Source: Occultella gossypii (GTDB taxonomy: Bacteria; Actinomycetota; Actinomycetes; Actinomycetales; Beutenbergiaceae). Taken from it: a stretch of 64,000 nt of DNA. This document shows positions 1-64,000 of the stretch, one piece after another. A model generated the notes under the pieces. That model was not told the DNA's origin and did no database searches. It saw only the letters and a program-made list of their open reading frames with translations. The position numbers and the translations under genes were made by a program. The first letter of the stretch is position 1. The number at the start of each line of letters is the position of its first letter. The stretch lies in NCBI RefSeq assembly GCF_019947135.1, contig NZ_JAGSHT010000013.1, forward strand, positions 1 to 64,000, in the 5' to 3' direction.

Positions 1-788
1 TCGGCGTTGGACGCCGCCTCCGCCGCAGCCGCAGCAGCCGCATCGGCATCCGCAGTGGACGTCGCCGCAGCAGACGCATCAGCGTTCGCCGCATCGTTGG
101 CATCGGCATCCGCCGCCGCCTGTGCAGCAGCAGCCGCCGCAGCGTTGGCATCCGCATCCACGTTCACCGACGCATCAGCCGAAGCATCCGCGTTCGCAGC
201 AGCCGCAGCAGCCGACGTCGCGTCCGCATCAGCCGCGGCCGAAGCCGTCGACGTCGCATCCGCATTCGCCGCCGCCTCAGCAGCAGCCTCCGCCGCCGCA
301 TTGCTGTCATCATCAGCCGTCGCCGCAGCAGCCGCCGACGCCGACGCGTTGGCGTTCGCATCGACCGAGGCATCAGCATCGGCAGTGGCGTCAGCATCGG
401 CGGTGGCCGAGGCCTGCGCCGAGGCGTCGGAGGAGGAGTCGGCGTTGGACGCCGCCTCCGCCGCAGCCGCAGCAGCCGCATCGGCATCCGCAGTGGACGT
501 CGCCGCAGCAGACGCATCAGCGTTCGCCGCATCGTTGGCATCGGCATCCGCCGCCGCCTGTGCAGCAGCAGCCGCCGCAGCGTTGGCATCCGCATCCACG
601 TTCACCGACGCATCAGCCGAAGCATCCGCGTTCGCAGCAGCCGCAGCAGCCGACGTCGCATCCGCATCAGCCGCGGCCGAAGCCGTCGACGTCGCATCCG
701 CATTCGCCGCCGCCTCAGCAGCAGCCTCCGCCGCCGCATTGCTGTCATCATCAGCCGTCGCCGCAGCAGCCGCCGACGCTGACGCGTT
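1..788 (-). repeat. 438-bp near-identical tandem repeat in coding sequence
   Basis: Bases 1-350 match 439-788 with two mismatches (222 versus 660, 342 versus 780), a period of 438 bp or 146 codons. The repeat codes for an Ala/Asp/Asn/Ser-rich tract of the surface protein. It continues past the left edge, so the copy number is unknown. The near identity of the copies implies recent duplication or gene conversion. Confidence 0.85.
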
Positions 789-2447
789 CGCGTTGCTGTC
801 GTCGTCCCCAGCGTCCAGGCGGACCGTCGCCGAAGCGATGGACACCTCGGCGAGCGGAGTGCTCAGTGCCGGCAGCAGGGTGATCTGCACGGCCCGCTGC
901 GTGAACGAACCGGCATCCTCGGCCGTGACGGTCGTGAAGTCGCCCGGCTCTTCCTGAACGTTCGCGATGACGGAGACGAGGTTGTTCGTGATCAGTTCCG
1001 CGATCGGTGAGATCAGCACGTTCGCCGTCTCGACGATCGGGCGGAAGATCGTGTCCAGCGTCCCCTCGTCGGTGATCGCCGCGCTGATCGGGGTGACCAG
1101 TGCCGGCAGGAGCGTACCGGTGACGAGCTGGGCGATCGGCTCCAGAAGGTCGCCGACCGGAAGGCCGATGATGCTCGTGCCTTCCAGGTCGACCACCGGG
1201 GGCGTCGAGCCCTCGGCTCCGACGAAGTCGCCCAGCGTCCCGGTCAGGTTGATCGCCAGGTTGCCGATGGGCAGGTTGAGCGGCGGGAGGCCGGTGACCT
1301 CCCCGGTGATCGCGATGGCGAGCTCGGTGGAGTTGATCGCGTCCGTGACCGCGTCGACCAGGAGGGCTGGGAGCTGATCGAAGATGCTCCCGATGGCTCC
1401 GTCCATGGCGGCTTGGATGACGTCCGGGCCGAGCACTTCGGTGTTCGGCGGCAGCCCGTTCAGGGTGCCGTCGTAGTCGCCGCCTTGTGAGTCGGCCACC
1501 AGTTTGGCGAGGTCGATGCTGATCTCGCCGGTGCTGAAGTCGATGGTCACGGCGCTGTCGGCGCTCGTGATCGGCTCGCCGAGCACGGAGTCCACGGCGG
1601 CCTGCAGGTCCACGTCGGCGGTCACGGACACGCCCAGGTCACCGACGGTCCCGATACCCAGCAGGAGCGTGTTGACCAGGGTCTGGACGTCCACCAGCAG
1701 GGGATCAAGGGTGCCCGCAATGGTCCCGTCGGCCCCGATCAGGCCGTTGATCGGGTCGGAGACCTGGCCCAGAGCACCGGAGAGGTCTGCGGAGAGGGCA
1801 CCGAGTGCGTCGCTCTGCAGGATCAACCTGCCGTCGGCGATCTGGTAGTCGCCCACCGGAATGCTGCTCGCGTCGTAGGTCGCCGACGCCGAGAGGGCCC
1901 CGAGCTCGAGACGGGCCTGGGTGAGGAGCTCGGCCAAGCCGGCCTGCGCGAGGAGCGGCCCGAGATCGAGATAGGCGTTCTGAGCGGGGTCGCCCCCGCC
2001 GACGGCGATGGAGCCATCGGCATTGACCGCACCGGACGATGCGAACGGCACTGTGTCGGGCGCAGTGTTCGCGTACTGACCCAACGCACCGACCGCCACG
2101 ATCCCGTTGGGGCCGAAGAGCTGTACCCCGTCGCCGAGGTCGATGTTCAGCGCTGCGAGGACCTCGAGCGAGAGCGGGTTGGTCACCGCGCCGGACGCGC
2201 TCGGATCGGCACTGTAGGCCGCTGCAAGGGCCGCGACCGCGTCAAGGTTGACAACGCCACCGCCACCCAGGATGCGTCCCTCTGCCTCCGACTGGTCGGT
2301 CGGTAGTGCGGCTGCGGGATCTGTGAGCCCGGTCAGCCCAAGAGCACCGGCGGTCATGGCCGAGACGGCCACAGTCGCTACTGCGGCCAGCGGCCGCTTC
2401 CATCGAGAGCGCGCGTGAGGTCGCGGCTCATCTTTCACGTCGTGCAT
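1..2447 (-). CDS. choice-of-anchor G family surface protein, 3' end beyond window
   Basis: Reading from the ATG at 2447 on the minus strand, about 815 residues are visible before the window edge. The N-terminus has a basic stretch, then a long hydrophobic segment ending near AAALPTDQ, consistent with a Sec signal peptide. The next 500 or so residues (ILGGGGVVNLDAVAAL, then repeated LGxLG/VDLEGT-type segments) resemble the actinobacterial choice-of-anchor G family of secreted surface proteins. From about residue 555 the sequence turns into an almost pure Ala/Asp/Asn/Ser low-complexity region built on a 146-residue repeat. GGGGGAG lies 5 nt before the ATG and fixes the start. The C-terminal anchor is not visible. 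The function is unknown; a cell-surface structural or adhesive role is only an inference. Confidence 0.75.
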   Translation of the reverse strand, partial: MHDVKDEPRPHARSRWKRPLAAVATVAVSAMTAGALGLTGLTDPAAALPTDQSEAEGRILGGGGVVNLDAVAALAAAYSADPSASGAVTNPLSLEVLAALNIDLGDGVQLFGPNGIVAVGALGQYANTAPDTVPFASSGAVNADGSIAVGGGDPAQNAYLDLGPLLAQAGLAELLTQARLELGALSASATYDASSIPVGDYQIADGRLILQSDALGALSADLSGALGQVSDPINGLIGADGTIAGTLDPLLVDVQTLVNTLLLGIGTVGDLGVSVTADVDLQAAVDSVLGEPITSADSAVTIDFSTGEISIDLAKLVADSQGGDYDGTLNGLPPNTEVLGPDVIQAAMDGAIGSIFDQLPALLVDAVTDAINSTELAIAITGEVTGLPPLNLPIGNLAINLTGTLGDFVGAEGSTPPVVDLEGTSIIGLPVGDLLEPIAQLVTGTLLPALVTPISAAITDEGTLDTIFRPIVETANVLISPIAELITNNLVSVIANVQEEPGDFTTVTAEDAGSFTQRAVQITLLPALSTPLAEVSIASATVRLDAGDDDSNANASASAAAAATADDDSNAAAEAAAEAAANADATSTASAAADADATSAAAAAANADASADASVNVDADANAAAAAAAQAAADADANDAANADASAAATSTADADAAAAAAAEAASNADSSSDASAQASATADADATADADASVDANANASASAAAAATADDDSNAAAEAAAEAAANADATSTASAAADADATSAAAAAANADASADASVNVDADANAAAAAAAQAAADADANDAANADASAAATSTADADAAAAAAAEAASNA

Positions 2448-2870
2448 ATGACTCCCCCGAGTATCGTGATGATCCGCCGGGCGGCGATGCCCTCATGCGC
2501 TTCGTGGAGCACGAACCTCGCGAGGAGGGACACGAACGCCGCGACGGTATGGCGCCGACATCCGTTCCCTGGTTGGGATCTTGTCGACAGTTGGAACGTA
2601 GGCGAGGCACGCACCGACCGCGGAACCCGTAGGCGACGACGCATCAGCATGCTGCGAGCTCACCCGTGGCGTTCCGCGGATCCTGGCCCGCGTACCGCCC
2701 GCCGGCTCACCCCCGAATCGCCCTGGCTTCATCTCGTCTTCATCCCCGGCGATCTCACGCCTCGGACGCGAGGGCGGCACGCCGGCTGGCTGCGCGCAGC
2801 CGGAAGGACGGCGGATGCCACGAACCATCACGGATCCGGTCGGGTGGTAGGTCGCCTAGACTCCCTGAGG
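2448..2870. other. 423-bp intergenic region between divergent genes
   Basis: This region separates the surface-protein start (minus) from the GH15 start (plus). I see no convincing gene in it; the open frames here are short and read through without ribosome-binding sites. A small dyad (CCGGCTG / CAGCCGG, 2783-2804) has no T-run. The only promoter element I can support is the TAGACT box just before the GH15 gene. Confidence 0.5.
2857..2862 (+). promoter_or_regulatory. -10 box TAGACT, leaderless start of GH15 gene
   Basis: TAGACT ends 8 nt before the GTG at 2871, and no spaced Shine-Dalgarno sequence is present. A transcription start at or next to the GTG would give a leaderless mRNA. Confidence 0.5.
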
Positions 2871-4199
2871 GTGAGCCGCTCACGTCGTGCACTCCTGGTC
2901 GTCACTGCCGCAGTCGCCGTGGTGACGCTGATCGGTGCGGCGGCGGTTCGTGATCAGGGCCGCGTGGACGAGGTGGGCCTCTACACGCTCGGGATCGGGG
3001 TCCAGGCCGATGGATCGGTGACGACGATCCCCCCGGACTCCGACGTCCACTACCTGCCCGGCACCCGCGTGATCGACCCGGGACCGGACGCGAGCGATGC
3101 CGACCGTGAAGCCGCCGAGACCCTGGCCGACGAGACGAGGACCTGGCTCGACGCGGGAACCGTGCCCGGCGCCGGCGGCCCGCACGAGGAGCTCGCCACG
3201 GACGCCCTCCTCGACCTGCACACGCTGACCCTCGAGGGTGGCGCCGCCGTCGCCGGGTTCTCGAGCAAGTGGCGCTACGTCTGGCCGCGCGACGCGTCGT
3301 TCGTGGCGGCCGCGCTCACCGTGACCGGCCACCACGAGGACGCCGTCGAGGTCTTCACCTTCCTGGACGGCGTGCAGCACCCGGACGGCAGCTTCGAGGC
3401 GCGCTACCTGCCGGACGGGTCCGGGCCGCCCGATGCCCGTGGCCTGCAGACCGACGGCACCGGCTGGGTGCTCTGGGCGCTCGCGTACGTGGCGGACGTG
3501 CTGGGTCCAGGCGCCGAGCGCGACGAGTTCCTGGCCACGTTCACGCCGATGATCGAGCGGTCCACCGGCTATCTGCGGACCCAGGTCGCGAACCCGCGGT
3601 CCCTGCCCGCGCCGTCGGCGGACTACTGGGAGCACCGCGAGAGCGCCCTCACCCTCGGCACCGCGGCCCCGGTCCTGGCCGGCCTCAAGGCGTCCGCGCG
3701 TCTGCACACCTGGCTGGACCGCGACGCCGACGCCACGGCTGTGGCTTCGGATGCCGACCGGCTCGAGCAGGCGGTCGTGGCGAACTTCGGGCAGACCGGG
3801 TACGGCCGCTACGCCGGGCGGTCCCCACGGGACGCGGCGACCGCGTTCGTGCTGCCACCGTTCCAGCCCGAAGCCCTACCCGGGGCGGCCACGGCCTGGG
3901 AGTCCTCGATCGACGAGATGAGCCGGCCCGCCGGCGGCCTGGCACCGGGCGGATCCTGGCCGGAGACCTCCATCTCCTGGACGCCGCAGACCAGCCTGTA
4001 CGCCTGGTCCGCCGCGGCGAACGGTCAGACCGACCGCGCCGACGGATGGCTGAGCTGGATCACCGAGCACCGCACCCCGCTCGGGGCGATCCCGGAGAAG
4101 GTCGGGCCGGACGGCTCACCCGCCGGCGTCGCGCCGCTGATGTGGTCGGCGGCCGTGGTGATCCTCACCGTCGCCGAACTGGACGGCAACGCTCCCTGA
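2871..4199 (+). CDS. glycoside hydrolase family 15-like protein, membrane-anchored or secreted
   Basis: This 442-residue protein begins with a basic/hydrophobic segment (RRALLVVTAAVAVVTLIGAA), a signal peptide or membrane anchor, so it acts outside the cytoplasm. The GH15 glucoamylase-type (alpha/alpha)6 fold is indicated by WRYVWPRDAS near residue 135, DYWEHRES near 252 and GAIPEKV near 407; the acidic residues in the last two are candidate catalytic positions. It is somewhat shorter than secreted fungal glucoamylases and has no starch-binding domain. The GTG start is chosen because an in-frame upstream extension would be non-homologous and because the TAGACT box sits 8 nt away. The substrate (alpha-glucan, dextrin or trehalose) cannot be told from the sequence. 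Confidence 0.8.
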   Translation: MSRSRRALLVVTAAVAVVTLIGAAAVRDQGRVDEVGLYTLGIGVQADGSVTTIPPDSDVHYLPGTRVIDPGPDASDADREAAETLADETRTWLDAGTVPGAGGPHEELATDALLDLHTLTLEGGAAVAGFSSKWRYVWPRDASFVAAALTVTGHHEDAVEVFTFLDGVQHPDGSFEARYLPDGSGPPDARGLQTDGTGWVLWALAYVADVLGPGAERDEFLATFTPMIERSTGYLRTQVANPRSLPAPSADYWEHRESALTLGTAAPVLAGLKASARLHTWLDRDADATAVASDADRLEQAVVANFGQTGYGRYAGRSPRDAATAFVLPPFQPEALPGAATAWESSIDEMSRPAGGLAPGGSWPETSISWTPQTSLYAWSAAANGQTDRADGWLSWITEHRTPLGAIPEKVGPDGSPAGVAPLMWSAAVVILTVAELDGNAP

Positions 4200-4206
4200 G
4201 CCCGAC

Positions 4207-4222
4207 GGCGGCACTCGCCGCC
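4207..4222. terminator. short dyad between convergent genes
   Basis: GGCGG-cactcg-CCGCC lies between the GH15 stop and the end of the minus-strand LytR_C gene. It is a weak 5-bp stem without a T-run, so only a possible bidirectional terminator. Confidence 0.2.
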
Positions 4223-4250
4223 CACAGGTCCGGCTCGGTGGGGTGGGGCG

Positions 4251-4865
4251 TCAGTTCCGGAAGGCGTCGTCGCGCAGCACCACGACGATGCCGTTCGAGG
4301 CCGCCGAGGAGTCCTCGATGAGGTCGGTGACGCTGAGCAGTTCACCGACGGCCGCAGCCTCCTCGGCCATGTCCGCGCTGGTGTAGAAGACCGCCGAGGC
4401 GGTGGGCAGCTGCCGCGAGTAGTTGTCCGGCGTGACGGTCGTCCAGCCGTCCTCGGTGAGGACCTCGGCGGCCTCACCGGCCAGGCCGGAGATGCCGGCG
4501 CCGTTGAGGACGTATACGGACAGGTCCCGGTCGAGGTCCGCCGGTTCCGTGCTCGGCTCCTCGGTGGGCTCCTCGGTGGGTTCCTCGGTGGCAGGGGGCT
4601 CCTCGGTGGCGCCGTCCGTCGTGGTCGGCTCGCCGGCGTCGGTCGTGGTGGTCGGCGCGGCGGTGGGGTCGTCCGCACCACCGAACCCGCCGGAGAGCAG
4701 GCGCACGGCCCCGAACGCGAGCGTCGGGGCGAGGATGATCACCAGGATGAACGGCAGCAACTGCCGCCAGCGCGACTGCTGCGCGCGGTGCACGCCCTGC
4801 GGGGTCCGATCCGCGCCGAGGGCGTCGAACTCGTCCTCGGAATGCGGATAGTCCCTGTTACTCAC
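4251..4865 (-). CDS. LytR C-terminal domain protein, single membrane span
   Basis: This 204-residue protein has an acidic cytoplasmic N-terminus, one membrane segment (LLPFILVIILAPTLAFGAV, about residues 36-55), a Thr/Glu/Pro-rich extracytoplasmic linker and a C-terminal domain (about 108-204; LSVYVLNGAGISGLAGEAAEVL) typical of the LytR_C family. Such domains are found on or beside LCP enzymes that attach glycopolymers to the cell wall, but no LCP catalytic domain is present here. It lies 27 bp downstream of the DUF3263 gene on the same strand, a common actinobacterial pairing. A TAACCT box 6 nt before the GTG start also suggests a leaderless internal promoter. Confidence 0.85.
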   Translation of the reverse strand: MSNRDYPHSEDEFDALGADRTPQGVHRAQQSRWRQLLPFILVIILAPTLAFGAVRLLSGGFGGADDPTAAPTTTTDAGEPTTTDGATEEPPATEEPTEEPTEEPSTEPADLDRDLSVYVLNGAGISGLAGEAAEVLTEDGWTTVTPDNYSRQLPTASAVFYTSADMAEEAAAVGELLSVTDLIEDSSAASNGIVVVLRDDAFRN

Positions 4866-4871
4866 ACCGGA

Positions 4872-4877
4872 AGGTTA
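4872..4877 (-). promoter_or_regulatory. -10 box TAACCT before LytR_C gene
   Basis: On the minus strand TAACCT is followed by 6 nt and then the GTG at 4865, with no Shine-Dalgarno sequence between. This fits leaderless transcription from inside the DUF3263-LytR_C pair. Confidence 0.4.
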
Positions 4878-4892
4878 ACGGTTCGGACTGAC

Positions 4893-5186
4893 TCAGAGTT
4901 CATTGCCGAGGCGGCGTGCCGAGCGCTCGCGCTGGCGGGTGCTGCGCATCCGGCGCAGACGCTTGACCAACATCGGCTCCGCCGCGAGCGCCGCGGGGTC
5001 ATCGATCAGGGCGTTCAGGACCTGGTAGTACCGCGTCGCGGACATGTCGAAGAGTTCCCGGATGGCGGTCTCCTTCGCCCCGGCGTACTTCCACCACTGC
5101 CGCTCGAAGGCGAGGATCTCGGCGTCGCGTTCACTCAGTGTTGCTGCGTCCGAAGTCTGCGTGGACAACACCCGCGCTGCCGACAT
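4893..5186 (-). CDS. DUF3263 domain protein
   Basis: This 97-residue basic protein carries the DUF3263 signature LSERDAEILAFERQWWKYAGAKE, followed by IRELFDMSATRYYQVLNALID, a helix-turn-helix-like segment. The family is small, actinobacterial and of unknown function; the sequence resembles a short DNA-binding module. GAGGAGG stands 4 nt before the ATG. It is the first gene of a minus-strand unit with the LytR_C protein. A good promoter lies at 5249-5277. Confidence 0.85.
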   Translation of the reverse strand: MSAARVLSTQTSDAATLSERDAEILAFERQWWKYAGAKETAIRELFDMSATRYYQVLNALIDDPAALAAEPMLVKRLRRMRSTRQRERSARRLGNEL

Positions 5187-5248
5187 CGTGCCTCCTCGTT
5201 CCCGGTTCAGTCGTGGACCGCTCAGCCTGCAGCGACCCGTGGTGGTTC

Positions 5249-5277
5249 ATAGTAGGGGCAAACGACACGCGTGTCAT
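5249..5277 (-). promoter_or_regulatory. sigma70-type promoter for DUF3263-LytR_C unit, with palindrome
   Basis: On the minus strand ATGACA (5272-5277) and TACTAT (5249-5254) are separated by exactly 17 bp. A perfect 12-bp palindrome GACACGCGTGTC (5264-5275) overlaps the -35 box and extends by A/T pairs to 5261-5278 with one mismatch. A repressor bound there would block the polymerase. Confidence 0.6.
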
Positions 5278-5390
5278 TCCTGCCGCGCCGGACCCGCTGT
5301 GGTACGCGATCGGCCCGATCGGCGGACGCTGCCGTCAGCCCGTCGGGACCGGATCGACCCTTACAGCCGTCGATCTGCCAGGGTAGACGG

Positions 5391-6089
5391 GTGAACAGCG
5401 TCAAGGAGGGCGGCCCCCGCCCACTCACGGATCTGATCGACCCGGGCTGGGCTGCGGCCCTGGCAGAGGTGGAGCCGCAGGTGCACGCGATGGGCGAGTT
5501 CCTGCGGAGCGAGGTGGCCGCCGGGCACGGCTATCTGCCGGCCGGGGACCACGTGCTGCGCGCGTTCACGAACCCGTTGGCCGACGTCCGGGTGCTGATC
5601 GTCGGGCAGGACCCTTACCCGACCCCGGGTCACGCGATGGGCCTGTCCTTCTCCGTGGCCCCCGACGTACGACCGGTGCCGCGGTCGCTGCAGAACATCT
5701 ACCGGGAGCTCGGCACCGACCTCGGCCTGCCGACGCCGGCCAACGGCGACCTGTCCCCGTGGGCAGACGCCGGTGTCCTGCTGCTGAACCGGAGCCTGAC
5801 GGTCCGGCCGGGCGAACCGGCGTCGCACCGGGGCAAGGGCTGGGAGGCGGTCACGGACGCTGCGATCCGCGCGCTCGTGGCCCGCGGAACACCGTTGGTG
5901 GCGATCTTGTGGGGCAACGACGCCCGCTCGCTGACCCCGCTGCTCGGACAGACGCCGATCGTCGCGAGCGCGCACCCGAGCCCCCTGTCCGCCTCCCGCG
6001 GGTTCTTCGGGTCGCGCCCGTTCAGCCGCGCCAACGCCCTGCTCGTGGAGCAGGGCGGGCCGCCCGTGGACTGGTCCCTCCAGCCCTGA
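5391..6089 (+). CDS. ung: uracil-DNA glycosylase, family 1
   Basis: The 232-residue enzyme removes uracil from DNA at the start of base-excision repair. Family 1 motifs are clear: [11 protein letters not shown] with the water-activating Asp, LLNRSLTV, and the minor-groove loop [21 protein letters not shown] with the catalytic His. The length is normal. The GTG at 5391 is chosen because similar proteins start a few residues before [14 protein letters not shown]; an in-frame extension to 5271 would run through the minus-strand promoter. It is divergent from the DUF3263 gene. Confidence 0.92.
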
Positions 6090-6181
6090 CGCGGCCCGTC
6101 CAACCCTGACGCAGCCCGTCCCGCCCCGACGCAGCCTCGTGGAATCTCATAGCCAGGACGCGGTGACCGGAGTAGGAAGGA

Positions 6182-7096
6182 GTGGTGAACCCCGTGCTGC
6201 ACCCGGTCTCCGATCCCGCCCGCTGGTCCCGGTACGTCGCCCTCGGCGACTCCATGACCGAAGGCCTGTGGGATCCGGACCCGGACGACCCTGCCCAGGT
6301 CCGCGGTTGGGCCGACCAGCTCGCCGGTTCGCTGTCCGCGCGCCGGGTCGATGCTGGGCTGGCCCCGCTGGAGTACGCGAATCTGGCGATCCGCGGGCGG
6401 CTCCTCGAACCGATCATCGCCGAGCAGCTCCCGGTCGCTCTGGAGGCCGAGCCGGACCTGATCTCCCTCGTCGGCGGGGGCAACGACCTGCTCCGGCCCG
6501 GTTCCGACCCGGACCGGATGGCAGCGATCCTGGAGGACGCCGTGCACACGATCCGGCGGGCCGGGGTGGACGTGCTCCTCGCGACCGGTACGGACACCCG
6601 GCAAGCCGGCGTGCTGCGCGCCATCCGCGGCCGGGTCGCCACCTTCAACGCGCACATCTGGTCGATCGCCCGCCGGCACGACGCCTACGTGGTCGACGTG
6701 TGGGGACTGCGGGCCATCCAGGACTGGCGGATGTGGGCGCAGGACCGTATCCACCTCACCACCGACGGACACCAGCGGATCGCGCAGGCGGCGCTGGTGG
6801 CGCTCGGTCTCACGCCCGACGACGCAGCCTGGGCCGATCCGTTGGCTCGCCTCGCGCCGGTCCCGACCGGGCAGCGGTTCCGGTCCGACGCGGAGTGGTT
6901 CGTCCGCGACGTCTACCCGTGGGCGACCCGCCGCCTGCGCGGCCGTTCCTCCGGGGACGCCCGCGTGCCCAAGCGACCACGGGTCGAGCCGCTGCCGCCC
7001 TCGATCTCCGCGGCGACGCCGTCGGACGCCGTCCGAGAGCCGGTGCCACCACCTCCGGAGCCGCTCGGACCCACCGACACCACAGTGCCGCGATGA
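6182..7096 (+). CDS. SGNH/GDSL hydrolase
   Basis: A 304-residue esterase/lipase-type hydrolase of the SGNH clan. Visible blocks are VALGDSMTEG (block I, nucleophile Ser), GGGNDLLRPG (block III, Asn) and DRIHLTTDGHQRIA (block V, Asp and His). There is no signal peptide, so it is probably cytoplasmic. The last 60 residues are Pro/Ser/Thr-rich and are probably a disordered tail. AGGAAGGAG lies just before the GTG start. The stop overlaps the ATG of the next small gene, suggesting translational coupling. The substrate is unknown. Confidence 0.88.
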   Translation: MVNPVLHPVSDPARWSRYVALGDSMTEGLWDPDPDDPAQVRGWADQLAGSLSARRVDAGLAPLEYANLAIRGRLLEPIIAEQLPVALEAEPDLISLVGGGNDLLRPGSDPDRMAAILEDAVHTIRRAGVDVLLATGTDTRQAGVLRAIRGRVATFNAHIWSIARRHDAYVVDVWGLRAIQDWRMWAQDRIHLTTDGHQRIAQAALVALGLTPDDAAWADPLARLAPVPTGQRFRSDAEWFVRDVYPWATRRLRGRSSGDARVPKRPRVEPLPPSISAATPSDAVREPVPPPPEPLGPTDTTVPR

Positions 7097-7320
7097 GCGG
7101 CAATCGCCCGGACGGGTTCTCCTATCGCGAGGTGGGCACCGAGGTACGGATCACCCACCACGGCCGCCACGCCACGACCCTGCGTGGCGGTCGGGCCGCC
7201 GAGTTCCTGCGCGAAGTCGAGTTCGGCGATCCCCAGGAACTGATGGCCCGGGTGACCGGCAACTACAAACACGGCAACGAACGCACCGCGCGCAACCACC
7301 CACGCAACCGGGGCCGCTGA
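7093..7320 (+). CDS. small conserved hypothetical protein, coupled to GDSL hydrolase
   Basis: This 75-residue protein starts at an ATGA overlap with the GDSL stop codon. It contains a compact beta-rich stretch (YREVGTEVRITHHGRHATTLRGGRA), an amphipathic helix (AAEFLREVEF) and a basic tail (KHGNERTARNHPRNRGR). The composition would suit nucleic-acid contact, but I recognise no family. Codon use matches its neighbours. Confidence 0.7.
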   Translation: MSGNRPDGFSYREVGTEVRITHHGRHATTLRGGRAAEFLREVEFGDPQELMARVTGNYKHGNERTARNHPRNRGR

Positions 7321-7340
7321 GCCACCCTCGCCCGCTGCCC

Positions 7341-7367
7341 GCTTGCCCCACGCGTAGGCAGGCAAGC
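7341..7367. terminator. stem-loop between convergent genes
   Basis: GCTTGCC (7341-7347) pairs with GGCAAGC (7361-7367), and TGCC/GGCA pairs inside the loop. It sits just after the small gene and before the convergent flavin-type protein gene, so it could terminate from either side. Confidence 0.4.
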
Positions 7368-7453
7368 GCGCCGCGAGCCACGTCCACCGGGGTACCACGC
7401 GGGACCCTCCTGCGGACCCGCGACGTCACCGCGCGGCGGAGCACCCGCCGTCG

Positions 7454-7876
7454 TCAGCTCGGACCGAGGTCCGCCGAGTACCAGCGCTGCGGTTCCATCC
7501 GGACGAGGAGCTGAACGCCGAAGCCGGCCGCCATCTCGACGTACGCGGCCGCGCCGTCGCCCAGGTAGCGGCGTGCCATCGCGAGGTGTTCGTCCTCGGT
7601 CGCCGCCCGGGACTCGACGACCGGTCCCTCCACGCTCACGTACCGCACCCGTGGCGAGGACTCCTCGGCGAGCAGCGAGAACCTGCCGGCGGCCTCGATC
7701 AGGCGCGACTTGACGGAGTCCGCCGGGGTCACCACCCACACCACCCGGCCGCCGGACTCGTAGCCGTACCAGACCGGCACCACGAGCGGGCCCCGGTCCG
7801 GACCGGCGCTGACGGCGAGCGCTCCGGTGTGGGGCTGAGCGAGGAACTCCTGCCGTTCGGCCTGCGGCATCGACAT
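7454..7876 (-). CDS. pyridoxamine 5'-phosphate oxidase-like (split-barrel flavin) protein
   Basis: A 140-residue protein with the FMN-binding split-barrel pattern of the PNPOx-like superfamily: ALAVSAGPDRGPLVVPVWYGYESGGRVVWVVT, then SRLIEAAGRFSLLAEE and VRYVSVEGPVV. Such small proteins bind FMN or F420 and reduce varied substrates; true PdxH motifs are not evident. The ATG at 7876 (MSMPQAERQEF) is preferred over longer in-frame starts because AAGGGAGAA precedes it. It is transcribed alone, convergent with the small gene at 7093. Confidence 0.8.
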   Translation of the reverse strand: MSMPQAERQEFLAQPHTGALAVSAGPDRGPLVVPVWYGYESGGRVVWVVTPADSVKSRLIEAAGRFSLLAEESSPRVRYVSVEGPVVESRAATEDEHLAMARRYLGDGAAAYVEMAAGFGVQLLVRMEPQRWYSADLGPS

Positions 7877-8067
7877 TCCGTTCTCCCTTCGGTTGGTCGA
7901 GGCGTCGACGCTACCCGCGACCTGTGACACACCACTGGCCGGGATTCGCGCGAGTGAGCGCCGAAACGGTTGTCACTTCCGCCGCCAACGCCGAAAACCG
8001 GCGGATGTGGTGGAACCGGGGGAGACTGGCTTGGTAGGGCTGGGCAGGTGTTCGCAGGGAGGCGATC

Positions 8068-9984
8068 ATGACGGACCAACCGGTAGTCACCGAGCGCGAG
8101 GCCAGGGCCGTGGCCGAGCAGGCCCGGCAGAGCGAGTGGACCAAGGACTCGTTCGCCAAGGACCTCTACCTCGGCCAGTTCCGCCCGGACCGGATCTGGC
8201 CCCGGCCACCCGATGATCTCGAAGGCGAGGCCCGTGGCGAGCAGTTCCTGGCCGACCTGAGCGCCCACCTGCGTGAGCAGGTGGACGGGCAGCGGATCGA
8301 GACCGAGGACCGGATCTCCGATGAGGACCTGGCCGGACTGATCGAGCTCGGCGTGTTCGGCATCAAGATCCCGACCCGCTACGGCGGGCTCGGGCTCAGC
8401 CAGGTGCACTACAACCGGGCGCTGATGCTGCTCGGGACGGTGCACCCGAGCCTCGGCGCACTGATCTCGGCGCACCAGTCCATCGGGGTGCCCGAGCCGG
8501 TGAAGCAGTTCGGCAACCCCGAGCAGAAGGAGCAGTACCTGCGCCGGTGCGCCGAGGGTGCGATCTCCGCGTTCCTGCTCACGGAGCCGGACGTCGGGTC
8601 GGACCCGGCCCGGCTGCAGACGTCCGCCACCCGTACCCCCGAGGGCGACTACCTGCTCGACGGCGTGAAGCTCTGGACCACGAACGGCGTCCTCGCCGAA
8701 CTGCTGGTGGTGATGGCGAGGGTCGCCCCGCACGCCGACGGCAAGGGCGGGATCACCGCGTTCGTGGTGGAGGCGGACGCCCCGGGCATCACCGTCGAGC
8801 GCCGGAACTCGTTCATGGGACTGAAGGGGCTCGAGAACGGGCTGACCCGGCTCCACCAGGTGCGGGTGCCCGCCGGAGCCGTGATCGGCCGTGAGGGTCA
8901 GGGTCTGAAGATCGCGCTCACCACGCTGAACACCGGGCGGCTGTCCATCCCGGCGCTGTGCGTCGCGGCGAGCAAGTGGTCGCTCAAGATCGCCCGCGAG
9001 TGGGCGCTCGAGCGGGTGCAGTGGGGCCGGCCGGTCGGCCGGCACCCCGCCATCGCCCACCAGCTCGCGTTCATGGCCGCGACCACCTACGCCCAGGAGG
9101 CGATGGTCGAGATCGCCGGCGAGCTCTCCGACTCCGGCGCCGCCGACATTCGGATCGAGGCCGCGCTCGCGAAGCTCTGGTGCTCCGAGATGGCCTGGCA
9201 GGTCGCGGACCGGCTCGTGCAGATCCGGGGCGGGCGCGGGTACGAGACGGCCGCGTCCCTGGCCGCCCGCGGCGAGCGTGCCGTGCCGGCCGAACAGGTG
9301 CTGCGGGACCTGCGGATCAACCGGATCTTCGAGGGCTCCAGCGAGATCATGCACCTGTTGATCGCCCGGGAGGCCGTGGACGCGCATCTGTCCGTGGCGG
9401 GCCGACTCATCGACCCGGACGCGGATCTGCCGGCCAAGGCCGACGCCGCCCGCGCCGCGGCCGGTTTCTACGCCGGCTGGTTGCCGCGGCTGGTCGTCGG
9501 CCCCGGGGATTCCCCCACCTCCTACGCCGACCTCGGCCCGCTCGCCGGGCACCTGCGATTCGTGGAACGCACGTCCCGGCGCCTGGCCCGGTCGACGTTC
9601 TACGGGATGGCCCGTTGGCAGGGCGGCCTCGAGCACAAGCAGGGCTTCCTCGGCCGGATCGTCGACATCGGAGCGGAGTTGTTCGCGATGACGTCCGTCT
9701 GTGCGCACGCCTCACGGCACGGCGGCGGGTCCGGCCCCGGCTCCCCGCATGCCCTGGCTGACGCGTTCTGCCGCCAGTCGAGGCTGCGGGTGGCCGGGCT
9801 GCTGCGGGCCCTGTGGGTGAACACCGACGGCGCCGACGAGACCCTCGCGTCCGACGTGCTCGAGGGCCGCTACTCCTGGGCCGAGGCCGGCATCATCGAT
9901 GCGTCCGAGGGCACCGGTCCGTGGATCGCCGACGCCACCCCAGGCCCGTCGGCACGGGAGTCGGCGGCCCGCCGGTACCGCTGA
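8068..9984 (+). CDS. acyl-CoA dehydrogenase with extended C-terminus
   Basis: A 638-residue flavoenzyme that oxidises acyl-CoA to the 2-enoyl-CoA in fatty-acid beta-oxidation. Signatures include AFLLTEPDVGSDPA, LWTTNGVLAE, WGRPVGRHPAIAHQLA, QIRGGRGYE and RINRIFEGSSEIMHLLIAREA. The fold is complete by about residue 430; the extra ~200 helical residues resemble long-chain (VLCAD/ACAD9-type) members. GGGAGG lies 6 nt before the ATG. No other beta-oxidation gene is nearby, so the acyl-chain specificity is not indicated. Confidence 0.92.
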   Translation: MTDQPVVTEREARAVAEQARQSEWTKDSFAKDLYLGQFRPDRIWPRPPDDLEGEARGEQFLADLSAHLREQVDGQRIETEDRISDEDLAGLIELGVFGIKIPTRYGGLGLSQVHYNRALMLLGTVHPSLGALISAHQSIGVPEPVKQFGNPEQKEQYLRRCAEGAISAFLLTEPDVGSDPARLQTSATRTPEGDYLLDGVKLWTTNGVLAELLVVMARVAPHADGKGGITAFVVEADAPGITVERRNSFMGLKGLENGLTRLHQVRVPAGAVIGREGQGLKIALTTLNTGRLSIPALCVAASKWSLKIAREWALERVQWGRPVGRHPAIAHQLAFMAATTYAQEAMVEIAGELSDSGAADIRIEAALAKLWCSEMAWQVADRLVQIRGGRGYETAASLAARGERAVPAEQVLRDLRINRIFEGSSEIMHLLIAREAVDAHLSVAGRLIDPDADLPAKADAARAAAGFYAGWLPRLVVGPGDSPTSYADLGPLAGHLRFVERTSRRLARSTFYGMARWQGGLEHKQGFLGRIVDIGAELFAMTSVCAHASRHGGGSGPGSPHALADAFCRQSRLRVAGLLRALWVNTDGADETLASDVLEGRYSWAEAGIIDASEGTGPWIADATPGPSARESAARRYR

Positions 9985-10031
9985 GCGCTCGGCGGGCCAC
10001 TGTCAGGGCGGTCGGTCGGCTCGAGCGCTCA
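9982..10031. terminator. inverted repeat between convergent genes
   Basis: TGAGCGCTCG (9982-9991, including the acyl-CoA dehydrogenase stop) is exactly repeated inverted as CGAGCGCTCA (10022-10031), just before the end of the minus-strand peptidase gene. It is probably a bidirectional terminator with a 30-nt loop. Confidence 0.4.
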
Positions 10032-10034
10032 GTC

Positions 10035-12089
10035 CTACTGGCCCGTCTCGCCAGACACCGGCAGGTGCTTGGCCCACCACGCGAGGATGTGCTCGAACCG
10101 GGCGATACGGTGCTTCGGCTGACCGGACCGGCTCAGCTCGTGACCCTCCCCCGGGAACAGCAGGAGCTCGGTGTCGACCCCGCGCCGCTTGAGCCCCACG
10201 TACCATCGCTGCCCCTGCTCGACCGGGCAGCGCCAGTCCTGCTCGGAGTGGATCACGAGGGTGGGCGTGCGGACCTTGTCCAGGTGCGCCATCGGGCTCT
10301 GCGCGGCGACCGCCGTCGGGTCGTCGCCGAGGTAGCGCCGCCCGAAGAACCAGCCGATGTCGCTGGACCCCTCGAAACTCACCGGGTCGAGGAAGCCGCG
10401 CTCCACGATCGCGGCCACGAACCGGTCCGTGCGGGTGGTCAGCCACGCCGTCAGGTACCCGCCGTAGGACCCACCGAGCACACCCACGCGGTCGGCGTCG
10501 AGCGTGGGATCGGCGGCCAGTGCCGCGTCCAGGAACGCGAGCACGTCTGCGGTGTCCCGGTCTCCGAACCCGCCGGTGATCGCCCGGCCGTGCTCCTGCC
10601 CGTACCCGGAGGAGCCCCGCGGGTTGCAGAACACGACGGCGTACCCGGCCGACGCGTACACCTGCACCTCGTCGAAGAACGTCGGGGTGTACTGGGCGTG
10701 CGGGCCGCCGTGGATGAGCAGCAGCACCGGGTGCGGGCCGGGGCCGGACGGCGTCACCACCCAGCCGTGCACGGGGTACCCGTCGTCGCTCGTGGTCTCG
10801 AGCTCGACCGGCGCGAGCACACCAGCTTCGGTGCGCAACCGGGCGGACAGGTCGCTGACCCGGGCCGGGCGCTCGCTCTCGACGAGCCAGAGGTCGCCGA
10901 CGCTGTCGACGGCGGTCGCGGCGAACAGGATCAGGGCGCCGTCGTCGCTGGTGTCGGCACCGGTGACCTCGGCAGCGCCGTCGAAGACGGGCGTCAGCTC
11001 GCCGTCGGCCCAGCGCACGAGTTCGGTGGTACCGCGCCGTTCACGGGTGAGCAGCACCCCGCCGTCGACGGCGAGGAACACCGTGCCGCCGAGACTCTCG
11101 GTGACCGGGTCGGTGAGGCCCTCCAGGTCGGTGATCGCGGTCCCGTCCCAGCGTCCGCGGTAGAGGGCTTCAGAGCGGCCGATGAAGTCCATGTCGTCGT
11201 CACCGAGGTCCGCCCTCAGCAGCCAGACGGCGCCGTCGTCGGCGTCGTCGAACAGGACGGCGCCGACGTTGCCGGGGCCGACGTCGAGCACCCGCTCCGC
11301 GGACGTGCCCGCAGCGTCGTGGTGGACCAGCTCGGGGACGAGCGCATCGTGGACCCCGCGCAGCACCAACAGGCCGGAACCGTCGGGCGTCCACACCGGG
11401 CTCCGGTGGTCCTGGGCGGCCGAGGTGACCTGCACCGGCTCGACCTCCGCCGTCGCCAGCCGGCCGGGCACCGTGGTGCCCTGGGCGCCGTCGGTGCCGG
11501 TCTCGCCGGAGTTCTTCGGATCGGAACCGGAATCCGCGGACGGAAGGTCCGCCGTCGGGTCCGGCGTGGCCGGCACGTCGATCACGAACACGTGCTGCGG
11601 CCGGTCGCCGTAGAAGCCGACGCCGTCGTTGCGGTAGGTGAACGTGGTGATGTGCCGCGGCGGCTCGGCACCGGGACCCACCTTCTCGTCGGTGCCGTAC
11701 CGGCCGGCCTCGGGCACCCGGGCGGTGTAGGCGATCCGCTTGGAGTCCGGGGAGAACACGGGCCGGCCGGAGATCCCGGTCGGGTGGTCGGTGAGGAGCC
11801 GGGGTTCGCCGCCGCCGGTGGCCATGACCGCGAGCTGGGGCTTGCCACCCTCGACGGCGCGAACGAACGCGAGCCACTGCCCGTCCGGGGAGATGACGGG
11901 CTCGGAGTCGTTCGAGCCGTGCGTGAACGGACGCGGCGCGCCGGAGGGCAGGTCCTGGCGCCACAGCGCGGTCCGGTAGGAGTCGTCCTCGACGTCGGTG
12001 CGGGTCAGCGCGACCACCGCCCAGGTGCCGTCGGGGTGCAGGGTCGGGGTGCCGGGTCGTGTGTACAGGCTCAGGTGTTCGGGACGCAT
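10035..12089 (-). CDS. S9 family peptidase (prolyl oligopeptidase type)
   Basis: A 684-residue serine peptidase, cytoplasmic as no signal is seen. The N-terminal ~420 residues form WD40/TolB-like propeller repeats (SPDGQWLAFVR, SPDSKRIAYTARV, TPDGSGLLVLRG). The C-terminal alpha/beta-hydrolase domain has the oxyanion region LLIHGGPH, nucleophile motif GGSYGGYL (Ser541), VIHSEQDWRCP (Asp) and EGHELSR (His). It probably degrades oligopeptides, like acylaminoacyl- or dipeptidyl-peptidases. The start has a TAGGCT box 6 nt upstream and no ribosome site, indicating a leaderless mRNA. Confidence 0.92.
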   Translation of the reverse strand: MRPEHLSLYTRPGTPTLHPDGTWAVVALTRTDVEDDSYRTALWRQDLPSGAPRPFTHGSNDSEPVISPDGQWLAFVRAVEGGKPQLAVMATGGGEPRLLTDHPTGISGRPVFSPDSKRIAYTARVPEAGRYGTDEKVGPGAEPPRHITTFTYRNDGVGFYGDRPQHVFVIDVPATPDPTADLPSADSGSDPKNSGETGTDGAQGTTVPGRLATAEVEPVQVTSAAQDHRSPVWTPDGSGLLVLRGVHDALVPELVHHDAAGTSAERVLDVGPGNVGAVLFDDADDGAVWLLRADLGDDDMDFIGRSEALYRGRWDGTAITDLEGLTDPVTESLGGTVFLAVDGGVLLTRERRGTTELVRWADGELTPVFDGAAEVTGADTSDDGALILFAATAVDSVGDLWLVESERPARVSDLSARLRTEAGVLAPVELETTSDDGYPVHGWVVTPSGPGPHPVLLLIHGGPHAQYTPTFFDEVQVYASAGYAVVFCNPRGSSGYGQEHGRAITGGFGDRDTADVLAFLDAALAADPTLDADRVGVLGGSYGGYLTAWLTTRTDRFVAAIVERGFLDPVSFEGSSDIGWFFGRRYLGDDPTAVAAQSPMAHLDKVRTPTLVIHSEQDWRCPVEQGQRWYVGLKRRGVDTELLLFPGEGHELSRSGQPKHRIARFEHILAWWAKHLPVSGETGQ

Positions 12090-12095
12090 CTCGCG

Positions 12096-12101
12096 AGCCT
12101 A
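12096..12101 (-). promoter_or_regulatory. -10 box TAGGCT, leaderless start of S9 peptidase
   Basis: On the minus strand TAGGCT, then 6 nt, then the ATG at 12089. No Shine-Dalgarno sequence lies between. Confidence 0.5.
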
Positions 12102-12170
12102 TTCCCGCCCGGGTGCCGAATCCGAATGGGACGATGGATGGCACCACCATCACCGACGGGGAGGTCGAGT

Positions 12171-13199
12171 GTGAGTGCGGAGCAGCCGGTGCCGGCGCGG
12201 CAGGATGACGGCCACGAGCACGACGACGATCTGGTCACCGAGGAGGTCGTCGAATTCGACGACGGCGTGGAGTACGTCCCGCCGCCAGCGCCACCGGGTG
12301 CGCGCGAACCCGGGCCGAAGTGGGTCACGCCGCTGCCCACGGGCGTGCGTGCCACCTCGAACTTCGGCCCTCGCGGCGGGATCCTGCACGCGGGCGACGA
12401 CTACGCCCCGCCCAAGCCCGCCCAGCAGGGCATCCCGGTGTTCGCGATCGCCGACGGCGTGGTGGTCGCGGCCAAGGTCAAGGCGCTGAAGGGCCACTCC
12501 GGCAACGGCGTGCTGATCGACCACGGCGGCAAGGTCCGGTCCTACTACGGCCACCTCGCGTCGTTCAAGGTCGGCGCCACGCAGCGGGTGCGGGCCGGGC
12601 AGCAGGTGGGCGTGATGGGCCACACCGGCAACGTCAAGCCCTCCGGCGCCGCCGGCACCCACCTGCACCTGGGGATCCTGGTCGGTGGCGCATTCACCGA
12701 CCCGTCCGTGTTCCTCTCGACCCGCGGGGTGAAGATCGGCAGCTCCGCGACCCACGACACCGGCCCGATCACGCCCACGACCCAGGGGCAGTCGAAACCG
12801 AAGGGCCACGACCCCGCGGTGGAGAAGGTCATGCGGAACGCCCTGATCCCGCTCGGCTACTACCGGGGCCGACCCGACGGCGTGGCTGGGGACCTGTACC
12901 GGGCCGCCGTCAGCGCCTATCAGCGGGCGCAGCTCTGGCCGAAGGGTGGGTTGCCGGCAAAGGGCTCCTGGGACGCCGGGACGCAGGCCCATTACGCCTG
13001 GACGAGAACGCTCCAGGCCACGCTCAACGACTGGGCCGGTGCCGACCTCACCGTGGACGGCGACTACCTCGCCAGAACCGCAGCGCGCGTCCTCGAAGTC
13101 ATGACGCGCAACCACGGCGGCGCCTACCCGGCCAACGCGCGGGTCGACGGCGAACCCGGGCCGGTCTTCTGCCGGATGCTCGGTATAGCGAGTCAGTGA
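12171..13199 (+). CDS. M23 family metallopeptidase with C-terminal peptidoglycan-binding-like region
   Basis: This 342-residue protein has a LytM/M23 fold: the Zn ligands are in LHAGDDYAPP (His73 and an Asp at 76/77) and THLHLG (His164, His166). The substrate would be peptide cross-bridges of peptidoglycan. The segment after residue 220 (ALIPLGYYRGRPDGVAGDLYRAAVSAYQ) looks like a peptidoglycan-binding repeat. The N-terminal 45 residues are acidic and Pro-rich, with no signal peptide or membrane span, which is unusual for a wall hydrolase and recalls phage endolysins; no phage genes are nearby. GGGGAGG lies 6 nt before the GTG at 12171; longer in-frame starts run antisense through the S9 gene and are rejected. 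Confidence 0.85.
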   Translation: MSAEQPVPARQDDGHEHDDDLVTEEVVEFDDGVEYVPPPAPPGAREPGPKWVTPLPTGVRATSNFGPRGGILHAGDDYAPPKPAQQGIPVFAIADGVVVAAKVKALKGHSGNGVLIDHGGKVRSYYGHLASFKVGATQRVRAGQQVGVMGHTGNVKPSGAAGTHLHLGILVGGAFTDPSVFLSTRGVKIGSSATHDTGPITPTTQGQSKPKGHDPAVEKVMRNALIPLGYYRGRPDGVAGDLYRAAVSAYQRAQLWPKGGLPAKGSWDAGTQAHYAWTRTLQATLNDWAGADLTVDGDYLARTAARVLEVMTRNHGGAYPANARVDGEPGPVFCRMLGIASQ

Positions 13200-13264
13200 C
13201 CCACCGACCATCGTCGGGGCGCACAGCGCGCTGACCGCCCACGGCGTGGACCGGGTCGGGCGGC

Positions 13265-13882
13265 TCAGCCGGCAAACTCGTTGATGCCGAGAGCGAAGTC
13301 CCCGTGGCCGACCCCGTTGCCGGCGAGTCCCACCGTGACCAGGCCCATTCCTTCCAGCCAGTGCGCCATCTTCAGGCCGCCGACGTCCAACGGGCGCAGG
13401 CCGATGCTCTCGATGAATGCCGTCACGCTCGCCTTCGCCTGTGCACTGTCGCCGGCGATGAAGACGTTGGGTCGGCCGTCTTCCAGGACGTTGCGGAAGA
13501 TGGTGTTGAACGCCTTCACCACGCTGGCACCGGCCGGGGCCACGTTGGCGACTTCCTGCGCGATCGAGGTCTCCTCGCTGTGGGCCAGCCCGTCGAACGT
13601 CGCATTGAAGGGGTTGCTGATGTCGACGATGACCTTGCCGGCGAGGGCGTCTGCGTACTCGACGACGACCGGAACGACACCGTCGTACAACAGGGCCGTG
13701 ATGACGATGTCCCCGGCCGGGACGGCGCCCCACTCCCCCGCCGCCGCGCCGAGAGCCTTGGCCAGGTCATCGGCCTTGGACTGATCGCGGCCCATGACCT
13801 CGACGGTGTTGCCGCCCGCTATTGCCAGCGTGCCGATGGCGCGGGCCATGTTCCCCGTACCGATGATGGTGATGTCGCCCAT
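13265..13882 (-). CDS. NADPH-dependent F420 reductase-like NAD(P)-binding protein
   Basis: A 205-residue single Rossmann-fold protein. The dinucleotide-binding motif IIGTGNMARAIGTLAIAGG is followed by VEVMGRDQSKA, VIVDISNPFN and VVKAFNTIF, the order found in F420H2:NADP oxidoreductase-like proteins. The full F420 site cannot be verified by eye, so a general NADPH-dependent reductase is the safe call. It is divergent from a TetR regulator, which is its probable controller. Confidence 0.8.
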   Translation of the reverse strand: MGDITIIGTGNMARAIGTLAIAGGNTVEVMGRDQSKADDLAKALGAAAGEWGAVPAGDIVITALLYDGVVPVVVEYADALAGKVIVDISNPFNATFDGLAHSEETSIAQEVANVAPAGASVVKAFNTIFRNVLEDGRPNVFIAGDSAQAKASVTAFIESIGLRPLDVGGLKMAHWLEGMGLVTVGLAGNGVGHGDFALGINEFAG

Positions 13883-14051
13883 GAGGTGCGCTCTCTTCCT
13901 TGTTCTCGAGGTCTTGCCGTGTCTCGTTCGTGCCCGGGTCGGGCCCTGCGCGCCGGCCGCGAGGTACCGGGCCGGTTGTGCGGTGTGTGGTCAGATGCGG
14001 CGAGGAACAGGGCGCCTCTCCTCCTGGGTCGGGCCTTCGGAACGGTCTCCA

Positions 14052-14117
14052 CTATGTACACCGTGCTGTCTGCGTAACGTACCGGACGCTCGACCGGAGC
14101 ACAACCTATGTACACCG
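14052..14117. promoter_or_regulatory. two direct repeats CTATGTACACCG in reductase/tetR intergenic region
   Basis: CTATGTACACCG occurs at 14052-14063 and again at 14106-14117, 54 bp apart (about five helical turns on one face). Each contains the palindrome TGTACA. They are candidate operators for the divergent TetR regulator. Confidence 0.5.
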
Positions 14118-14134
14118 ATAAGTACCCAACGGGC

Positions 14135-14140
14135 TACACT
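14135..14140 (+). promoter_or_regulatory. -10 box TACACT, leaderless start of tetR-type gene
   Basis: TACACT is followed by 6 nt and then the ATG at 14147. The upstream candidate operator at 14106-14117 lies where the -35 region would be. Confidence 0.45.
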
Positions 14141-14146
14141 GGGTGT

Positions 14147-14773
14147 ATGACGGAGTTGGAGAAGGGCCCCATGGGCCGGCGCCGTGGCAGGGGCGCGCGC
14201 GAGCGCATTCTCAGCGCGTCACAGCAGTTGTTCCGCGATCAGGGCATCAACCGCACCGGCATGGACCAACTCTGTGCGGTGGCCCAGGTGTCCAAGCGCA
14301 CGGCCTATCAGCACTTCGCCAGCAAGGACGAACTCGTCGCCGAATACCTGCGCCGTTTCGATCCCGACGTCATGCCCGGCGTGTTCGACCGCACCGACCT
14401 CACACCCCGGGAACGACTCATCGCCGTCTTCGACATGCCCGCGTCCACGCCGCTGTGCCCCTACATCGCGGCGGCCGTCGAACTGCACGACCCCCAACAC
14501 CCCGCATCCCAGTACGCACGCGACTACAAGACCGAGATCGCTGCGCGGCTCACCGAGACCGCCCGCGAAGCCGGCGCCACCAACCCCGAACAACTCGGCG
14601 AACAACTGGCGCTACTGCTCGACGGCGCCTCGGCCCGCACCCGAGTCCTCAACAGCGGGTCCTTCCCCACCGCCGCCGCCATCGCCGCCGTCCTCATCGA
14701 CAACGCCATCCCCTCGCCAGCTCCAGGGCAGCCCAGCGATCACGGCGGAACGACCAGCAGAACCTCCGACTAG
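14147..14773 (+). CDS. TetR/AcrR family transcriptional regulator
   Basis: A 208-residue regulator. The N-terminal helix-turn-helix is typical: RERILSASQQLFRDQGINRTGMDQLCAVAQVSKRTAYQHFASKDELVAEYL. The C-terminal ligand domain is helical and has Cys in TPLCPYI. The ATG at 14147 is preferred to the in-frame ATG at 14108 because the latter lies inside the putative operator and a -10 box sits 6 nt before 14147. It probably represses the divergent F420-reductase-like gene and itself. Confidence 0.88.
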   Translation: MTELEKGPMGRRRGRGARERILSASQQLFRDQGINRTGMDQLCAVAQVSKRTAYQHFASKDELVAEYLRRFDPDVMPGVFDRTDLTPRERLIAVFDMPASTPLCPYIAAAVELHDPQHPASQYARDYKTEIAARLTETAREAGATNPEQLGEQLALLLDGASARTRVLNSGSFPTAAAIAAVLIDNAIPSPAPGQPSDHGGTTSRTSD

Positions 14774-14846
14774 CGAACGTCTCGGTTGAGGTCACGGCGC
14801 GCCGAACGCACTTGTCGTGGACCGCGCCCCGGTACGCCGGGTCGAC

Positions 14847-15644
14847 TCACTCGCAACCGACGCCGTCGTTGTCCCGGTCGAGGTGGCGGCCGTAGCCGGG
14901 ATCGCCGGCATAGACCGGTGCGGCCCCGGCCGCTCGTGCCGCCGAACAGTTGGCGTACGGGGCGGAGGCGGAACCGCTCGACGAGGAGCCGCTCGACCCG
15001 CTCGACGAGGAGCCGCTCGACCCGCTCGACGAGGAGCCGCTGGACCCGCTCGACGTCGGTACCGCGGCCTCCCGCGCGGAGACGGCAGCCTCGCGACCGG
15101 CGAGCGCCGACTCCCGCTCGGTCAGTTCGGCGTCCCTGGCGTCCGCGGCCGTGACCCGGGCGGTCAGGTCCGCCTCCTGGGTCGCGAGGGTGGTCTCCCG
15201 TTCCAGGACCGCCGCCTCCCGCCCATCGACGGCCGCGACCTGGGCGATCATCGTCTCATTCTCGGCCCGCACCTGCTCGAGCTCCGTGGCGAGAGCGTCG
15301 CGTTCCGTGCCGAGTGCATCCAGTTCCACCGACGTGTCGTCGGCCAGGCTCTGGACCTCGTCCAACTGCGCGAGGAGTGCCTGGTACTCGGCCGTGTCCT
15401 TCGGGGCGGTCTGCGCGACGACGCCGATGGTCAGGCCGAGCAGCAGTGCGACGACGCCCACGACCACGGGCACGATCGTGGTGCGGTTCTTGGGTTGCTC
15501 CGGTGGCTCCGGCGCGAGCGGCGCCGCGTGGTAGCCCGGCCCGGTGGACGCGGACCGCGCGGATCGGTCACCCGGCACGGCCCGCCGATGGGGCGGCGGT
15601 GTCGGTCGGTACGGCGGCGGAGAGTTCGGGGGCACGCTGGTCAT
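14847..15644 (-). CDS. membrane protein with coiled coil and excalibur calcium-binding domain
   Basis: This 265-residue protein has a Pro-rich cytoplasmic N-terminus, one membrane span (IVPVVVGVVALLLGLTIGVV, near residues 55-75), a long coiled coil (EYQALLAQLDEVQSL through ERESALAGREAAVSARE, near 85-200), a Ser/Gly linker and a C-terminal excalibur domain (NCSAARAAGAAPVY...DRDNDGVGCE) with the DxDxDG calcium-binding signature and paired Cys. The role is unknown; a wall-associated scaffold is plausible. ATG 15644 is chosen because a longer start adds non-homologous sequence. Confidence 0.82.
   Translation of the reverse strand: MTSVPPNSPPPYRPTPPPHRRAVPGDRSARSASTGPGYHAAPLAPEPPEQPKNRTTIVPVVVGVVALLLGLTIGVVAQTAPKDTAEYQALLAQLDEVQSLADDTSVELDALGTERDALATELEQVRAENETMIAQVAAVDGREAAVLERETTLATQEADLTARVTAADARDAELTERESALAGREAAVSAREAAVPTSSGSSGSSSSGSSGSSSSGSSGSSSSGSASAPYANCSAARAAGAAPVYAGDPGYGRHLDRDNDGVGCE
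14983..15054. repeat. three 24-bp tandem repeats coding a Ser/Gly linker
   Basis: The unit starting GAGGAGCCGCTCGACCC occurs at 14983, 15007 and 15031 with a period of 24 bp (8 codons), giving SGSSGSSS-type repeats between coiled coil and excalibur domain. The third copy carries one change. Confidence 0.8.
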
Positions 15645-15747
15645 GCCAGATATGTACACCCTGGGGACGGTGCCAGGAGGGCGAATGACGGCCGGTGACG
15701 TCCGAGATCGCGGCACGCCGGCTGGACGCGCCGGACGCCCGACCTGG

Positions 15748-15820
15748 AGCCACCTGTCGGATTCGAACCGACGACCGTCCGCTTACAAGGCGGGTGCTCT
15801 ACCAGCTGAGCTAAGGTGGC
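15748..15820 (-). tRNA. tRNA-Thr(TGT)
   Basis: On the minus strand a complete cloverleaf is visible: acceptor GCCACCT/AGGTGGC, D-stem GCTC/GAGC, anticodon loop CTTGTAA (anticodon TGT), T-stem GTCGG/CCGAC with loop TTCGAAT. The first anticodon-stem pair is a C-A mismatch. CCA is not encoded. Confidence 0.93.
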
Positions 15821-15889
15821 GCGCCCTCACGGGCTCCGGACGAGTCTGCCAGAGTCCGCGAGGGGCTGACCAAACGGGTTCGGGCTCCC

Positions 15890-16693
15890 TCACGCCCCGC
15901 CGGGGGCGGCCTCGATCGCCTCGCGGAGTACGCCGGGCTCGGTCCAGGTCACGTCCGGCGGTTCACCGTCGAGCAGGACCTGCGGGGTGGACCGGTTGCC
16001 GGTGTCCCGTTCCATCTGGTTCGTGGCGGCCTCGACCCATTCCGGGTACTGGCCGTCGGTGAACGTGTCGATGGCCTCCTGCGGCACGCCCACGTCCGCG
16101 GCGATCTCGGCGAGCTGGTCGTCCGAGAGCGCCACGAGCTCCTGCTCCTGGAACGCGAACACGGCGTCGGTGAACGCCGCGTACTGCTCGGGGGCGTAGT
16201 TCGCGACCGCCGCGGCGGCGATCGCGGACCGCTGCGAGGCGCCGGCCGCGCCCGGATCCACGATGGCCACCGGGTGGTAGACCACGGTCACGTCGCCGGC
16301 CTCACGCAGCTCGGTGAGGTCGGCGGCGTTGGCCGTCTCGAACTCGACGCAGTGCGGGCACATGAAGTCGAGATAGACATCCAGCACCGGGGCACCGGAG
16401 TTGGTGGTGCCCGCGGCGCCGTCGGCACCCACACTGATCCCGCCGTGCAGGTCGGAGTTCGCCGGCCGCACCTCGACGTCCTCGAGGTAGGACTTGTTCG
16501 CCTGCTGGGCGATCAGGATCCCGGCCACCACGATCAACGCGACGAGGGCGACCGCGCCTGCGATCAGGACGGCGCGGGTGCGCCGCTCCTTCGTCGCCTG
16601 CGCGGCGCGGATCCGCTCCGCCTCCGCCCGGGCGCGGTCCCGTGCACTGGCACGGACGGCTGCCGACCCGTCCTTGCCGCTCCTCGACGCCAT
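15890..16693 (-). CDS. membrane-anchored DsbA-like thiol-disulfide protein, copy 2 (CPHC)
   Basis: This 267-residue protein has a charged cytoplasmic N-terminus, one membrane span (TRAVLIAGAVALVALIVVAGILIA, near 40-62) and an extracytoplasmic thioredoxin/DsbA fold with the active site CPHC (Cys112-Cys115) after LDVYLDFM. TPQVLLDGE contains the cis-Pro segment. CPHC is the classic oxidising DsbA motif, so disulfide formation in exported proteins is likely. It starts 4 bp after the stop of a paralogue, so the two are co-transcribed. Confidence 0.88.
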   Translation of the reverse strand: MASRSGKDGSAAVRASARDRARAEAERIRAAQATKERRTRAVLIAGAVALVALIVVAGILIAQQANKSYLEDVEVRPANSDLHGGISVGADGAAGTTNSGAPVLDVYLDFMCPHCVEFETANAADLTELREAGDVTVVYHPVAIVDPGAAGASQRSAIAAAAVANYAPEQYAAFTDAVFAFQEQELVALSDDQLAEIAADVGVPQEAIDTFTDGQYPEWVEAATNQMERDTGNRSTPQVLLDGEPPDVTWTEPGVLREAIEAAPGGA

Positions 16694-16697
16694 GGCG

Positions 16698-17486
16698 TCA
16701 GGCGGCGTCGGTGACGGCGGCCAGGAACGCGCCCGGCTCCGTCCAGTTGCCGTCCCAGTCCTGACCGTCGATGTGGATCGTCGGGGTGCCGCTGACGCCG
16801 TCGCGCTGCGACTGCTCGGTGGCCACGCCGACCCAGTCGGTGTACGTGCCGGCCGCGAGGGAGTCCGCGACCTCCTGGGACACGCCCGCCTCGACGGCGA
16901 TCGCGGAGATCTCCTCATCGGTCAGGCCCGGGCCACCCTCGGCCGGCTGGTTCGCGAAGAGGGCCTCGGCGAACGGCAGCGCCATCGCCGGCTCGGCATC
17001 GGAGACGGTGGCGAACGCGTTCGCGGCTCGCGTGGAGTACATGGTGCCCGCCGACGCGTTGTCCAGGTTGGCGAGCGGGTGGTAGGTGACGGTGGCCGTG
17101 CCATCCGCGGCCAGCGTGGCCACGTCCTCGCCGTTCACCTGCTCGAACTGACCGCAGTAGGGGCACAGGAAGTCGAGGTAGACGTCGACCTCCACGGCCC
17201 CCTCGTTCGGGCTGCCGGCGCCCTCGGCGCCGATCGGGATACCACCGTGCAGGTTCGACCCCGCGGGGACCTCGCCCTCGAAGTCCGAGAGCAGGGTCCG
17301 CCCTGCGGCCTGGTAGATGAAGAAGCCCGCGGTCGCGATGAGCGCGATCACGAGTACGACGGCGCCGATGAGGATGCCGCGGTTGCGCTTCTCGCGCTTG
17401 GCCGCCTGCTCGCGCAGTCGGGCCGCCTCGAGTCGGGCCGCTTCGCGGCGTTCCTCGCGGGAAGCCTTGGGGGTGTTCGCTGCCAT
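16698..17486 (-). CDS. membrane-anchored DsbA-like thiol-disulfide protein, copy 1 (CPYC)
   Basis: This 262-residue paralogue of the downstream protein has a very basic N-terminus, one membrane span (GILIGAVVLVIALIATAGFFIY) and an external DsbA-like domain with active site CPYC (Cys108-Cys111) and cis-Pro segment GTPTIHIDG. CPYC is typical of glutaredoxins and some DsbA-like proteins and may give a different redox potential from CPHC. AAGGA precedes the ATG. Its placement behind a small membrane protein suggests an exported-protein folding unit. Confidence 0.88.
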   Translation of the reverse strand: MAANTPKASREERREAARLEAARLREQAAKREKRNRGILIGAVVLVIALIATAGFFIYQAAGRTLLSDFEGEVPAGSNLHGGIPIGAEGAGSPNEGAVEVDVYLDFLCPYCGQFEQVNGEDVATLAADGTATVTYHPLANLDNASAGTMYSTRAANAFATVSDAEPAMALPFAEALFANQPAEGGPGLTDEEISAIAVEAGVSQEVADSLAAGTYTDWVGVATEQSQRDGVSGTPTIHIDGQDWDGNWTEPGAFLAAVTDAA

Positions 17487-17577
17487 GAGAGTCGTCCTTA
17501 GTCCTGGGTGCGCGGCGTCTGGCCGCTGCGGGTGCGGGTGCGGGTGAGCGTGCTGGTCGGCTGCGGGTTCCGCGCGC

Positions 17578-18075
17578 CTACGCGCACACCGGCGGACCGC
17601 GGCGCAGCACCTGCCGCGAGGGACGATCGGCGGCCACGGCGCTGGCCAGCCAGTCGACGAACACCTGCCCGACGGCGGGGGTCACCTTGGGCAGGGTCGC
17701 TCGCCGTGGTCTCAACAAGGCGTAGATGCCGTCGCGGACGGCGGCCGCGGCCTTCGCCAGCCAGTGCCCGACGGCGACGGCGGCGAGGTTCGCGAGCACG
17801 GCGGTCGCCGCGAGCGCGGCGAACACCCCGAGCAGGGTGGCCGTGTGCGGTCCGAAGCCCAGGTACCCGGTGGGGCAGTCCGCGACCCCGCGCATCTGCG
17901 CCACGTTCTGCGCGACGAACCCGATCAGGCCGGTGCCGCGCACACACTCACTCGAGCGCAGCAGCGCGGCGAAGCCGGCAGTCAGCGCCGGCCAGGCGAG
18001 CACGGTGGCCACGAGCAGGGCAGGGGACGTCGGGCGCGTGAGTGCGCGCACACGTCTGCTCCAGCCACCGGTCAC
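17578..18075 (-). CDS. small membrane protein of unknown function upstream of dsbA-like pair
   Basis: This 165-residue protein has about two hydrophobic segments (ALLVATVLAWPALTAGFAALL and TATLLGVFAALAATAVLANLAAVAVG). Two Cys residues (SSECVRG and DCPTGYLG) lie in the stretch between the spans. The tail is basic with a final Cys. It is not a VKOR homologue by eye, although two loop cysteines next to DsbA-like genes invite a redox-partner idea. A TATCCT box 7 nt before the GTG suggests a leaderless start. Confidence 0.65.
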   Translation of the reverse strand: MTGGWSRRVRALTRPTSPALLVATVLAWPALTAGFAALLRSSECVRGTGLIGFVAQNVAQMRGVADCPTGYLGFGPHTATLLGVFAALAATAVLANLAAVAVGHWLAKAAAAVRDGIYALLRPRRATLPKVTPAVGQVFVDWLASAVAADRPSRQVLRRGPPVCA

Positions 18076-18082
18076 GCCCCAC

Positions 18083-18088
18083 AGGATA
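18083..18088 (-). promoter_or_regulatory. -10 box TATCCT before small membrane protein gene
   Basis: On the minus strand TATCCT is followed by 7 nt and the GTG at 18075. There is no Shine-Dalgarno sequence, which suggests leaderless transcription of the small membrane protein and dsbA-like unit. Confidence 0.45.
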
Positions 18089-18145
18089 CGGCGCGCATCT
18101 GATGGACCGGTATAGGGGTCTGGTCACACCCGACGTCCGGCCGGG

Positions 18146-20290
18146 TCAGAAGCGCGGGATCGGCGGCTGGTCGAACGGCGCCCAGTCCGCGCCGGGGCTA
18201 CCGAGGAGCAGGAGAACCGCGGCCGTCGCCAGCAGACCGAGCGCGATGGCGACCCAGGCCCAGGCCCCGCGCACCCCTGGCGCGAACACCGCGAGCACCG
18301 ACCGGGCTCCCTCCCGCGCGTGCCCGCTGGACGGGGTCCACCACAGCAGCAGCGTCACCACGGCCACGACGGCGGGCACCACGAACGTCAGTGGCACCGA
18401 CGGCGACGCCAGCCCCCACACGATGACCCCGCCGAGCCCGGCCACGATCAGGCCCGGCAGGGTCAGCAGCGTGGAGAGGACCAGATGCCACGGGGAGGCG
18501 AGGCCGGCCGTGACCAGGTCCCACTTGCCCGGGCCGCGCCGGATCCGTCGCCCGCGCAGGCTCCGCGCCGCGGAGCCCACGGTGCCGACGAGCAGGAAGA
18601 CGGCGAGGAACACCAGCAGTGTCCAGGACGGCCAGAGCACGCCGAGCCCGACGGCGGCCAGCCACCAGGCGCCGGTCACGCCCGGCCGTGGCTTGGCGGG
18701 GATGGCCCACGCCGGCCACTGGCCGGGGGCCTCACCCTGACCGGGCTGCCCAGGCTGACCGGGGTGCCCGGGCTCGTTGGGCGGTTCTCCGGAGGTGGTC
18801 GGGTACCAGGAGGTTTCCGACGGCGTGGGCCGGCTTGGTGGGCCCGCGACCTGGCTCGGTGGTGGCGCCGGGTACTGCTGCGCCACGTGCTGCTGCGGGA
18901 TCGGCTGCTGTGGCATGGATGGCGCGGTGGGGTGGGCCTCGCGCATCGGGCTCGCCTGCGTCGGCGGGTACTGCTCACGCAGTGCGAGCGGCATGACCGC
19001 GGTCGCCGGGCGGTCGCCCGGCTGCGGATCGCGCGGCCCGCGAGGTCCGTCTGCGTCGGACTCGGCACCGGAGCCGGCCGACGGCGCGTACGACGGCGGA
19101 TGCCCACTCGGCGGCCGGTACGTCGGCAGCTCCTCGCCCAGCGCCGTGGTGCCGGGTCCGGTCGGCGAGTACGACGGCGGACCCTGACCCGCTCCGGCGA
19201 CGCCTCCCGCCGGAGGGTAGGACCGCGGCAGCTCACCCGCGGCAGCGCCGCCGGCGGCCCCCAGCGCACCCGCCGCACCAAGAACTCCCGCCGCACCCAC
19301 GGCCCGTGCCGCAGGCGACTGCCCAGCGGAACCTCCGCCGTCGTAGGCGTCACCGTCGTAGCCCGCGGCGCCGTAACCGTCATCACCCGCGGAACCCGCG
19401 CCGTCGGCCCCGGCTGAGCCGCCACCGTCGAGCCCGGCGTCAGCCTCGTCCCAGTCGCCGGGCGCCAGCAGCGACGTGACCTCCCGGCCCTCGGCGTGAT
19501 CGGTGAGGGCGCGGAGCACGGTGTCGGTGCCCATCCGCCGGTCGGGGTCCGGGTGCAGTGCGCGTCGCAGCACCTGCGCGACCCGCGGGTGCAGGCCCGC
19601 GACGTCCGCTCGGCCGGCCTCGACCCGCATCAGCACCCCGGGGCCGCGCCCGAACGGTGGCCGGCCGGTGGCCGAGTAGACGAGCACGGCGGACCAGCCC
19701 CACCAGTCCCCCGCGGACCCCGGGTCGGCGCCTCGCATCACCTCGGGATCGACGTATCCGGGGGTGCCGGTGACCATGCCGGTCTGGGTCAGCCGGGTGT
19801 CGTCGGCGAGCTGGGAGATGCCGAAGTCGATCACGACGGGGCCGTCGTCGGTGAGCATCACGTTGGCCGGCTTGAGGTCCCGGTGCACCACGCCGGCTGC
19901 GTGGATCTCCTCCAGCGCCTGCGCCAGCCCGTTCGCGAGGCCCGCCAGCTCCTCGGCGTCCATGGGTCCGTGCTCGACGATCGAGTCCTCCAGCGACTGC
20001 CCGTCGATCAGCTCCGTGACGATGAACGCCTCGTCGGAGTCCGCCTCCGCGTCCAGCACCCGGGCGACGTGCTCGCCACGCACCCGGTGCAGAGTGGCCA
20101 CCTCCCGGCGCAACCGCTCCCGGGCGGCCTCGTCGGCGCTGAACACCGGGTGCAGCAGCTTCACCGCGACCAGCCGGTCCTCGGCGTCGAGTGCCTTGTA
20201 CACGGTGCCCATACCGCCCGCGCCCAGTCGTGCGAGCAGCCGGTATCCACCCACCTCACGCAGTGGGGAGGAGGCCGGGCGCTCGTCCAT
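18146..20290 (-). CDS. membrane serine/threonine protein kinase
   Basis: A 714-residue PknB-type kinase. The catalytic domain (about 1-265) has P-loop [18 protein letters not shown] (Lys), [10 protein letters not shown] (catalytic Asp), VIDFGISQL (DFG) and the PGYVDPEVM region. A long Pro/Gly/Ala/Gln-rich linker (about 285-530) follows, then four or five membrane spans in the last 180 residues (for example [52 protein letters not shown]). No extracellular PASTA sensor is present, so the signal is unknown. TAGGTT stands 6 nt before the ATG (leaderless). It is divergent from otsA. Confidence 0.92.
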
Positions 20291-20296
20291 ATCGGC

Positions 20297-20302
20297 AACC
20301 TA
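20297..20302 (-). promoter_or_regulatory. -10 box TAGGTT, leaderless start of Ser/Thr kinase
   Basis: On the minus strand TAGGTT, then 6 nt, then the ATG at 20290, with no ribosome-binding site. Confidence 0.5.
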
Positions 20303-20421
20303 CGCCACCATCCAGGGCGGCCGGGGGCGGCCCGCCGCGCGGCCCACGCATGGCCGACCCCCCGGGCAGATCGGGCGGCACCCCGATAGCCTGGGGCCAC
20401 ACCACTGAAGAGCTGAGGGAT

Positions 20422-21849
20422 ATGTCCGGCACCCACGATTTCGTTGTTGTCGCCAACCGCCTGCCTGTGGACATCCAGATCGATGTCGACGGCGAACGTA
20501 CCTGGACCCGCTCCCCCGGCGGCCTCGTCACGGCGCTGGCACCCATCATGAGGGCCAAGGGCGGCGCCTGGGTCGGCTGGTCCGGCGCAGCGGATACCGC
20601 GATCGAGCCGTTCGACGCCGACGACATGTGGCTGGCACCGGTGCCGCTGTCCGCCAAGGAGATCGCCACCTACTACGAAGGCTTCTCCAACGCGACCCTG
20701 TGGCCGCTCTACCATGACGTGATCGTCGACCCGGAGTACCACCGGGTCTGGTGGAACGCCTACCTCGAGGTGAACCGCCGGTTCGCGGAGGCGGCCGCGG
20801 TGAACGCTGCCGAGCACGCCACCGTCTGGGTGCACGACTATCAGCTGCAGCTCGTACCGCAGATGCTGCGTCGGCTCCGCCCCGACGTGCGGATCGGGTT
20901 CTTCAACCACATCCCGTTCCCACCGGTGGAGCTGTTCGGCCAGCTGCCCTGGCGCAAGCAGGTCATCGAGGGTCTGCTCGGGGCGGACCTGGTCGGCTTC
21001 CAGCGCACCGGGGACGCGGCCAACTTCCTGCGCGCCGTGCGTCGGTTCACGTCCTACGGCACCCGCGGCCAGGTCATCACCATCGGCAAGCACTGGACCC
21101 GCCCGGAGCGGCACGTGCGGGCTGCGACGTTCCCGATCTCCATCGACTCGGCGCAGCTGGACGAACTCGCCCGGACCGAGGCCGTGGAGAAGCGGGCCGC
21201 GGCGATCCGCTCCGAGCTGGGTGACCCGGACGTGCTGCTGCTCGGCGTCGACCGGCTCGACTACACGAAGGGCATCCGGCACCGGATCAAGGCGTTCGGC
21301 GAGCTGGTGGCCGAGAAGAAGCTCACCGTGCCCGCGGCCGCGCTGGTGCAGGTGGCCAGCCCGAGCCGGGAGCAGGTGGAGCAGTACAAGACGCTGCGCC
21401 ACGAGGTCGAGCTGATGGTCGGGAACCTCAACGGCGAGCACGGCTCGCTCGGGCGCTCGGCCATCTACTACATGCACCACTCCTACCCGCAGGATGAGAT
21501 GGCTGCCCTGTACCGGGCGGCGGACGTGCTGCTGGTGACCGCGCTGCGGGACGGCATGAACCTGGTCGCCAAGGAGTACGTGGCCGCCCGCAGCGACCTC
21601 GGCGGAGTCCTCGTGCTCAGCGAGTTCGCCGGTGCCGCGGACGAGATGAGCCAGGCCCTGCTGGTCAACCCCCACGACATCGAGGGCATGAAGTCCGTGA
21701 TCATGAGGGCCGCGACCATGGATCCCCGGGAGGGGCGCCGCCGGATGCGGGCGCTGCGCAAACGGGTCCTCGAGCATGACGTCGCGCACTGGGCGAACTC
21801 GTTCCTGTCCGTGCTGGAGGCGGTGCCGCAGCGGACCTCGCACGTCTGA
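20422..21849 (+). CDS. otsA: alpha,alpha-trehalose-phosphate synthase (GT20)
   Basis: A 475-residue cytoplasmic GT20 enzyme that joins UDP-glucose (or another NDP-glucose) and glucose 6-phosphate to trehalose 6-phosphate. Signatures: [10 protein letters not shown] at the start, [22 protein letters not shown] (near residue 138), [23 protein letters not shown] (near 277) and the acidic EFAGAADEM near the end. GAGGGAT lies just before the ATG at 20422. otsB follows 78 bp downstream. Trehalose here probably serves osmotic and desiccation protection. Confidence 0.95.
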
Positions 21850-21927
21850 GCCCGCACCCGTCCGACCCCTCGCGCGACGGCGGTCACACGCGCCGCCTCG
21901 CGCTCACGAGCCCTCGAGGAGTACTGC

Positions 21928-22776
21928 ATGCATGACACCCTGACGGCGGCGCTCGACGACTTCGCCGCGTCGTCGCCGATCCTGATCGCCCTCGACTTCG
22001 ACGGCTGCCTCGCCCCGTTCGAGCAGGACCCGGCGAACTCCCGCCCGCTGCCGGAGTCGTCCGCCGCCCTGGCCCGGCTCGGCGCCGATCCGGGCGTGCA
22101 GCTCGCCCTGGTCTCCGGCCGACCGGCCGCGGACCTGCTCACCCTCGCCACGCCGTCCGCCGGCACCTGGCTGGTCGGCAGCCACGGTGGGCAGACCGGC
22201 GAGGTCCGCGCCGACGGCACCCTGCACCTGGACCCCTTCGAACTCACGACGGCGCAGGCCGAGCTGCGCTCCGCCGTCGCCGACGCGCTGGCCGAGCTGG
22301 CCGCGGCGTACCCGGGTGCGTGGGTCGAGAACAAGCCGGCCGCGGCGGCCCTGCACACCCGCGGGCTCAGCGCAGAGGCAGCGGACGAGGCACTGGACGC
22401 GGCGATGGCGGGGCCCGGCGGGTGGCCGGGGGTGCACCCGATCCGCGGCAACCAGGTCGCCGAACTGGCGGTCCTCGAGGTGACCAAGGGCCAGGCCCTC
22501 GAGCGCCTGCGGGCGCGGCTGCTCGGCGGCCCTCCGGCAGCACCGCGGGAGGTGAGCGAACCCGGGGAGGCGACCTCCGCCGTCGGGCCCCGGGTGCTGT
22601 ACGCCGGCGACGACGTGACCGATGAGACGGCACTCGCGACCCTGCGAGACGGCGACGTCGGCGTGAAGGTGGGCGACGCCCCGACGGTCGCCGGCCACCG
22701 CGTCCCGGACGAGCGGGCGGTGGCCCGGATGCTGACCCATCTCGCGGACCGGAGGGCGACGCAGATCACACCGTGA
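21928..22776 (+). CDS. otsB: trehalose-6-phosphate phosphatase
   Basis: A 282-residue HAD-superfamily phosphatase converting trehalose 6-phosphate to trehalose. HAD motif I is ALDFDGCLAPF (nucleophile Asp in DFDG, with Cys where Thr is usual), then LVSGRPAADL, GSHGGQTGEV in the cap and GDDVTDETAL (motif IV). GAGGAG precedes the ATG by 8 nt. It completes the OtsAB pathway with the gene upstream. Confidence 0.94.
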   Translation: MHDTLTAALDDFAASSPILIALDFDGCLAPFEQDPANSRPLPESSAALARLGADPGVQLALVSGRPAADLLTLATPSAGTWLVGSHGGQTGEVRADGTLHLDPFELTTAQAELRSAVADALAELAAAYPGAWVENKPAAAALHTRGLSAEAADEALDAAMAGPGGWPGVHPIRGNQVAELAVLEVTKGQALERLRARLLGGPPAAPREVSEPGEATSAVGPRVLYAGDDVTDETALATLRDGDVGVKVGDAPTVAGHRVPDERAVARMLTHLADRRATQITP

Positions 22777-22816
22777 GGTGTGGCACAATCATCTTGGCCC
22801 GCAGCCATTGCGAGCC

Positions 22817-22840
22817 GTGTCAGCGGAGACACTCTGACAC
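22817..22840. promoter_or_regulatory. dyad GTGTCAG/CTGACAC before msiK-type gene
   Basis: GTGTCAG (22817-22823) and CTGACAC (22834-22840) form perfect 7-bp arms around 10 nt. It sits between otsB and the ABC ATPase. It could be an operator or a weak terminator; I cannot separate these. Confidence 0.35.
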
Positions 22841-22892
22841 CTTTCACAACGGATCGTCCGGCACGTACCTGCCGGTGAAGGGAAAGACCAAC

Positions 22893-24017
22893 ATGGCATC
22901 GGTCACTTTCGACCAAGCAACCCGGGTGTACCCGGGTCAGGAGCGTCCCGCGGTGGACTCGCTCAGTCTCGAGGTCGGGGACGGCGAGTTCATGGTGTTC
23001 GTCGGCCCGTCGGGCTGCGGTAAGTCCACCTCGCTGCGGATGCTCGCAGGCCTCGAGGACGTGAACTCCGGCCGCATCCTGATCGGCGACCGCGACGTCA
23101 CCGACGTCCAGCCCAAGGACCGCGACATCGCGATGGTGTTCCAGAACTACGCGCTGTACCCGCACATGTCCGTGGCGGACAACATGGGCTTCGCCCTGAA
23201 GATCGCCGGCACCCCGAAGGCGCAGATCCGCGAGCGCGTCGAAGAGGCCGCGAAGATCCTCGACCTGACCGAGTACCTCGACCGGAAGCCGAAGGCGCTC
23301 TCCGGTGGTCAGCGTCAGCGTGTCGCCATGGGCCGCGCCATCGTGCGTCAGCCCCAGGTGTTCCTCATGGACGAGCCGCTGTCCAACCTGGACGCCAAGC
23401 TCCGCGTCCAGACGCGTACGCAGATCGCGTCGCTGCAGCGTCGTCTCGGGGTCACCACCGTGTACGTCACCCACGACCAGACCGAGGCGCTGACCATGGG
23501 TGACCGCATCGCGGTCCTCAAGGACGGTCTGCTCCAGCAGGTCGGCACGCCGCGGGAGATGTACGACACCCCGGCGAACGTGTTCGTGGCCGGCTTCATC
23601 GGCTCCCCCGCCATGAACCTTGGTACGTTCTCGGTCGCCGACGGCAAGGCGAACCTGGGCGACACGCACATCCCGCTGACCCGCACCACGATCGACGCGA
23701 TCACCGAGGCGGACAAGGGCGAGATCACGCTCGGCTTCCGTCCGGAGTCCCTGGACGTCTCGTCCGAGGGCGAAGAGGGTGCATTCGGCATCAACGTGAA
23801 CCTCGTCGAGGAACTCGGTTCGGACGCGTTCGTCTACGGCCAGCTCTCCGCCCGTGAGGTTGCCGAACACGTCACCTCCGGCGCCGGCGAGGCCCAGCTG
23901 ATCGCGCGCGTCGACCCGCGCCGCCCCCCGATGAAGGGCGACAAGATCTGGGTCAAGGTCCGCCCGGGCGAGGCGCACGTCTTCTCCTCCGCCACGGGTG
24001 AGCGCCTGCCGGCCTGA
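22893..24017 (+). CDS. msiK: sugar ABC transporter ATPase (MsiK/UgpC type)
   Basis: A 374-residue ATPase with Walker A GPSGCGKST (near 37-45), Q-loop MVFQNYALYPHMSV, signature LSGGQRQRVAMGRA (near 135), Walker B VFLMDEPLSNLDAKL and switch His VYVTHDQTEA. The C-terminal ~130 residues are the TOBE/MalK-type regulatory domain. Proteins of this kind in actinobacteria (MsiK) energise many sugar importers that lack their own ATPase. That fits here, because both sugar importers of this window encode a binding protein and two permeases but no ATPase. The gene stands alone and ends in a strong hairpin. Confidence 0.88.
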   Translation: MASVTFDQATRVYPGQERPAVDSLSLEVGDGEFMVFVGPSGCGKSTSLRMLAGLEDVNSGRILIGDRDVTDVQPKDRDIAMVFQNYALYPHMSVADNMGFALKIAGTPKAQIRERVEEAAKILDLTEYLDRKPKALSGGQRQRVAMGRAIVRQPQVFLMDEPLSNLDAKLRVQTRTQIASLQRRLGVTTVYVTHDQTEALTMGDRIAVLKDGLLQQVGTPREMYDTPANVFVAGFIGSPAMNLGTFSVADGKANLGDTHIPLTRTTIDAITEADKGEITLGFRPESLDVSSEGEEGAFGINVNLVEELGSDAFVYGQLSAREVAEHVTSGAGEAQLIARVDPRRPPMKGDKIWVKVRPGEAHVFSSATGERLPA

Positions 24018-24035
24018 TCCACGCGCACCACACGA

Positions 24036-24066
24036 GGGGGCGGGTTCCTGACGGGGCCCGCCCCTT
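24036..24066 (+). terminator. terminator hairpin after msiK-type gene
   Basis: GGGGCGGG and CCCGCCCC form an 8-bp GC-rich stem, followed by TTC. It lies 19 bp after the stop codon. Confidence 0.65.
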
Positions 24067-24137
24067 CGCGTATGCCCCGGTGCTTCCGCCCTGCACCGGC
24101 GCACGCGTTTCCCGGCCGAACCTGAGAGACTTCTTCC

Positions 24138-25385
24138 ATGCCCCAGTCCCTGCAGATCACCGCCGCGGCCCCGGACCCGGCACTGCTGGACCTGCCCTGG
24201 CACGTGCCGCTCGAGGAATGGCCCGAGTCGCACCTGGCCGCGCTGCCCCGCGGGATCTCCCGGCACGTGGTCCGCTTCGTGAAGCTCTCCGGGCGGGTCA
24301 TCGCGGTCAAGGAGATCGGCGAGTCCGTCGCCTACCGGGAGTACGCGCTGCTGCGGGACCTGAACCGCCTGGACGTGCCCTCCGTGGAACCGGTCGGGGT
24401 CATCACGGGTCGCACCTCCCCCGACGGTGAGCAGCTGAACTCGGTGCTGATCACCAAGCACCTGAAGTTCTCGCTGCCCTACCGGGCCCTGTTCAGCCGG
24501 TACCTGGCCCCGGACATGGCCACGCGCCTCATCGACGCGCTCGCCGTGCTGCTCGTGCGCTTGCACCTGACCGGCTTCTACTGGGGCGACGTGTCCCTGT
24601 CCAACACCCTGTTCCGGCGGGACGCGGGCGAGTTCGCCGCCTACCTCGTGGACGCCGAGACCGGGGATCTGCATGACACGCTGACCAAGGGCCAGCGGGA
24701 GTACGACCTGGAGATCGCCCGGGTCAACATCATCGGCGAGCTCATGGACCTGGCCGCCGGAGACCTCCTCGTGGACGACATGGATACCGTCGCGGTCGGC
24801 GAGATGATCGTGCAGCGCTACGAGGAGCTCTGGAACGAACTGACCGGCGCCGAGGAGTTCGGAGCGACCGAACGGTGGCGGGTCGCGGACCGGATCCGGC
24901 GCCTGAACGAGCTCGGCTACGACGTCGGCGAGCTGCAGATGACCACGGACGTGGACGGCACCACCGTTCAGATCCAGCCGAAGGTCGTCGACGCCGGCCA
25001 CCACCACCGCCGGCTGATGCGCCTGACCGGCCTGGACGCCGGCGAGAACCAGGCGCGCCGCCTGCTGAACGACATGGACACCTATCAGGCGGATACCGAC
25101 CAGCAGGGCGAGGACGAGGAGTTCGTGGCGCACGAGTGGCTCGCCGACGTGTTCGAGCCGACCGTGCGCGCGGTCCCGCGCGACCTGCGCGGCAAGCTCG
25201 AGCCGGCGGAGGTCTACCACGAGGTGCTCGAGCACCGCTGGTTCATGGCTCAGAACGCCGGGCATGACATCCCGCTGAGGGATGCCCTGACGTCCTACGT
25301 GGAGAACGTTCTGCGGCACCGACCCGACGAGGAGGCCATCCTCGGCCTCGACACCGCAACCCTCGCCGCGATCGAACCGGACTGA
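24138..25385 (+). CDS. DUF4032 domain protein
   Basis: A 415-residue soluble protein matching the actinobacterial DUF4032 family. It has a kinase-like N-terminal part: VRFVKLSGRVIAVKEIGESVAYREYALLRDL resembles a lipopolysaccharide-kinase/aminoglycoside-kinase lobe, and GFYWGDVSLSNTLFRRDAGEFAAYLVDAETG resembles the HxDxxxxN / DxE catalytic segment. The DUF4032 part proper is in the C-terminal half (YHEVLEHRWFMAQNAG). The biochemical role is unknown; a small-molecule or protein kinase-like activity is an inference from those motifs. Confidence 0.82.
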   Translation: MPQSLQITAAAPDPALLDLPWHVPLEEWPESHLAALPRGISRHVVRFVKLSGRVIAVKEIGESVAYREYALLRDLNRLDVPSVEPVGVITGRTSPDGEQLNSVLITKHLKFSLPYRALFSRYLAPDMATRLIDALAVLLVRLHLTGFYWGDVSLSNTLFRRDAGEFAAYLVDAETGDLHDTLTKGQREYDLEIARVNIIGELMDLAAGDLLVDDMDTVAVGEMIVQRYEELWNELTGAEEFGATERWRVADRIRRLNELGYDVGELQMTTDVDGTTVQIQPKVVDAGHHHRRLMRLTGLDAGENQARRLLNDMDTYQADTDQQGEDEEFVAHEWLADVFEPTVRAVPRDLRGKLEPAEVYHEVLEHRWFMAQNAGHDIPLRDALTSYVENVLRHRPDEEAILGLDTATLAAIEPD

Positions 25386-25429
25386 CCCTACGGGCGCACG
25401 CTCCGCCGTCGGGCCTGGTGCCCGCGCGG

Positions 25430-26797
25430 CTACGGGCGCGCCGGGTCCGGTTCGGCGAGCGCGGCGGGAACGGAGGTGCCGGCCAGCAGGTCGGCGATGT
25501 CCACCCGGGCGCCCGTGCGGCGCGAGCCGTTCGCCGCGATGCCCACCAGCACGGACCGCAAGCCGTCCGCGAGCCCGGCGGGGCGGCCGAGCGGATCGAC
25601 GGCGGGTCCGCGGAAGACGTCGGTCAGGAGCTGGCCGTCACCGCCACCGTGCCCGCCCTCGCCCGTCGGGATCGGGACCTCCTGCGCGACCTCCCAGTGC
25701 CGCTGCACGAGCAGTCGCTGCCCACGGGCGCGCACACCGTCGGCGCCGGCGACGTTGGCCGGGGAGTTGGCGTCAAGGATCGGGTGGCCGTCGGCGTCCG
25801 GGACCACCGCCGAGCGCTCCACGACCTCGAGCTCGGCGCGGCCCTCGGTGCCGTTCGCCGTCACCCGGTACCCCTCCCACGGCGAGTGGGCGTTCAGCGA
25901 GTAGGTGAGCACCGGTCCGCGGTCGTAGCCGACCATCACGGACATGTTGTCCTCGATGGAGATGCCCGCCGAGAACACGTCCACGTCCCGCAGGTACCCG
26001 TCGTGGTGCTCGGCCTCGTAGTACAGGCGCCGCAACTCCGGGTCGGTGCGCAGGTCGAGGGCGAACGGGTCCCGGGTGGGTGGGTCCACGGTGCCGCGGG
26101 CGGGGCGTTCGGGCAAGCCCCGGGCGAGCGCGTTGTCGCGACCGTAGAAGCGCAGGTCGCCCGCCGCGAACACCCAGGCGGGGCTGTCCGCGAGCCACCA
26201 GTTCACCAGGTCGAAGTGGTGGGAGGCCTTGTGCACCAGCAGCCCGCCGGAGTTGGCGCGGTCCCGGTGCCAGCGGCGGAAGTAGTCCGCGCCGTGCGCG
26301 GTGTCCAGGGCCCACTCGAAGTGCATCGACGTGACGGTCCCGATCCGGCCGGAGTCGATGACGTCCTTCAGGGCGCCGTTGCGCGGCGAGTAGCGGTAGT
26401 TGAACGTCAGCACGAGGGACCTACCGGTGGCGGCGACGGCGTCGGTGATCCGCTCGCATCCGGGCAGGTCGGTCGTCAGCGGCTTCTCCACCACGACGTC
26501 CGCCCCGGCCGTCAGCGCACGGGCGACCAGGTCCGCGTGGGTGTGGTCGGGGCTGGTCAGGATGACGCGGTCGACCCGCTCGGAGGTGATCATCGCCTCG
26601 AGGTCGGCGGGCAGGTACCGGGCCGGCAGCGGCGCGCCGGGCCGGGTCTGCGCGACCAGCTCGTCGTACCGGTCCAGCCGACCCGGGTTCGGCTCGCACC
26701 AGGCCACCAGCTCACCGGCGTCGTCGAAGGGTCCGAGCAGCGCGTCGATGTACATCCGTGCGCGCGAGCCGGTCCCGATGATCGCGTACCTCGTCAT
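25430..26797 (-). CDS. Gfo/Idh/MocA family oxidoreductase in sugar importer operon
   Basis: A 455-residue NAD(P)-dependent dehydrogenase. The Rossmann motif is YAIIGTGSRARMYIDALLG, and the family EKP motif is ADVVVEKPLTTD. The C-terminal alpha/beta domain has HHFDLVNWW (the conserved substrate His region). It is the last gene of the LacI-controlled SBP-permease-permease unit (37 bp gap), so it probably oxidises or epimerises the imported sugar. The exact substrate cannot be read from the sequence. Confidence 0.88.
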   Translation of the reverse strand: MTRYAIIGTGSRARMYIDALLGPFDDAGELVAWCEPNPGRLDRYDELVAQTRPGAPLPARYLPADLEAMITSERVDRVILTSPDHTHADLVARALTAGADVVVEKPLTTDLPGCERITDAVAATGRSLVLTFNYRYSPRNGALKDVIDSGRIGTVTSMHFEWALDTAHGADYFRRWHRDRANSGGLLVHKASHHFDLVNWWLADSPAWVFAAGDLRFYGRDNALARGLPERPARGTVDPPTRDPFALDLRTDPELRRLYYEAEHHDGYLRDVDVFSAGISIEDNMSVMVGYDRGPVLTYSLNAHSPWEGYRVTANGTEGRAELEVVERSAVVPDADGHPILDANSPANVAGADGVRARGQRLLVQRHWEVAQEVPIPTGEGGHGGGDGQLLTDVFRGPAVDPLGRPAGLADGLRSVLVGIAANGSRRTGARVDIADLLAGTSVPAALAEPDPARP

Positions 26798-26834
26798 GGT
26801 CGATGTGCTTCTTTCGTCGGGGTACTGCTCAGGG

Positions 26835-27785
26835 CTACTTGATGCCGGTCGTGGCGATCCCCTTGACCAGATACTTCTGGCCGAACAGGAACACGACGAA
26901 GACCGGGATCAGGGAGACGATGGACATGGCGAACAGGGCGCCCCAGTTCGAGGACCCGGTGGAGTCCACGAACGTGCGCAGGGCCACCGGGACCGTGTAC
27001 ATGTCCGGGCTGGTCAGGAAGATGAGCGAGGAGAAGAAGTCGTTCCACGTCCAGATGAACGTGAAGATCGCCGTGGTGGCCAGAGCCGGCAGGGACAGCG
27101 GCATCATGATCCGGGCGTAGATGCGGATGTGGCCGCAACCGTCCAGGCGGGCCGCCTCGTCCAGCTCCTTCGGGATGCCCCGGAAGAACTGGACCATCAG
27201 GAAGATGAAGAACGCGTCCGTGGCGAGGAACTTCGGGACGATCAACGGCAGGAACGTGTTGATCCAGTCCAGCTCGGAGAACAGCACGTACTGCGGCACG
27301 ATCACCACATGGATCGGGAGCATGATCGACATCAGCATGATCGCGAACCACAGCCGCCGGCCGGTGAAGTTCAGCCGCGCGAACGCATACGCCGCCATCG
27401 AGCAGGAGATCAGGTTCCCGAGCACGGCGCCCGCCACCACCACGGCGGAGTTGGCCAGGTAGTGGGTGAACGGGTGCGCTAATGCGTTCCACCCGACCGT
27501 GTAGTTGCTCAGGTCCCACTCGGCGGGCAGCAACGACGGGTCCCTGAAGATGATGTCGTTCGGCTTCATCGAGCTGGACACCATCCACAGCAGCGGATAG
27601 AGCATCACCAGGCCGAAGGCGATCAGCAGCAGGTGCCGCAGGATCGACCGCAGCGAGGTCCGCCACAGCACCGGCCGCCGGGTGGGTGGCGCCTGGGCCG
27701 CCAGCTCGGTGAGGGTGGGCCCCCGGCGCGTGGTGGTCGGGGGGTCGGTCCGGGGCCCCGCCGCGCCCGCCCTGGTCTCAGTCAC
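26835..27785 (-). CDS. carbohydrate ABC transporter permease (MalG type)
   Basis: A 316-residue inner-membrane component with six predicted spans and the EAA loop EAARLDGCGHIRIYARIMMPL that contacts the ATPase. The N-terminal 45 residues are a long Arg/Thr/Pro-rich extension. Its GTG start overlaps the stop of the upstream permease (GTGACTGA), so translation is coupled. It works with the permease and lipoprotein of the same unit; the ATPase is probably the MsiK-type protein at 22.9 kb. Confidence 0.92.
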   Translation of the reverse strand: MTETRAGAAGPRTDPPTTTRRGPTLTELAAQAPPTRRPVLWRTSLRSILRHLLLIAFGLVMLYPLLWMVSSSMKPNDIIFRDPSLLPAEWDLSNYTVGWNALAHPFTHYLANSAVVVAGAVLGNLISCSMAAYAFARLNFTGRRLWFAIMLMSIMLPIHVVIVPQYVLFSELDWINTFLPLIVPKFLATDAFFIFLMVQFFRGIPKELDEAARLDGCGHIRIYARIMMPLSLPALATTAIFTFIWTWNDFFSSLIFLTSPDMYTVPVALRTFVDSTGSSNWGALFAMSIVSLIPVFVVFLFGQKYLVKGIATTGIK

Positions 27786-28728
27786 CGTAGAACACCCAGT
27801 ACTTGGAGGCGAAGAAGTTCACGGCGGTCATCCCGGCGATGATCACCAGCAGCAGCCAGGCCATCGCGGACGCGTAGCCCATGTCGAACGCGCCGAACCC
27901 TCGCTGATAGAGGTAGAGCGTGTAGAACATGGTCGAGTCCGCCGGGCCGCCGGTGCCGCCGGAGACCACGAAGGCCTGCGTGAACGACTGGAACGCGCCG
28001 ATCAGCTGCAGCACCAGGTTGAAGAAGATGATCGGGGTGAGCAGCGGCAGCGTGATGGAGCGGAACCGCCGGGACCGGGATGCGCCGTCGATCGCGGCAG
28101 CCTCGTAGTAGGTCTCCGGGATCTGCCGCAGGCCCGCCAGGAAGATCACCATCGGTGCCCCGAACGTCCAGACGTTCAGGATCATCAGGGTGCCGAGGGC
28201 GTAGTCCGGGTGCGACACCCAGCCCTGACCCTCGATGCCGAAGAGCGCGAGGAACTGGTTCACCAGGCCGTTCGTGCCGAACACCTGCCGCCACAGGATC
28301 GCGATCGCAACGGACCCGCCGAGCAGCGAGGGCAGGTAGAACACGGACCGGTAGATCGCCAGGCCACGCAGGCCCCGGTCCAGCACGATCGCCAGCAGTA
28401 GCGCGGCCGCGAGCTGCAGCGGGACGGAGATCAGCACGTAGGTGAACGTGACCCCGAGCGAGTTCAGCAGCCGCTCGTCGGCGAACATCCGGACGTAGTT
28501 CTCCCACCCGATCCAGTTCGGGTCCTGCAGCAGGTTGTAATCGGTGAAGGACAGGTACAGCGAGGCCACCAGCGGGCCCGCGGTGATCACGAACAACCCG
28601 ATGAACCACGGGGCCAGGAAGAACACCGCGGCCCGGTTGTCGCCCTTCTCCGCGGCGCTGCGGCCGCGGCGACGATGACCCCGGCCGGGCTCGCGCCGCA
28701 TCGTGCTCAGCTCGCGGAGTGCGGACAC
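27778..28728 (-). CDS. carbohydrate ABC transporter permease (MalF type)
   Basis: A 316-residue permease with about six spans and EAA loop EAAAIDGASRSRRFRSITLPL. The start is not certain: the ATG at 28728 or the internal ATG at 28701 (MRREPGRG) are both possible. It partners the downstream MalG-type permease. It follows the binding-protein gene after 74 bp that contain a small GCACC/GGTGC dyad, which may lower permease expression relative to the binding protein. Confidence 0.9.
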   Translation of the reverse strand: MSALRELSTMRREPGRGHRRRGRSAAEKGDNRAAVFFLAPWFIGLFVITAGPLVASLYLSFTDYNLLQDPNWIGWENYVRMFADERLLNSLGVTFTYVLISVPLQLAAALLLAIVLDRGLRGLAIYRSVFYLPSLLGGSVAIAILWRQVFGTNGLVNQFLALFGIEGQGWVSHPDYALGTLMILNVWTFGAPMVIFLAGLRQIPETYYEAAAIDGASRSRRFRSITLPLLTPIIFFNLVLQLIGAFQSFTQAFVVSGGTGGPADSTMFYTLYLYQRGFGAFDMGYASAMAWLLLVIIAGMTAVNFFASKYWVFYGD

Positions 28729-28802
28729 GCTGGAGCACCTCCCCCGGTGCGCTTCGCGGATGCCGGTCCCATGCGCTCAACTCCCTCGCTCGACTCGGTT
28801 GC

Positions 28803-30158
28803 TCAGGAGATCGCCGCGGTCACTTCGGTCACGAACGCCGCACCCGCATCCGCAGGGCTGGTTTGGCCGAACAGCACCTCCTGGTTCAGCCGGGTCAGGA
28901 TCCCGGCGCTCTCGGTGGAGCCGGTCGGCCCGATCACGAAGTCGCCGTCGATGAACTCGCTGACCTGGCTGAGGAAGTCGAACTCGACCTGGGTGGTCGG
29001 TTCGAGGCCCTGCTCGGACAGGTGCGCCCGGATCGTCTCGTTCGACGGGACACCGCGGTCGGTGCCGATGAGGTCGGCCGCGTCGGTGCTGTTCACGAGG
29101 AAGTCGACAAGTTGTGCCGCGGCCTCCGGGTGCTCGGTCTCGGCGTTGATCGTGTACAGCTGCGAGGCCTGCTGCCACATGGCGGACCCGTTCGGGCCGG
29201 TGTCACCGGGCACCCGGATGAGGATCAGGTCCTGCCCGGACGCCTCCCGGAACGGGCCCAGGTTGTTCGACCAGCCGAAGGACATCGCGGCCAGGCCCTG
29301 CCCGAGCAGCGACTGCTCCGGCGAGGTCTGGGTGGTCAGCTCGGAGGTGATCGTGGCCGGCGGCGTCGCCCCCGACTCCATCAGGCCGGAGCTGTAGGTG
29401 AACCAGTCGGCGACCAGTTCCGGTGTCGCGTTGAGCGACCCGTCCTCCAGGTACAGACCGTGCCCGGACTGGTGGTTGAGGTAGAGGTCGAGCACCTCGG
29501 CGGACGTCGGATCGGCCGCGCCGTAGGTACCGTCCGGGGCGTTCGCGCTGATCTCGGCCGCGATGTCCGCGAAGTCGTCCCAGGTCCACGAGTCCTGGTC
29601 CGGCAGGTCCACCCCGGCCGCCTCGAAGATCGCCGGATTGACCACGACGCCGTAGGTGTTCGCGCCGGTCGGCACCCCGTACTGGGTGTCGGAGAAGAAC
29701 CCGTTGGACAATGCGCCCGCGTCGAGCGTGGAGGTGTCCAGGTACTCGGCGACCTCGGCGAGGTCGAGGAGCACGCCGCGGTCCCCGTACTCGCGCGGGT
29801 AGGCGCCGCCCATCGTGATCACGTCCGGGGCGTCCCCGGCCGCGACGGTGGTGGCGAGCCTGTCGAAGTAGGCGTTGAAATCCACGTACTCGGTCTCCAC
29901 GGTGATGTCCGGGTTGGCGGCCTCGAAGACCTCCACGGCCTCGTTCGTGATGGCGGCCCGGTCCTCGTTGCCCCACCACGCGAACCGGATCGTGACGTCC
30001 TCACCCGCTGCGGAGGCGTCGGGGTCGCCCGCGTCCGTACCGCCGTCGTCCGCCTGCCCACAGGCGGCCAGCGCGAGCACCAGGCCCGCGCCGACGATGC
30101 CCGCGACGCCCCGCCCGCGGCCACGCTCGCGCCTCGCTGAGAATCCGATGTTGCGCAT
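28803..30158 (-). CDS. sugar ABC transporter substrate-binding lipoprotein
   Basis: A 451-residue extracellular binding protein of the SBP_bac_1 type. The signal peptide ends in a lipobox (LALAAC), so it is tethered to the outer face of the membrane. Mature sequence: DVTIRFAWWGNEDRAAITNEAVEVFEAANPDI, then DVITMGGAYPREYGDRG, typical of family 1 sugar binders. GGGAGGGAT precedes the ATG at 30158; longer starts extend across the operator and are rejected. It is the first structural gene behind the LacI operator. Confidence 0.92.
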   Translation of the reverse strand: MRNIGFSARRERGRGRGVAGIVGAGLVLALAACGQADDGGTDAGDPDASAAGEDVTIRFAWWGNEDRAAITNEAVEVFEAANPDITVETEYVDFNAYFDRLATTVAAGDAPDVITMGGAYPREYGDRGVLLDLAEVAEYLDTSTLDAGALSNGFFSDTQYGVPTGANTYGVVVNPAIFEAAGVDLPDQDSWTWDDFADIAAEISANAPDGTYGAADPTSAEVLDLYLNHQSGHGLYLEDGSLNATPELVADWFTYSSGLMESGATPPATITSELTTQTSPEQSLLGQGLAAMSFGWSNNLGPFREASGQDLILIRVPGDTGPNGSAMWQQASQLYTINAETEHPEAAAQLVDFLVNSTDAADLIGTDRGVPSNETIRAHLSEQGLEPTTQVEFDFLSQVSEFIDGDFVIGPTGSTESAGILTRLNQEVLFGQTSPADAGAAFVTEVTAAIS

Positions 30159-30248
30159 GGTCGATCCCTCCCGGCGCGTCCTCGCACCGATTCGCTTCCG
30201 CTGTGAAGTGAGTGTGGATGTCGATCTCCGGACGGCTCTCGCCGCCTT

Positions 30249-30266
30249 CTTTACACCGGTGTAAAG
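30249..30266. promoter_or_regulatory. perfect 18-bp LacI-type operator
   Basis: CTTTACACCGGTGTAAAG is a perfect palindrome with the central CG typical of LacI-family operators. It lies between the lacI-type gene and the binding-protein gene, overlapping the -10/start region of the promoter at 30264-30293, where a bound repressor would block transcription. Confidence 0.75.
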
Positions 30267-30293
30267 ACACCATGTGCAGCAGGTCGCTGTCAA
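30264..30293 (-). promoter_or_regulatory. promoter of sugar importer operon
   Basis: On the minus strand a consensus -35 TTGACA (30288-30293) is followed after 18 bp by TGTCTT (30264-30269), a modest -10. The LacI palindrome begins within the -10. Confidence 0.5.
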
Positions 30294-30303
30294 GACCCTT
30301 GGG

Positions 30304-31332
30304 TCAGTCGGTCGCGGTGGACTCGCGCGTCTCGATGCGGAACCCGGCGACGATCTCGTGCGCCGAGGCCGTCTCGTGCTCACCGCCGCGTCCGGCCAGC
30401 CGGTCGGCGAGGAGCCCGACGGCGGTGCGTGCGATCTCGGTCCGGCCCGGGTCGATCGTGGTCAGGCTCGGGCGCGAGAAGCTCGCCTCCTCGATGTTGT
30501 CGAACCCGGCGACGGCCACGTCGCCGGGCACGGAGAGCCCGCGCTCGAACAGTTCCCGCATCGCGCCAAGGGCCATCACGTCGTTGAGCGCGAAGACGGC
30601 GTCAAGGGTGACACCCCGCTCGAGGATCTCGGCCATGGCCCGGGCCCCGGTCTGCCGGCTCCACCGCTCGTCGCCGGCCACCAGCCGCGGGTCCACCTCG
30701 ACCCCTGCGGCGGACATCGCGGCGCGGAACCCCCGCGCGCGCAGGTTCCCGGCGCCGGACTCCGAGTCGTGCCCACCGATCAACGCGATGCGGCGCCGGC
30801 CGCCGTCGAGCAGGTGCTCGGTGACCGTCCGGGCGCCTGCCTCGTTCGCCATCGCCACGTGGTCGACGCCACGGCGCAGCGCCCGCTCGCCGAGCAGCAC
30901 CATCGGGAAGTCGACGTCGAGTGCACCGGCGTCCGCGGAGCGCAACGCCGTCGGCGAGTAGAGCAGCCCGTCCGTCATCCGGCGGCGCGGGCTGGTCAGC
31001 ACCTCGAGCTCCCCGGCCCTGGTGCCGCCCGTCTGCTCGATCAGCACGGTCAGCCCGACCTGGTCGGCCGCCGCGATGACCGCGTCGGCGAGTTCGGCGA
31101 AATAGGCCAGGCGCAGTTCCGGGACCGCGAGCGCGATCAGGCCGGTCCGGCCGAGGCTCAGGTTCCGGGCCGTGAAGTTCATCTGGTACCCGAGCTCGTC
31201 GATCACCCTCAGTACCCGGTCCCGCATCTCGGGGCGCACGTGCGGGTAGGCGTTGACCACGTTGGAGACGGTCTTGAGCGAGACACCGGCACGCCGCGCC
31301 ACGTCCCGCATCGTCACCGCGCGCACCGTCAC
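30304..31332 (-). CDS. LacI family transcriptional regulator
   Basis: A 342-residue regulator with the LacI helix-turn-helix and hinge helix at the N-terminus (MRDVARRAGVSLKTVSNVVNAYPHVRPEMRDRVLRVIDELGYQMN) and a periplasmic-binding-protein-like sugar-sensing domain. GGAGG 5 nt upstream fixes the GTG at 31332. It lies directly upstream of the importer operon on the same strand, and a perfect LacI-type palindrome lies between, so it almost certainly represses that operon until a sugar inducer binds. Confidence 0.92.
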   Translation of the reverse strand: MTVRAVTMRDVARRAGVSLKTVSNVVNAYPHVRPEMRDRVLRVIDELGYQMNFTARNLSLGRTGLIALAVPELRLAYFAELADAVIAAADQVGLTVLIEQTGGTRAGELEVLTSPRRRMTDGLLYSPTALRSADAGALDVDFPMVLLGERALRRGVDHVAMANEAGARTVTEHLLDGGRRRIALIGGHDSESGAGNLRARGFRAAMSAAGVEVDPRLVAGDERWSRQTGARAMAEILERGVTLDAVFALNDVMALGAMRELFERGLSVPGDVAVAGFDNIEEASFSRPSLTTIDPGRTEIARTAVGLLADRLAGRGGEHETASAHEIVAGFRIETRESTATD

Positions 31333-31470
31333 GCTCACCTCCGCTCGCCGGGTCCGGACGGAACCCGCCACGGGGGAACTATGCCACCGTCAACGTGCGA
31401 GACCTGCCTGGTAGGCCGGCAACGCGCGAGCCCACGGGCCGGTCAACACGCGGTGACGCGGCGTCGGCGG

Positions 31471-32685
31471 TCAGCGCGAACTGAGGTACTGGCGCACCCG
31501 CGGCAGGGTGGCAACGGCACCATTGAGCAGCGCGCCGCTGAGCAGCACGATGCCGACGATCCCGAGCGCGCGCTCCCCCGCGGTGGCGCGCCCACCGGCA
31601 CGCCGCGACCGCCCGGCGCGACGCAGCAGTACCAGCCCGATGCCCAGCTCGACACCCGCGGCAGCCGCCGGCACCCAGGACCGGCTCACCTCCTCCGCGC
31701 TCTCGTAGAGCGCGTATGCCCCGGCCCGGGCCTCGTCCGCGGCGACGTGCGCGGCGCGGCGCATCGCCTCGGTGACCGTCACCGGGTCGATCGTGACGAC
31801 GTCGTCCAGGCTCGTCGCGTCGATCTCATGATCGAGGAACCCGGTGATCGCGGCGGGCAGCCCGAGCGCCGCCACGAGGGCTGCGGGTCCGCCGTCCGAT
31901 GACCGCTCCAGTGCGGTGCGCAGCTGTGCAGGGTCCGCGTCGGGTCGGACAGCGGCCAGGTCGCGGACCAGGGCACCGGCACCGAGCTCGGCGTCGATGA
32001 AGGCAGCCACGAGGTCGGCCACCCGCTCCTCGGTGGGTACCGCGGTGAGCGTTGCGTCCCAGGTGAACAACTGCGTGCGTTCCGGGGTCTCGATGAGCGC
32101 GACCGACGGGAACACCGCGCCGCGCTCGAGCAGCACCGCGGGCAGGTGCTCGGCCGCCCAGGTGAGCTCGGTGAGCACCGCGCCGCTCTCGATCAGCACC
32201 AGCCGGTCGTCACCGTGCGGGGCGGCGTGCAGGCGCACCCCGGCGGCGGTGGCCAGCGATTCCAACTGCGGCAGGCTCGCCGGGGTGAGGACCACGGCCC
32301 GGTCCGGCACCCGTGCGGAGACGACGTCGATCTCGGGATCGAACGGGTCGTCGTCGGGCTCCTCCTGCCCCTCGCCCGGTTCTGGAGTGGCATCGAAACC
32401 GACATCGTCGAACGCGACGTAGGCCTGGCATTCGCGCGCGAGGGCCTCGGTGAGTTCAGCCACACCCGGGCCGGGCACGACGTGTTGGCCATCCTCGGCG
32501 ACGACGGCGACGCGGTCGTCGGCGTCGGTCGCGATCGTCACGGCGACGGCGTACGGGGCCTCGGGATCGGACTCGATCAGCGCGACCACCTGGGCACCGT
32601 CCAGGAAGCCGCCGGCCCGGGCGGCGTGGGGCGTTCTCGCGCTGACGATCCCGGAGCGGCGGCGCCACGTCGGTGTACTCGTCAT
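31471..32685 (-). CDS. uncharacterised protein with C-terminal membrane spans
   Basis: I do not recognise this 404-residue protein. The first ~330 residues are soluble and acidic, with an Asp/Glu/Pro-rich insert near 100-120. Two hydrophobic segments follow (GVELGIGLVLLRRAG and ERALGIVGIVLLSGALLNGAVATL) with a very basic loop between them, so it is probably tail-anchored with the large domain in the cytoplasm. TAGGGT lies 6 nt before the ATG and there is no ribosome site, which points to leaderless transcription. It sits behind rlmB but is separated from it by its own promoter. Confidence 0.7.
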   Translation of the reverse strand: MTSTPTWRRRSGIVSARTPHAARAGGFLDGAQVVALIESDPEAPYAVAVTIATDADDRVAVVAEDGQHVVPGPGVAELTEALARECQAYVAFDDVGFDATPEPGEGQEEPDDDPFDPEIDVVSARVPDRAVVLTPASLPQLESLATAAGVRLHAAPHGDDRLVLIESGAVLTELTWAAEHLPAVLLERGAVFPSVALIETPERTQLFTWDATLTAVPTEERVADLVAAFIDAELGAGALVRDLAAVRPDADPAQLRTALERSSDGGPAALVAALGLPAAITGFLDHEIDATSLDDVVTIDPVTVTEAMRRAAHVAADEARAGAYALYESAEEVSRSWVPAAAAGVELGIGLVLLRRAGRSRRAGGRATAGERALGIVGIVLLSGALLNGAVATLPRVRQYLSSR

Positions 32686-32691
32686 TCCCCG

Positions 32692-32697
32692 ACCCTA
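32692..32697 (-). promoter_or_regulatory. -10 box TAGGGT before uncharacterised membrane protein
   Basis: On the minus strand TAGGGT, then 6 nt, then the ATG at 32685, without a Shine-Dalgarno sequence. Confidence 0.45.
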
Positions 32698-32743
32698 CCT
32701 ACCGTCGGGCCTGCTGACACGCACAACGCCCGGCGTGGGCCGG

Positions 32744-33742
32744 TCACGCCGATGCGGCGTCGCGGCGTTTGCGGGCCACCTCGTACAGGGCGATCCCGAT
32801 GGCGGTCCCGGCGTTCAGGGACTCGGTCGCGGCAGCGATCGGGATCGAGACGATCAGGTCGCAGGTCTCGCGGACCAGGCGGCCGAGACCCTTGCCCTCG
32901 GAGCCGAGGACCAGGACCAGCGGGTCGCCGGCGAGCTCCAGGTCACCGATCTCGGTGGGCCCGTCGCCGTCGAGACCGACCACGAAGCAGCCGGCCTGCT
33001 TGTACATCTCCAGGGCGCGGACCAGGTTCGTGGCGCGCGCGACGGGGACCCGCGCGGCAGCGCCGGCGGAGACCTTCCACGCGGACGCCGTCACCCCGGC
33101 GGCCCGCCGCTGCGGGACGACGACCCCGTCGACGCCGAACGCACCGGCGCTGCGCAGGGCCGCACCGAGGTTGCGGGGGTCGGTGATGCCGTCGAGGGCG
33201 ACGATCAACGGAGTGTGACCGTTGCCGGTGGCAAGGTCCAGCAGCGCCTCGGGCTCGGCGTAGGAGTACGCGGGCACCTGGATGACCACACCCTGGTGCA
33301 CGCCTCCGTCGGTGAACCGGTCGAGCTCGGCCTTGGAGACCTCCAGCAGCGGCAGCGAGCGGGCCGTCACCTCGCGCAGGATCTCCCGGGTCCGGTCATC
33401 GGAGTCGATCCGGTGGGACAGGTACACCGTGGACACCGGGATGTCCGCGCGCAGGGCCTCGACCACCGAGTTGCGCCCACCGACGTACTCATGGGCCTTT
33501 GCGGAGGAACGCCCCTGCGACCGCCCCTGCCCGCCGCCGCGCCCGCTCTTGGCCGCGTCACGATCGGAGGCCGCCTTCCGCTTGGCGGCCGGGTGGTAGG
33601 GCCGGTCCTCCGCCTTCGGCGTCGGACCCCGGGCCTCAAGGGCCTGACGGCCGTGGCCGCCGGTACCGACCCGGGCGCCCTTCTTGGAACCGGGCTTGCG
33701 CACGGCTCCCTGACGTCGAGAATTACCGGCCACTTGTGCCAC
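32744..33742 (-). CDS. rlmB: 23S rRNA (guanosine-2'-O-)-methyltransferase, RlmB/TrmH type
   Basis: A 332-residue SpoU/TrmH-family methyltransferase. A ~85-residue basic, disordered N-terminal extension is followed by the L30e-like substrate domain ([14 protein letters not shown]) and the knotted SAM-binding domain with motifs [27 protein letters not shown] and [22 protein letters not shown]. It would methylate a ribose in 23S rRNA (G2251 in E. coli). It overlaps the end of cysS by 20 bp, the usual actinobacterial cysS-rlmB arrangement. Confidence 0.92.
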
Positions 33743-35153
33743 CCTTCACGCTCCACCGGGCGCCGCCCGGGGAGTCCTCGACAACGATTCCCGCTGCCGT
33801 CAGTCTGTCGCGCAGGGCGTCGGCACGCGCCCAATCCTTCTCGGCCCGCGCCTGGACGCGCTCGGAGAGCACCGCCTGCACGAGGACGCCGAGCGCCTGC
33901 TCCGCTGCGCCGTCGGCGGCCCGTTCGCCGACCCACGGCTGCGCCAACGGGTCGATCCCGAGCACGTCGAGCATCGTGCGCACCTGCGCCTGCGCGGTGC
34001 GCACCTGCGCCTGGTCCTGCGCGGCCAGCGCCGTGTTGCCTGTGGTCACGTGCTCGTGCACGACCGCGAGCGCGGCCGAGACGTTCAGGTCGTCGTCCAT
34101 CGCGGCGGCGAACGCTTCCGGCACCTCGGTGCCGGCCACCTCCTCGAGGGTGAGCGCGCCGACGAGCTCCACGGCGCGCTGAACGAACCCGGAGATCCGC
34201 TCCCAGGCGGCGCCGGACTCGTCGAGGCTGGTGTCCGAGAACTCGAGGGTGGACCGGTAGTGCACCGCGCCGAGGGCGTAGCGCAGCACGACGGCCTCGC
34301 CCCGCTCCAGCACCGCATCGACGGTGAGGGAGTTGCCGAGCGACTTGCTCATCTTCTCCCCGCCGACCGTCACCCAGGCGTTGTGCATCCACAGGTTCGT
34401 GAAGCCCCAGCCGGCTGCCTGCGACTGGGCCTGCTCGTTCTCGTGGTGGGGGAAGCGCAGATCGATGCCACCGCCGTGGATGTCGAAGGACTCGCCCAGG
34501 TACTTGTGCGCCATCGCGGAGCACTCCAGGTGCCAGCCGGGCCGGCCGCGGCCCCACGGGGTTGGCCAGGAGGCGCCGTCCGGGTCGGTCTCCTTGGTGG
34601 CCTTCCAGAGCGCGAAGTCCCGAGGGTCGCGCTTGTCCGAGGCCTCATCCTCCACCGTGGAGAGGTTCTCCAGGAGCTGATGGGTGAGCTCGCCGTACTT
34701 GCCCCACGAGCGCACGTCGAAGTACACGTTGCCCTCGTCGCCGACGTAGGCGTGCCCACGCTCGAGCAGCAGCGTGATCAGTTCGGCCATCTCGGTGACG
34801 TGCCCGGTCGCCCGCGGTTCGTACGCGGGCGGTGCGACACCCAGGATCTCGTACGCCCGGTTGAACTCCCGCTCGAACCGGTGCGCCCAGGCCCACCACG
34901 GCACGCCGGCCTCGGCGGACTTGGTGAGGATCTTGTCGTCGATGTCGGTGACGTTGCGGACCAGGGTGACGTCCAGGCCGTTACGGCTCAGCCAGCGGGT
35001 GAGGATGTCGAAGGCGATTGCCGAGCGCAGGTGCCCGATGTGTGGCGCGCCCTGCACCGTGGCGCCACACAGGTAGATGCCGACCCGTCCGCTCTCACGG
35101 GGGACGAAATCGCGCACCTCACGGGTGGCGGAGTCATACAGGCGCATGGTCAC
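33723..35153 (-). CDS. cysS: cysteinyl-tRNA synthetase
   Basis: A 476-residue class I aminoacyl-tRNA synthetase. Motifs: [23 protein letters not shown] (Zn Cys and HIGH), WHLECSAM and HHENEQAQ (Zn ligands), [12 protein letters not shown] (KMSKS). The C-terminal DALR-type helical domain is present, which separates it from the shorter mycothiol ligase MshC. TAAACT (35160-35165) lies 6 nt before the GTG at 35153, so a leaderless start there is likely; GTG 35156 and ATG 35147 are alternatives. Confidence 0.94.
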
Positions 35154-35159
35154 CACGGG

Positions 35160-35165
35160 AGTTTA
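35160..35165 (-). promoter_or_regulatory. -10 box TAAACT, leaderless start of cysS
   Basis: On the minus strand TAAACT, then 6 nt, then GTG ACC ATG. The spacing selects the second GTG (35153) as start. Confidence 0.45.
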
Positions 35166-35183
35166 TCGGCCGCACGCCGGCCC

Positions 35184-35220
35184 GGGCACCCGCGGGGCGG
35201 TGCGGCCCCGCGGGTTGCCC
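35184..35220 (-). terminator. strong terminator after FAH-type hydrolase gene
   Basis: GGGCACCCGCGGGG (35184-35197) pairs with CCCCGCGGGTTGCCC (35206-35220), a 14-bp stem with one bulged base and an 8-nt loop. It ends the enolase-Gfo/Idh-FAH unit. Confidence 0.65.
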
Positions 35221-35225
35221 CCGCG

Positions 35226-36086
35226 TCAGGGCGCGGCGATGACGTCCTGGCGCTGGGAGCCGAGGCCCTCGACGCCGAGCTCGACCACGTCGCCGGGGGC
35301 GAGCCACTCCTGCGGGGACTTGCCCATGCCGACGCCGGCGGGGGTGCCGGTGTTGATGAGGTCGCCCGGTTCGAGCACCATGAACTGGCTCAGGTAGTGC
35401 ACGATGAACGTCGGCGAGAAGATCATGTCCTTGGTGGAGCCGTCCTGCTTCGGCTGCCCGTTCACGGTCAGCCACAGGCGCAGGTTCCGCACGTCGCCCA
35501 CCTCGTCCGGGGTGACCAGGTAGGGACCCGCCGGGTTGAAGGTCTCGGCGGACTTGCCCTTGGACCACTGGCCGCCCCGCTCGATCTGGAAGGCGCGCTC
35601 GGACACGTCGTGCGCCGTGAGGTACCCGCCGATCACGGCTTCGGCGGCGGCCTCGTCCTCGAGGTAGCGCGCACGGGCGCCGATGACGATGCCGAGCTCC
35701 ACCTCCCAGTCCGTCTTCTCCGAGCCGCGCGGGATGTGCACGGTGTCGTTCGGGCCGATGAGTGTGTTGGGGGACTTCGTGAACAGCACGGGCTCGTCCG
35801 GGGCCGCGGCGCCCGACTCGGCGGCGTGGTCGGCGTAGTTCAGGCCGATGCACAGGATCTGGTGCGGGCGAGCGATCGGAGCGCCGATACGCTGGTCGCC
35901 GAGGTCCTGCACCTGCCCCGCGGCTACGCGCTCGGCCACGACCGGCGCCAGGGCGGCCGGTCCACCGCCGGTCCAGAAGGCGGCGTCCACGTCGCCGACG
36001 ACATCGGAGACGTCGACGTAGCGCCCCTCCTCCACGAGCACACCGGCCCGCTCCGCTCCGAACTCTCCGACTCGCAACAGCTTCAT
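35226..36086 (-). CDS. fumarylacetoacetate hydrolase family protein
   Basis: A 286-residue FAH-superfamily enzyme: QILCIGLNYADHAAESG, then the metal ligands in DWEVELGIVIG (Glu, Glu) and YLTAHDVSERAFQ (Asp), and LINTGTPAGVG. In deoxysugar catabolism such enzymes hydrolyse 2,4-diketo-3-deoxy acids to pyruvate plus a hydroxy acid; others decarboxylate or tautomerise. Its ATG overlaps the stop of the Gfo/Idh gene (ATGA), and a dehydratase gene heads the unit, so a terminal step of sugar-acid breakdown is likely (inference). Confidence 0.88.
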   Translation of the reverse strand: MKLLRVGEFGAERAGVLVEEGRYVDVSDVVGDVDAAFWTGGGPAALAPVVAERVAAGQVQDLGDQRIGAPIARPHQILCIGLNYADHAAESGAAAPDEPVLFTKSPNTLIGPNDTVHIPRGSEKTDWEVELGIVIGARARYLEDEAAAEAVIGGYLTAHDVSERAFQIERGGQWSKGKSAETFNPAGPYLVTPDEVGDVRNLRLWLTVNGQPKQDGSTKDMIFSPTFIVHYLSQFMVLEPGDLINTGTPAGVGMGKSPQEWLAPGDVVELGVEGLGSQRQDVIAAP

Positions 36087-37186
36087 TGACTCTCGCCTCT
36101 CGTGGGATGCCCGGGCTCGGGCAGGGCTGGGACGTCGACGACCGACCCCGATCGGGCCGAGTCTAGGAGCGCCTCGACGGCGGCGACGGCGGCGGCCGCT
36201 GGGCGAGACGGGCCGAGGTTCTCGCCGCGGCCGAGGACCAGGTCGATGAATGCCTCGACCGGCCGGCCAGGTCGGTAGGCGCTGAGGTGCTGGTCCGGCT
36301 CGTACTCGAGCACCGAACCGTCCCCCCGCTGCCAGCGAACCCGGGCCCGCAGCAGGTCGTGACTGACCTCGCCGGTGCTGCCGAGGTAGCGGATGTGCTG
36401 GCGGTGCGGCACGCCGTCCGGGGTCGCCGCGGTACCGATCGCTACCCCGAGGGCGCCACGCTCGAGGGTGAACGTCATCGCGTCCTGCACGTCGACGTCG
36501 GTCCCAGGATGCTGCGAGTCGGTGAACGCGGCGACGCGACGCATCTGCTGGCCGGTGCACCAGCAGAGCAGCCCGAGCACGTGGGCCAGCTGGGTGGTGG
36601 CGTGGCCGCCGCCGTTCGCGGCCGAGTAGGCACCCGGGTGCCGCCGTTCGGGCGCGTCGTCGCCAGGGTCGGACCCGGCGGCCGCGAACAGTGCGATCGC
36701 CGAGGACGAGAACTCGGCCGTCACCTGCCGCAGTTCCCCGATGCCCTCGCGGACGGCCCTTCGCGAGAAGGTGGCCGCGGCGCCGTACTGGTGGGTCAGG
36801 CCGACCGCCAGGTGCAGACCGGCCCGCTCGGCCGCCGTCGTCATCGCGAACGCGTCCGCCGAGGTGACCGCGAGCGGCTTCTCGACGAGCACGTGCCGCC
36901 CCGCGGCGAGCGCGGTCAGGACCGGCTCGCGGTGGTGGGCGTTGGGCGTCGCCACGAGAACCACGTCGACGGCGCAGGCCGGGTCCGCGAGCGCCGTCGC
37001 CAGGTCCGGGTGGGCCCGGGCGCCGGTGCGCGCAGCGAGCGTGTGCGCGCGTGCCGCGTGCGGGTCGCAGACCGCGACGAGCTCGGCGTCGGGGTGCGCC
37101 AGGAGCGCCGGCACGTGATGGTTCGTCGCCCACCAGCCGGCGCCGACCAGAGCGAACCGAACGGGCGTCGCTCCGGCCGCGGTCAT
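36083..37186 (-). CDS. Gfo/Idh/MocA family oxidoreductase
   Basis: A 367-residue NAD(P)-dependent dehydrogenase with RFALVGAGWWATNHHVPALL and the EKP motif HVLVEKPLAVT. The C-terminal domain continues through GGGHATTQLAHVLGLLCW, where the family's substrate-binding His lies. It lies 22 bp behind the dehydratase gene and overlaps the FAH-type gene, so the three enzymes are co-produced. It is a candidate for the sugar or sugar-acid dehydrogenation step. Confidence 0.88.
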   Translation of the reverse strand: MTAAGATPVRFALVGAGWWATNHHVPALLAHPDAELVAVCDPHAARAHTLAARTGARAHPDLATALADPACAVDVVLVATPNAHHREPVLTALAAGRHVLVEKPLAVTSADAFAMTTAAERAGLHLAVGLTHQYGAAATFSRRAVREGIGELRQVTAEFSSSAIALFAAAGSDPGDDAPERRHPGAYSAANGGGHATTQLAHVLGLLCWCTGQQMRRVAAFTDSQHPGTDVDVQDAMTFTLERGALGVAIGTAATPDGVPHRQHIRYLGSTGEVSHDLLRARVRWQRGDGSVLEYEPDQHLSAYRPGRPVEAFIDLVLGRGENLGPSRPAAAAVAAVEALLDSARSGSVVDVPALPEPGHPTRGESQ

Positions 37187-37208
37187 CGACGTGCTCCCAC
37201 GAGCCCCA

Positions 37209-38324
37209 TCAGAACCCGGCGTCTCCCGGGTCGATGCCGACGCCGGGTCCCTCCGAGGGCGCCGGCACGCCCGCTGGTGGCCCGAGGCCCACCATGATCT
37301 CGGCGAGGCATCCCGGGCCCGTGGCGGCCAGCAGGTGCAGCGCCCAGGGCTGCAGGGCCGAGGCGTGCGGCGCGAACGTCACGCCGTGTGCGCCTGCCAC
37401 GGTCGCGAGCGTCTGTGCGATCCTCAGGCCGCCACACCAGGTGACGTCGGTCTGGAGCACGTCGACGCTGCGCGTGTTCAGCAGGTCCAGGCCGGCCCGC
37501 AGGCCGAACGCGTGCTCGCCGGATGCCACCCGGACCGGCGTGATCGCGCGGCGCAGTTCCTGGTGCCCGTCGAGATCGTCCGGGGCGAGCGGCTCCTCGA
37601 TCCAGCCGAGCCCGAGGTCGGCGGCCGCGCGGGCGAACGCGACGGCGGTCGGCACGTCCCAGGACATGAAGCAGTCGACGGCGAGTGGGACCTCGGCGGG
37701 CACGCGCTCGCGCACGGCGGCGAGGACCTCGACGTTGCGCGCCACGTTGGTCGGGCCGTCCGCGGGTCCGTACGGCATCGGGACCTTGACGTACGCCGCG
37801 CCCGGCAGCAGGTCGGCAGGCAGGTCCACGCTCGCGTCCGCGGCGGTGAGGTAGTACGGCAGCGGCCCAGGGCTGCCGCCCAGCATCCGGTACAGCGGTA
37901 CGCCGGCGGCGCGCGCGGCCGCGTCCCAGAGCGCGAGGTCGACGGCGGAGGTCGCCATGGCCACGGCGCCACCGGCCGCGTAGGGCTGCGCCACCCGGCC
38001 GAGTTCCGCGGTCAACCGGGCGACCTCGCGCACATCCTGCCCGACGAGCAGGTCGCGCAGGTGCTCCGTGAGCAGCGCCGCGATCACGGCGCCGCCGCGG
38101 GCCTGGCCGATCCCGAACACGGCCGGGTCCTCGGTGCCGATGTGGACCCAGACGACGTCGGAGCCCGGACCTCGCCAGGAGGAACGGCGCTCGCTGAACC
38201 GGGGGAACGGCGCCAGCGGCGTCGAGATCCGTTGGGAGTCCAACCAGGTGTTGGCCGAGAACGGTGCGGTCCGGACGGTCACCGATCGCACGGGGATCGC
38301 TGTGGGTCCGGTCGCCGTCGGCAT
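37209..38324 (-). CDS. mandelate racemase/muconate lactonizing enzyme family sugar-acid dehydratase
   Basis: This 371-residue enolase-superfamily protein has the Mg ligands in order: LAVDCFMSW (Asp), GWIEEPLAPDDL (Glu) and VASGEHAFG (Glu). The general-base Lys segment is AAYVKVPMP and the C-terminal His is in FAPHASA. The combination is typical of acid-sugar dehydratases such as rhamnonate, fuconate or galactonate dehydratase, which yield 2-keto-3-deoxy acids. The ATG at 38324 is chosen; a CGCTAGCG palindrome lies 10 bp upstream on a possible -10. It heads a unit with Gfo/Idh and FAH genes. Confidence 0.85.
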   Translation of the reverse strand: MPTATGPTAIPVRSVTVRTAPFSANTWLDSQRISTPLAPFPRFSERRSSWRGPGSDVVWVHIGTEDPAVFGIGQARGGAVIAALLTEHLRDLLVGQDVREVARLTAELGRVAQPYAAGGAVAMATSAVDLALWDAAARAAGVPLYRMLGGSPGPLPYYLTAADASVDLPADLLPGAAYVKVPMPYGPADGPTNVARNVEVLAAVRERVPAEVPLAVDCFMSWDVPTAVAFARAAADLGLGWIEEPLAPDDLDGHQELRRAITPVRVASGEHAFGLRAGLDLLNTRSVDVLQTDVTWCGGLRIAQTLATVAGAHGVTFAPHASALQPWALHLLAATGPGCLAEIMVGLGPPAGVPAPSEGPGVGIDPGDAGF

Positions 38325-38333
38325 GGAACCAGA

Positions 38334-38341
38334 CGCTAGCG
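38334..38341. promoter_or_regulatory. CGCTAGCG box upstream of dehydratase gene
   Basis: This perfect 8-bp palindrome overlaps a possible -10 (minus-strand TAGCGT, 38333-38338) of the enolase-superfamily gene. The same octamer occurs at 53324-53331 between the two giant Tat enzymes. Confidence 0.45.
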
Positions 38342-38517
38342 CATCCAACCCGGCGAGTTCTATGACACGAACACCGATTCGACATCTTGAACCGGCTGTC
38401 GAGTTGTGGGACGGTAACGGCGGGCAAACTTCTGCCGAACTCATCCGAACCGTGAGATGCAACGTAGCCACCGTCACGGCCGGACCAATAGTCTGCTGGC
38501 GGGCTCATATCCGGCGA

Positions 38518-38536
38518 CATCCGAACACGTCGGATG
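38518..38536. promoter_or_regulatory. palindrome CATCCGA-5-TCGGATG
   Basis: Perfect 7-bp arms around ACACG, with partial extension to GACA...TGTC (38516-38541). It lies 84 bp before the secreted-protein start in the 295-bp divergent intergenic region and is a candidate operator. Confidence 0.45.
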
Positions 38537-38619
38537 CTGTCGGCGCAGGGAGCGCCCGACTGCATCATCAGATTGCATCGCTCGGCGACGCGCGATGTGC
38601 GACGAACCAAGGAGACTCC

Positions 38620-39588
38620 ATGAAACGACTCACCGCCGTCCTGGCATCCGTCAGCCTCGCCGCCGCCGGGCTGGCCGTCACCGCCACCGCCGCTTCGGCC
38701 GGACTCACCACCCGGTGCATCGGCGACGCCGGCGCCGTCACCGTTCCTGGGGACCTGGTGGTCCCCGCCGACAAGACGTGTGTGCTCACCGGCACCACGA
38801 TCGATGGCGCCGTCCGCCTGCAGCCGGGCGCGAACCTCATCATCACCGACGGCACCATCACCGGCGCCGTGGTCCTGAACGCGGACAGCTACTTCGACGC
38901 GGTCGGCACCTCGGTCGGTGGCAACATCAACAACCGCGACGGGTACGGCGTGTACCTGGAGGACGCCACGGTGGCGGGCGCGTACGTCGGCCAGGCCGGC
39001 GAGAGCGTCAACCCGTTCTTCTACGCCGTGGGCGCGGACGTGAACCGTCGCGTCGAGGCCGTCCAGGGAGCGCTCTACCTGGAGAGCACCCAGGTCGGTG
39101 GCCCGGTCACCGCGATCGGCACCGAGTACGCCGACGTGGTCGACTCCACGCTGCTGCGGGACCTGACCGTGTCCGGCAACGTCGCGGGTGCCACGCTGTG
39201 CGGCTCCGAGGTGGACGGCAACGTCACCTACACCGAGAACGGTGGCGTCCAGGTGGGCACCGGCTCGTCCATCGCCGTCTGCGAGGACGTCACCTACATC
39301 GGGGGCAGCCTGACCGCCTCGAACAACACCGTCGGCGTGGCCGTGAACGAGGCCATCATCCGCGGTGACCTCGGTGGCGAGGGCAACGACCCGGCCCCCA
39401 CGGGCGCCGACAACCGCGTCCGCGGTGAGATCTCCGGTCAGTTCGTCGACCTGGCCCCGGCCTCGCAGCCGCAGGCCCGTACGTTCGGCGCCGAGGTGTC
39501 GAACGAGCAGCTGCTCCTCGACAGCATCACCGAGCGTCGCACGGCCGCCGAGACCGAGGCTGCCGCGGACGGTCCGGCCAACCTCTGA
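38620..39588 (+). CDS. secreted protein with beta-helix-like repeats, function unknown
   Basis: A 322-residue exported protein with a clear Sec signal peptide (MKRLTAVLASVSLAAAGLAV..ATAASA). The mature part is a run of short Gly/Thr/Val/Asp-rich segments (TTIDGAVRLQPGANLIITDGTITGAVVL, TLLRDLTVSGNVAGATL), the periodicity of a beta-helix or bactofilin-like fold. Four Cys residues may form disulfides. AAGGAG precedes the ATG. A 13-bp-stem terminator follows. I cannot assign a function; it is divergent from the dehydratase unit and may not belong to it. Confidence 0.72.
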   Translation: MKRLTAVLASVSLAAAGLAVTATAASAGLTTRCIGDAGAVTVPGDLVVPADKTCVLTGTTIDGAVRLQPGANLIITDGTITGAVVLNADSYFDAVGTSVGGNINNRDGYGVYLEDATVAGAYVGQAGESVNPFFYAVGADVNRRVEAVQGALYLESTQVGGPVTAIGTEYADVVDSTLLRDLTVSGNVAGATLCGSEVDGNVTYTENGGVQVGTGSSIAVCEDVTYIGGSLTASNNTVGVAVNEAIIRGDLGGEGNDPAPTGADNRVRGEISGQFVDLAPASQPQARTFGAEVSNEQLLLDSITERRTAAETEAAADGPANL

Positions 39589-39613
39589 GTTCCTGGCACC
39601 ACGCAGGACCGCT

Positions 39614-39657
39614 CAGGGCGCCCGGGTGTCGGCCATCGGCCGGCCCCGGGCGTCCTG
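39614..39657 (+). terminator. terminator after secreted-protein gene
   Basis: CAGGGCGCCCGGG (39614-39626) pairs with CCCGGGCGTCCTG (39645-39657): 13 bp with one G-U pair; the loop contains a further GGCC/GGCC stem. Confidence 0.65.
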
Positions 39658-39728
39658 GTGTCGGCCCAGGTCCCTCCCGCAGGCCTGGCCGCAGCCGCAG
39701 GCCTTCCCCCTGGCCTCCGACGCCGGTT

Positions 39729-39951
39729 CCCTGACGCGAAATGCGGGTCAGGGCGCGCTTGACCCGCACTTCGAGACAGCGGAACCGCGTCGGGATCTCA
39801 ACGCGGCTCCACTGACGTGAATCGTCAATGCACCCACGCTCAACCCGCGCCTCGGGACATCGGAACAAAGCGCGCTCACCACTCCCCTGACGCGAAATGC
39901 GGGTCAGCGCGCGCCTGACCCGCACTTCGAGACAGCGGAACCGCCTCGGGA
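39729..39951. repeat. intergenic 67-bp direct repeat with internal dyad, two near-identical copies and one degenerate
   Basis: Bases 39729-39795 recur at 39885-39951 (shift 156 bp) with few changes. A diverged version lies between (about 39812-39866). Each good copy contains a hairpin, GCGGGTCA to TGACCCGC. This resembles a REP-like intergenic element; copies elsewhere in the genome would confirm it. Confidence 0.65.
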
Positions 39952-40008
39952 CCGGAACCGATGCGGCACCCGGTCGGTGTACCGGGCGCGCCCGGCACGC
40001 GGCTCAGC

Positions 40009-41193
40009 TCAGCGGGCCGGGAACTGCGCCGCCAGGGCGCGCACGGCGTCCTCGTCGACGGTGACGCCGAGGCCGGGTGCCGTGGGCAGCGTGACCTGCC
40101 CGTCCGAGACGGCGCCGTCGGCCATGAAGTCCGCGGACATCAGGGCCGCGGACTTGATCGACGTGTGCGGTCCGTACTCCATGGCCGCGAGCGACTCGGC
40201 GGCGCCGCTGACCTGCAGACCGGCCGCGTAGGCCAGCGACGTGGCCATCGAGTGGTGCGGGGCGATCGGGACGTAGTTCGCGGCCGTCACGGCCGCGATC
40301 GCGAAGCCCTCGCTGATCCCGGTCCGCCCGATGTCCGGCTGGGCGATGCCGACGGCCCGCCGGGCGGTCCACTCGGCGAACTCGAACCGGTGCCGCATCG
40401 CCTCGCCGACCGCGACCGGGGTGGCGAGGTCCTGGGCGAGCAGTTCGTGGCCGCGCAGGTCCTCCGGGGCGAGGGGAGCCTCGAAGAACCAGATCCCCCG
40501 CTCGTCCAGGGCCCGGCCGAGCGAACGGGCCGGGCCGAGCTGGTGCACCCAGTGGGCGTCCACGGCCACCCGCGGCGCCGGCCGGTCGCCTGCGGGTTCG
40601 CCCGCCAGCGCCTCCAGCACGGCGTCCACCGTGGCCAGTACGGTCCGTGGGTCCGTGCTCAGGTGCAGCTTCATCGCGTCGAAGCCGGCCCGACGGGCGG
40701 CGACGGCGTGCTCCGCCTTCTCCGCGGGCGTCGCCCCGCCGACCGTGGTCAGGTAGAGCGGTACCTCGGTGCGGTAGGCACCGCCGAGCAGGGTGTGCAC
40801 GGGCAGGCCGTGGGTGTGGCCGGTCAGGTCCCAGAGCGCGATGTCCAGGCCGGCGACGGCGTCCGCGTGGTGGCCGTTCAGGTGGCCGCGTTCGCGCATG
40901 GTCTCCTGGAGGCGGAACGCGGTGGGCCGTGGGCCGTCGAGCTCGGTGCCGACGAGCAGCGGGGCGAACACCTCGTTGATGATGACCGCCGGCGCCTCGG
41001 GGGCCACCGGCGCCAGGGCCTCGCCCCAGCCGACGTGGTCGGCGGTAGCGATCCGGACCAGCACCGTCTCGTCCCGCGCCGGGTAGACGCTGCGGACGTT
41101 CGGGGCGGCTCGGTACCGTGCTCCCCCGGGCTCCCGACCGGGAGCGAGGGGCAACTGCAGCGGGAACGCCTCGAGAGACGTGATGGTGGGCAT
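40009..41193 (-). CDS. mandelate racemase/muconate lactonizing enzyme family protein, second dehydratase
   Basis: This 394-residue enolase-superfamily enzyme shows FDAMKLHLS (base Lys segment), RVAVDAHWVHQL (Asp), WFFEAPLAPEDL (Glu), VAVGEAMRH (Glu) and YVPIAPHHSM (His). This resembles galactonate/galactarate dehydratase-type members. It is distinct in sequence from the first dehydratase at 37.2 kb, suggesting different stereochemistry. It is last in the SBP-permease-permease-lactonase unit (9 bp gap), so it probably acts on the sugar acid released by the lactonase. Confidence 0.88.
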   Translation of the reverse strand: MPTITSLEAFPLQLPLAPGREPGGARYRAAPNVRSVYPARDETVLVRIATADHVGWGEALAPVAPEAPAVIINEVFAPLLVGTELDGPRPTAFRLQETMRERGHLNGHHADAVAGLDIALWDLTGHTHGLPVHTLLGGAYRTEVPLYLTTVGGATPAEKAEHAVAARRAGFDAMKLHLSTDPRTVLATVDAVLEALAGEPAGDRPAPRVAVDAHWVHQLGPARSLGRALDERGIWFFEAPLAPEDLRGHELLAQDLATPVAVGEAMRHRFEFAEWTARRAVGIAQPDIGRTGISEGFAIAAVTAANYVPIAPHHSMATSLAYAAGLQVSGAAESLAAMEYGPHTSIKSAALMSADFMADGAVSDGQVTLPTAPGLGVTVDEDAVRALAAQFPAR

Positions 41194-41202
41194 CGGGAGT
41201 GA

Positions 41203-42093
41203 CTACCTTTCGGTGTGGTGGTCGGCGGATCGTGGAGGCTGCGCGCGGAACGGCGCGGCCGGCGGGGCGGACACACCGACCTCCGCGGCGAGGATGCGGC
41301 CGCTGCCGGGCGGCACCGGGTCGAGGCCGACCTGCGCGGTGGTGATGAACAGGATGCCGTCGGCGATGGTCACGGCGCTCGGGCGCGGGACGCCGGTCTC
41401 GACGACCGCGATGAGCTCGCCGTCCGGGGAGATCCGGCGCACCTCGGCCGCGTCCCACATCGCCACCCAGACGCAGCCCTCGTCGTCGACCACCAGGCCG
41501 TCCGGGTTACCGCCGGTCAGTGTCGCGACCGTGCGTCGACCGCTGAGCCGGTCGCCGTCGACGTCGAAGGCCTCGAGGCGCCGGTGCGGCAGGGTGTCGA
41601 TGTAGTACAGGGTGCGTCCGTCCGGGCTGAACCCGATGCCGTTGGACACCGTGACGTCGGTGAGCGCCGTCGTCACGGCGAGGTCCGGACCGATCCGGTA
41701 CAACGCCGACGTCGGCTCCCGCGGGGCGGACTGGGTGCCGACCCAGAACGCGCCGTCAGGCGCGCAGACGCCGTCGTTGAGGAAGCGACCCTCGCCGTCG
41801 CCGAGCCCGCGCACCCACTCGGAACGGACCCCGTCGGGCGTGACGTGCCACAGGCTCTGCCCGCCCGCGACCGCCCAGCCTGCGCCGTCGTCGACCATCG
41901 GCGCACCGACCCCGATGCGCGGCCCGAGATCTGCGGTGAACGTCTCGGTCAGGACCGTGCCGTCGAAGGCGCCGGCGTGGAACGTGCCGAGGCGCATGTC
42001 CACCCAGAGCAGGTCGCCGGTGCGTGCATCGACCCGGATCGACTCGCCCTGCAGGTAGGTGGCCGTGCTGACCGGTTCAGCTCTTGACCGCAC
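41203..42093 (-). CDS. SMP-30/gluconolactonase family protein
   Basis: A 296-residue six-bladed propeller of the SMP-30/gluconolactonase/LRE family, which hydrolyses sugar lactones with a divalent metal. Visible blades: RFLNDGVCAPDGAFWVGT (Asn/Asp metal site), VSNGIGFSPDGRTLYYID and GGNPDGLVVDDEGCVWVAMW. The N-terminal metal Glu is in LQGES. The GTG at 42093 overlaps the end of the permease gene by 17 bp and has GGAAGG 8 nt upstream; a longer frame runs through the permease gene. It fits between a sugar dehydrogenase and the following dehydratase. Confidence 0.85.
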   Translation of the reverse strand: MRSRAEPVSTATYLQGESIRVDARTGDLLWVDMRLGTFHAGAFDGTVLTETFTADLGPRIGVGAPMVDDGAGWAVAGGQSLWHVTPDGVRSEWVRGLGDGEGRFLNDGVCAPDGAFWVGTQSAPREPTSALYRIGPDLAVTTALTDVTVSNGIGFSPDGRTLYYIDTLPHRRLEAFDVDGDRLSGRRTVATLTGGNPDGLVVDDEGCVWVAMWDAAEVRRISPDGELIAVVETGVPRPSAVTIADGILFITTAQVGLDPVPPGSGRILAAEVGVSAPPAAPFRAQPPRSADHHTER

Positions 42094-43021
42094 CGGCGAT
42101 GCCTTCCACGAACGAGCGCTGGAGGAACAGGAACACGATGACGATCGGGATGATCGCGATCGAGGCCCCTGCGGCCAGACCCGTCCAGTCCGTGGTGTCG
42201 GTGCCGAAGAAGTTGTACATGCCGACGCCGAGAGTGCGCAGCTCGGGCCGCCCGAGGGTGAACACGAGCGGGATGAAGAAGGAGTTCCAGGCACCGATGA
42301 AGTTCATCAGGACCACGGTGCCGGTGACCGGCTTGGCCAGTGGCAGCATCACCGAGCGGAACGTGCGCAGATACCCCGCGCCGTCCACCCGGGCGGCCTC
42401 GGAGAGCTCGTTCGGGATCCCGGAGAAGAACCCGACGTACAACAGCACCGGGACCACCAGCCCCGGGGCGGCCTGGGCGATCGCGGCGCCGAGCAGGCCG
42501 TCCTGCAGGCCGATCGCGTTGACCAGCTGGAACACCGGGATGATCGTGTAACCGTGCGGGATGAACATGGCCACGACCAGGACGCCCATCACGATCTTGC
42601 GGCCCGGGAGGGTCTTCTCGGAGAGGGCGTACCCGGCCAGGGAGGCCACCAGCACCTGGATCACGACGACCGCGATGGCGAACGTCAGCGTGTTCAGCGT
42701 GTAGTCGCCGAACCGGCCGGTGGTCCAGGCCCGGACGAAGTTGTCCAGGGTCCACTCGTTCGGCCACAGCCCGATCCCGCCGAGCAGCATCTCCTGCGGA
42801 GTCTTGAACGCGGCGGTGACCATCCACAGGAACGGATAGATCCAGATGAAGCAGAACGGGATCAGGAACAGGTGCCACCAGCGCATCCGGCGGGCCTGGC
42901 CGCTGACCCGGTTGCGGGCGCGGGGCCGAGGCTGCGTCGGCGGGCCGGCATCGCCGGCGACCTGCGCTGCCGCGTCCGCACCGGCCTGGGCGCCGGCGCC
43001 GGGAGTGATCAGTGCGCTCAT
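42077..43021 (-). CDS. carbohydrate ABC transporter permease (MalG type)
   Basis: A 314-residue permease: a ~45-residue cytoplasmic lead, six spans and the EAA loop EAARVDGAGYLRTFRSVMLPL. It starts at an ATGA overlap with the upstream permease. Together they form the channel of the second sugar importer in the island. No ATPase gene is in the unit. Confidence 0.92.
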   Translation of the reverse strand: MSALITPGAGAQAGADAAAQVAGDAGPPTQPRPRARNRVSGQARRMRWWHLFLIPFCFIWIYPFLWMVTAAFKTPQEMLLGGIGLWPNEWTLDNFVRAWTTGRFGDYTLNTLTFAIAVVVIQVLVASLAGYALSEKTLPGRKIVMGVLVVAMFIPHGYTIIPVFQLVNAIGLQDGLLGAAIAQAAPGLVVPVLLYVGFFSGIPNELSEAARVDGAGYLRTFRSVMLPLAKPVTGTVVLMNFIGAWNSFFIPLVFTLGRPELRTLGVGMYNFFGTDTTDWTGLAAGASIAIIPIVIVFLFLQRSFVEGIAGAVKS

Positions 43022-43974
43022 GCTGCGGTCCTCTTCAGCCGGCCGGCCAGGAGCGGTCCCTGGAGCAGGGTGATGATCAGGGTGAACACGCCGAAGATGA
43101 CACCGACGGCGCACGCGAAGCCGTATCGCGGTGCGGCGATGCTCGCATCGAACGCGTACCGGTAGATGTACGTCGGCAACACGTCCGTGGAGAAGATCGG
43201 GCCACCGCCGGTGACGGCCTGGACCAGGTCGAACGTGTTCAGGCTGCGCTGGAAGGTCAGCAGCAGCACCACCACCGCGATCGGCATGATCACCGGGATC
43301 GTGATGTTGGCCAGCTGCTGGCGGGCACCGGCACCGTCGAGCTTCGCGGCCTCGTAGAGATCCTTCGGGACGGTCTGCAGCGCCGCCAACCAGTAGATCA
43401 GGGTGATCCCGAAGCCCTTCCAGATGTCCACCACGACGAGGGTGGGCAGCGCGACGTTCGGATCCCCGAGGAAGTTGACCGGGCGATCGACGAGGCCGAT
43501 ACCGAGCAACACCTCGTTGACCACGCCGCCGACCGGTGCGAGCAGCACCGCGATGACCAGGCCGATCACCGCCGTCGTGGAGACCACGGGCAGGAAGATG
43601 GCGAGCCGGTAGATGTTGCGCCCACGCAGGAGCACATTGTTCAGGAGCATCGCGAGGCACAGCGCGGCCGGCAGCTCGATGAACAGGGCGCCGAGGGAGA
43701 ACAGGAACGAGTTCCAGAACGCGTTCCAGAACGAGCTTGAGTTGAGCGCCTCCCGGAAGTTGTCGAGGCCGACGAACACCTCCGGCGGCCCGACACCGTC
43801 CCAGTCGAAGAAGGCGTAGGCCCAGGAGGCGACGATCGGCCAGAGGCTGAACGCGGTGAACAGCACCACCAACGGCACCAGGAACAACCAGCCCCAGAGC
43901 ACCGCCTGCCGTCGGGCGCGGGTCTTCGAGGGCGCCCCCGGCTTCGAGGGTGCCGTGATCGCGGCTGTGGTCAC
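43018..43974 (-). CDS. carbohydrate ABC transporter permease (MalF type)
   Basis: A 318-residue permease with EAA loop EAAKLDGAGARQQLANITIPV and about six spans. GGAGGTGAAG before the GTG at 43974 supports this start over an ATG 11 codons upstream. It is separated from the binding-protein gene by a stable hairpin that may make the permeases less abundant than the binding protein. Confidence 0.92.
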   Translation of the reverse strand: MTTAAITAPSKPGAPSKTRARRQAVLWGWLFLVPLVVLFTAFSLWPIVASWAYAFFDWDGVGPPEVFVGLDNFREALNSSSFWNAFWNSFLFSLGALFIELPAALCLAMLLNNVLLRGRNIYRLAIFLPVVSTTAVIGLVIAVLLAPVGGVVNEVLLGIGLVDRPVNFLGDPNVALPTLVVVDIWKGFGITLIYWLAALQTVPKDLYEAAKLDGAGARQQLANITIPVIMPIAVVVLLLTFQRSLNTFDLVQAVTGGGPIFSTDVLPTYIYRYAFDASIAAPRYGFACAVGVIFGVFTLIITLLQGPLLAGRLKRTAA

Positions 43975-44041
43975 CGCTTCACCTCCATCGTCGTGGCGGC
44001 AAGCCACCGTGGTAGCCCTGCACCCCGGGTCGGGACGGGCG

Positions 44042-44081
44042 GGACGGCCCGAAGCTCCCGGCGGGAGCCTACGGGCCGTCC
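44042..44081 (-). terminator. intercistronic stem-loop between binding protein and permease
   Basis: GGACGGCCCG (44042-44051) pairs with CGGGCCGTCC (44072-44081), and inside it GCTCCCG/CGGGAGC forms a second stem (44054-44068). There is no T-run. It may attenuate transcription or protect the upstream mRNA, favouring a binding-protein excess. Confidence 0.55.
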
Positions 44082-44098
44082 GTTCAAACCGTTCGCCA

Positions 44099-45565
44099 TC
44101 AGGCGGTGTAGTCCTCGAGCGGGTCCCAGTCGGCGAAGGTCAACTGGCTCCGGAGGTCGGCGTTCTCCGCCTCGTACTGGACGATCAGGGCCTCGACCTG
44201 GGTGTCGATGGCTGCGGCCAGCGGCTCGTAGTCCACGTTGCTGACGATGGACTCCAGGTACGCGTTCTTGACGTCCAGGTCCGCATTGCCACCGGCATCG
44301 GCCCAGAAGGCCTCGGCGCCCTGTGCGAGCAGCTCCGGGTTCGGCGCGGTGCGGATGTCCGTGGCCGCCACGGCCAGGATCCCGGCCTGGTCCTCGTTCT
44401 CCTGGGCCTGGTCCTCCCACGCCACCTGGGAGGCGGTGAACGAGCCGAACTCCTCGTAGTAGGCCTTGTAGAAGTCGACCGAACCGAGGAAGTCCATGGC
44501 CGCGAGGGCCAGTTCGGGGTTGGCCGACTCCGCGGACATCGACCAGATCGGCTGGTGGGCGGCCGAACGCGCCGCGTAGGCGACGCGCCCGCTGTCCGGG
44601 AGCGGCATCGACGCGATCCCCAGGCCGATGTCCGGTGCGAGCTTGCGGATCTCGGCGACGTGCCAGGTGGCCGACGGGTACATCGCCAACCGCCCGGCTG
44701 CGAACTCGGTGAACGGCCGACCGCCGTCCCAGCTCTCCCAGCCGGGCATGTTCACGCCGTCCGCCTGCAGCTGCCGCCAGACCTCGACGGAGGCGACCAC
44801 GTTCGGGTTGGCCAGGTCCGGCTCTCCCGTGGTCAGGTTGATGCCCGGCTTCTGCGCGAACGGCTGCGCCACCTCGATGAAGTACGGCACCGAGACGGGC
44901 GCCACGCCGAACACGCTGCCGCCGCCGTTCTCGGTGATCGTCGTCGCCATCTCGACCATCTCCGACCAGGTCTCCGGCGGGGCGTCGTAGCCGTTCTCGG
45001 CGAGGATGTCGGTGTTGTACAGCCACAGGTGGGTGTAGCCCCAGTCGCCCCACACGAGCGGGATGCTGACGAGCTTGCCCTCCCGGTGCAGGCCGGAGGA
45101 CGTCGGCTCGAGCGACCCTTCCGGGAACCGGGCGGTGAAGTCGTCGTTGACGAGGTCATCCAGCGGGGCGACCCAGCCACGGTCGTAGAATCGGGTCAGC
45201 GCGGCGGCACCCTGCACCCGCATCACGTCCGGCCCTTCGCCCTGCTGGAACATCAGCTCGAGCGCGTTCAGCTGCTGGTCGGAGGGGTTCTCGATGATGT
45301 TCACCGTGACCCCGGGGTTGGCCTCCTGGAAAAGATCGAACTGGGCCCGGTAGAACTCGCTCGCACCGGGCGGGTCAGGAACCAGCGCAACGGTGATCTC
45401 ACCGCTGAGGCCGCCACCCTCGCCCCCGGAGGCGCTGCCGGCATCGGTGGGATCGTCGTCGCCGCCACCGACCAGGTTGCAGCCGGCGGTTGCCATCACC
45501 GCGCCCGCACCGAGCAGCACCGAGCGCCGCGAGAATCCTCGCGAACTTCCTCGTGTCGTCGTCAT
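44099..45565 (-). CDS. sugar ABC transporter substrate-binding lipoprotein, Tat-type signal
   Basis: A 488-residue SBP_bac_1-type protein. The signal has a twin-arginine motif and lipobox (SRRSVLLGAGAVMATAGC), so it is probably exported folded and lipidated. Mature motifs: EITVALVPDPPGASEFYRAQFDLFQEANPGV, DVMRVQGAAAL and the VWGDWGYTHLWLYNTDILAENG binding region. It heads the importer-lactonase-dehydratase unit and is divergent from a DapA-type aldolase gene. Confidence 0.92.
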   Translation of the reverse strand: MTTTRGSSRGFSRRSVLLGAGAVMATAGCNLVGGGDDDPTDAGSASGGEGGGLSGEITVALVPDPPGASEFYRAQFDLFQEANPGVTVNIIENPSDQQLNALELMFQQGEGPDVMRVQGAAALTRFYDRGWVAPLDDLVNDDFTARFPEGSLEPTSSGLHREGKLVSIPLVWGDWGYTHLWLYNTDILAENGYDAPPETWSEMVEMATTITENGGGSVFGVAPVSVPYFIEVAQPFAQKPGINLTTGEPDLANPNVVASVEVWRQLQADGVNMPGWESWDGGRPFTEFAAGRLAMYPSATWHVAEIRKLAPDIGLGIASMPLPDSGRVAYAARSAAHQPIWSMSAESANPELALAAMDFLGSVDFYKAYYEEFGSFTASQVAWEDQAQENEDQAGILAVAATDIRTAPNPELLAQGAEAFWADAGGNADLDVKNAYLESIVSNVDYEPLAAAIDTQVEALIVQYEAENADLRSQLTFADWDPLEDYTA

Positions 45566-45630
45566 TGCACAACCTCTCTGTTGTTACGGATGTCGCCAGG
45601 GATGCAGGCGTGATCTCCATCCATCGGCTC

Positions 45631-45672
45631 ACTGTACACGTCCTCTGGTTCGATTATCTACGATATGGTTCA
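45631..45672. promoter_or_regulatory. divergent control region with TGAACCATATCG box
   Basis: On the minus strand TACAGT (45631-45636) is a good -10 for the binding-protein gene but has no -35 match, suggesting activator dependence. TGAACCATATCG (minus, 45661-45672) lies upstream and overlaps a TATC-TAC-GATA dyad. Similar boxes occur at 53230-53241 and 53308-53320 in the giant-enzyme promoters. Confidence 0.4.
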
Positions 45673-45738
45673 GTCACCCTTCGGCTGGTGACAGCATTCA
45701 GCCCAGGACCCTTCGACGGGGAAGAAATGAGGCTACTG

Positions 45739-46653
45739 ATGCAGAACGTTGCGATCCGCGGGCTGGTGCCCGTACTGGCGACTCCGTTCACCGAGACGCT
45801 CGATCTGGACCGCGGTTCACTGCGCCGGCTCGTGGAGTTCCAGGCTCGATCGGGCGCCGACGGCGTCGCGATCTTCGGCATGGCGAGCGAGGCGTTCACG
45901 CTCACCACCTCCGAACGGGAGGCGATCCTGACCGACGTGGTCGCCGCCGCAGGCCCGATGCCCGTGGTGGCCGGTGTCGGCGCGACCGCCATCGCGCCCG
46001 CGCTGGAGCAGTTGCGCCAGCTGGCCGACGGCGGTGCCCGCGCGGCGATGGTGCTGCCCCCGTTCATGGTGAAGCCGGGCCCGGTCCAGCTCGTCGACTT
46101 CTACGCGACGCTCGCGGCCGAGGCGGTCCGGCTCGGCGTCAGCATCATGGTGCAGGACGCGCCCGGCGCCACCGGCGTGGCCATGACCCCGGAGCTGATC
46201 GTCGCCCTCTCGGACATCGACGGGGTGGACTCGGTCAAGGTGGAGGCCCCGCCGACACTGCCGAAGATGTGCGCGGTCGCGGCCGCGCTGGGCGATCGCC
46301 CGATGGCGATGCTCGGCGGGCAGAACGCCCAGTTCGTCCTCGACGAGTACGCCTGCGGGGCCGTCGGCACGATGCCTGCCTGCGAGTTCACGGACCTGCT
46401 CGCGGCGACCCTGGCCGCGTGGAACTCCGGAGATCGCGCCGGCGCCCGGGAGTCCTTCGCCCACCTGCTCCCGCTCATCGTCTGGGGCCTGCAGTCCGGT
46501 CCGGCCTGGGCGATCCACAAGGAGGTGCTGGTGCGGCGCGGCGTCATCTCCTCCGCTGCCGTGCGCGCCCCCGCCCAGCCGATCCCGGCACGGATGGCGG
46601 AACTGCTGACCGAGGTCCTTGCGCCACTGCCCCTGACTCCGGCTAGCGTCTGA
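45739..46653 (+). CDS. dihydrodipicolinate synthase (DapA) family lyase, catalytic Tyr replaced by Gln
   Basis: A 304-residue class I aldolase-family TIM barrel. The Schiff-base Lys is Lys167 in DSVKVEAPP. The keto-acid segment is AIFGMASEAFTLT. The residue 28 positions before the Lys, equivalent to DapA Tyr133 (Tyr133/Lys161 spacing), is Gln139 in IMVQDAPGATG, so the normal proton relay is altered. It is therefore not a housekeeping DapA; a 2-keto-3-deoxy-acid aldolase or dehydratase is likely in this setting. GAGG lies 6 nt before ATG 45739; ATG 45727 is an alternative start. Confidence 0.82.
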   Translation: MQNVAIRGLVPVLATPFTETLDLDRGSLRRLVEFQARSGADGVAIFGMASEAFTLTTSEREAILTDVVAAAGPMPVVAGVGATAIAPALEQLRQLADGGARAAMVLPPFMVKPGPVQLVDFYATLAAEAVRLGVSIMVQDAPGATGVAMTPELIVALSDIDGVDSVKVEAPPTLPKMCAVAAALGDRPMAMLGGQNAQFVLDEYACGAVGTMPACEFTDLLAATLAAWNSGDRAGARESFAHLLPLIVWGLQSGPAWAIHKEVLVRRGVISSAAVRAPAQPIPARMAELLTEVLAPLPLTPASV

Positions 46654-46663
46654 CCCACGGCCC

Positions 46664-46698
46664 CGCATCCGGTCCGGCCCACCGCCGGACCGGATGCG
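46664..46698 (+). terminator. strong hairpin between aldolase and SDR genes
   Basis: CGCATCCGGTCCGG (46664-46677) and CCGGACCGGATGCG (46685-46698) form a perfect 14-bp stem with a 7-nt loop, 10 bp after the aldolase stop. It would end or attenuate transcription before the SDR gene. Confidence 0.65.
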
Positions 46699-46736
46699 AG
46701 ACGAACGACCCCGATCCACCGAGATAGGAGTGCGGA

Positions 46737-47462
46737 GTGCGCGCCGTCATCGTCGGTTCCAGTTCGGTCACAGCCCAGCGGATCGCCGAAGCGTTGGTGG
46801 CCGACGGCGCTCGGGTGGTCGGCATCAACTCCTCCGACTTCGAGCACCCGGCGCTGGCCGCGAACGTCGTCGCGGACATGTCCGATCCGTCGCAGTCCGA
46901 ACTGGCCATGGCGGCAGCCGTGGACATCCTTGGTGGCGACGGCATCGACGTGCTCATCACCGCGGCCGCCAAGCAGCTCGGTGGCCGGCTGCACGAGACC
47001 ACGGTGCAGACCTGGCGGGCCGTGCTCGCGGGCACCCTCGACACGACCTTCAACGCCATCCATGCGGCCGTACCCCACCTCGGACCGGGCTCCGCGATCG
47101 TCGCGCTGACCTCCGTGAACGCCTACCTCGCTCACCCCGGCAACTCGGCCTACGCGACCGCGAAGGGTGCCGTGCACGCGCTCATCACCCAGGCCAGCCT
47201 GGAGTACGCCCCGCGCGGCATCAGGGTGAACGCGGTGGCGCCCGCGCTGATCGACGGCCACAACGTGCCCGACGGTGCCGTCGGCTATCCGATGGGCCGC
47301 ACCCCCACGTCCGAGGAGGTGGCGCAGGCGGTCGCGTTCCTGGCGTCGCCGCGCGCATCCGGCATCAGCGGCGTGATCCTGCCGGTCGACGCGGGCCTGT
47401 CGGTGGCCTCCCCGGTCGCCTTCACGCGTCCCGCCATGGTGGAACAGTGGCGGAAGCCGTGA
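46737..47462 (+). CDS. SDR family oxidoreductase
   Basis: A 241-residue short-chain dehydrogenase. The catalytic Ser is in IVALTSVNAYLAH and Tyr/Lys in SAYATAKGAVHAL; IRVNAVAPALI follows. The cofactor motif is unusual: VGSSSVTAQRIAEAL replaces TGxxxGxG, so binding of NAD(P) may differ. AGGAG precedes the GTG. It would suit oxidation of a sugar or 2-keto-3-deoxy acid in the island's pathway. It is coupled to the DUF624 gene by a GTGA overlap. Confidence 0.86.
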   Translation: MRAVIVGSSSVTAQRIAEALVADGARVVGINSSDFEHPALAANVVADMSDPSQSELAMAAAVDILGGDGIDVLITAAAKQLGGRLHETTVQTWRAVLAGTLDTTFNAIHAAVPHLGPGSAIVALTSVNAYLAHPGNSAYATAKGAVHALITQASLEYAPRGIRVNAVAPALIDGHNVPDGAVGYPMGRTPTSEEVAQAVAFLASPRASGISGVILPVDAGLSVASPVAFTRPAMVEQWRKP

Positions 47463-48214
47463 CCGAGGCCGGCCACGAAGCGAATGCCCGACGGCGAGGG
47501 CCGGGTCGCGCCACCGGGTCGCCTTCGCGCGGCACGGGTGGGGAGCCCGGCTCCGGTGGCTCGAGCGGCTCCGGCACCTCGGGCGGCTCGGGCGCGTTCG
47601 GTCTGGTCGAGACGATCACCACCTGGATCTGCCGGCTCGCGGCACTGAACGTGACCTGGCTCCTGCAGACCCTGGCCGGCGGGGTGCTGCTCGGGATCGC
47701 ACCAGCCACGTCCGTGCTCCACCAGCAGCTGCGGACCGGACTGCTCGACGACGTCCAGCGCGGCTACTACCGCGCGTCCTGGGGGCGGTGGCGTCGTGAG
47801 TTCTGGCAGTCGCAGCAGCGCTACCTGATCCCGCTGCTGACCCCTGCTGTGCTCGGCTTCTACCTCTGGCTGCTGCGCGGGCAGGTGCTCACGATCACGA
47901 TTGCGATCGTGACCGCCGTCTACCTGTGCTGGCTGATCCACCTGCCCGCCGTCGCAGCCCGGGCGGACGAGGCGGACGCATCGGACACCACGGCCCCGCG
48001 GCGACCGACGGCCCTGTGGCTGCTCACACTGCGGAGCTTCGCGGCGACCCCGGTGCCGTTCGTTCTCGCCGGCCTGACCGGTGCCGTCGCCCTGGTGCTC
48101 GGCTACCTGTATCTGCCGGCCGCGCTCGTCTTCGCCGTGCCGGCAGTCCCGGCCCTGGCCGCGGCGATGGCCGCCCGGCACGTTCCCGAGCCGTTGCTTC
48201 TCCCTACGGACTGA
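47459..48214 (+). CDS. YesL/DUF624 family membrane protein
   Basis: A 251-residue membrane protein. A Gly/Ser-rich N-terminus is followed by LVETITTWICRLAALNVTWLLQTLAGGVLLGIAPAT, the conserved YesL/DUF624 opening, then three more hydrophobic segments. The family is almost always linked to sugar ABC importers for plant or complex polysaccharides, but its role is undefined. The GTG at 47459 overlaps the SDR stop; the GTG at 47447 is an alternative. Confidence 0.82.
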   Translation: MTEAGHEANARRRGPGRATGSPSRGTGGEPGSGGSSGSGTSGGSGAFGLVETITTWICRLAALNVTWLLQTLAGGVLLGIAPATSVLHQQLRTGLLDDVQRGYYRASWGRWRREFWQSQQRYLIPLLTPAVLGFYLWLLRGQVLTITIAIVTAVYLCWLIHLPAVAARADEADASDTTAPRRPTALWLLTLRSFAATPVPFVLAGLTGAVALVLGYLYLPAALVFAVPAVPALAAAMAARHVPEPLLLPTD

Positions 48215-48226
48215 CCGACGCTCGGC

Positions 48227-49021
48227 TCACGCCGTGAGTGCGGTGAAGCCCAGTCCGACCGAGATCCGGTCCGCCTGTTCGATGAGCAGCATCGCGAGGT
48301 GGTCCTCGTTCTCGGGCAGGTTCATCGCGGAGAGCGGCCCGGAGACGGACATGGCGGCCACGACGGTGCCCGAGCGGTCCCGGATCGGCGCCGCAAGGCA
48401 GGCCCGGCGCAGCGCGAGCTCCTCGTGCTCGACGGCGTAGCCGCGGCCGCGCACGAGGTCGAGCTCCGCGAGCAGCTCGGTCAGCGACGTGATCGTGCTG
48501 TTCGTGTATCGCGGGTACTCGGCGCCGAGGAGCGCCTCCACGTCCGCCGCGTCGTGGTCGAGCAGCAGCGACTTGCCGAGCGCCGTCGCGTGCAGCGGGC
48601 CACCCCGCCCGATGAGCGTGGAGGCACGCGGGGCCTGCTTGCCCTCGAAGTTGCAGAGGTAGAAGAGCCGGTCGCCGGCGCGTTCCGCGACGTTCACACC
48701 GAGGCCGAGCTCGGCCGCCAGGTCCTGGGCCACCTGCCGCGCCTGGTGATGCACGGGGCTCTGGTTCAGGACCACGGCCGCCAGGTTCACCACCTCCGGG
48801 CCGAGCGAGTACAGGCCGCTCCGGGGGTCATGGCTCAGGAAGCCGAGCGAGAGCATCGCCCCGACCATCCGCGACACGGTGGACTGCCCCAATCCGCTCC
48901 CCGCGACCAGGTCGGCGATACGCTGTTGGGGATGCTGCGGCGTGAAGGCGGACAGCAGCGAGAGCGCCCGGTCGATACTCTGGGCGCCCTGCATCGGCTC
49001 CCGCTCGGCTGCCTTCGCCAT
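48227..49021 (-). CDS. IclR family transcriptional regulator
   Basis: A 264-residue regulator: N-terminal winged helix (SIDRALSLLSAFTPQHPQQRIADLVAGSGLGQSTVSRMVGAML) and C-terminal IclR effector domain (GGPLHATALGKSLL, RGYAVEHEELALRRACLAAPIRD). GGAGGGG lies 8 nt before the ATG. IclR regulators of this type often control sugar-acid catabolism. It probably governs part of the island and itself, since a 23-bp palindrome overlaps its -35 region. Confidence 0.9.
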   Translation of the reverse strand: MAKAAEREPMQGAQSIDRALSLLSAFTPQHPQQRIADLVAGSGLGQSTVSRMVGAMLSLGFLSHDPRSGLYSLGPEVVNLAAVVLNQSPVHHQARQVAQDLAAELGLGVNVAERAGDRLFYLCNFEGKQAPRASTLIGRGGPLHATALGKSLLLDHDAADVEALLGAEYPRYTNSTITSLTELLAELDLVRGRGYAVEHEELALRRACLAAPIRDRSGTVVAAMSVSGPLSAMNLPENEDHLAMLLIEQADRISVGLGFTALTA

Positions 49022-49064
49022 TCGTGTGCCCCTCCACTGGGTCGACTCTGATCGAGTCCGCCCC

Positions 49065-49107
49065 ACTATAGCGGATATTGGGACAGACATGCAGCATATG
49101 CATGTCT
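49065..49107 (-). promoter_or_regulatory. iclR promoter with 23-bp palindromic operator
   Basis: The -10 is TATAGT (minus strand, 49065-49070). The palindrome AGACATGCA-5-TGCATGTCT (49085-49107) has perfect 9-bp arms and covers the expected -35 (49088-49093). This arrangement indicates autorepression. Confidence 0.6.
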
Positions 49108-49154
49108 CATTCGGAGCGGTTGCCGCGATCCTGGTCGGGGGCACGACCCTGGCG

Positions 49155-52100
49155 TCAGACGGCGAGGAACCGCACGGCGCTGGCTCGGTGGTACCCGCCG
49201 GTGCGGACAGCCAGGTCGACGGTCGCGGAGGTGCCGCGCGCGAACGTCCAGGTGCCGAGCACGCGCCACTGGTTCGCCTGCGACGTCTGGTCCACGCTGA
49301 TCGTCTCGTCGCCGCCGGCATGGTGGACCACGTAGGTGGCCGCGGCGGTGGTCTCGACATTCGTCGGGTACCAGACGGCCACCTCGTACTCACCCGCGCT
49401 CGGCAGCGTCGGCGTCCAGGTCGCGACGGAGCCGTCGCCGTAGTCGAGGTGGCTGTACCGGGAGGCGTGTTGACCCCAACCCGCGAGGCTGCTGCCACGC
49501 CAGTCCCCCACCTCGGCGTACCCGGGTTCGCCGTCGACGTTGCTGACGATGACCCCGCGATCGGCCACGCGGACCAGGGCGTCGCTGAAGCCCACGCCGT
49601 CGACGATGGCCCGGAACCGGTAGGTGGTCCCGGGTCTGGCCTCGGGTGGCGCGGTGATCGTCCAGGTGTACCGGCCCTCGCTACGCGGCTCGACGACGTA
49701 CGTGTGTCCGGTCTTGCCCGGCCAACCCTCGGGTGGTGACATCCGGATGTATCCCCTGACCTCGACCGGACCCGCGTTCAGCACCGTGGCGGTGAGCACG
49801 ATCGTCTCCCCTGGCCCGGAGATCACGCCCTTGTCTGCGGTCAGATCGGCCACCCGGCGCGGGTCGATCACGGCCAGTTCCGCGCTGTCGAGCAGCACGC
49901 CGCCGTCCGGACCGGCCACCCACGTCGCGGTGGCCCCGACCGGGTGGATGCCCAGGTTCCCGGCCGCCCAACCGGCCGGTGGCGTGAGAGTGGTCTCGAG
50001 CAACCGGACGGAGCCCGCGGGGACGCGCAGCGGCTCCCACGGCGCACCCACCACCCAGCCCTCCGGGACCACCAGCGTGACCGTCACCGCGTCGATGTCC
50101 GCGGCCCCGCCGCGGACCCGGACCACGACGGGCACCGTCTCAGCAGGCGTGGTCGCCTCCCGCACGTCGACCTCCCCGGCGAGCGGGACGCCGTCGGGCA
50201 CCACCCCGGTGACCACGGGCGCCAGCGTGAGGGTCCGCTCGTCGGTTGCCACGCCGCCGACGACCAGACGGTAGGTGAAGGTGTCGGTCAGCTCGGGCAG
50301 CCGGATCGTCCACTCGTGCGGGTACGGCTTCTGGTCCGCGCTCGTGAAGGAGCCGTCGTTGACGTAGTACTCGAGCGTGGTGGGCCGCTCGGTGTCGATG
50401 AACACGTACGCGTCTGCACCGCGGCGGTCGGGCCGCGGGATCAGCATGGCCCGGGACAGGCCGAATCCGGTGGCCGGATCGGTGTCCTCGACGTGGAAGC
50501 TCCGGGAGGTGCGGTCCACCGCACCCGGCTGCCACTGCCACGGGACAGGCCGGCCGGCGCCGCGAACGATCACGGCGGTGATGCCGTGCGGGCTCACCTG
50601 GATCGGCAACCGCCCGCGCATGACCCGGCGACGCCGTGGTGCGCCGCCGTCCGCGATCACATCCACCTCGTAGTCGCGGCGGGCGTCGACGCCGCTCAGG
50701 TCCGGGTCGAAGGTGACCACGCCGGCCTCGACCCGCGCGGAGGTGTTCGTGACGCTGAGGTAGAGGTTGTCGTTGCCGACCCCCGTGAGCCAGTTCAGCC
50801 GGTGGTTGTTGAGCGTGACGATGCCGCGGGGGAAGTACGGCCACACCCCCTCCTCGCCATAGAACGTGCCGGGACGGTGTCCGTAGACCGAGAACTTGAA
50901 GAACACGTAGTTCGTCTCGAACTCGCGCGGGAAGGCGACCATTCCCCCGGACCGGACGAAGTGCTCGCTGAGGAGGTAGTCGAGCGTGAGCCCGAGTTGT
51001 CCGGGCATGTGGCTGAAGTACAGCGACGTGAGGCCGGGCGGGCCCTGCAACGGGAAGTCCGGCTTCAGGTGCGCGGCCACGAACTGCCGGTAGTAGTAGC
51101 CCGGGTAGTTCGTCCAGCGACCGATCACGAGGTTGTGCGCCACCGCGGCCATCATCTCGTCGCCGGTGTAGTGCGCCAGGCGTAGCAGGAATGGTGCCCA
51201 CCCGGGGATCATCGTGAACCCGCCGGGCGGGTCGAGGCGGGTGCTGTCCCCGATCTTGAACGTGGTGAGCTGTTCGAACGTCAGCCCGTTGGTCGCGACC
51301 ACCCACGCCGGTACGGATTCGGAGGGCACCTCGGTGTTGGGGTACTCGGGGAGCGCGCCGCCCTCCCAGTGGTCCAGCTGGGCGGAGATCACGTGCCCCG
51401 TCGGTGCGTCCACGTCGCCCCCGGGGACCGGCCGCACCATGGTCTGGGTGATGAACCGCGCTGCCTCCGCGTGCGCTCCGGCGAGGATCTCGGGGTTGCC
51501 GGTGAGCTCGTACGCGACAACCATCTCGGTCCAGCCCTTGACGTAGCCGTAGGAGAACGCGCTCTCCGCCGAGTTCGTCGTGTACGGGGTCAGGATCTCG
51601 TCCCGGGCGTACCGCTCCGCCTCGGACTCCAGTTGGGTCAGGTGCGCGCTGTCCCCGGTCAGCACGTAGCTCTGCATCGGCGTGCTCACCGACGTCCGGT
51701 ACGCCTTCGTGGTCCTGGCCAGCACGGCGTCGGTCGCGAGCTGGTGGATCCCGCCGGCCTGCCCGCGCAGCTGCCGAGTCATCGGCACCAGTGTGGAGGC
51801 GTCCCCGCTGACCCCACCGAGGCGCCACAGGGTCCGGTTTCCGTAGATCGGCGCCTCCTTGACCGGGGTGAAGCTGAACGTCGGCCGGGAGATCTGGTAT
51901 TCGAGCGTGGGCCGGACGCGCTTGTCGTAGAAGTCGTCCGCCTCGTCCGGGTGGGCCGTGAGGTAGAACGCGGTGAGGAGGACGCTCGCCGTGGTGATCC
52001 GCACGGAGAATTCGTTCTCGGGGTCGACGAAGCCCTTCGCGCGCGACCACCAACCGCTGAACGAGCGGAGGAACTCCTCGGAGTCGTCGCCGTCGGGTTG

Positions 52101-53159
52101 GACCCGGATGAGATCGACGAGATTGTGCACGGTCTCGGTCAGGGACGTGTCGAAGACGTTCTCGCGGTAGGCCGCGTAGGCGTACTCGCCGCGGCACAGG
52201 TCCACGTACGTGTCGTAGAGCGCACCGGCAGCGGCGACGAGTCCGAACGCGTAGCCGACCGATTCGCCCGGCTCGAGGTGGGCGAGCAACCCGGCGTGCG
52301 GACGGTAGATGGTGGGCTGCACGTCGTCGGAGTCGTTGCGCAGGCTCATCCCGAACGGCTGGCCGTCCGAACGCAGTTCCCGCTCATGCTCGAACTCCAT
52401 CACCTCGGCGGGGATGTACACGCCCAGGGTCGCCTGCCCGTCCCCGGGCAGTCCGTCGAGCCGGCGCTGGACCAGGGCCATCGGCGCCCACAGCTCCCAG
52501 GCCGCCAGGCTGTGCTGGTCGCCGATCACGCGAGCGTGCTGCAGTGCCCCGCACAACACCTCGACGGCGTCGTCCTCGGTCGCGGTGTCGAACGACTCGT
52601 AGGCCACGATGTAGTCGTCGGCTACGGACGCCTCCAGGGACCAGTGCGCCTCGGGCCGGTCGTGCGCCAGCGACCAACGGACCGTGAGGGCGTACCGCCC
52701 TTCGGCGATGCTCCGGAGTTCCACGGTCTCCTCGTCCAGCTGGACGACGGAGTCGAATCCGACCCAGTTCGGCGTCATCGTGTCGAAGTACCGGTGCCGG
52801 GTACCGGCGTCAGGACCGGTCAGCACCACCCATTGCTCGTCGAAGCGACGGTCCGCGGAGGTCACCGGGACCCAGGTGCCGTCGACACCGACGAACAGGT
52901 CGCGCACCACGGTGGCGCCGCCCTCCCAGACGGCGTGGTGGAACTCCAGTCGGTAGGCCTGGTTCTCGATCGTGACGGCTGGGGTCAGCGTCAGGCCGGG
53001 CTTGTCCAGCCGTCGTAGGGCGTCCGGCAGCGGGCCCTGCCCGGCGCCCGGATCGGCGCCGGCGGATAGGGCGGGGCCGCCGATCAGCGGTGGTAGAGCC
53101 GCCGTGGCGACCAGCAGCCGGAGGGCGCTGCGGCGGGAGATGGAGGGGTCGAGCGGCAT
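49155..53159 (-). CDS. giant Tat-exported putative carbohydrate-active enzyme A
   Basis: A 1334-residue exported protein. The Tat signal is SRRSALRLLVATAALPPL; mature sequence begins near residue 36. An N-terminal beta-rich domain (about 45-330) precedes a helical region (about 340-740) that looks like an (alpha/alpha) toroid, with NYPGYYYRQF, FYGEEGVWPYFPRGIV and LNWLTGVGND. NEW3-like domains follow (near 1010-1195; VPEGWVVGAPWEPLRVPAGS), then a golvesin C-terminal-like domain (1204-1334; YAEVGDWRGSSLAGWG). It is homologous throughout to the divergent protein B. I cannot place the central domain in a known GH or PL family. The context suggests polysaccharide cleavage outside the cell. Confidence 0.8.
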   Translation of the reverse strand: MPLDPSISRRSALRLLVATAALPPLIGGPALSAGADPGAGQGPLPDALRRLDKPGLTLTPAVTIENQAYRLEFHHAVWEGGATVVRDLFVGVDGTWVPVTSADRRFDEQWVVLTGPDAGTRHRYFDTMTPNWVGFDSVVQLDEETVELRSIAEGRYALTVRWSLAHDRPEAHWSLEASVADDYIVAYESFDTATEDDAVEVLCGALQHARVIGDQHSLAAWELWAPMALVQRRLDGLPGDGQATLGVYIPAEVMEFEHERELRSDGQPFGMSLRNDSDDVQPTIYRPHAGLLAHLEPGESVGYAFGLVAAAGALYDTYVDLCRGEYAYAAYRENVFDTSLTETVHNLVDLIRVQPDGDDSEEFLRSFSGWWSRAKGFVDPENEFSVRITTASVLLTAFYLTAHPDEADDFYDKRVRPTLEYQISRPTFSFTPVKEAPIYGNRTLWRLGGVSGDASTLVPMTRQLRGQAGGIHQLATDAVLARTTKAYRTSVSTPMQSYVLTGDSAHLTQLESEAERYARDEILTPYTTNSAESAFSYGYVKGWTEMVVAYELTGNPEILAGAHAEAARFITQTMVRPVPGGDVDAPTGHVISAQLDHWEGGALPEYPNTEVPSESVPAWVVATNGLTFEQLTTFKIGDSTRLDPPGGFTMIPGWAPFLLRLAHYTGDEMMAAVAHNLVIGRWTNYPGYYYRQFVAAHLKPDFPLQGPPGLTSLYFSHMPGQLGLTLDYLLSEHFVRSGGMVAFPREFETNYVFFKFSVYGHRPGTFYGEEGVWPYFPRGIVTLNNHRLNWLTGVGNDNLYLSVTNTSARVEAGVVTFDPDLSGVDARRDYEVDVIADGGAPRRRRVMRGRLPIQVSPHGITAVIVRGAGRPVPWQWQPGAVDRTSRSFHVEDTDPATGFGLSRAMLIPRPDRRGADAYVFIDTERPTTLEYYVNDGSFTSADQKPYPHEWTIRLPELTDTFTYRLVVGGVATDERTLTLAPVVTGVVPDGVPLAGEVDVREATTPAETVPVVVRVRGGAADIDAVTVTLVVPEGWVVGAPWEPLRVPAGSVRLLETTLTPPAGWAAGNLGIHPVGATATWVAGPDGGVLLDSAELAVIDPRRVADLTADKGVISGPGETIVLTATVLNAGPVEVRGYIRMSPPEGWPGKTGHTYVVEPRSEGRYTWTITAPPEARPGTTYRFRAIVDGVGFSDALVRVADRGVIVSNVDGEPGYAEVGDWRGSSLAGWGQHASRYSHLDYGDGSVATWTPTLPSAGEYEVAVWYPTNVETTAAATYVVHHAGGDETISVDQTSQANQWRVLGTWTFARGTSATVDLAVRTGGYHRASAVRFLAV

Positions 53160-53234
53160 CGTTGCCACACCTTTCCGGTGCCTCAGGGACGCCGGCGACA
53201 CTCCGACGACGCCAGCCTGTTGAACTGGTGATCC

Positions 53235-53264
53235 ATATACTGAACACCGACAAACGCTAGCAAC
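53235..53264 (-). promoter_or_regulatory. promoter of giant enzyme A with CGCTAGCA and TGATCCATATAC boxes
   Basis: -35 TTGCTA overlaps CGCTAGCA (53256-53263) and -10 TATATG overlaps TGATCCATATAC (53230-53241). Both boxes are repeated on the other side of the intergenic region, so a common regulator is plausible. Confidence 0.45.
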
Positions 53265-53323
53265 GCGCCGATCGCTTGGCAAGACATCCTTTCCATCAGG
53301 TGGTTGTCGAATCCATATTTCAG

Positions 53324-53331
53324 CGCTAGCG
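53324..53331. promoter_or_regulatory. CGCTAGCG box in giant enzyme B promoter
   Basis: This perfect octamer is identical to the one upstream of the dehydratase gene at 38334-38341, 8 bp before a possible -10 (TATAGA). CTAG is rare in this window, so the coincidence is notable. Confidence 0.4.
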
Positions 53332-53523
53332 TCCGTGATATAGATCCGTAACCTGTTCGGTGCTGCGGGGGTGTCCTCGGTCACGGTCGGCACGTACGGC
53401 GTCAGGGAATCAGTGCCGATCCATGCCCGCGACGTCCGCTCCGAGCCGACCCGCCATCCCATGCCGCCCGATTCGACCCGCGGGCATCGACGCCCGCGGT
53501 CACCATGAAAGGGAGACCAGATC

Positions 53524-56500
53524 GTGAACGAACACACGAACGGTCCGTTCCAGACCACACGGCGCCAGGCGATCGGCCTGCTGATCGGTGCCGGCGTGTT
53601 GCCTGCGCTGACCAATGTGGGCTTCGCCGGGGCCGCCCAGGCGGACCCGCTGCCGCGGCTACCCCTGACCGCGCCGTTGCGCGGCGTCGACAAGCCCAAC
53701 CTGAGTTTCGAAGAGCTGACCACCATCTCCGGGCGGAACCACCGGATCACCTTCCACCGGGCCACCTGGGACGGCCCCGACGGCGGCCGGGTCGGCGCGA
53801 TCGTGCGCGACACCCAGGTCCGCTCGGGTTCGACCTGGCTGACGGCGAGCGGCGAGTCGGCCCGGTTCGACGAGCAGTGGGTGGTGGTCGCCGGGGACCC
53901 GACGTTCCTCGGCGGCGGCAACTACTACCCGTCCGGGACCCCGCACTGGCTCGCCGCCGAATCCGTGAACCAGATCGGCGACACCGTGGTGGAACTGACC
54001 GCGGGTGTGGACGACGTGCTCGATCTGACGATCCGCTGGGACGTCTCGGGGAGCCTGCCGCAGGTGCAGTGGTCCCTGACCGTGCATGCGGACGACGGCT
54101 ACGTGGTCGGCTACCAGGCGAATGCGGTCACGGACGAGGACGATGTCACCGAGGTGCTCTGCGGCTCGCAGCAGCACGCCCGGGTGATCGGCTCCGCGAC
54201 CGCGATCAAGGCGTGGGAACTGTTCGCCCCGATGGCCCTGGTCTCCTACGAGGTCGACGGCGTCACGCTCACCACCGGCGTGTCCATCCCGGCGGACGTG
54301 CTCGAGTTCGAGCACGAGCGGTTCATCGGCCCCGAGGACCAGCCGTTCGCGATGAGCCTGCGCAACGAGTCGAAGCAGGTGCAGGCGGTCGCGTACGCGC
54401 CGCCGGGCGGCCTGCGCTCGGCCCTGACCGCGGGTCAGTCGGTCGGCTACGCGTTCGGCGTGGTCATCAGTGCCGCACCGTTGTACGAGACCCAGACGGC
54501 GCTCTCCCGCGCGGAGTACGGGTTCGACCGCTACCGCCGGAACATCTACGACACCTCGCTGACGGACACGGTCCACAACATCATGGACCTGGTCGCGATC
54601 GAGCCCGACGGCGATGACTCGGTCGACTTCATCCCGTCGGTCTCGGGGTGGTGGAACCGGGACAAGGGGTTCGCGAACATCGAGGCGGACCAGAACGTGC
54701 GCACCTCCGTGGCCAGCGTGCTGCTGAGCGCGAACCTGCTCGCCTCCCGGCCCGAGGCGGCCGGCGACTTCTGGCAGCGGCGGGCCCGCCCGCTGCTGGA
54801 ACACATCATCTCCCGCCGGGACATCGGCCATACGCCCAAGGCCGGCTTCCACAACTACTCGCCGCTGGGCGGCTGGGTGGGGGACGCGAACACGATCGTG
54901 CCGGTCTGGGATCTGCTCCAGGGCAGGTCCGCCGGGGTGCACGCGATCGCACTGGAGACGATCTGGCGCAAGTACCAGTTCCAGGGCCGCACCCCGATGA
55001 ACATCCCGCTCTCGGCGTACCTGTTCAGTGGTGACGAGGCCTGGCTCGCCCAGGCCGTCGAAGTGGGCAAGTGGTACGCCCGCCACAACATCGACACCCC
55101 GTACACCGTGAACCAGGGCACGTCCGCGTTCGGGTACACGTACGTCAAGGCCTGGCTGGAGCTGTTCGTGCTGTACGAGCTCACCGGTGACTCCGAGCTG
55201 CTCGCGGCGGCACACCGCGAGGCGAAACGGTACATGGGCCTTTTCGAGGTGCGGCCGGTCCCGGAGACCACGATCACGTCCCCGGTGGGCGAGCCCATCG
55301 ACGACATGTACTACAAGTGGGAGGTCAGTGACGGCATCCCGACGTACCCGCGGGAACTGCCGATCACCGAGGAGAACGTTCCGGCCTGGATGGCCTCGAC
55401 CACCGGCCTGACGTTCGAGCAGCTCAGCACCTACCTGAAGACCCCCGGCGGCGGCTTCACGCTGAACCCGATCTGGGCGCCGTTCCTGCTCCGCCTCGCG
55501 CAGGTGACCGGCGACGACTTCATCCGGGACATGGCGCACAACATGGTGGTGGGCCGGTTCACGAACTACCCCGGCTACTACAACCGGCAGTTCGTCACGG
55601 CGCCGATGCGGCCCGAGTACCCGATCGAAGGTCCGCCCGGTACCAGCAGCATCTACTTCCACCACGCGCCGGCCCAGCTCGGCCTGGCGATGGACTACCT
55701 GATCAGCGAGCACGAGTCCCGCTCCGAGGGTCAGATCACGTTCCCGAGCGCGTTCGAGTGCGTGTTCGTGTACTTCCGGTACCGCACCTACGGGCACACG
55801 CCGGGCTCGTTCTACGGCGATGACGGCGTGTGGCCGTACTTCCCGAAGGGGATCGTCGAGGTCACCAACCCCCAGCTGAACTGGCTCACCGCGGTCTCGG
55901 CCGACGCGTTCTACCTCAGCCTCACCAGCGAGTCGGCCCGCGTCGAGAACGCGCAGGTGACCTTCGACCAGGAGCTGACCGGGATCGACCCGGGCCGCAC
56001 CTACGAGGTCGAGATCCGGATGGACAACGGTGCGCCCCGCAGCGGACGCATCGTGCGGGGCCGTCTCCAGGCCCGGGTCGCCGCGCACGGCATCACGACC
56101 GTCAAGATCCCGGGCGCGGGCGCACTCCAGCCCTGGCAGCAGCTGCAGGAGACGCCGGACCGGGCCGCCGTGAGTTACCACTTCGACGACTTCGACAACT
56201 CCGGTGGCACCACCGGGGACCGCGTCTACGGGATCACCCTGCCCCGGCCGGACCGCAGCGGCTACGACGTGTACATCCAGTCCAGCGCGGCGGACGGTAC
56301 CGGTGTCCGCCTCGACTACCGGGTCGCCGGTGGCGACTGGGTGCAGGCCCCGGAGAAGGTCTATCCCTACGAGTGGACCATCGGTGTGGACGACCTCACC
56401 GCGACGTTCGACTACCGGGTCACGGTGGCCGGCGTGGCCCGCCCGGACCGCTCGTTGTACCTGCCCGCCACGGTGACCGGCGCGCTACCCGCCGGGCAGA

Positions 56501-58233
56501 CCGTGGGCGGCGACCTGCTCCTGCGACCCTCGACCACGCCGTCGGACCCGGTCACGGTGACCGCACGGATCCGCAACACCTCCGGCGCTACCGCCACCGG
56601 GATCGAGGTCAGGGTCTATGCCCAGACCGGCTGGACGCTCGAACCGGAGTCGCCCGCGCCCACCGAGCTCGCCGACGGCGAGGTGGCCGACGCCACGTTC
56701 ATCGTCACCCCCACCGCCGGCGCCACCCCGCGTTCGTACCCGGTGACCGGGCGGGTGCTGTTCAACGGAACCGGGAACCAGGTCCTCACGCCGGGCGCGG
56801 TCACGGTGTTCGCGGCCACCGATGTGATCGAGTGCGTCTCCGACCGGAGGGCGCTGCCCGGCCCGGGCGCGAGCGCCACCATCAGCCTCACCCTGATGAA
56901 CCGCGGGCCGATCGCCCGGACCGGGACGGCCACCCTCGGCCTGCCGTCCGGCTGGACCGCGGAGCCGGCGGCGGCGGACTGGTCCATCGAGGCCCGGTCC
57001 CTCGCGGAACTGACGTTCACGGTCACCGCGACCAACGCCCCGCCGGGCAGCGGCGGCTCGGTCACCGTCAACCCGGGTGCCGGGATGGCGGCCACCTCGA
57101 TCGCCTACACCGTCGGTGATCCGAACGACGTGATCATCGGGCCGGATGCGCAGGGATACTCGGAGGTCGGCAACTGGCTGGCGAGCAGCCTCGCCGGGCC
57201 GGACGGGTCGAAGTCCCGGTACAGCCCGGAGAGCCAGTACGGCGGCCAGGCGATCTGGACGCCCACGATCGCGACGGCCGGCACGTACGACGTATCGATC
57301 TGGTACCCGACCAACAACCAGACCTCCGAGGACGTCCTCATCGAGGTGACCAGCCCCACCGGGGCGGACACCCACCACATCAACCAGCAGGAGCTCGCGG
57401 GCCAGTGGCGCCTCATCGGCTCCTATGACCTGGCCCCGGGGGAACCCGCGTCGGTGGTCATGACCGCGATCTCCGGCCTGTACACCCGGGCCCACTCGGC
57501 GCGGTTCCGGCTCCAGGGTGCGCCCAACCCGCCCGGTGTCGAGGTGACCGGCGCGCCGGCCCACGTCGACCCGGCGACCGGTGCCGACCTCACGGTGACG
57601 GTGACCGGTTCGGACACCGACTTCACCGGCGAGGCCGTGGTGCAGCTGCCAGACGGGTGGGTGGTCGATCCGCCGTCCGCCCCGGTCGAGGTCGCCCAGG
57701 GCGAGAGCGTGGAGCTGACGTTCGCCGTGCAGCCGCCTGCCGACGCCCCGACCGACACCGCCTTCGAGGGCTCGGTGGTGGTCGCCGACGCGACGGAGTC
57801 GTTCGCCGCGGTGATCGGAGCGCCGCCGGACCCGCTGATCCTGGACAACCACTCCCCCGAGTACTCGGAGGAGGGCACCTGGACCTCGAGCAGCCTGGCG
57901 GGCTGGGACGGTCGAGCGTCCCGGTGGGCCCATGGCAGCAACGGCGCCCGCACCGGCAACTGGGCGCCGGCCCTCGCCGAGGGCGGACGCTACCTGGTGT
58001 CCGTCTGGTACGGCACGGACGCCAACACCACCCGCGCTGCGACCTATGACGTGGTGCAGTCCGGAGGCACCAGCGCCACGGTGCGGATCGACCAGCAGGA
58101 ACGTGCGAACTCGTGGCGCACGATCGGCGCCTTCGACCTCGACCCTGCGACGGCGCACGTGCGGCTGCGCTGTGAGATGGCCGGGCACCACCGGCTGAAC
58201 GGGGTGATGTTCACCCCGGTGGTCGCGCTCTGA
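53524..58233 (+). CDS. giant Tat-exported putative carbohydrate-active enzyme B
   Basis: A 1569-residue paralogue of protein A. The Tat signal is TTRRQAIGLLIGAGVLPAL, with likely cleavage near AAQADP. Beta-rich domain near 45-330, helical region near 342-740 (NYPGYYNRQF, FYGDDGVWPYFPKGIV, LNWLTAVSAD), NEW3/CARDB-like domains near 990-1195, a first golvesin-like domain (1205-1328; YSEVGNWLASSLAG), another NEW3-like domain (1335-1430) and a second golvesin-like domain (1437-1569; YSEEGTWTSSSLAGWDG). GGGAG precedes the GTG by 8 nt. The duplicated C-terminal unit makes it longer than A. Golvesin-like and NEW3 domains usually accompany secreted polysaccharide-degrading enzymes. No substrate can be named. 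Confidence 0.8.
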   Translation: MNEHTNGPFQTTRRQAIGLLIGAGVLPALTNVGFAGAAQADPLPRLPLTAPLRGVDKPNLSFEELTTISGRNHRITFHRATWDGPDGGRVGAIVRDTQVRSGSTWLTASGESARFDEQWVVVAGDPTFLGGGNYYPSGTPHWLAAESVNQIGDTVVELTAGVDDVLDLTIRWDVSGSLPQVQWSLTVHADDGYVVGYQANAVTDEDDVTEVLCGSQQHARVIGSATAIKAWELFAPMALVSYEVDGVTLTTGVSIPADVLEFEHERFIGPEDQPFAMSLRNESKQVQAVAYAPPGGLRSALTAGQSVGYAFGVVISAAPLYETQTALSRAEYGFDRYRRNIYDTSLTDTVHNIMDLVAIEPDGDDSVDFIPSVSGWWNRDKGFANIEADQNVRTSVASVLLSANLLASRPEAAGDFWQRRARPLLEHIISRRDIGHTPKAGFHNYSPLGGWVGDANTIVPVWDLLQGRSAGVHAIALETIWRKYQFQGRTPMNIPLSAYLFSGDEAWLAQAVEVGKWYARHNIDTPYTVNQGTSAFGYTYVKAWLELFVLYELTGDSELLAAAHREAKRYMGLFEVRPVPETTITSPVGEPIDDMYYKWEVSDGIPTYPRELPITEENVPAWMASTTGLTFEQLSTYLKTPGGGFTLNPIWAPFLLRLAQVTGDDFIRDMAHNMVVGRFTNYPGYYNRQFVTAPMRPEYPIEGPPGTSSIYFHHAPAQLGLAMDYLISEHESRSEGQITFPSAFECVFVYFRYRTYGHTPGSFYGDDGVWPYFPKGIVEVTNPQLNWLTAVSADAFYLSLTSESARVENAQVTFDQELTGIDPGRTYEVEIRMDNGAPRSGRIVRGRLQARVAAHGITTVKIPGAGALQPWQQLQETPDRAAVSYHFDDFDNSGGTTGDRVYGITLPRPDRSGYDVYIQSSAADGTGVRLDYRVAGGDWVQAPEKVYPYEWTIGVDDLTATFDYRVTVAGVARPDRSLYLPATVTGALPAGQTVGGDLLLRPSTTPSDPVTVTARIRNTSGATATGIEVRVYAQTGWTLEPESPAPTELADGEVADATFIVTPTAGATPRSYPVTGRVLFNGTGNQVLTPGAVTVFAATDVIECVSDRRALPGPGASATISLTLMNRGPIARTGTATLGLPSGWTAEPAAADWSIEARSLAELTFTVTATNAPPGSGGSVTVNPGAGMAATSIAYTVGDPNDVIIGPDAQGYSEVGNWLASSLAGPDGSKSRYSPESQYGGQAIWTPTIATAGTYDVSIWYPTNNQTSEDVLIEVTSPTGADTHHINQQELAGQWRLIGSYDLAPGEPASVVMTAISGLYTRAHSARFRLQGAPNPPGVEVTGAPAHVDPATGADLTVTVTGSDTDFTGEAVVQLPDGWVVDPPSAPVEVAQGESVELTFAVQPPADAPTDTAFEGSVVVADATESFAAVIGAPPDPLILDNHSPEYSEEGTWTSSSLAGWDGRASRWAHGSNGARTGNWAPALAEGGRYLVSVWYGTDANTTRAATYDVVQSGGTSATVRIDQQERANSWRTIGAFDLDPATAHVRLRCEMAGHHRLNGVMFTPVVAL

Positions 58234-58253
58234 CACATCCGCCGAGATCGAAT

Positions 58254-58278
58254 CCGGTCACCCTGGCAAGGTGACCGG
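58254..58278 (+). terminator. terminator after giant enzyme B
   Basis: CCGGTCACC and GGTGACCGG form a perfect 9-bp stem with a 7-nt loop, 20 bp after the stop codon. Confidence 0.65.
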
Positions 58279-58370
58279 GTGCGATCCTCACGCAGGCCGC
58301 ACGCTAGGTTCTCCCTGGCCGGCCGGTTCTGCTCGGCACCGCCACACGGGACACAACTACGGGGGACCAG

Positions 58371-59144
58371 ATGCGCAAGGATCAGGATGGCCACGAGATC
58401 TGGGTGATCATCGGGCAGTCGAACACCGCCTGCGGCGATGGATTCGACCCTGTCCTTGACGCGCCGGATCCGCGCGTGGACCAGTTCGTCGGCCGAGGAC
58501 CGCTGTTCGGGCAGGTGATTCCGGCCGCCGAGCCGCTGCTCCATCCGATCGACATGGGTGTCCGAATCGGGTTCGGGCTGACCTTCGGCAAGCTACGTGC
58601 CCAGACGCTGCCCGAGCACCAGCGCGTGCTGCTGGTCCCGTGTGCGAAGGGCGGCACCGGGTTCCGGCCGTGGGGCGGCTACACCTGGGACCGCCACGAT
58701 CTGGACGCTCCGTTCAACTTCTTCCGGTTCACGATCATGCAGACGGAAGCGGCCCTGGCGGCTGGGCCGAACAACCGGATCGGCGGCTTCCTGTGGCACC
58801 AGGGGGAACACGACACCACCCCCGAGGCCCACCCGCTCTACGCCGACCGACTTGACGATCTGATCGGTGGCCTGCGCGCCCGGTTCGGTGCGGACCTGCC
58901 GTTCATCCTCGGGCAGCTGAACCCCGACCACATGCAGCGGGTCGCGGCCGATCAGCCCGGCTACGCCGCGGTAGATCGGATCCACGCCGAAACCCCGGCG
59001 CGGGTGGCCCGCACCGCCTTCGTCACTGGCCCGGCCGGTAGCTACAACTCCGAGGCGGACACCATCCACTACAACGCCGCGGGCCAACGCGAGCTCGGCC
59101 GACGCTACTTCGCGGCCGCCCGGGAGCTGCTCGACCCGGCCTAG
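58371..59144 (+). CDS. sialate O-acetylesterase-like (CE6-type) SGNH esterase, no signal peptide
   Basis: A 257-residue SGNH-clan esterase of the CE6/sialate O-acetylesterase-like type: WVIIGQSNTACG (Ser nucleophile), GGFLWHQGEHDT (conserved WHQGE) and DTIHYNAAGQRELG (Asp/His). Such enzymes remove O-acetyl groups from hemicellulose or sialic acids. There is no signal peptide or span, so it probably deacetylates imported oligosaccharides in the cytoplasm. GGGGG precedes the ATG. It lies behind enzyme B but after a terminator. Confidence 0.84.
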   Translation: MRKDQDGHEIWVIIGQSNTACGDGFDPVLDAPDPRVDQFVGRGPLFGQVIPAAEPLLHPIDMGVRIGFGLTFGKLRAQTLPEHQRVLLVPCAKGGTGFRPWGGYTWDRHDLDAPFNFFRFTIMQTEAALAAGPNNRIGGFLWHQGEHDTTPEAHPLYADRLDDLIGGLRARFGADLPFILGQLNPDHMQRVAADQPGYAAVDRIHAETPARVARTAFVTGPAGSYNSEADTIHYNAAGQRELGRRYFAAARELLDPA

Positions 59145-59178
59145 CCGACCGCTCGCCGAGGCGTGTGACCTGGTGGCC

Positions 59179-59209
59179 CTCGACGGCGGGATCCTCACCC
59201 GCCGTCGAG
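59179..59209. terminator. bidirectional terminator overlapping DUF5107 stop
   Basis: CTCGACGGCGGG and CCCGCCGTCGAG form a perfect 12-bp stem with a 7-nt loop between convergent genes. One arm contains the last codons of the DUF5107 gene. Confidence 0.65.
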
Positions 59210-61087
59210 CCTTGAGGACATCCGGAAGTCGTAGTGGGCGGGCAACGGCTCGTCCGTGCCGACGAGACGCTGGAACTCCTCCCACAACCGGTCGAGGCCG
59301 ACCTCGCCCTCGCGCAGGTCCGGCAGCACGAGCGGCGCCTCGAGCAGACGTGCGGCGCCGGCGGCATCGCCGACCCGGATCAGCGCGAGGCACTCGAGAT
59401 AAGCGATGCGCGGATGTTCCCTCGCGTCGTCGGCGAGTCCGTCGAGTAGGGCGAGCGCCTCGGCGGCGTGGGATCCCTCGAGCAACGCGGTGAGCGCCTC
59501 GATCGCCAGCCCGGTCCGGCTCCGGTCGAGCTCGTGTGCGCGGACCAGGTCACGGGCGCGGGAGGCCCCGTCCGGTGCGGTCAGTGCGAGCGCGCGCCAC
59601 GCGTCGGGCGAGGCGTACGCGTCCGCCGAGGACCGCCAGTGCTCACGGGCCCGCTCGGTGTTCCCGGCGGCATGTTCGGCGTGGCCAAGGAGGAGGTCCC
59701 GGAGCCAGCCCGGCTCGGCCGCCTCCAGATGCGCCTCCCACTGCGGACCGACCGCGGCGCTTCGCTGCAGCGCCGGGCTCGCCGCACCGGTCCTGGCGAG
59801 GTCGAGCCACGCCTGCTGCTCGGCGCTCAGGAGTTCGGGGTCGAACGGGGTCGCAGGATCGAACCCACGGTGACCGGCCGCCACTTCCAGCGCTCCCCAA
59901 CCCAACGCGTCGACCCCACCGCGCAACGGGTGCTCGTGGACCGGTGCTGCCTCGAGCGCGGTCAGGTGCTCGTGGGCCCGGTCCAGCGACTCCTCGTCGA
60001 CTGCGGCGCGGGCGGCCGCGGCAACGGCCACGTCCCAGTCGCCGTTCCCACCGTCGATCCGGATGGGTCGGTAGCTCTCGGTGAATCGCCAGGACTCCCC
60101 TGCGGGCAGCCGGAGGTGCTCGAGCTGGGTCCGGGCCAGCCCGGCCTGGATCTCGGCGTACGACCGCCGCCCTGACAGCCACTTCTGCCAGGTCACGCCA
60201 CCGGGACTCCCACCCCAGGTGAACACCTTGCGGCCCATGAGCCGTGACGTGGACGCCTGGCCCAGGCCCACGCCGTCACCGTCCACGGCTGCGATCCACG
60301 GGTGCTCGCCGGCGGTGATGCAGAAGTAGTCGGCGCTGCCCGCATGCCGCGCCGGCCAGCTCACGTCGACCCCGTCCCGGACGGGGAAGGGGACCTCGCT
60401 CAGGCTCTTGGCGTATCCGAAGTGGAGTGCACGGTCGGCAGCCACGACGACCCGGGTGTCCTCGGTCTGCGGCACTGCGATGTTGCTCCACCAGTAGACC
60501 GGGAGGTCCGCGTCCGTGGGATTCTCGATGAGCACGTGGGTGAACAAGGAGTCGGAACCGTCGGGCAGCCAGGCGTCGAGTCGCCAGGTGACCCCGAGCA
60601 GACGCTCGTACGCCCACATCCGAAGCACGCCGTCGCCGACCGTCCCTGCTGCGACGGGCTCGGCGGTCAGCCCCCAGTGGCCGGTGGTGCCGAGGTTCCA
60701 CTCGACGCCGCCGGCGAACCAGGCATTGCGCAGGGCGAGGTTGGCGAACTGGATCGCGTCGGGCCGGTGGAGGACCTCGCGCTGGGTCTCGAGGTCGACG
60801 AGGCTGAGCAGGCGACCACCCTGGTCGAGGCCGAACGTGGCCCGGAGGCGCCCGTTGTCCAGCACCGCGACGCGCTGCTGCGTGTCCTCGATGTCTCGTC
60901 CGTAGGCGTCCTGGTACCGGTACGGAAGGACCGTCGGGCGGCGCTCGAGGTGCGCCGGTCCGACCCCAAGGACCTGCTCCTCCGCCGGGGTGGCCCGCCG
61001 CCCTCCGCCGCCGTCGAGGATGAGTTCACCGTCCGTCCCGAGCCGGGACATCGGGAGGACGGCGGTGGTGATTGCGACGTTGCTCAT
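59195..61087 (-). CDS. DUF5107 domain protein with TPR-like C-terminus
   Basis: A 630-residue cytoplasmic protein. The N-terminal ~330 residues are beta-rich with the DUF5107 pattern (VLPYRYQDAYGRD, VLDNGRLRATFGLDQGGRLLSLVD, VYWWSNIAVPQTEDTRVVV), resembling a galactose-mutarotase-like sugar-binding fold. The C-terminal part is Ala/Leu-rich and helical, TPR-like (AREHWRSSADAYASPDAWRALAL). The family is linked to polysaccharide loci; its activity is not established. AAGGG lies 5 nt before the ATG. Confidence 0.84.
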   Translation of the reverse strand: MSNVAITTAVLPMSRLGTDGELILDGGGGRRATPAEEQVLGVGPAHLERRPTVLPYRYQDAYGRDIEDTQQRVAVLDNGRLRATFGLDQGGRLLSLVDLETQREVLHRPDAIQFANLALRNAWFAGGVEWNLGTTGHWGLTAEPVAAGTVGDGVLRMWAYERLLGVTWRLDAWLPDGSDSLFTHVLIENPTDADLPVYWWSNIAVPQTEDTRVVVAADRALHFGYAKSLSEVPFPVRDGVDVSWPARHAGSADYFCITAGEHPWIAAVDGDGVGLGQASTSRLMGRKVFTWGGSPGGVTWQKWLSGRRSYAEIQAGLARTQLEHLRLPAGESWRFTESYRPIRIDGGNGDWDVAVAAAARAAVDEESLDRAHEHLTALEAAPVHEHPLRGGVDALGWGALEVAAGHRGFDPATPFDPELLSAEQQAWLDLARTGAASPALQRSAAVGPQWEAHLEAAEPGWLRDLLLGHAEHAAGNTERAREHWRSSADAYASPDAWRALALTAPDGASRARDLVRAHELDRSRTGLAIEALTALLEGSHAAEALALLDGLADDAREHPRIAYLECLALIRVGDAAGAARLLEAPLVLPDLREGEVGLDRLWEEFQRLVGTDEPLPAHYDFRMSSRLDGG

Positions 61088-61155
61088 GCGGCCCTTCGCT
61101 GACGGAGTTCACGAGTGACCAGAGGGTATCCGGCTCGGGTGTGAGCGGCCGTGCC

Positions 61156-63000
61156 CTACGCGAGAGCGGGACTGATGGCGACGGTGCCGGAGGTTCCGAC
61201 CAGAGCGGCGTAGCGGCCGCCCCGGGCGAGCAGCTCGGCGTGGTCGCCGGACTCCACGATCCGCCCGTGATCGACCACAGCGATCTGGTCGGCGTCGCGC
61301 ACGGTGGAGAGCCGGTGCGCGATCGTGATGGTGGTGCGGCCGGCGCTGACCACGTCCAGGGCTGCCTGCACGGCCCGCTCGGTCTCGTTGTCGAGCGCGC
61401 TGGTGGCTTCGTCGAGGACGAGCACCCGGGGATCGCGCAGCAGCGTGCGGGCGATCGCCAGCCGCTGCTTCTCGCCACCGGAGAACCGGTAGCCGCGAGC
61501 GCCGACGAGGGTGTCGTAGCCGTCCGGCAGGGCCACGATCAGGTCATGGACCTGGGCCGCACGGGCGGCCGCCTCGATCTCGGCGTCGTTGGCCTCGGGC
61601 TTGGCGTAGCGCAGGTTCTCCCTGATGGTGGTGTGCAGCAGGTAGGTCTCCTGGGAGACCACCCCGACCACGCCTGACAGGTCCTGCAAGGTCATGTCCC
61701 GTAGGTCGACGCCGTCGATGGTGACCCGGCCGGCCGTCGGGTCGTGCAGGCGTGAGACCAGAGCCGCGATCGTGGACTTGCCCGAGCCGGACTCGCCCAC
61801 GAGGGCGAGGCTGCTACCGGCCGGAACGGCCAAGGTGACGCCGTCGACCGCCGGCCGATCGCCGTCGGGGTAGGTGAAACTCACGCCCTCGAGCGCGAGT
61901 GCACCACCGCCGTCGGCAGGCCGGACCGGCTCGGCCGGATCGTCGATCGTGACCGGCAGGTCCAGGTATTCGAAGATCCTGCTGAACAGGGCCATCGAGC
62001 TCGTCACCTGGACACCGACGTTGAGCACGCCCATCAGCGGCCGGAACAGTCCGGCCTGCAGGCTCACGAAGGCCACCAGGGTTCCGATGGTCATGCCGCC
62101 GGACGTGGCCGGCAGACCCGCGGCGAGGTAGAGGAGCGCGGGGATCGCGGCGAAGATGATGCTCATCGTGGCCATCCGCCAGCGCCCGGCGAGTTGAGCG
62201 CGGACCTCCAGGTCCAGCAGGCCCTCGGAGGAGTCGGAGAACTTGGCGGTCAGCGAAGGGCCGGCGCCGAGGGTCTTGCCGAGCAGCACCCCACTGACGG
62301 ACAGCGACTCCTCGACCTGGCCGTGCAGGTTCGCGAGCGCACGCTGGCGCTTGGCGGTCACCTCGCGGCGCATCGTGGCGACCCTGCGGGTCAGCCAGAT
62401 CGCCGGCGGGAGCACGATCAGGGAGAGCAGCGACAGCTGCCAGCTGAGCGCGACCATGGCGATCGCGGTGCCGACGGCGGTGGTCACGTTTGAGGCGATC
62501 GACGTCGCCGCCGTGGTCACCACGGACTGCATGGCGCTGATGTCATGGGTGAGTCGGGACTGCACCTCGCCGCCGCGGGTGCGTTTGAAGAAGTCGAGGG
62601 ACTGGCGCTGCAGGTGCGCGAACACGTCCGTGCGCAGCCGGTGCATCACGCGCTGTCCGATCACGGTGGAGATCCACGTCTGGAACACGCCGAGGACCGA
62701 GGTCACCACCGTGACGCCGAGCATCGCGCCGACCAGGATGAGGAGCAGGGGGACGTCCTGGTTCGGGATCGCCTCGTCGATGAGGTGCCGGGTCAGGAAC
62801 GGGGTGGCGAGTCCGATGGCGGAGGTCGCGACGATCAGTGCGACCACGGCGCTCAGCCGGGCCCGGTAGGGCGCGAACAGTGCGCCGATGCGGCGCAGGC
62901 TCACGGGATGGGACTCGAGCTGGGCCCGGTCCCTGGGATCGGGGCGGGCGGCGCCGTCGCGGCCACGGGGGCCCTCTGGGTTCATGGCGAGGTCGGCCAT
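61156..63000 (-). CDS. ABC exporter, fused membrane and ATPase domains
   Basis: A 614-residue half-transporter. A six-span exporter domain (about 40-340; RLSAVVALIVATSAIGLATPFLTRHLIDEA) is followed by an ATPase with Walker A LVGESGSGKST (near 395), signature FSGGEKQRLAIARTLL (near 507) and Walker B VLVLDEATSALD. It probably works as a homodimer exporting drugs or lipids. It is divergent from a MarR regulator, and its promoter overlaps two palindromes. Confidence 0.92.
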   Translation of the reverse strand: MADLAMNPEGPRGRDGAARPDPRDRAQLESHPVSLRRIGALFAPYRARLSAVVALIVATSAIGLATPFLTRHLIDEAIPNQDVPLLLILVGAMLGVTVVTSVLGVFQTWISTVIGQRVMHRLRTDVFAHLQRQSLDFFKRTRGGEVQSRLTHDISAMQSVVTTAATSIASNVTTAVGTAIAMVALSWQLSLLSLIVLPPAIWLTRRVATMRREVTAKRQRALANLHGQVEESLSVSGVLLGKTLGAGPSLTAKFSDSSEGLLDLEVRAQLAGRWRMATMSIIFAAIPALLYLAAGLPATSGGMTIGTLVAFVSLQAGLFRPLMGVLNVGVQVTSSMALFSRIFEYLDLPVTIDDPAEPVRPADGGGALALEGVSFTYPDGDRPAVDGVTLAVPAGSSLALVGESGSGKSTIAALVSRLHDPTAGRVTIDGVDLRDMTLQDLSGVVGVVSQETYLLHTTIRENLRYAKPEANDAEIEAAARAAQVHDLIVALPDGYDTLVGARGYRFSGGEKQRLAIARTLLRDPRVLVLDEATSALDNETERAVQAALDVVSAGRTTITIAHRLSTVRDADQIAVVDHGRIVESGDHAELLARGGRYAALVGTSGTVAISPALA

Positions 63001-63038
63001 AGGGACATCACTTCCTTCGTCGTGTCTATGTCATATGC

Positions 63039-63069
63039 TGAGGTTACCTCATTATGAGGAAGGCGTCAA
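63039..63069 (-). promoter_or_regulatory. ABC exporter promoter with overlapping MarR-type palindromes
   Basis: On the minus strand TTGACG (63064-63069), 17 bp, TAACCT (63041-63046). TGAGGT-T-ACCTCA (63039-63051) and CCTCAT-T-ATGAGG (63047-63059) are two perfect 13-bp palindromes sharing five bases. They cover the -10 and spacer, so MarR binding should repress the exporter. Confidence 0.7.
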
Positions 63070-63072
63070 TAG

Positions 63073-63078
63073 TAGGCT
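63073..63078 (+). promoter_or_regulatory. -10 box TAGGCT, leaderless start of marR-type gene
   Basis: TAGGCT, 7 nt, then the GTG at 63086. GGAGC touches the start codon and is too close to act as a ribosome site. Confidence 0.45.
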
Positions 63079-63085
63079 CCGGAGC

Positions 63086-63529
63086 GTGACGAACCCCCGG
63101 GGGCGTGAGCCCGAGCGCGCGCCAGAGAGCGAGCCCAGCGAACTGCTCATGCAGGCCACCCGTGCCCTGCGCCGTCGATGGGCGGCCTCGCTAGAGCCGT
63201 GGGGCCTCGCCCCGCACGAGGCCCGCGCCCTGCGGGTGATCTGCGACAGCGACGGCGCGCGCCTGTCCGACGTCGCCGCACACCTACGGATCGCTCCGCG
63301 CTCGGCCACCGAGGTTGTGGATGCCCTCCAGGAGAAGGCCTTCGTCGAACGCATGCCGGACCCTACGGACCGGCGCGCCGTGCTCGCGGTGCCGACGGAC
63401 GCCGGCCGGGCCCTCGCCCAGGAGATCGGCGCGGCCCGGCAGCAGGTGTCGCGCGACTATTTCGCTCGGCTGGAGCCGCAGGAGTGGGAGCAGCTCACCG
63501 GACTGCTACGCCGCCTCATCTCCGACTGA
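63086..63529 (+). CDS. MarR family transcriptional regulator
   Basis: A 147-residue winged-helix regulator: LSDVAAHLRIAPRSATEVVDALQEKAFVERMPDPTDRRAVLAVPTDAGRAL contains the recognition helix and the DPxDRR wing. It is divergent from an ABC exporter, and the palindromes in the shared region are its probable operators. The GTG at 63086 is preferred over upstream in-frame codons because of the TAGGCT box. Confidence 0.9.
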   Translation: MTNPRGREPERAPESEPSELLMQATRALRRRWAASLEPWGLAPHEARALRVICDSDGARLSDVAAHLRIAPRSATEVVDALQEKAFVERMPDPTDRRAVLAVPTDAGRALAQEIGAARQQVSRDYFARLEPQEWEQLTGLLRRLISD

Positions 63530-63549
63530 GAGCGGCGCACGTCGGACCG

Positions 63550-64000
63550 ATGGACATTGCCCGAGCGCTCGACACCGAGCACCTGATCTCGATCGGCCAC
63601 TACCAGCGACTCCCATCCCCCGATCGCCCCACATCGCTGCAGTGCGCCGGCACCCTCAGCACCGGGCAACCGTGTCAGGGCCTCGTCTTCGCGCGGGCAC
63701 TGACCAGTCGCGTACTGGCACCTCACTTCGCCTCGCGCAACCACGGCCCCGGCTGCGACAAGGCCGCCATCGAGCACGGGCCCACCGATTTCGTCGACGA
63801 CGACGAGACGATCCATCAGGCAGCATCATCGACCCGGACCATCGTGCTCACGCCGACCACACCGGAGGAGGGCACACCCGCCGCGGGCCGTCCGCACAAC
63901 GCGACCCCCGGACGCGACACCCGGACACATCGCCACCCGGTCGCAGGCTCCCCCAGCCTCGGTGGTGAACGCCGGGCCACGTTGCGTTCTGCGCTACGCA
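63550..64000 (+). CDS. uncharacterised Cys/His-containing protein, 3' end beyond window
   Basis: An open frame of 150 codons from the ATG at 63550 to the window edge, with codon use like the neighbouring genes (G/C in most third positions). The sequence has SLQCAGTLSTGQPCQG and PHFASRNHGPGCDKAA, a spacing that could bind zinc, then an acidic stretch (DFVDDDETIHQAA) and a Thr/Pro/Arg-rich part. I recognise no family. It starts 20 bp after the marR-type stop without a good ribosome site, so the start is provisional. Confidence 0.55.
   Translation, partial: MDIARALDTEHLISIGHYQRLPSPDRPTSLQCAGTLSTGQPCQGLVFARALTSRVLAPHFASRNHGPGCDKAAIEHGPTDFVDDDETIHQAASSTRTIVLTPTTPEEGTPAAGRPHNATPGRDTRTHRHPVAGSPSLGGERRATLRSALR

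Follow-up and report, generated by a model that had tools for sequence, protein, structure and literature searches.

Giant, predicted secreted paralogues of Occultella gossypii as candidate glycan-cleaving enzymes of an undescribed (α/α)6-type family

Introduction

What might two giant, predicted secreted proteins do when they are encoded back to back beside genes of sugar-acid metabolism and resemble no assignable enzyme family in their central region? This question is raised by proteins A and B of the actinomycete Occultella gossypii, whose genes lie in a 64,000-nucleotide stretch of contig NZ_JAGSHT010000013.1 (assembly GCF_019947135.1) that was analyzed as a whole and is called the window here. 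We followed up an earlier note made from the sequence of this stretch.

Two homologous giant proteins

The earlier note had described A and B, of 1334 and 1569 aa, as giant paralogues, and these lengths were confirmed: the two are homologous nearly end to end, with B aligning to residues 8-1331 of A at 43% identity (E = 0; Table 1). Mechanical extension of the A reading frame to TTG 53921 gives 1588 aa but overlaps B, and this version was set aside. Three A-like paralogues are present in the same genome beyond A and B, i.e., five in all. The motifs that the note had named as common to A and B were found in both, and ten of their residues (A Y685, P686, G687, Y688, G768, V772, W773, P774, N789, and W790) are near-invariant, being kept in at least 56 of the 57 alignment rows over which conservation was scored, our threshold for a kept residue. 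The Tat signals claimed for the two proteins correspond, in both N termini, to twin arginines ahead of a hydrophobic stretch, and of 23 alignment rows at least 22 retain R9 and R10 of A; by this N-terminal motif, A and B are candidate Tat substrates.

Table 1. Features of the A/B locus, with coordinates in the window
Feature	Coordinates	Strand	Evidence or remark
MR/MLE (enolase superfamily) protein	37209..38477	-	Pfam
MR/MLE (enolase superfamily), sugar-acid dehydratase-like	40009..41193	-	Pfam; all NCBIfam matches below cut-off, best galactonate dehydratase, 164.5 of 311 bits
SMP-30/gluconolactonase-like protein	41203..42294	-	Pfam SGL, E 2.5e-53; true start probably downstream
ABC sugar permease	42077..43057	-	Pfam BPD_transp_1; start not fixed
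ABC sugar permease	43018..44007	-	Pfam BPD_transp_1; start not fixed
Extracellular solute-binding protein	44099..45565	-	SBP_bac_1
DHDPS-family aldolase/dehydratase	45727..46653	+	Pfam, scanned from 45733; start assumed at ATG 45727
Short-chain dehydrogenase (SDR)	46737..47462	+	
DUF624 membrane protein	47465..48214	+	Start not fixed
IclR-family regulator	48227..49093	-	Immediately downstream of A; start assumed
Protein A, giant multidomain, predicted secreted, 1334 aa	49155..53159	-	ATG 53159; stop included; homologous to B
A 1203-1331, Golvesin_C	49167..49553	-	Pfam
A 1116-1184, NPCBM_assoc/NEW3	49608..49814	-	Pfam; better of two stretches
A 901-981, fn3-like β domain	50217..50459	-	Model secondary structure; weak fn3 matches in 2 of 46 rows
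A 746-868, β-sandwich after toroid, with FYG-GVWPYFP and NWLT motifs	50556..50924	-	Model secondary structure, conservation
A 315-738, (α/α)6-type toroid including YPGYY (A685-689)	50946..52217	-	Predicted models, VIA, conservation
A 47-314, β-supersandwich, galactose-mutarotase-like, with E-V-L-C-G-x-x-Q-H at A200-208	52218..53021	-	Predicted model, VIA matches, conservation
Intergenic region between divergent A and B starts, 364 bp	53160..53523		
Protein B, paralogue of A, 1569 aa	53524..58233	+	GTG 53524; stop included
B toroid, homologous to A toroid	54475..55746	+	A-B alignment, profile match
B first Golvesin_C	57145..57468	+	Pfam
B second Golvesin_C	57838..58161	+	Pfam
SASA-family carbohydrate esterase	58371..59144	+	Pfam; immediately downstream of B; absent from O. 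aeris locus (synteny)

The divergent A-B pair, put forward in the note as the system itself, was not supported. The collinear locus of Occultella aeris (L069; 91-93% DNA identity) has B without A, and no remnant of A was found in the gap (best tblastn E 0.33). No A orthologue was present in the three same-genus genomes searched, where the best match reached 51% identity. The back-to-back pair is therefore not a conserved unit. The O. aeris orthologue of B is 96% identical over the central region, and genes matching B also occur in genomes G001 and G002. Between B and its O. aeris counterpart, dN was 0.025 and dS 0.189, and the resulting dN/dS of ~0.13 indicates that B is under purifying selection.

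As far as found, the family is rare and confined to Actinomycetota, with 45 loci from 35 genomes that are not independent (9 are from Microbacterium and 8 from Occultella) and of which 11 are shortened by contig ends. Five plasmid records were also retrieved, all of them matching in the golvesin region alone, and no title among those listed by literature searches concerned the family.

Domain architecture and conservation

Structure prediction, which the earlier note had proposed, yielded a confident AlphaFold2 model of A residues 47-986 (pLDDT 88.4, pTM 0.92), with a mutarotase-like supersandwich, an (α/α)6-type toroid, a β-sandwich, and an fn3-like domain; the central helical region, said earlier to resemble an (α/α) toroid, thus appears as one in the predicted models. 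When folded by itself, the A toroid gave a poorer model (pLDDT 75) than in context. VIA matches to the toroid included GH88 3wiw (Z 14.9, 281 residues aligned, 4.2 Å), AGE-type epimerases (Z ~14), GH76 6shm (Z 13.9), and PL27 5no8 (Z 13.7). The similarity is roughly equal across carbohydrate-active (α/α)6 enzymes, a fold common to glycosidases, epimerases, and lyases, and Z values of ~13-15 among helical toroids may reflect a common arrangement. The six-hairpin fold was assigned by superposing the predicted toroid as a whole on six-hairpin enzymes (Z up to 14.9). The supersandwich matched mutarotases and GH/PL sandwich domains at Z 13-17.7. With the whole model, Foldseek returned partial matches only, the best being GH101 2zxq (E 1.1e-7, TM 0.19, rmsd 23.7). 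The best Foldseek row for the lone toroid, lanthipeptide synthetase 8car (E 6e-4, TM 0.37), was taken as fold likeness only.

NEW3-like and golvesin-like C termini, with an extra golvesin unit in B, had also been recognized in the note, and Pfam bears them out. Golvesin_C (PF25275; cut-off 31.6 bits) scored 81.8 bits in A and 127.2 bits in B, with one copy in A and two in B, each over the cut-off. NPCBM_assoc/NEW3 (PF10633) reached 61.1 bits in B and 25.6 bits in A, barely over its cut-off of 24.4; there are two such stretches in A and three in B.

At 0.11-0.13 per residue, kept residues are much denser in the supersandwich, the toroid, and the second sandwich than past residue 868 (0.04 per residue). 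In the toroid, they comprise E381, E420, E565, E629, D667, E732, Y685, Y688, and H717 plus nine Arg/Lys; in the N-terminal sandwich, they include E200, C203, Q207, H208, E222, and H258, with C203 being the only Cys kept across the 57 rows. Four of the five residues of the YPGYY loop (A685-689) are invariant, yet this loop has the lowest model confidence.

Family placement

The earlier note could place the central domain in no known GH or PL family, a view borne out by Pfam, NCBIfam, PDB sequence search, and profile comparison alike. The central ~900 residues had no Pfam or NCBIfam match over cut-off, the A core had no Pfam match at E up to 10, and PDB sequence searches (one protein and two profiles) gave nothing better than chance for the core.

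We also compared profiles by hhalign. The A/B family gave weak signals against the six-hairpin families GH95 (75%), AGE (38%), and GH127 (37%), with 5.6% for GH88 and 1.4% for PL26; none of four unrelated families exceeded 1.1% in either direction. Controls between known families gave 47% for GH127-AGE, 5.3% for GH127-GH88, 4.7% for AGE-GH88, 2.4% for PL26-GH95, and at most 1.1% for the others, so the AGE and GH127 signals are not above controls. All of these signals are short: GH95, AGE, and GH127 cover 45-84 of 430 columns, and GH95, GH127, GH88, and AGE overall at most 109 of 430. The GH95 signal is above all controls but short (84 of 430 columns; 68.5% in the reverse direction), and its two directions align partly different profile stretches (194-277 versus 169-272). 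The profiles were built from 11 of 11 rows for PL26, 11 of 17 for GH95, 7 of 10 for GH88, 25 of 30 for GH127, and 10 of 12 for AGE, with weaker or mostly partial matches omitted; one GH95 row (L125) was shortened near a contig end, and zero rows were dropped for stop codons.

Among single families, GH127_cat (PF07944) was the commonest weak Pfam match, below cut-off in 9 of 46 rows (best E 0.0044); A had none at E up to 10, and neither A nor B was among its matches in their own genome. In the toroid of GH127 enzymes, several Cys contribute to a zinc site and a Cys is catalytic. No Cys-rich zinc site of this type was found in the 57 rows, whose sole kept Cys, C203, lies in the N-domain. Within the genome, Glyco_hydro_95_cat (PF22124) matched two other genes and neither A nor B (for A, nothing up to E 10), and the PL26 domain PcRGLX_3rd (PF21346) matched one canonical PL26 gene (C35:331654), again not A or B. 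Glyco_hydro_88 (PF07470) stayed below cut-off, in 1 of 46 rows (E 0.12), and PL27 was not among the PDB sequence matches of phmmer with A or of the two profiles at E up to 10. Together, the tests run, which covered Pfam, NCBIfam, PDB-sequence, and profile comparison, do not assign A and B to GH127, GH95, GH88, PL26, or PL27.

Gene neighborhood

The note had taken the sugar-acid surroundings of A and B to point to an extracellular polysaccharide. Sugar-acid genes do recur beside the family, the association holding in eleven genera or groups, which makes an extracellular glycan a reasonable target. Across the 45 loci, the window included, MR/MLE and ABC permease genes were each found in 27, IclR in 24, DHDPS in 22, SDR in 17, a Pfam-supported SBP cluster in 16, SGL lactonase in 14, and AXE1 esterase in 12. 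At least three of seven core kinds, made up of ABC-importer, IclR, and sugar-acid genes (MR/MLE, DHDPS-type, SDR, and SMP-30 lactonase), lie near the giant gene in 27 loci; 18 have fewer than three, and 9 have none. Cluster labels rest on Pfam checks of one to several members each, and the GC3-based script used for gene calling missed or mis-started some genes, e.g., the giant gene in L057 and L076, although both match. MR/MLE genes are not a frequent background feature, 22 of them scoring above cut-off in 5.84 Mb. No MR/MLE gene lies near the three remaining paralogues of this genome, of which the C5 copy is 7 kb away from the end of its contig. A search for an operator common to the intergenic regions of SBP/DHDPS and A/B turned up no shared 15-mer within 2 mismatches.

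Neither the MR/MLE and SDR genes that were checked nor the DHDPS gene of the window reached any NCBIfam cut-off among the matches listed, so the released sugar is not named; the nearest match was one Jiangella MR/MLE, at 265.9 of 311 bits for galactonate dehydratase. PDB relatives of the DHDPS protein of the window include L-2-keto-3-deoxyarabonate dehydratase 3fkk. KDG-kinase-like genes occur in 3 loci and KDPG-aldolase-like genes in 7. Among the 25 of 85 families listed for unlabelled neighbors (74 representatives scanned; 337 genes, 28 loci), glycosidases of GH78, GH51-type, GH29-type, GH2, GH16, and GH20 were found in some loci, so cutting need not be the work of the giant protein alone. 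Gene clusters present in at least 12 loci contained no other glycosidase or lyase.

Two further assignments were dropped or weakened. Cluster 9 (11 loci) was considered as a binding protein, but the single member tested had no Pfam match and, in the PDB, resembled XylA only weakly (E 0.0005). For an extra gene in five Jiangella loci, the best PDB matches are uronate dehydrogenases (E 7e-22), an identification weakened by an NCBIfam match to Azf glucose-6-phosphate dehydrogenase (106.5 of 400 bits).

Proposed function and alternatives

Our preferred reading, whose chances we put just short of even, is that A and B cleave glycans as secreted enzymes of an undescribed (α/α)6-type family, an activity we infer, with hydrolysis as the likelier chemistry. 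The catalytic unit would probably be the first ~820 residues after the signal, in which the supersandwich, the toroid, and the following β-sandwich would form one core, with a putative active site in the cleft of the toroid, where it meets the sandwich. The C-terminal NEW3 and golvesin domains would keep the enzyme on its polysaccharide. Since esterase genes adjoin the locus, this polysaccharide may often be acetylated, and cleavage, perhaps by exo action, would release from it a small oxidizable or acidic sugar. Hydrolysis would proceed via conserved toroid Glu/Asp, with β-elimination as second choice. The ABC importer would then take the sugar into the cell, where the presumed direction of the pathway is breakdown via a 2-keto-3-deoxy sugar acid by SDR, lactonase, MR/MLE dehydratase, and DHDPS-type aldolase (or KDG kinase plus KDPG aldolase).

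A bolder and rather unlikely proposal is that A and B found a new CAZy family in which catalysis takes place where the invariant motif of the supersandwich (E200-V-L-C203-G-x-x-Q207-H208) meets a loop of the toroid that would be mobile (YPGYY, A685-689). The sugar freed would be acidic, its source an acetylated polysaccharide whose degradation is not yet known, and each of the five paralogues would serve a different polymer.

Among candidate activities, a hydrolase is slightly favored over a lyase. As a polysaccharide lyase, a possibility that we regard as unlikely though far from negligible, the core would remove a uronate by β-elimination with an invariant Tyr/His/Arg set (Y685, Y688, H717, R681), as in PL26 and PL27, and SDR and KDG kinase/aldolase would handle the unsaturated product. 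Both the toroid match to PL27 and the N-domain match to PL26 5xq3 (Z 15.1) fit this, as do the many invariant basic toroid residues, which suit an anionic substrate, the KDG-kinase-like and KDPG-aldolase-like genes of some loci, and the DUF624 genes adjoining the locus. However, the hhalign value for PL26 is low, no PL26 or PL27 chain was among the PDB sequence matches, and the MR/MLE and lactonase genes indicate a saturated sugar oxidized to an aldonate; the Tyr/His/Arg reading itself draws on general lyase chemistry and not on a site located in the model.

Binding is the role associated with golvesin and NEW3 domains, and their presence, together with the lack of any catalytic family matched over cut-off, would suit a noncatalytic surface scaffold or receptor that binds glycan and passes the polysaccharide to other enzymes and the ABC importer. 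We consider this quite improbable: kept residues concentrate in the sandwiches and toroid and not after residue 868, and the gene clusters of at least 12 loci offer no other glycosidase or lyase for such a protein to serve. Very doubtful, too, is a diverged GH95-like or GH127-like six-hairpin glycosidase below Pfam cut-offs. The GH95 signal exceeds the best control, GH127-AGE (GH95's own best control is 2.4%), and GH127_cat recurs among the weak Pfam matches; against this, A has neither match at E up to 10, the GH95 alignment is short and differs between directions, and the one invariant Cys sits in the N-domain, unlike the Cys-rich GH127 site.

If A and B are indeed enzymes, they would be founders of a new secreted polysaccharide-degrading family, and a large portion of secreted protein in Actinomycetota that now lacks annotation would gain a function. 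The ready gene set (importer, regulator, dehydratase, and aldolase) would then make the substrate findable by growth tests, for which cultured relatives are available in, e.g., Microbacterium, Agromyces, Jiangella, and Occultella.

Comparison with known systems

The PL27 L-rhamnose-α-1,4-D-glucuronate lyase (BACCELL_00875, 5no8) has, like A, a β-sandwich followed by an (α/α)6 toroid, the toroids aligning over 279 residues at 4.4 Å; A and B add β-sandwich, fn3-like, NEW3, and golvesin domains and have no sequence match to it at E up to 10. The PL26 exo-rhamnogalacturonan lyase (5xq3/5xqj) may share with A the order of sandwich before toroid, and the N-domain aligns over 230 residues at 3.8 Å; the domains match one at a time (whole-alignment rmsd 26 Å), A has no PL26 Pfam domain at E up to 10, and the genome has its separate PL26 gene. 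Only the golvesin-type C-terminal domain (E 1.2e-10) is shared with the Paenibacillus xanthan lyase 6f2p, the catalytic part of which does not match.

GH94-type phosphorylases consist of a supersandwich, an (α/α)6 domain, and a C-terminal sandwich, in that order. This order matches that of A, with 436-484 residues aligned, but the whole-alignment rmsd of 20-23 Å means that only single domains superpose, and there is no Pfam or PDB sequence match. The six-hairpin enzymes of GH95, GH127, GH88, and AGE resemble A and B in both the toroid fold and short profile signals, of which that of GH95 is the strongest.

Two homologous proteins of a rare family

The earlier note had seen two giant paralogues transcribed back to back, with NEW3-like and golvesin-like C-terminal domains, a second golvesin unit in B and a centre that it could not assign to a known GH or PL family, and these observations were confirmed. 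With the gene ends fixed (see table), the starts of A and B are separated by 364 bp, and B aligns with A residues 8-1331 at 43% identity (E = 0). Pfam finds one Golvesin_C domain in A and two in B, NEW3/NPCBM_assoc domains in both (only the best stretch being located), and nothing over cut-off in residues 40-1000; A's core matched no Pfam family at E up to 10. NCBIfam gave no match to A and, for B, a single repeat match at 1004-1030 that lies below cut-off. Among PDB sequences the one significant match to A was in 6f2p, a Paenibacillus xanthan lyase, at its golvesin-type end (E 1.2e-10).

The genome of the window holds five full-length paralogues, A and B included, the other four being 38-51% identical to A; two of them (loci L012 and L046) lie about 16 kb apart on contig C33, and a third (L010) is on C5. 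Among 39 genomes searched, own genome included, ten had some match and nine a full-length one, the tenth (G008) matching in the golvesin part only. The toroid profile found matches in 10 of 396 genomes when the order was searched and, at phylum level, in one of 396, the own genome; at most four candidates were scored per genome, and paralogues are therefore under-counted in these searches. Two peptide patterns were scanned against 84,980 species genomes; this and a plasmid search make up the coverage beyond Actinomycetota. The scan yielded 45 loci in 35 genomes (counted from titles), all Actinomycetota: Occultella, Ruania, Jiangella and kin, Actinopolymorpha, Kribbella, Micromonospora and kin, Salinibacterium, Microlunatus, Agromyces, Microbacterium and Arachnia, with one member in a Propionibacteriaceae MAG. 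The family is real, rare and predicted to be secreted, and no description of it was found in the searches made.

Coordinates of the A/B genes, the predicted domains of A, the own-genome paralogues and two adjoining genes
Feature	Position	Strand	Length	Basis
Protein A	53159 (ATG) to 49155 (stop)	minus	1334 aa	
Protein B	53524 (GTG) to 58233 (stop)	plus	1569 aa	
Supersandwich	A47-314			AlphaFold2 model
Toroid	A315-738			AlphaFold2 model
Beta-sandwich	about A746-868			AlphaFold2 model
Fn3-like domain	about A901-981			AlphaFold2 model
Paralogues A and B	C35			
Paralogue	C5:6981-10925			
Paralogue	C33:33188-37108			
Paralogue	C33:53203-57156			
SASA esterase	window 58371-59144			
DUF5107 protein	window 59195-61087			

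B and its neighbours form the conserved unit

The divergent pair had been put forward as a candidate enzyme system, a reading that comparison with Occultella aeris (locus L069) does not support. The two loci are collinear over window positions 40709-49118, 53294-58233 and 59175-63987 (91-93% match), and A and the esterase are absent from L069, falling in gaps at 49118-53294 and 58233-59175. A's place is taken there by 1.2 kb of other sequence, in which a remnant of A was sought and not found. The gene set recurs in Ruania rhizosphaerae, where a B-type gene adjoins IclR. In a quick tree, B groups with the O. aeris and R. rhizosphaerae orthologues and A, on a long branch, joins no supported group; B differs from its L069 counterpart with dN 0.025 and dS 0.189, and is therefore under constraint. 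From these loci, the tree and the dN/dS comparison, the conserved system is B with its neighbours; A and the esterase, either acquired in this genome or lost from the others, count as additions to it.

A and the SASA esterase look like two accessory genes set either side of B. The DUF5107 gene, on the opposite strand after the esterase, is kept in O. aeris.

Sugar-acid genes recur beside the family

On one side of the pair the window carries two MR/MLE genes, an SMP-30-type lactonase, two ABC permeases, a binding protein, a DHDPS-family protein, an SDR, DUF624 and IclR, and after B the SASA-type esterase. Over the 45 loci the counts are MR/MLE 27, ABC permease 27, IclR 24, DHDPS 22, SDR 17, SBP 16 (with a further lipoprotein without Pfam match in 11), SGL lactonase 14, AXE1 esterase 12, DUF624 8, Udh-like dehydrogenase 5 and sulfatase 5; loci of one genus are not independent, and contig ends shorten 11 of the 45. 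At least three of seven core kinds (importer, regulator and sugar-acid genes) occur at 27 loci, which span Microbacterium, Agromyces, Jiangella, Micromonospora and kin, Actinopolymorpha, Salinibacterium, Arachnia, Actinocatenispora, Haloactinopolyspora, Ruania and Occultella, so that the gene link recurs in many lineages. Since the own genome (5.84 Mb) has 22 MR/MLE genes over cut-off, about one per 265 kb, their presence at 27 of 45 loci, each stretch being no longer than 23 kb, is not explained by chance. The sugar-acid context from which a polysaccharide target had been proposed is present and recurrent, but not universal: nine loci have none of the core kinds, and MR/MLE genes are absent near three other own-genome paralogues (L010, L012 and L046), whose target may therefore differ.

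KDPG-aldolase-like genes occur in seven loci and KDG-kinase-like genes in three (two members each checked by Pfam; one of each fell below cut-off in NCBIfam). No NCBIfam model shown reached its cut-off; galactonate dehydratase came closest, with 265.9 of 311 bits for one MR/MLE protein from Jiangella. A pathway from sugar through lactone, aldonate and 2-keto-3-deoxy acid to pyruvate and an aldehyde fits the genes of the neighbourhood. A dehydrogenase at L052:18562-19329 and at four other Jiangella loci resembles both uronate dehydrogenase and glucose-6-phosphate dehydrogenase Azf; its true substrate might reveal the released sugar. Sulfatase-cluster genes at five of the 45 loci (L066, L080, L083, L088 and L089; one member checked by Pfam) suggest that the polymer encountered by some homologues is sulfated. 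FAD_oxidored (PF12831) genes directly follow giant-protein genes in two genomes (L070:14589-15875 and L086:13795-16095), and at one Agromyces locus a single ORF (L063:1598-4534) joins a GH16 domain to three golvesin domains.

Predicted fold and conserved core

An AlphaFold2 model of A47-986, built with 46 natural sequences (model residue + 46 = A residue), was good (pLDDT 88.4, pTM 0.92) and supported the toroid that had been suspected in the central helical region. The first domain grouped with galactose mutarotases and with glycosidase and PL26 sandwich domains (VIA-align, Z 13-17.7). Modelled alone, the toroid reached a lower confidence (pLDDT 75). Its match to 3wiw, a GH88 unsaturated glucuronyl hydrolase, has Z 14.9 with 281 residues aligned at 4.2 A, and those to AGE-type epimerases, to GH76 and to PL27 5no8 (Z 13.7) are about as good; ties of this kind point to a shared fold and are no evidence of function. 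When PL26 5xqj or GH94-type phosphorylases are aligned across more than one domain the rmsd is 20-26 A, so that superposition works for single domains only.

Of the residues kept in 56 or all 57 rows, 29 lie in the supersandwich, 54 in the toroid, 14 in A739-868 and 5 beyond it; since nearly all fall in the first three domains, these are likely, judging from conservation, to be the working core. They include E200-V-L-C-G-x-x-Q207-H208, E222 and H258 in the supersandwich, the acids E381, E420, E565, E629, D667 and E732, Y685, Y688 and H717, and the basic R332, R373, K375, R414, R425, R568, R576, R660 and R681. YPGYY (A685-689), one of only two stretches of at least three residues with pLDDT < 50, is conserved yet unplaced by the model, and may be a mobile active-site loop.

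Proposed action and relation to known enzymes

Over 46 rows the commonest weak Pfam match was GH127_cat (9/46, best E 0.0044). In profile-profile comparison the family reached 75% with GH95 over 84 columns (68.5% in the reverse direction), 38% with AGE over 45 columns, 37% with GH127 over 67 columns, 5.6% with GH88, 1.4% with PL26 and at most 1.1% with four unrelated families. The GH95 signal is short, and its stretch differs between the two directions; it exceeds the controls among known families, where GH127 against AGE gives 47% and any pair with GH95 at most 2.4%. We read the family as a separate member of the six-hairpin fold group, with GH95 perhaps its nearest known relative. PL26, GH95 and GH127 profile searches of the own genome listed other genes, neither A nor B. 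Genes of these three types cluster outside the window on the same contig (C35:301259-335178), probably a pectin or rhamnogalacturonan locus.

The metabolic context of the family is strong, and its activity is a candidate one. The enzyme would be secreted by a Tat-type route, its C-terminal modules would bind a polysaccharide to be cut in the core, and the importer and sugar-acid enzymes would then take over the product. Exo action is our guess: no other glycosidase or lyase belongs to the gene clusters common to at least 12 loci, although other glycosidases (GH78, GH51-type, GH29-type, GH2 and GH16) are present at some. As to the chemistry, hydrolysis in the core is slightly favoured over beta-elimination, since genes for a lactonase and an aldonate-dehydratase-like enzyme point to a saturated sugar. 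Beta-elimination is nevertheless the main rival, since many of the family's invariant residues are basic and there is a precedent in PL27, a sandwich plus toroid that acts by beta-elimination (PMC8377490).
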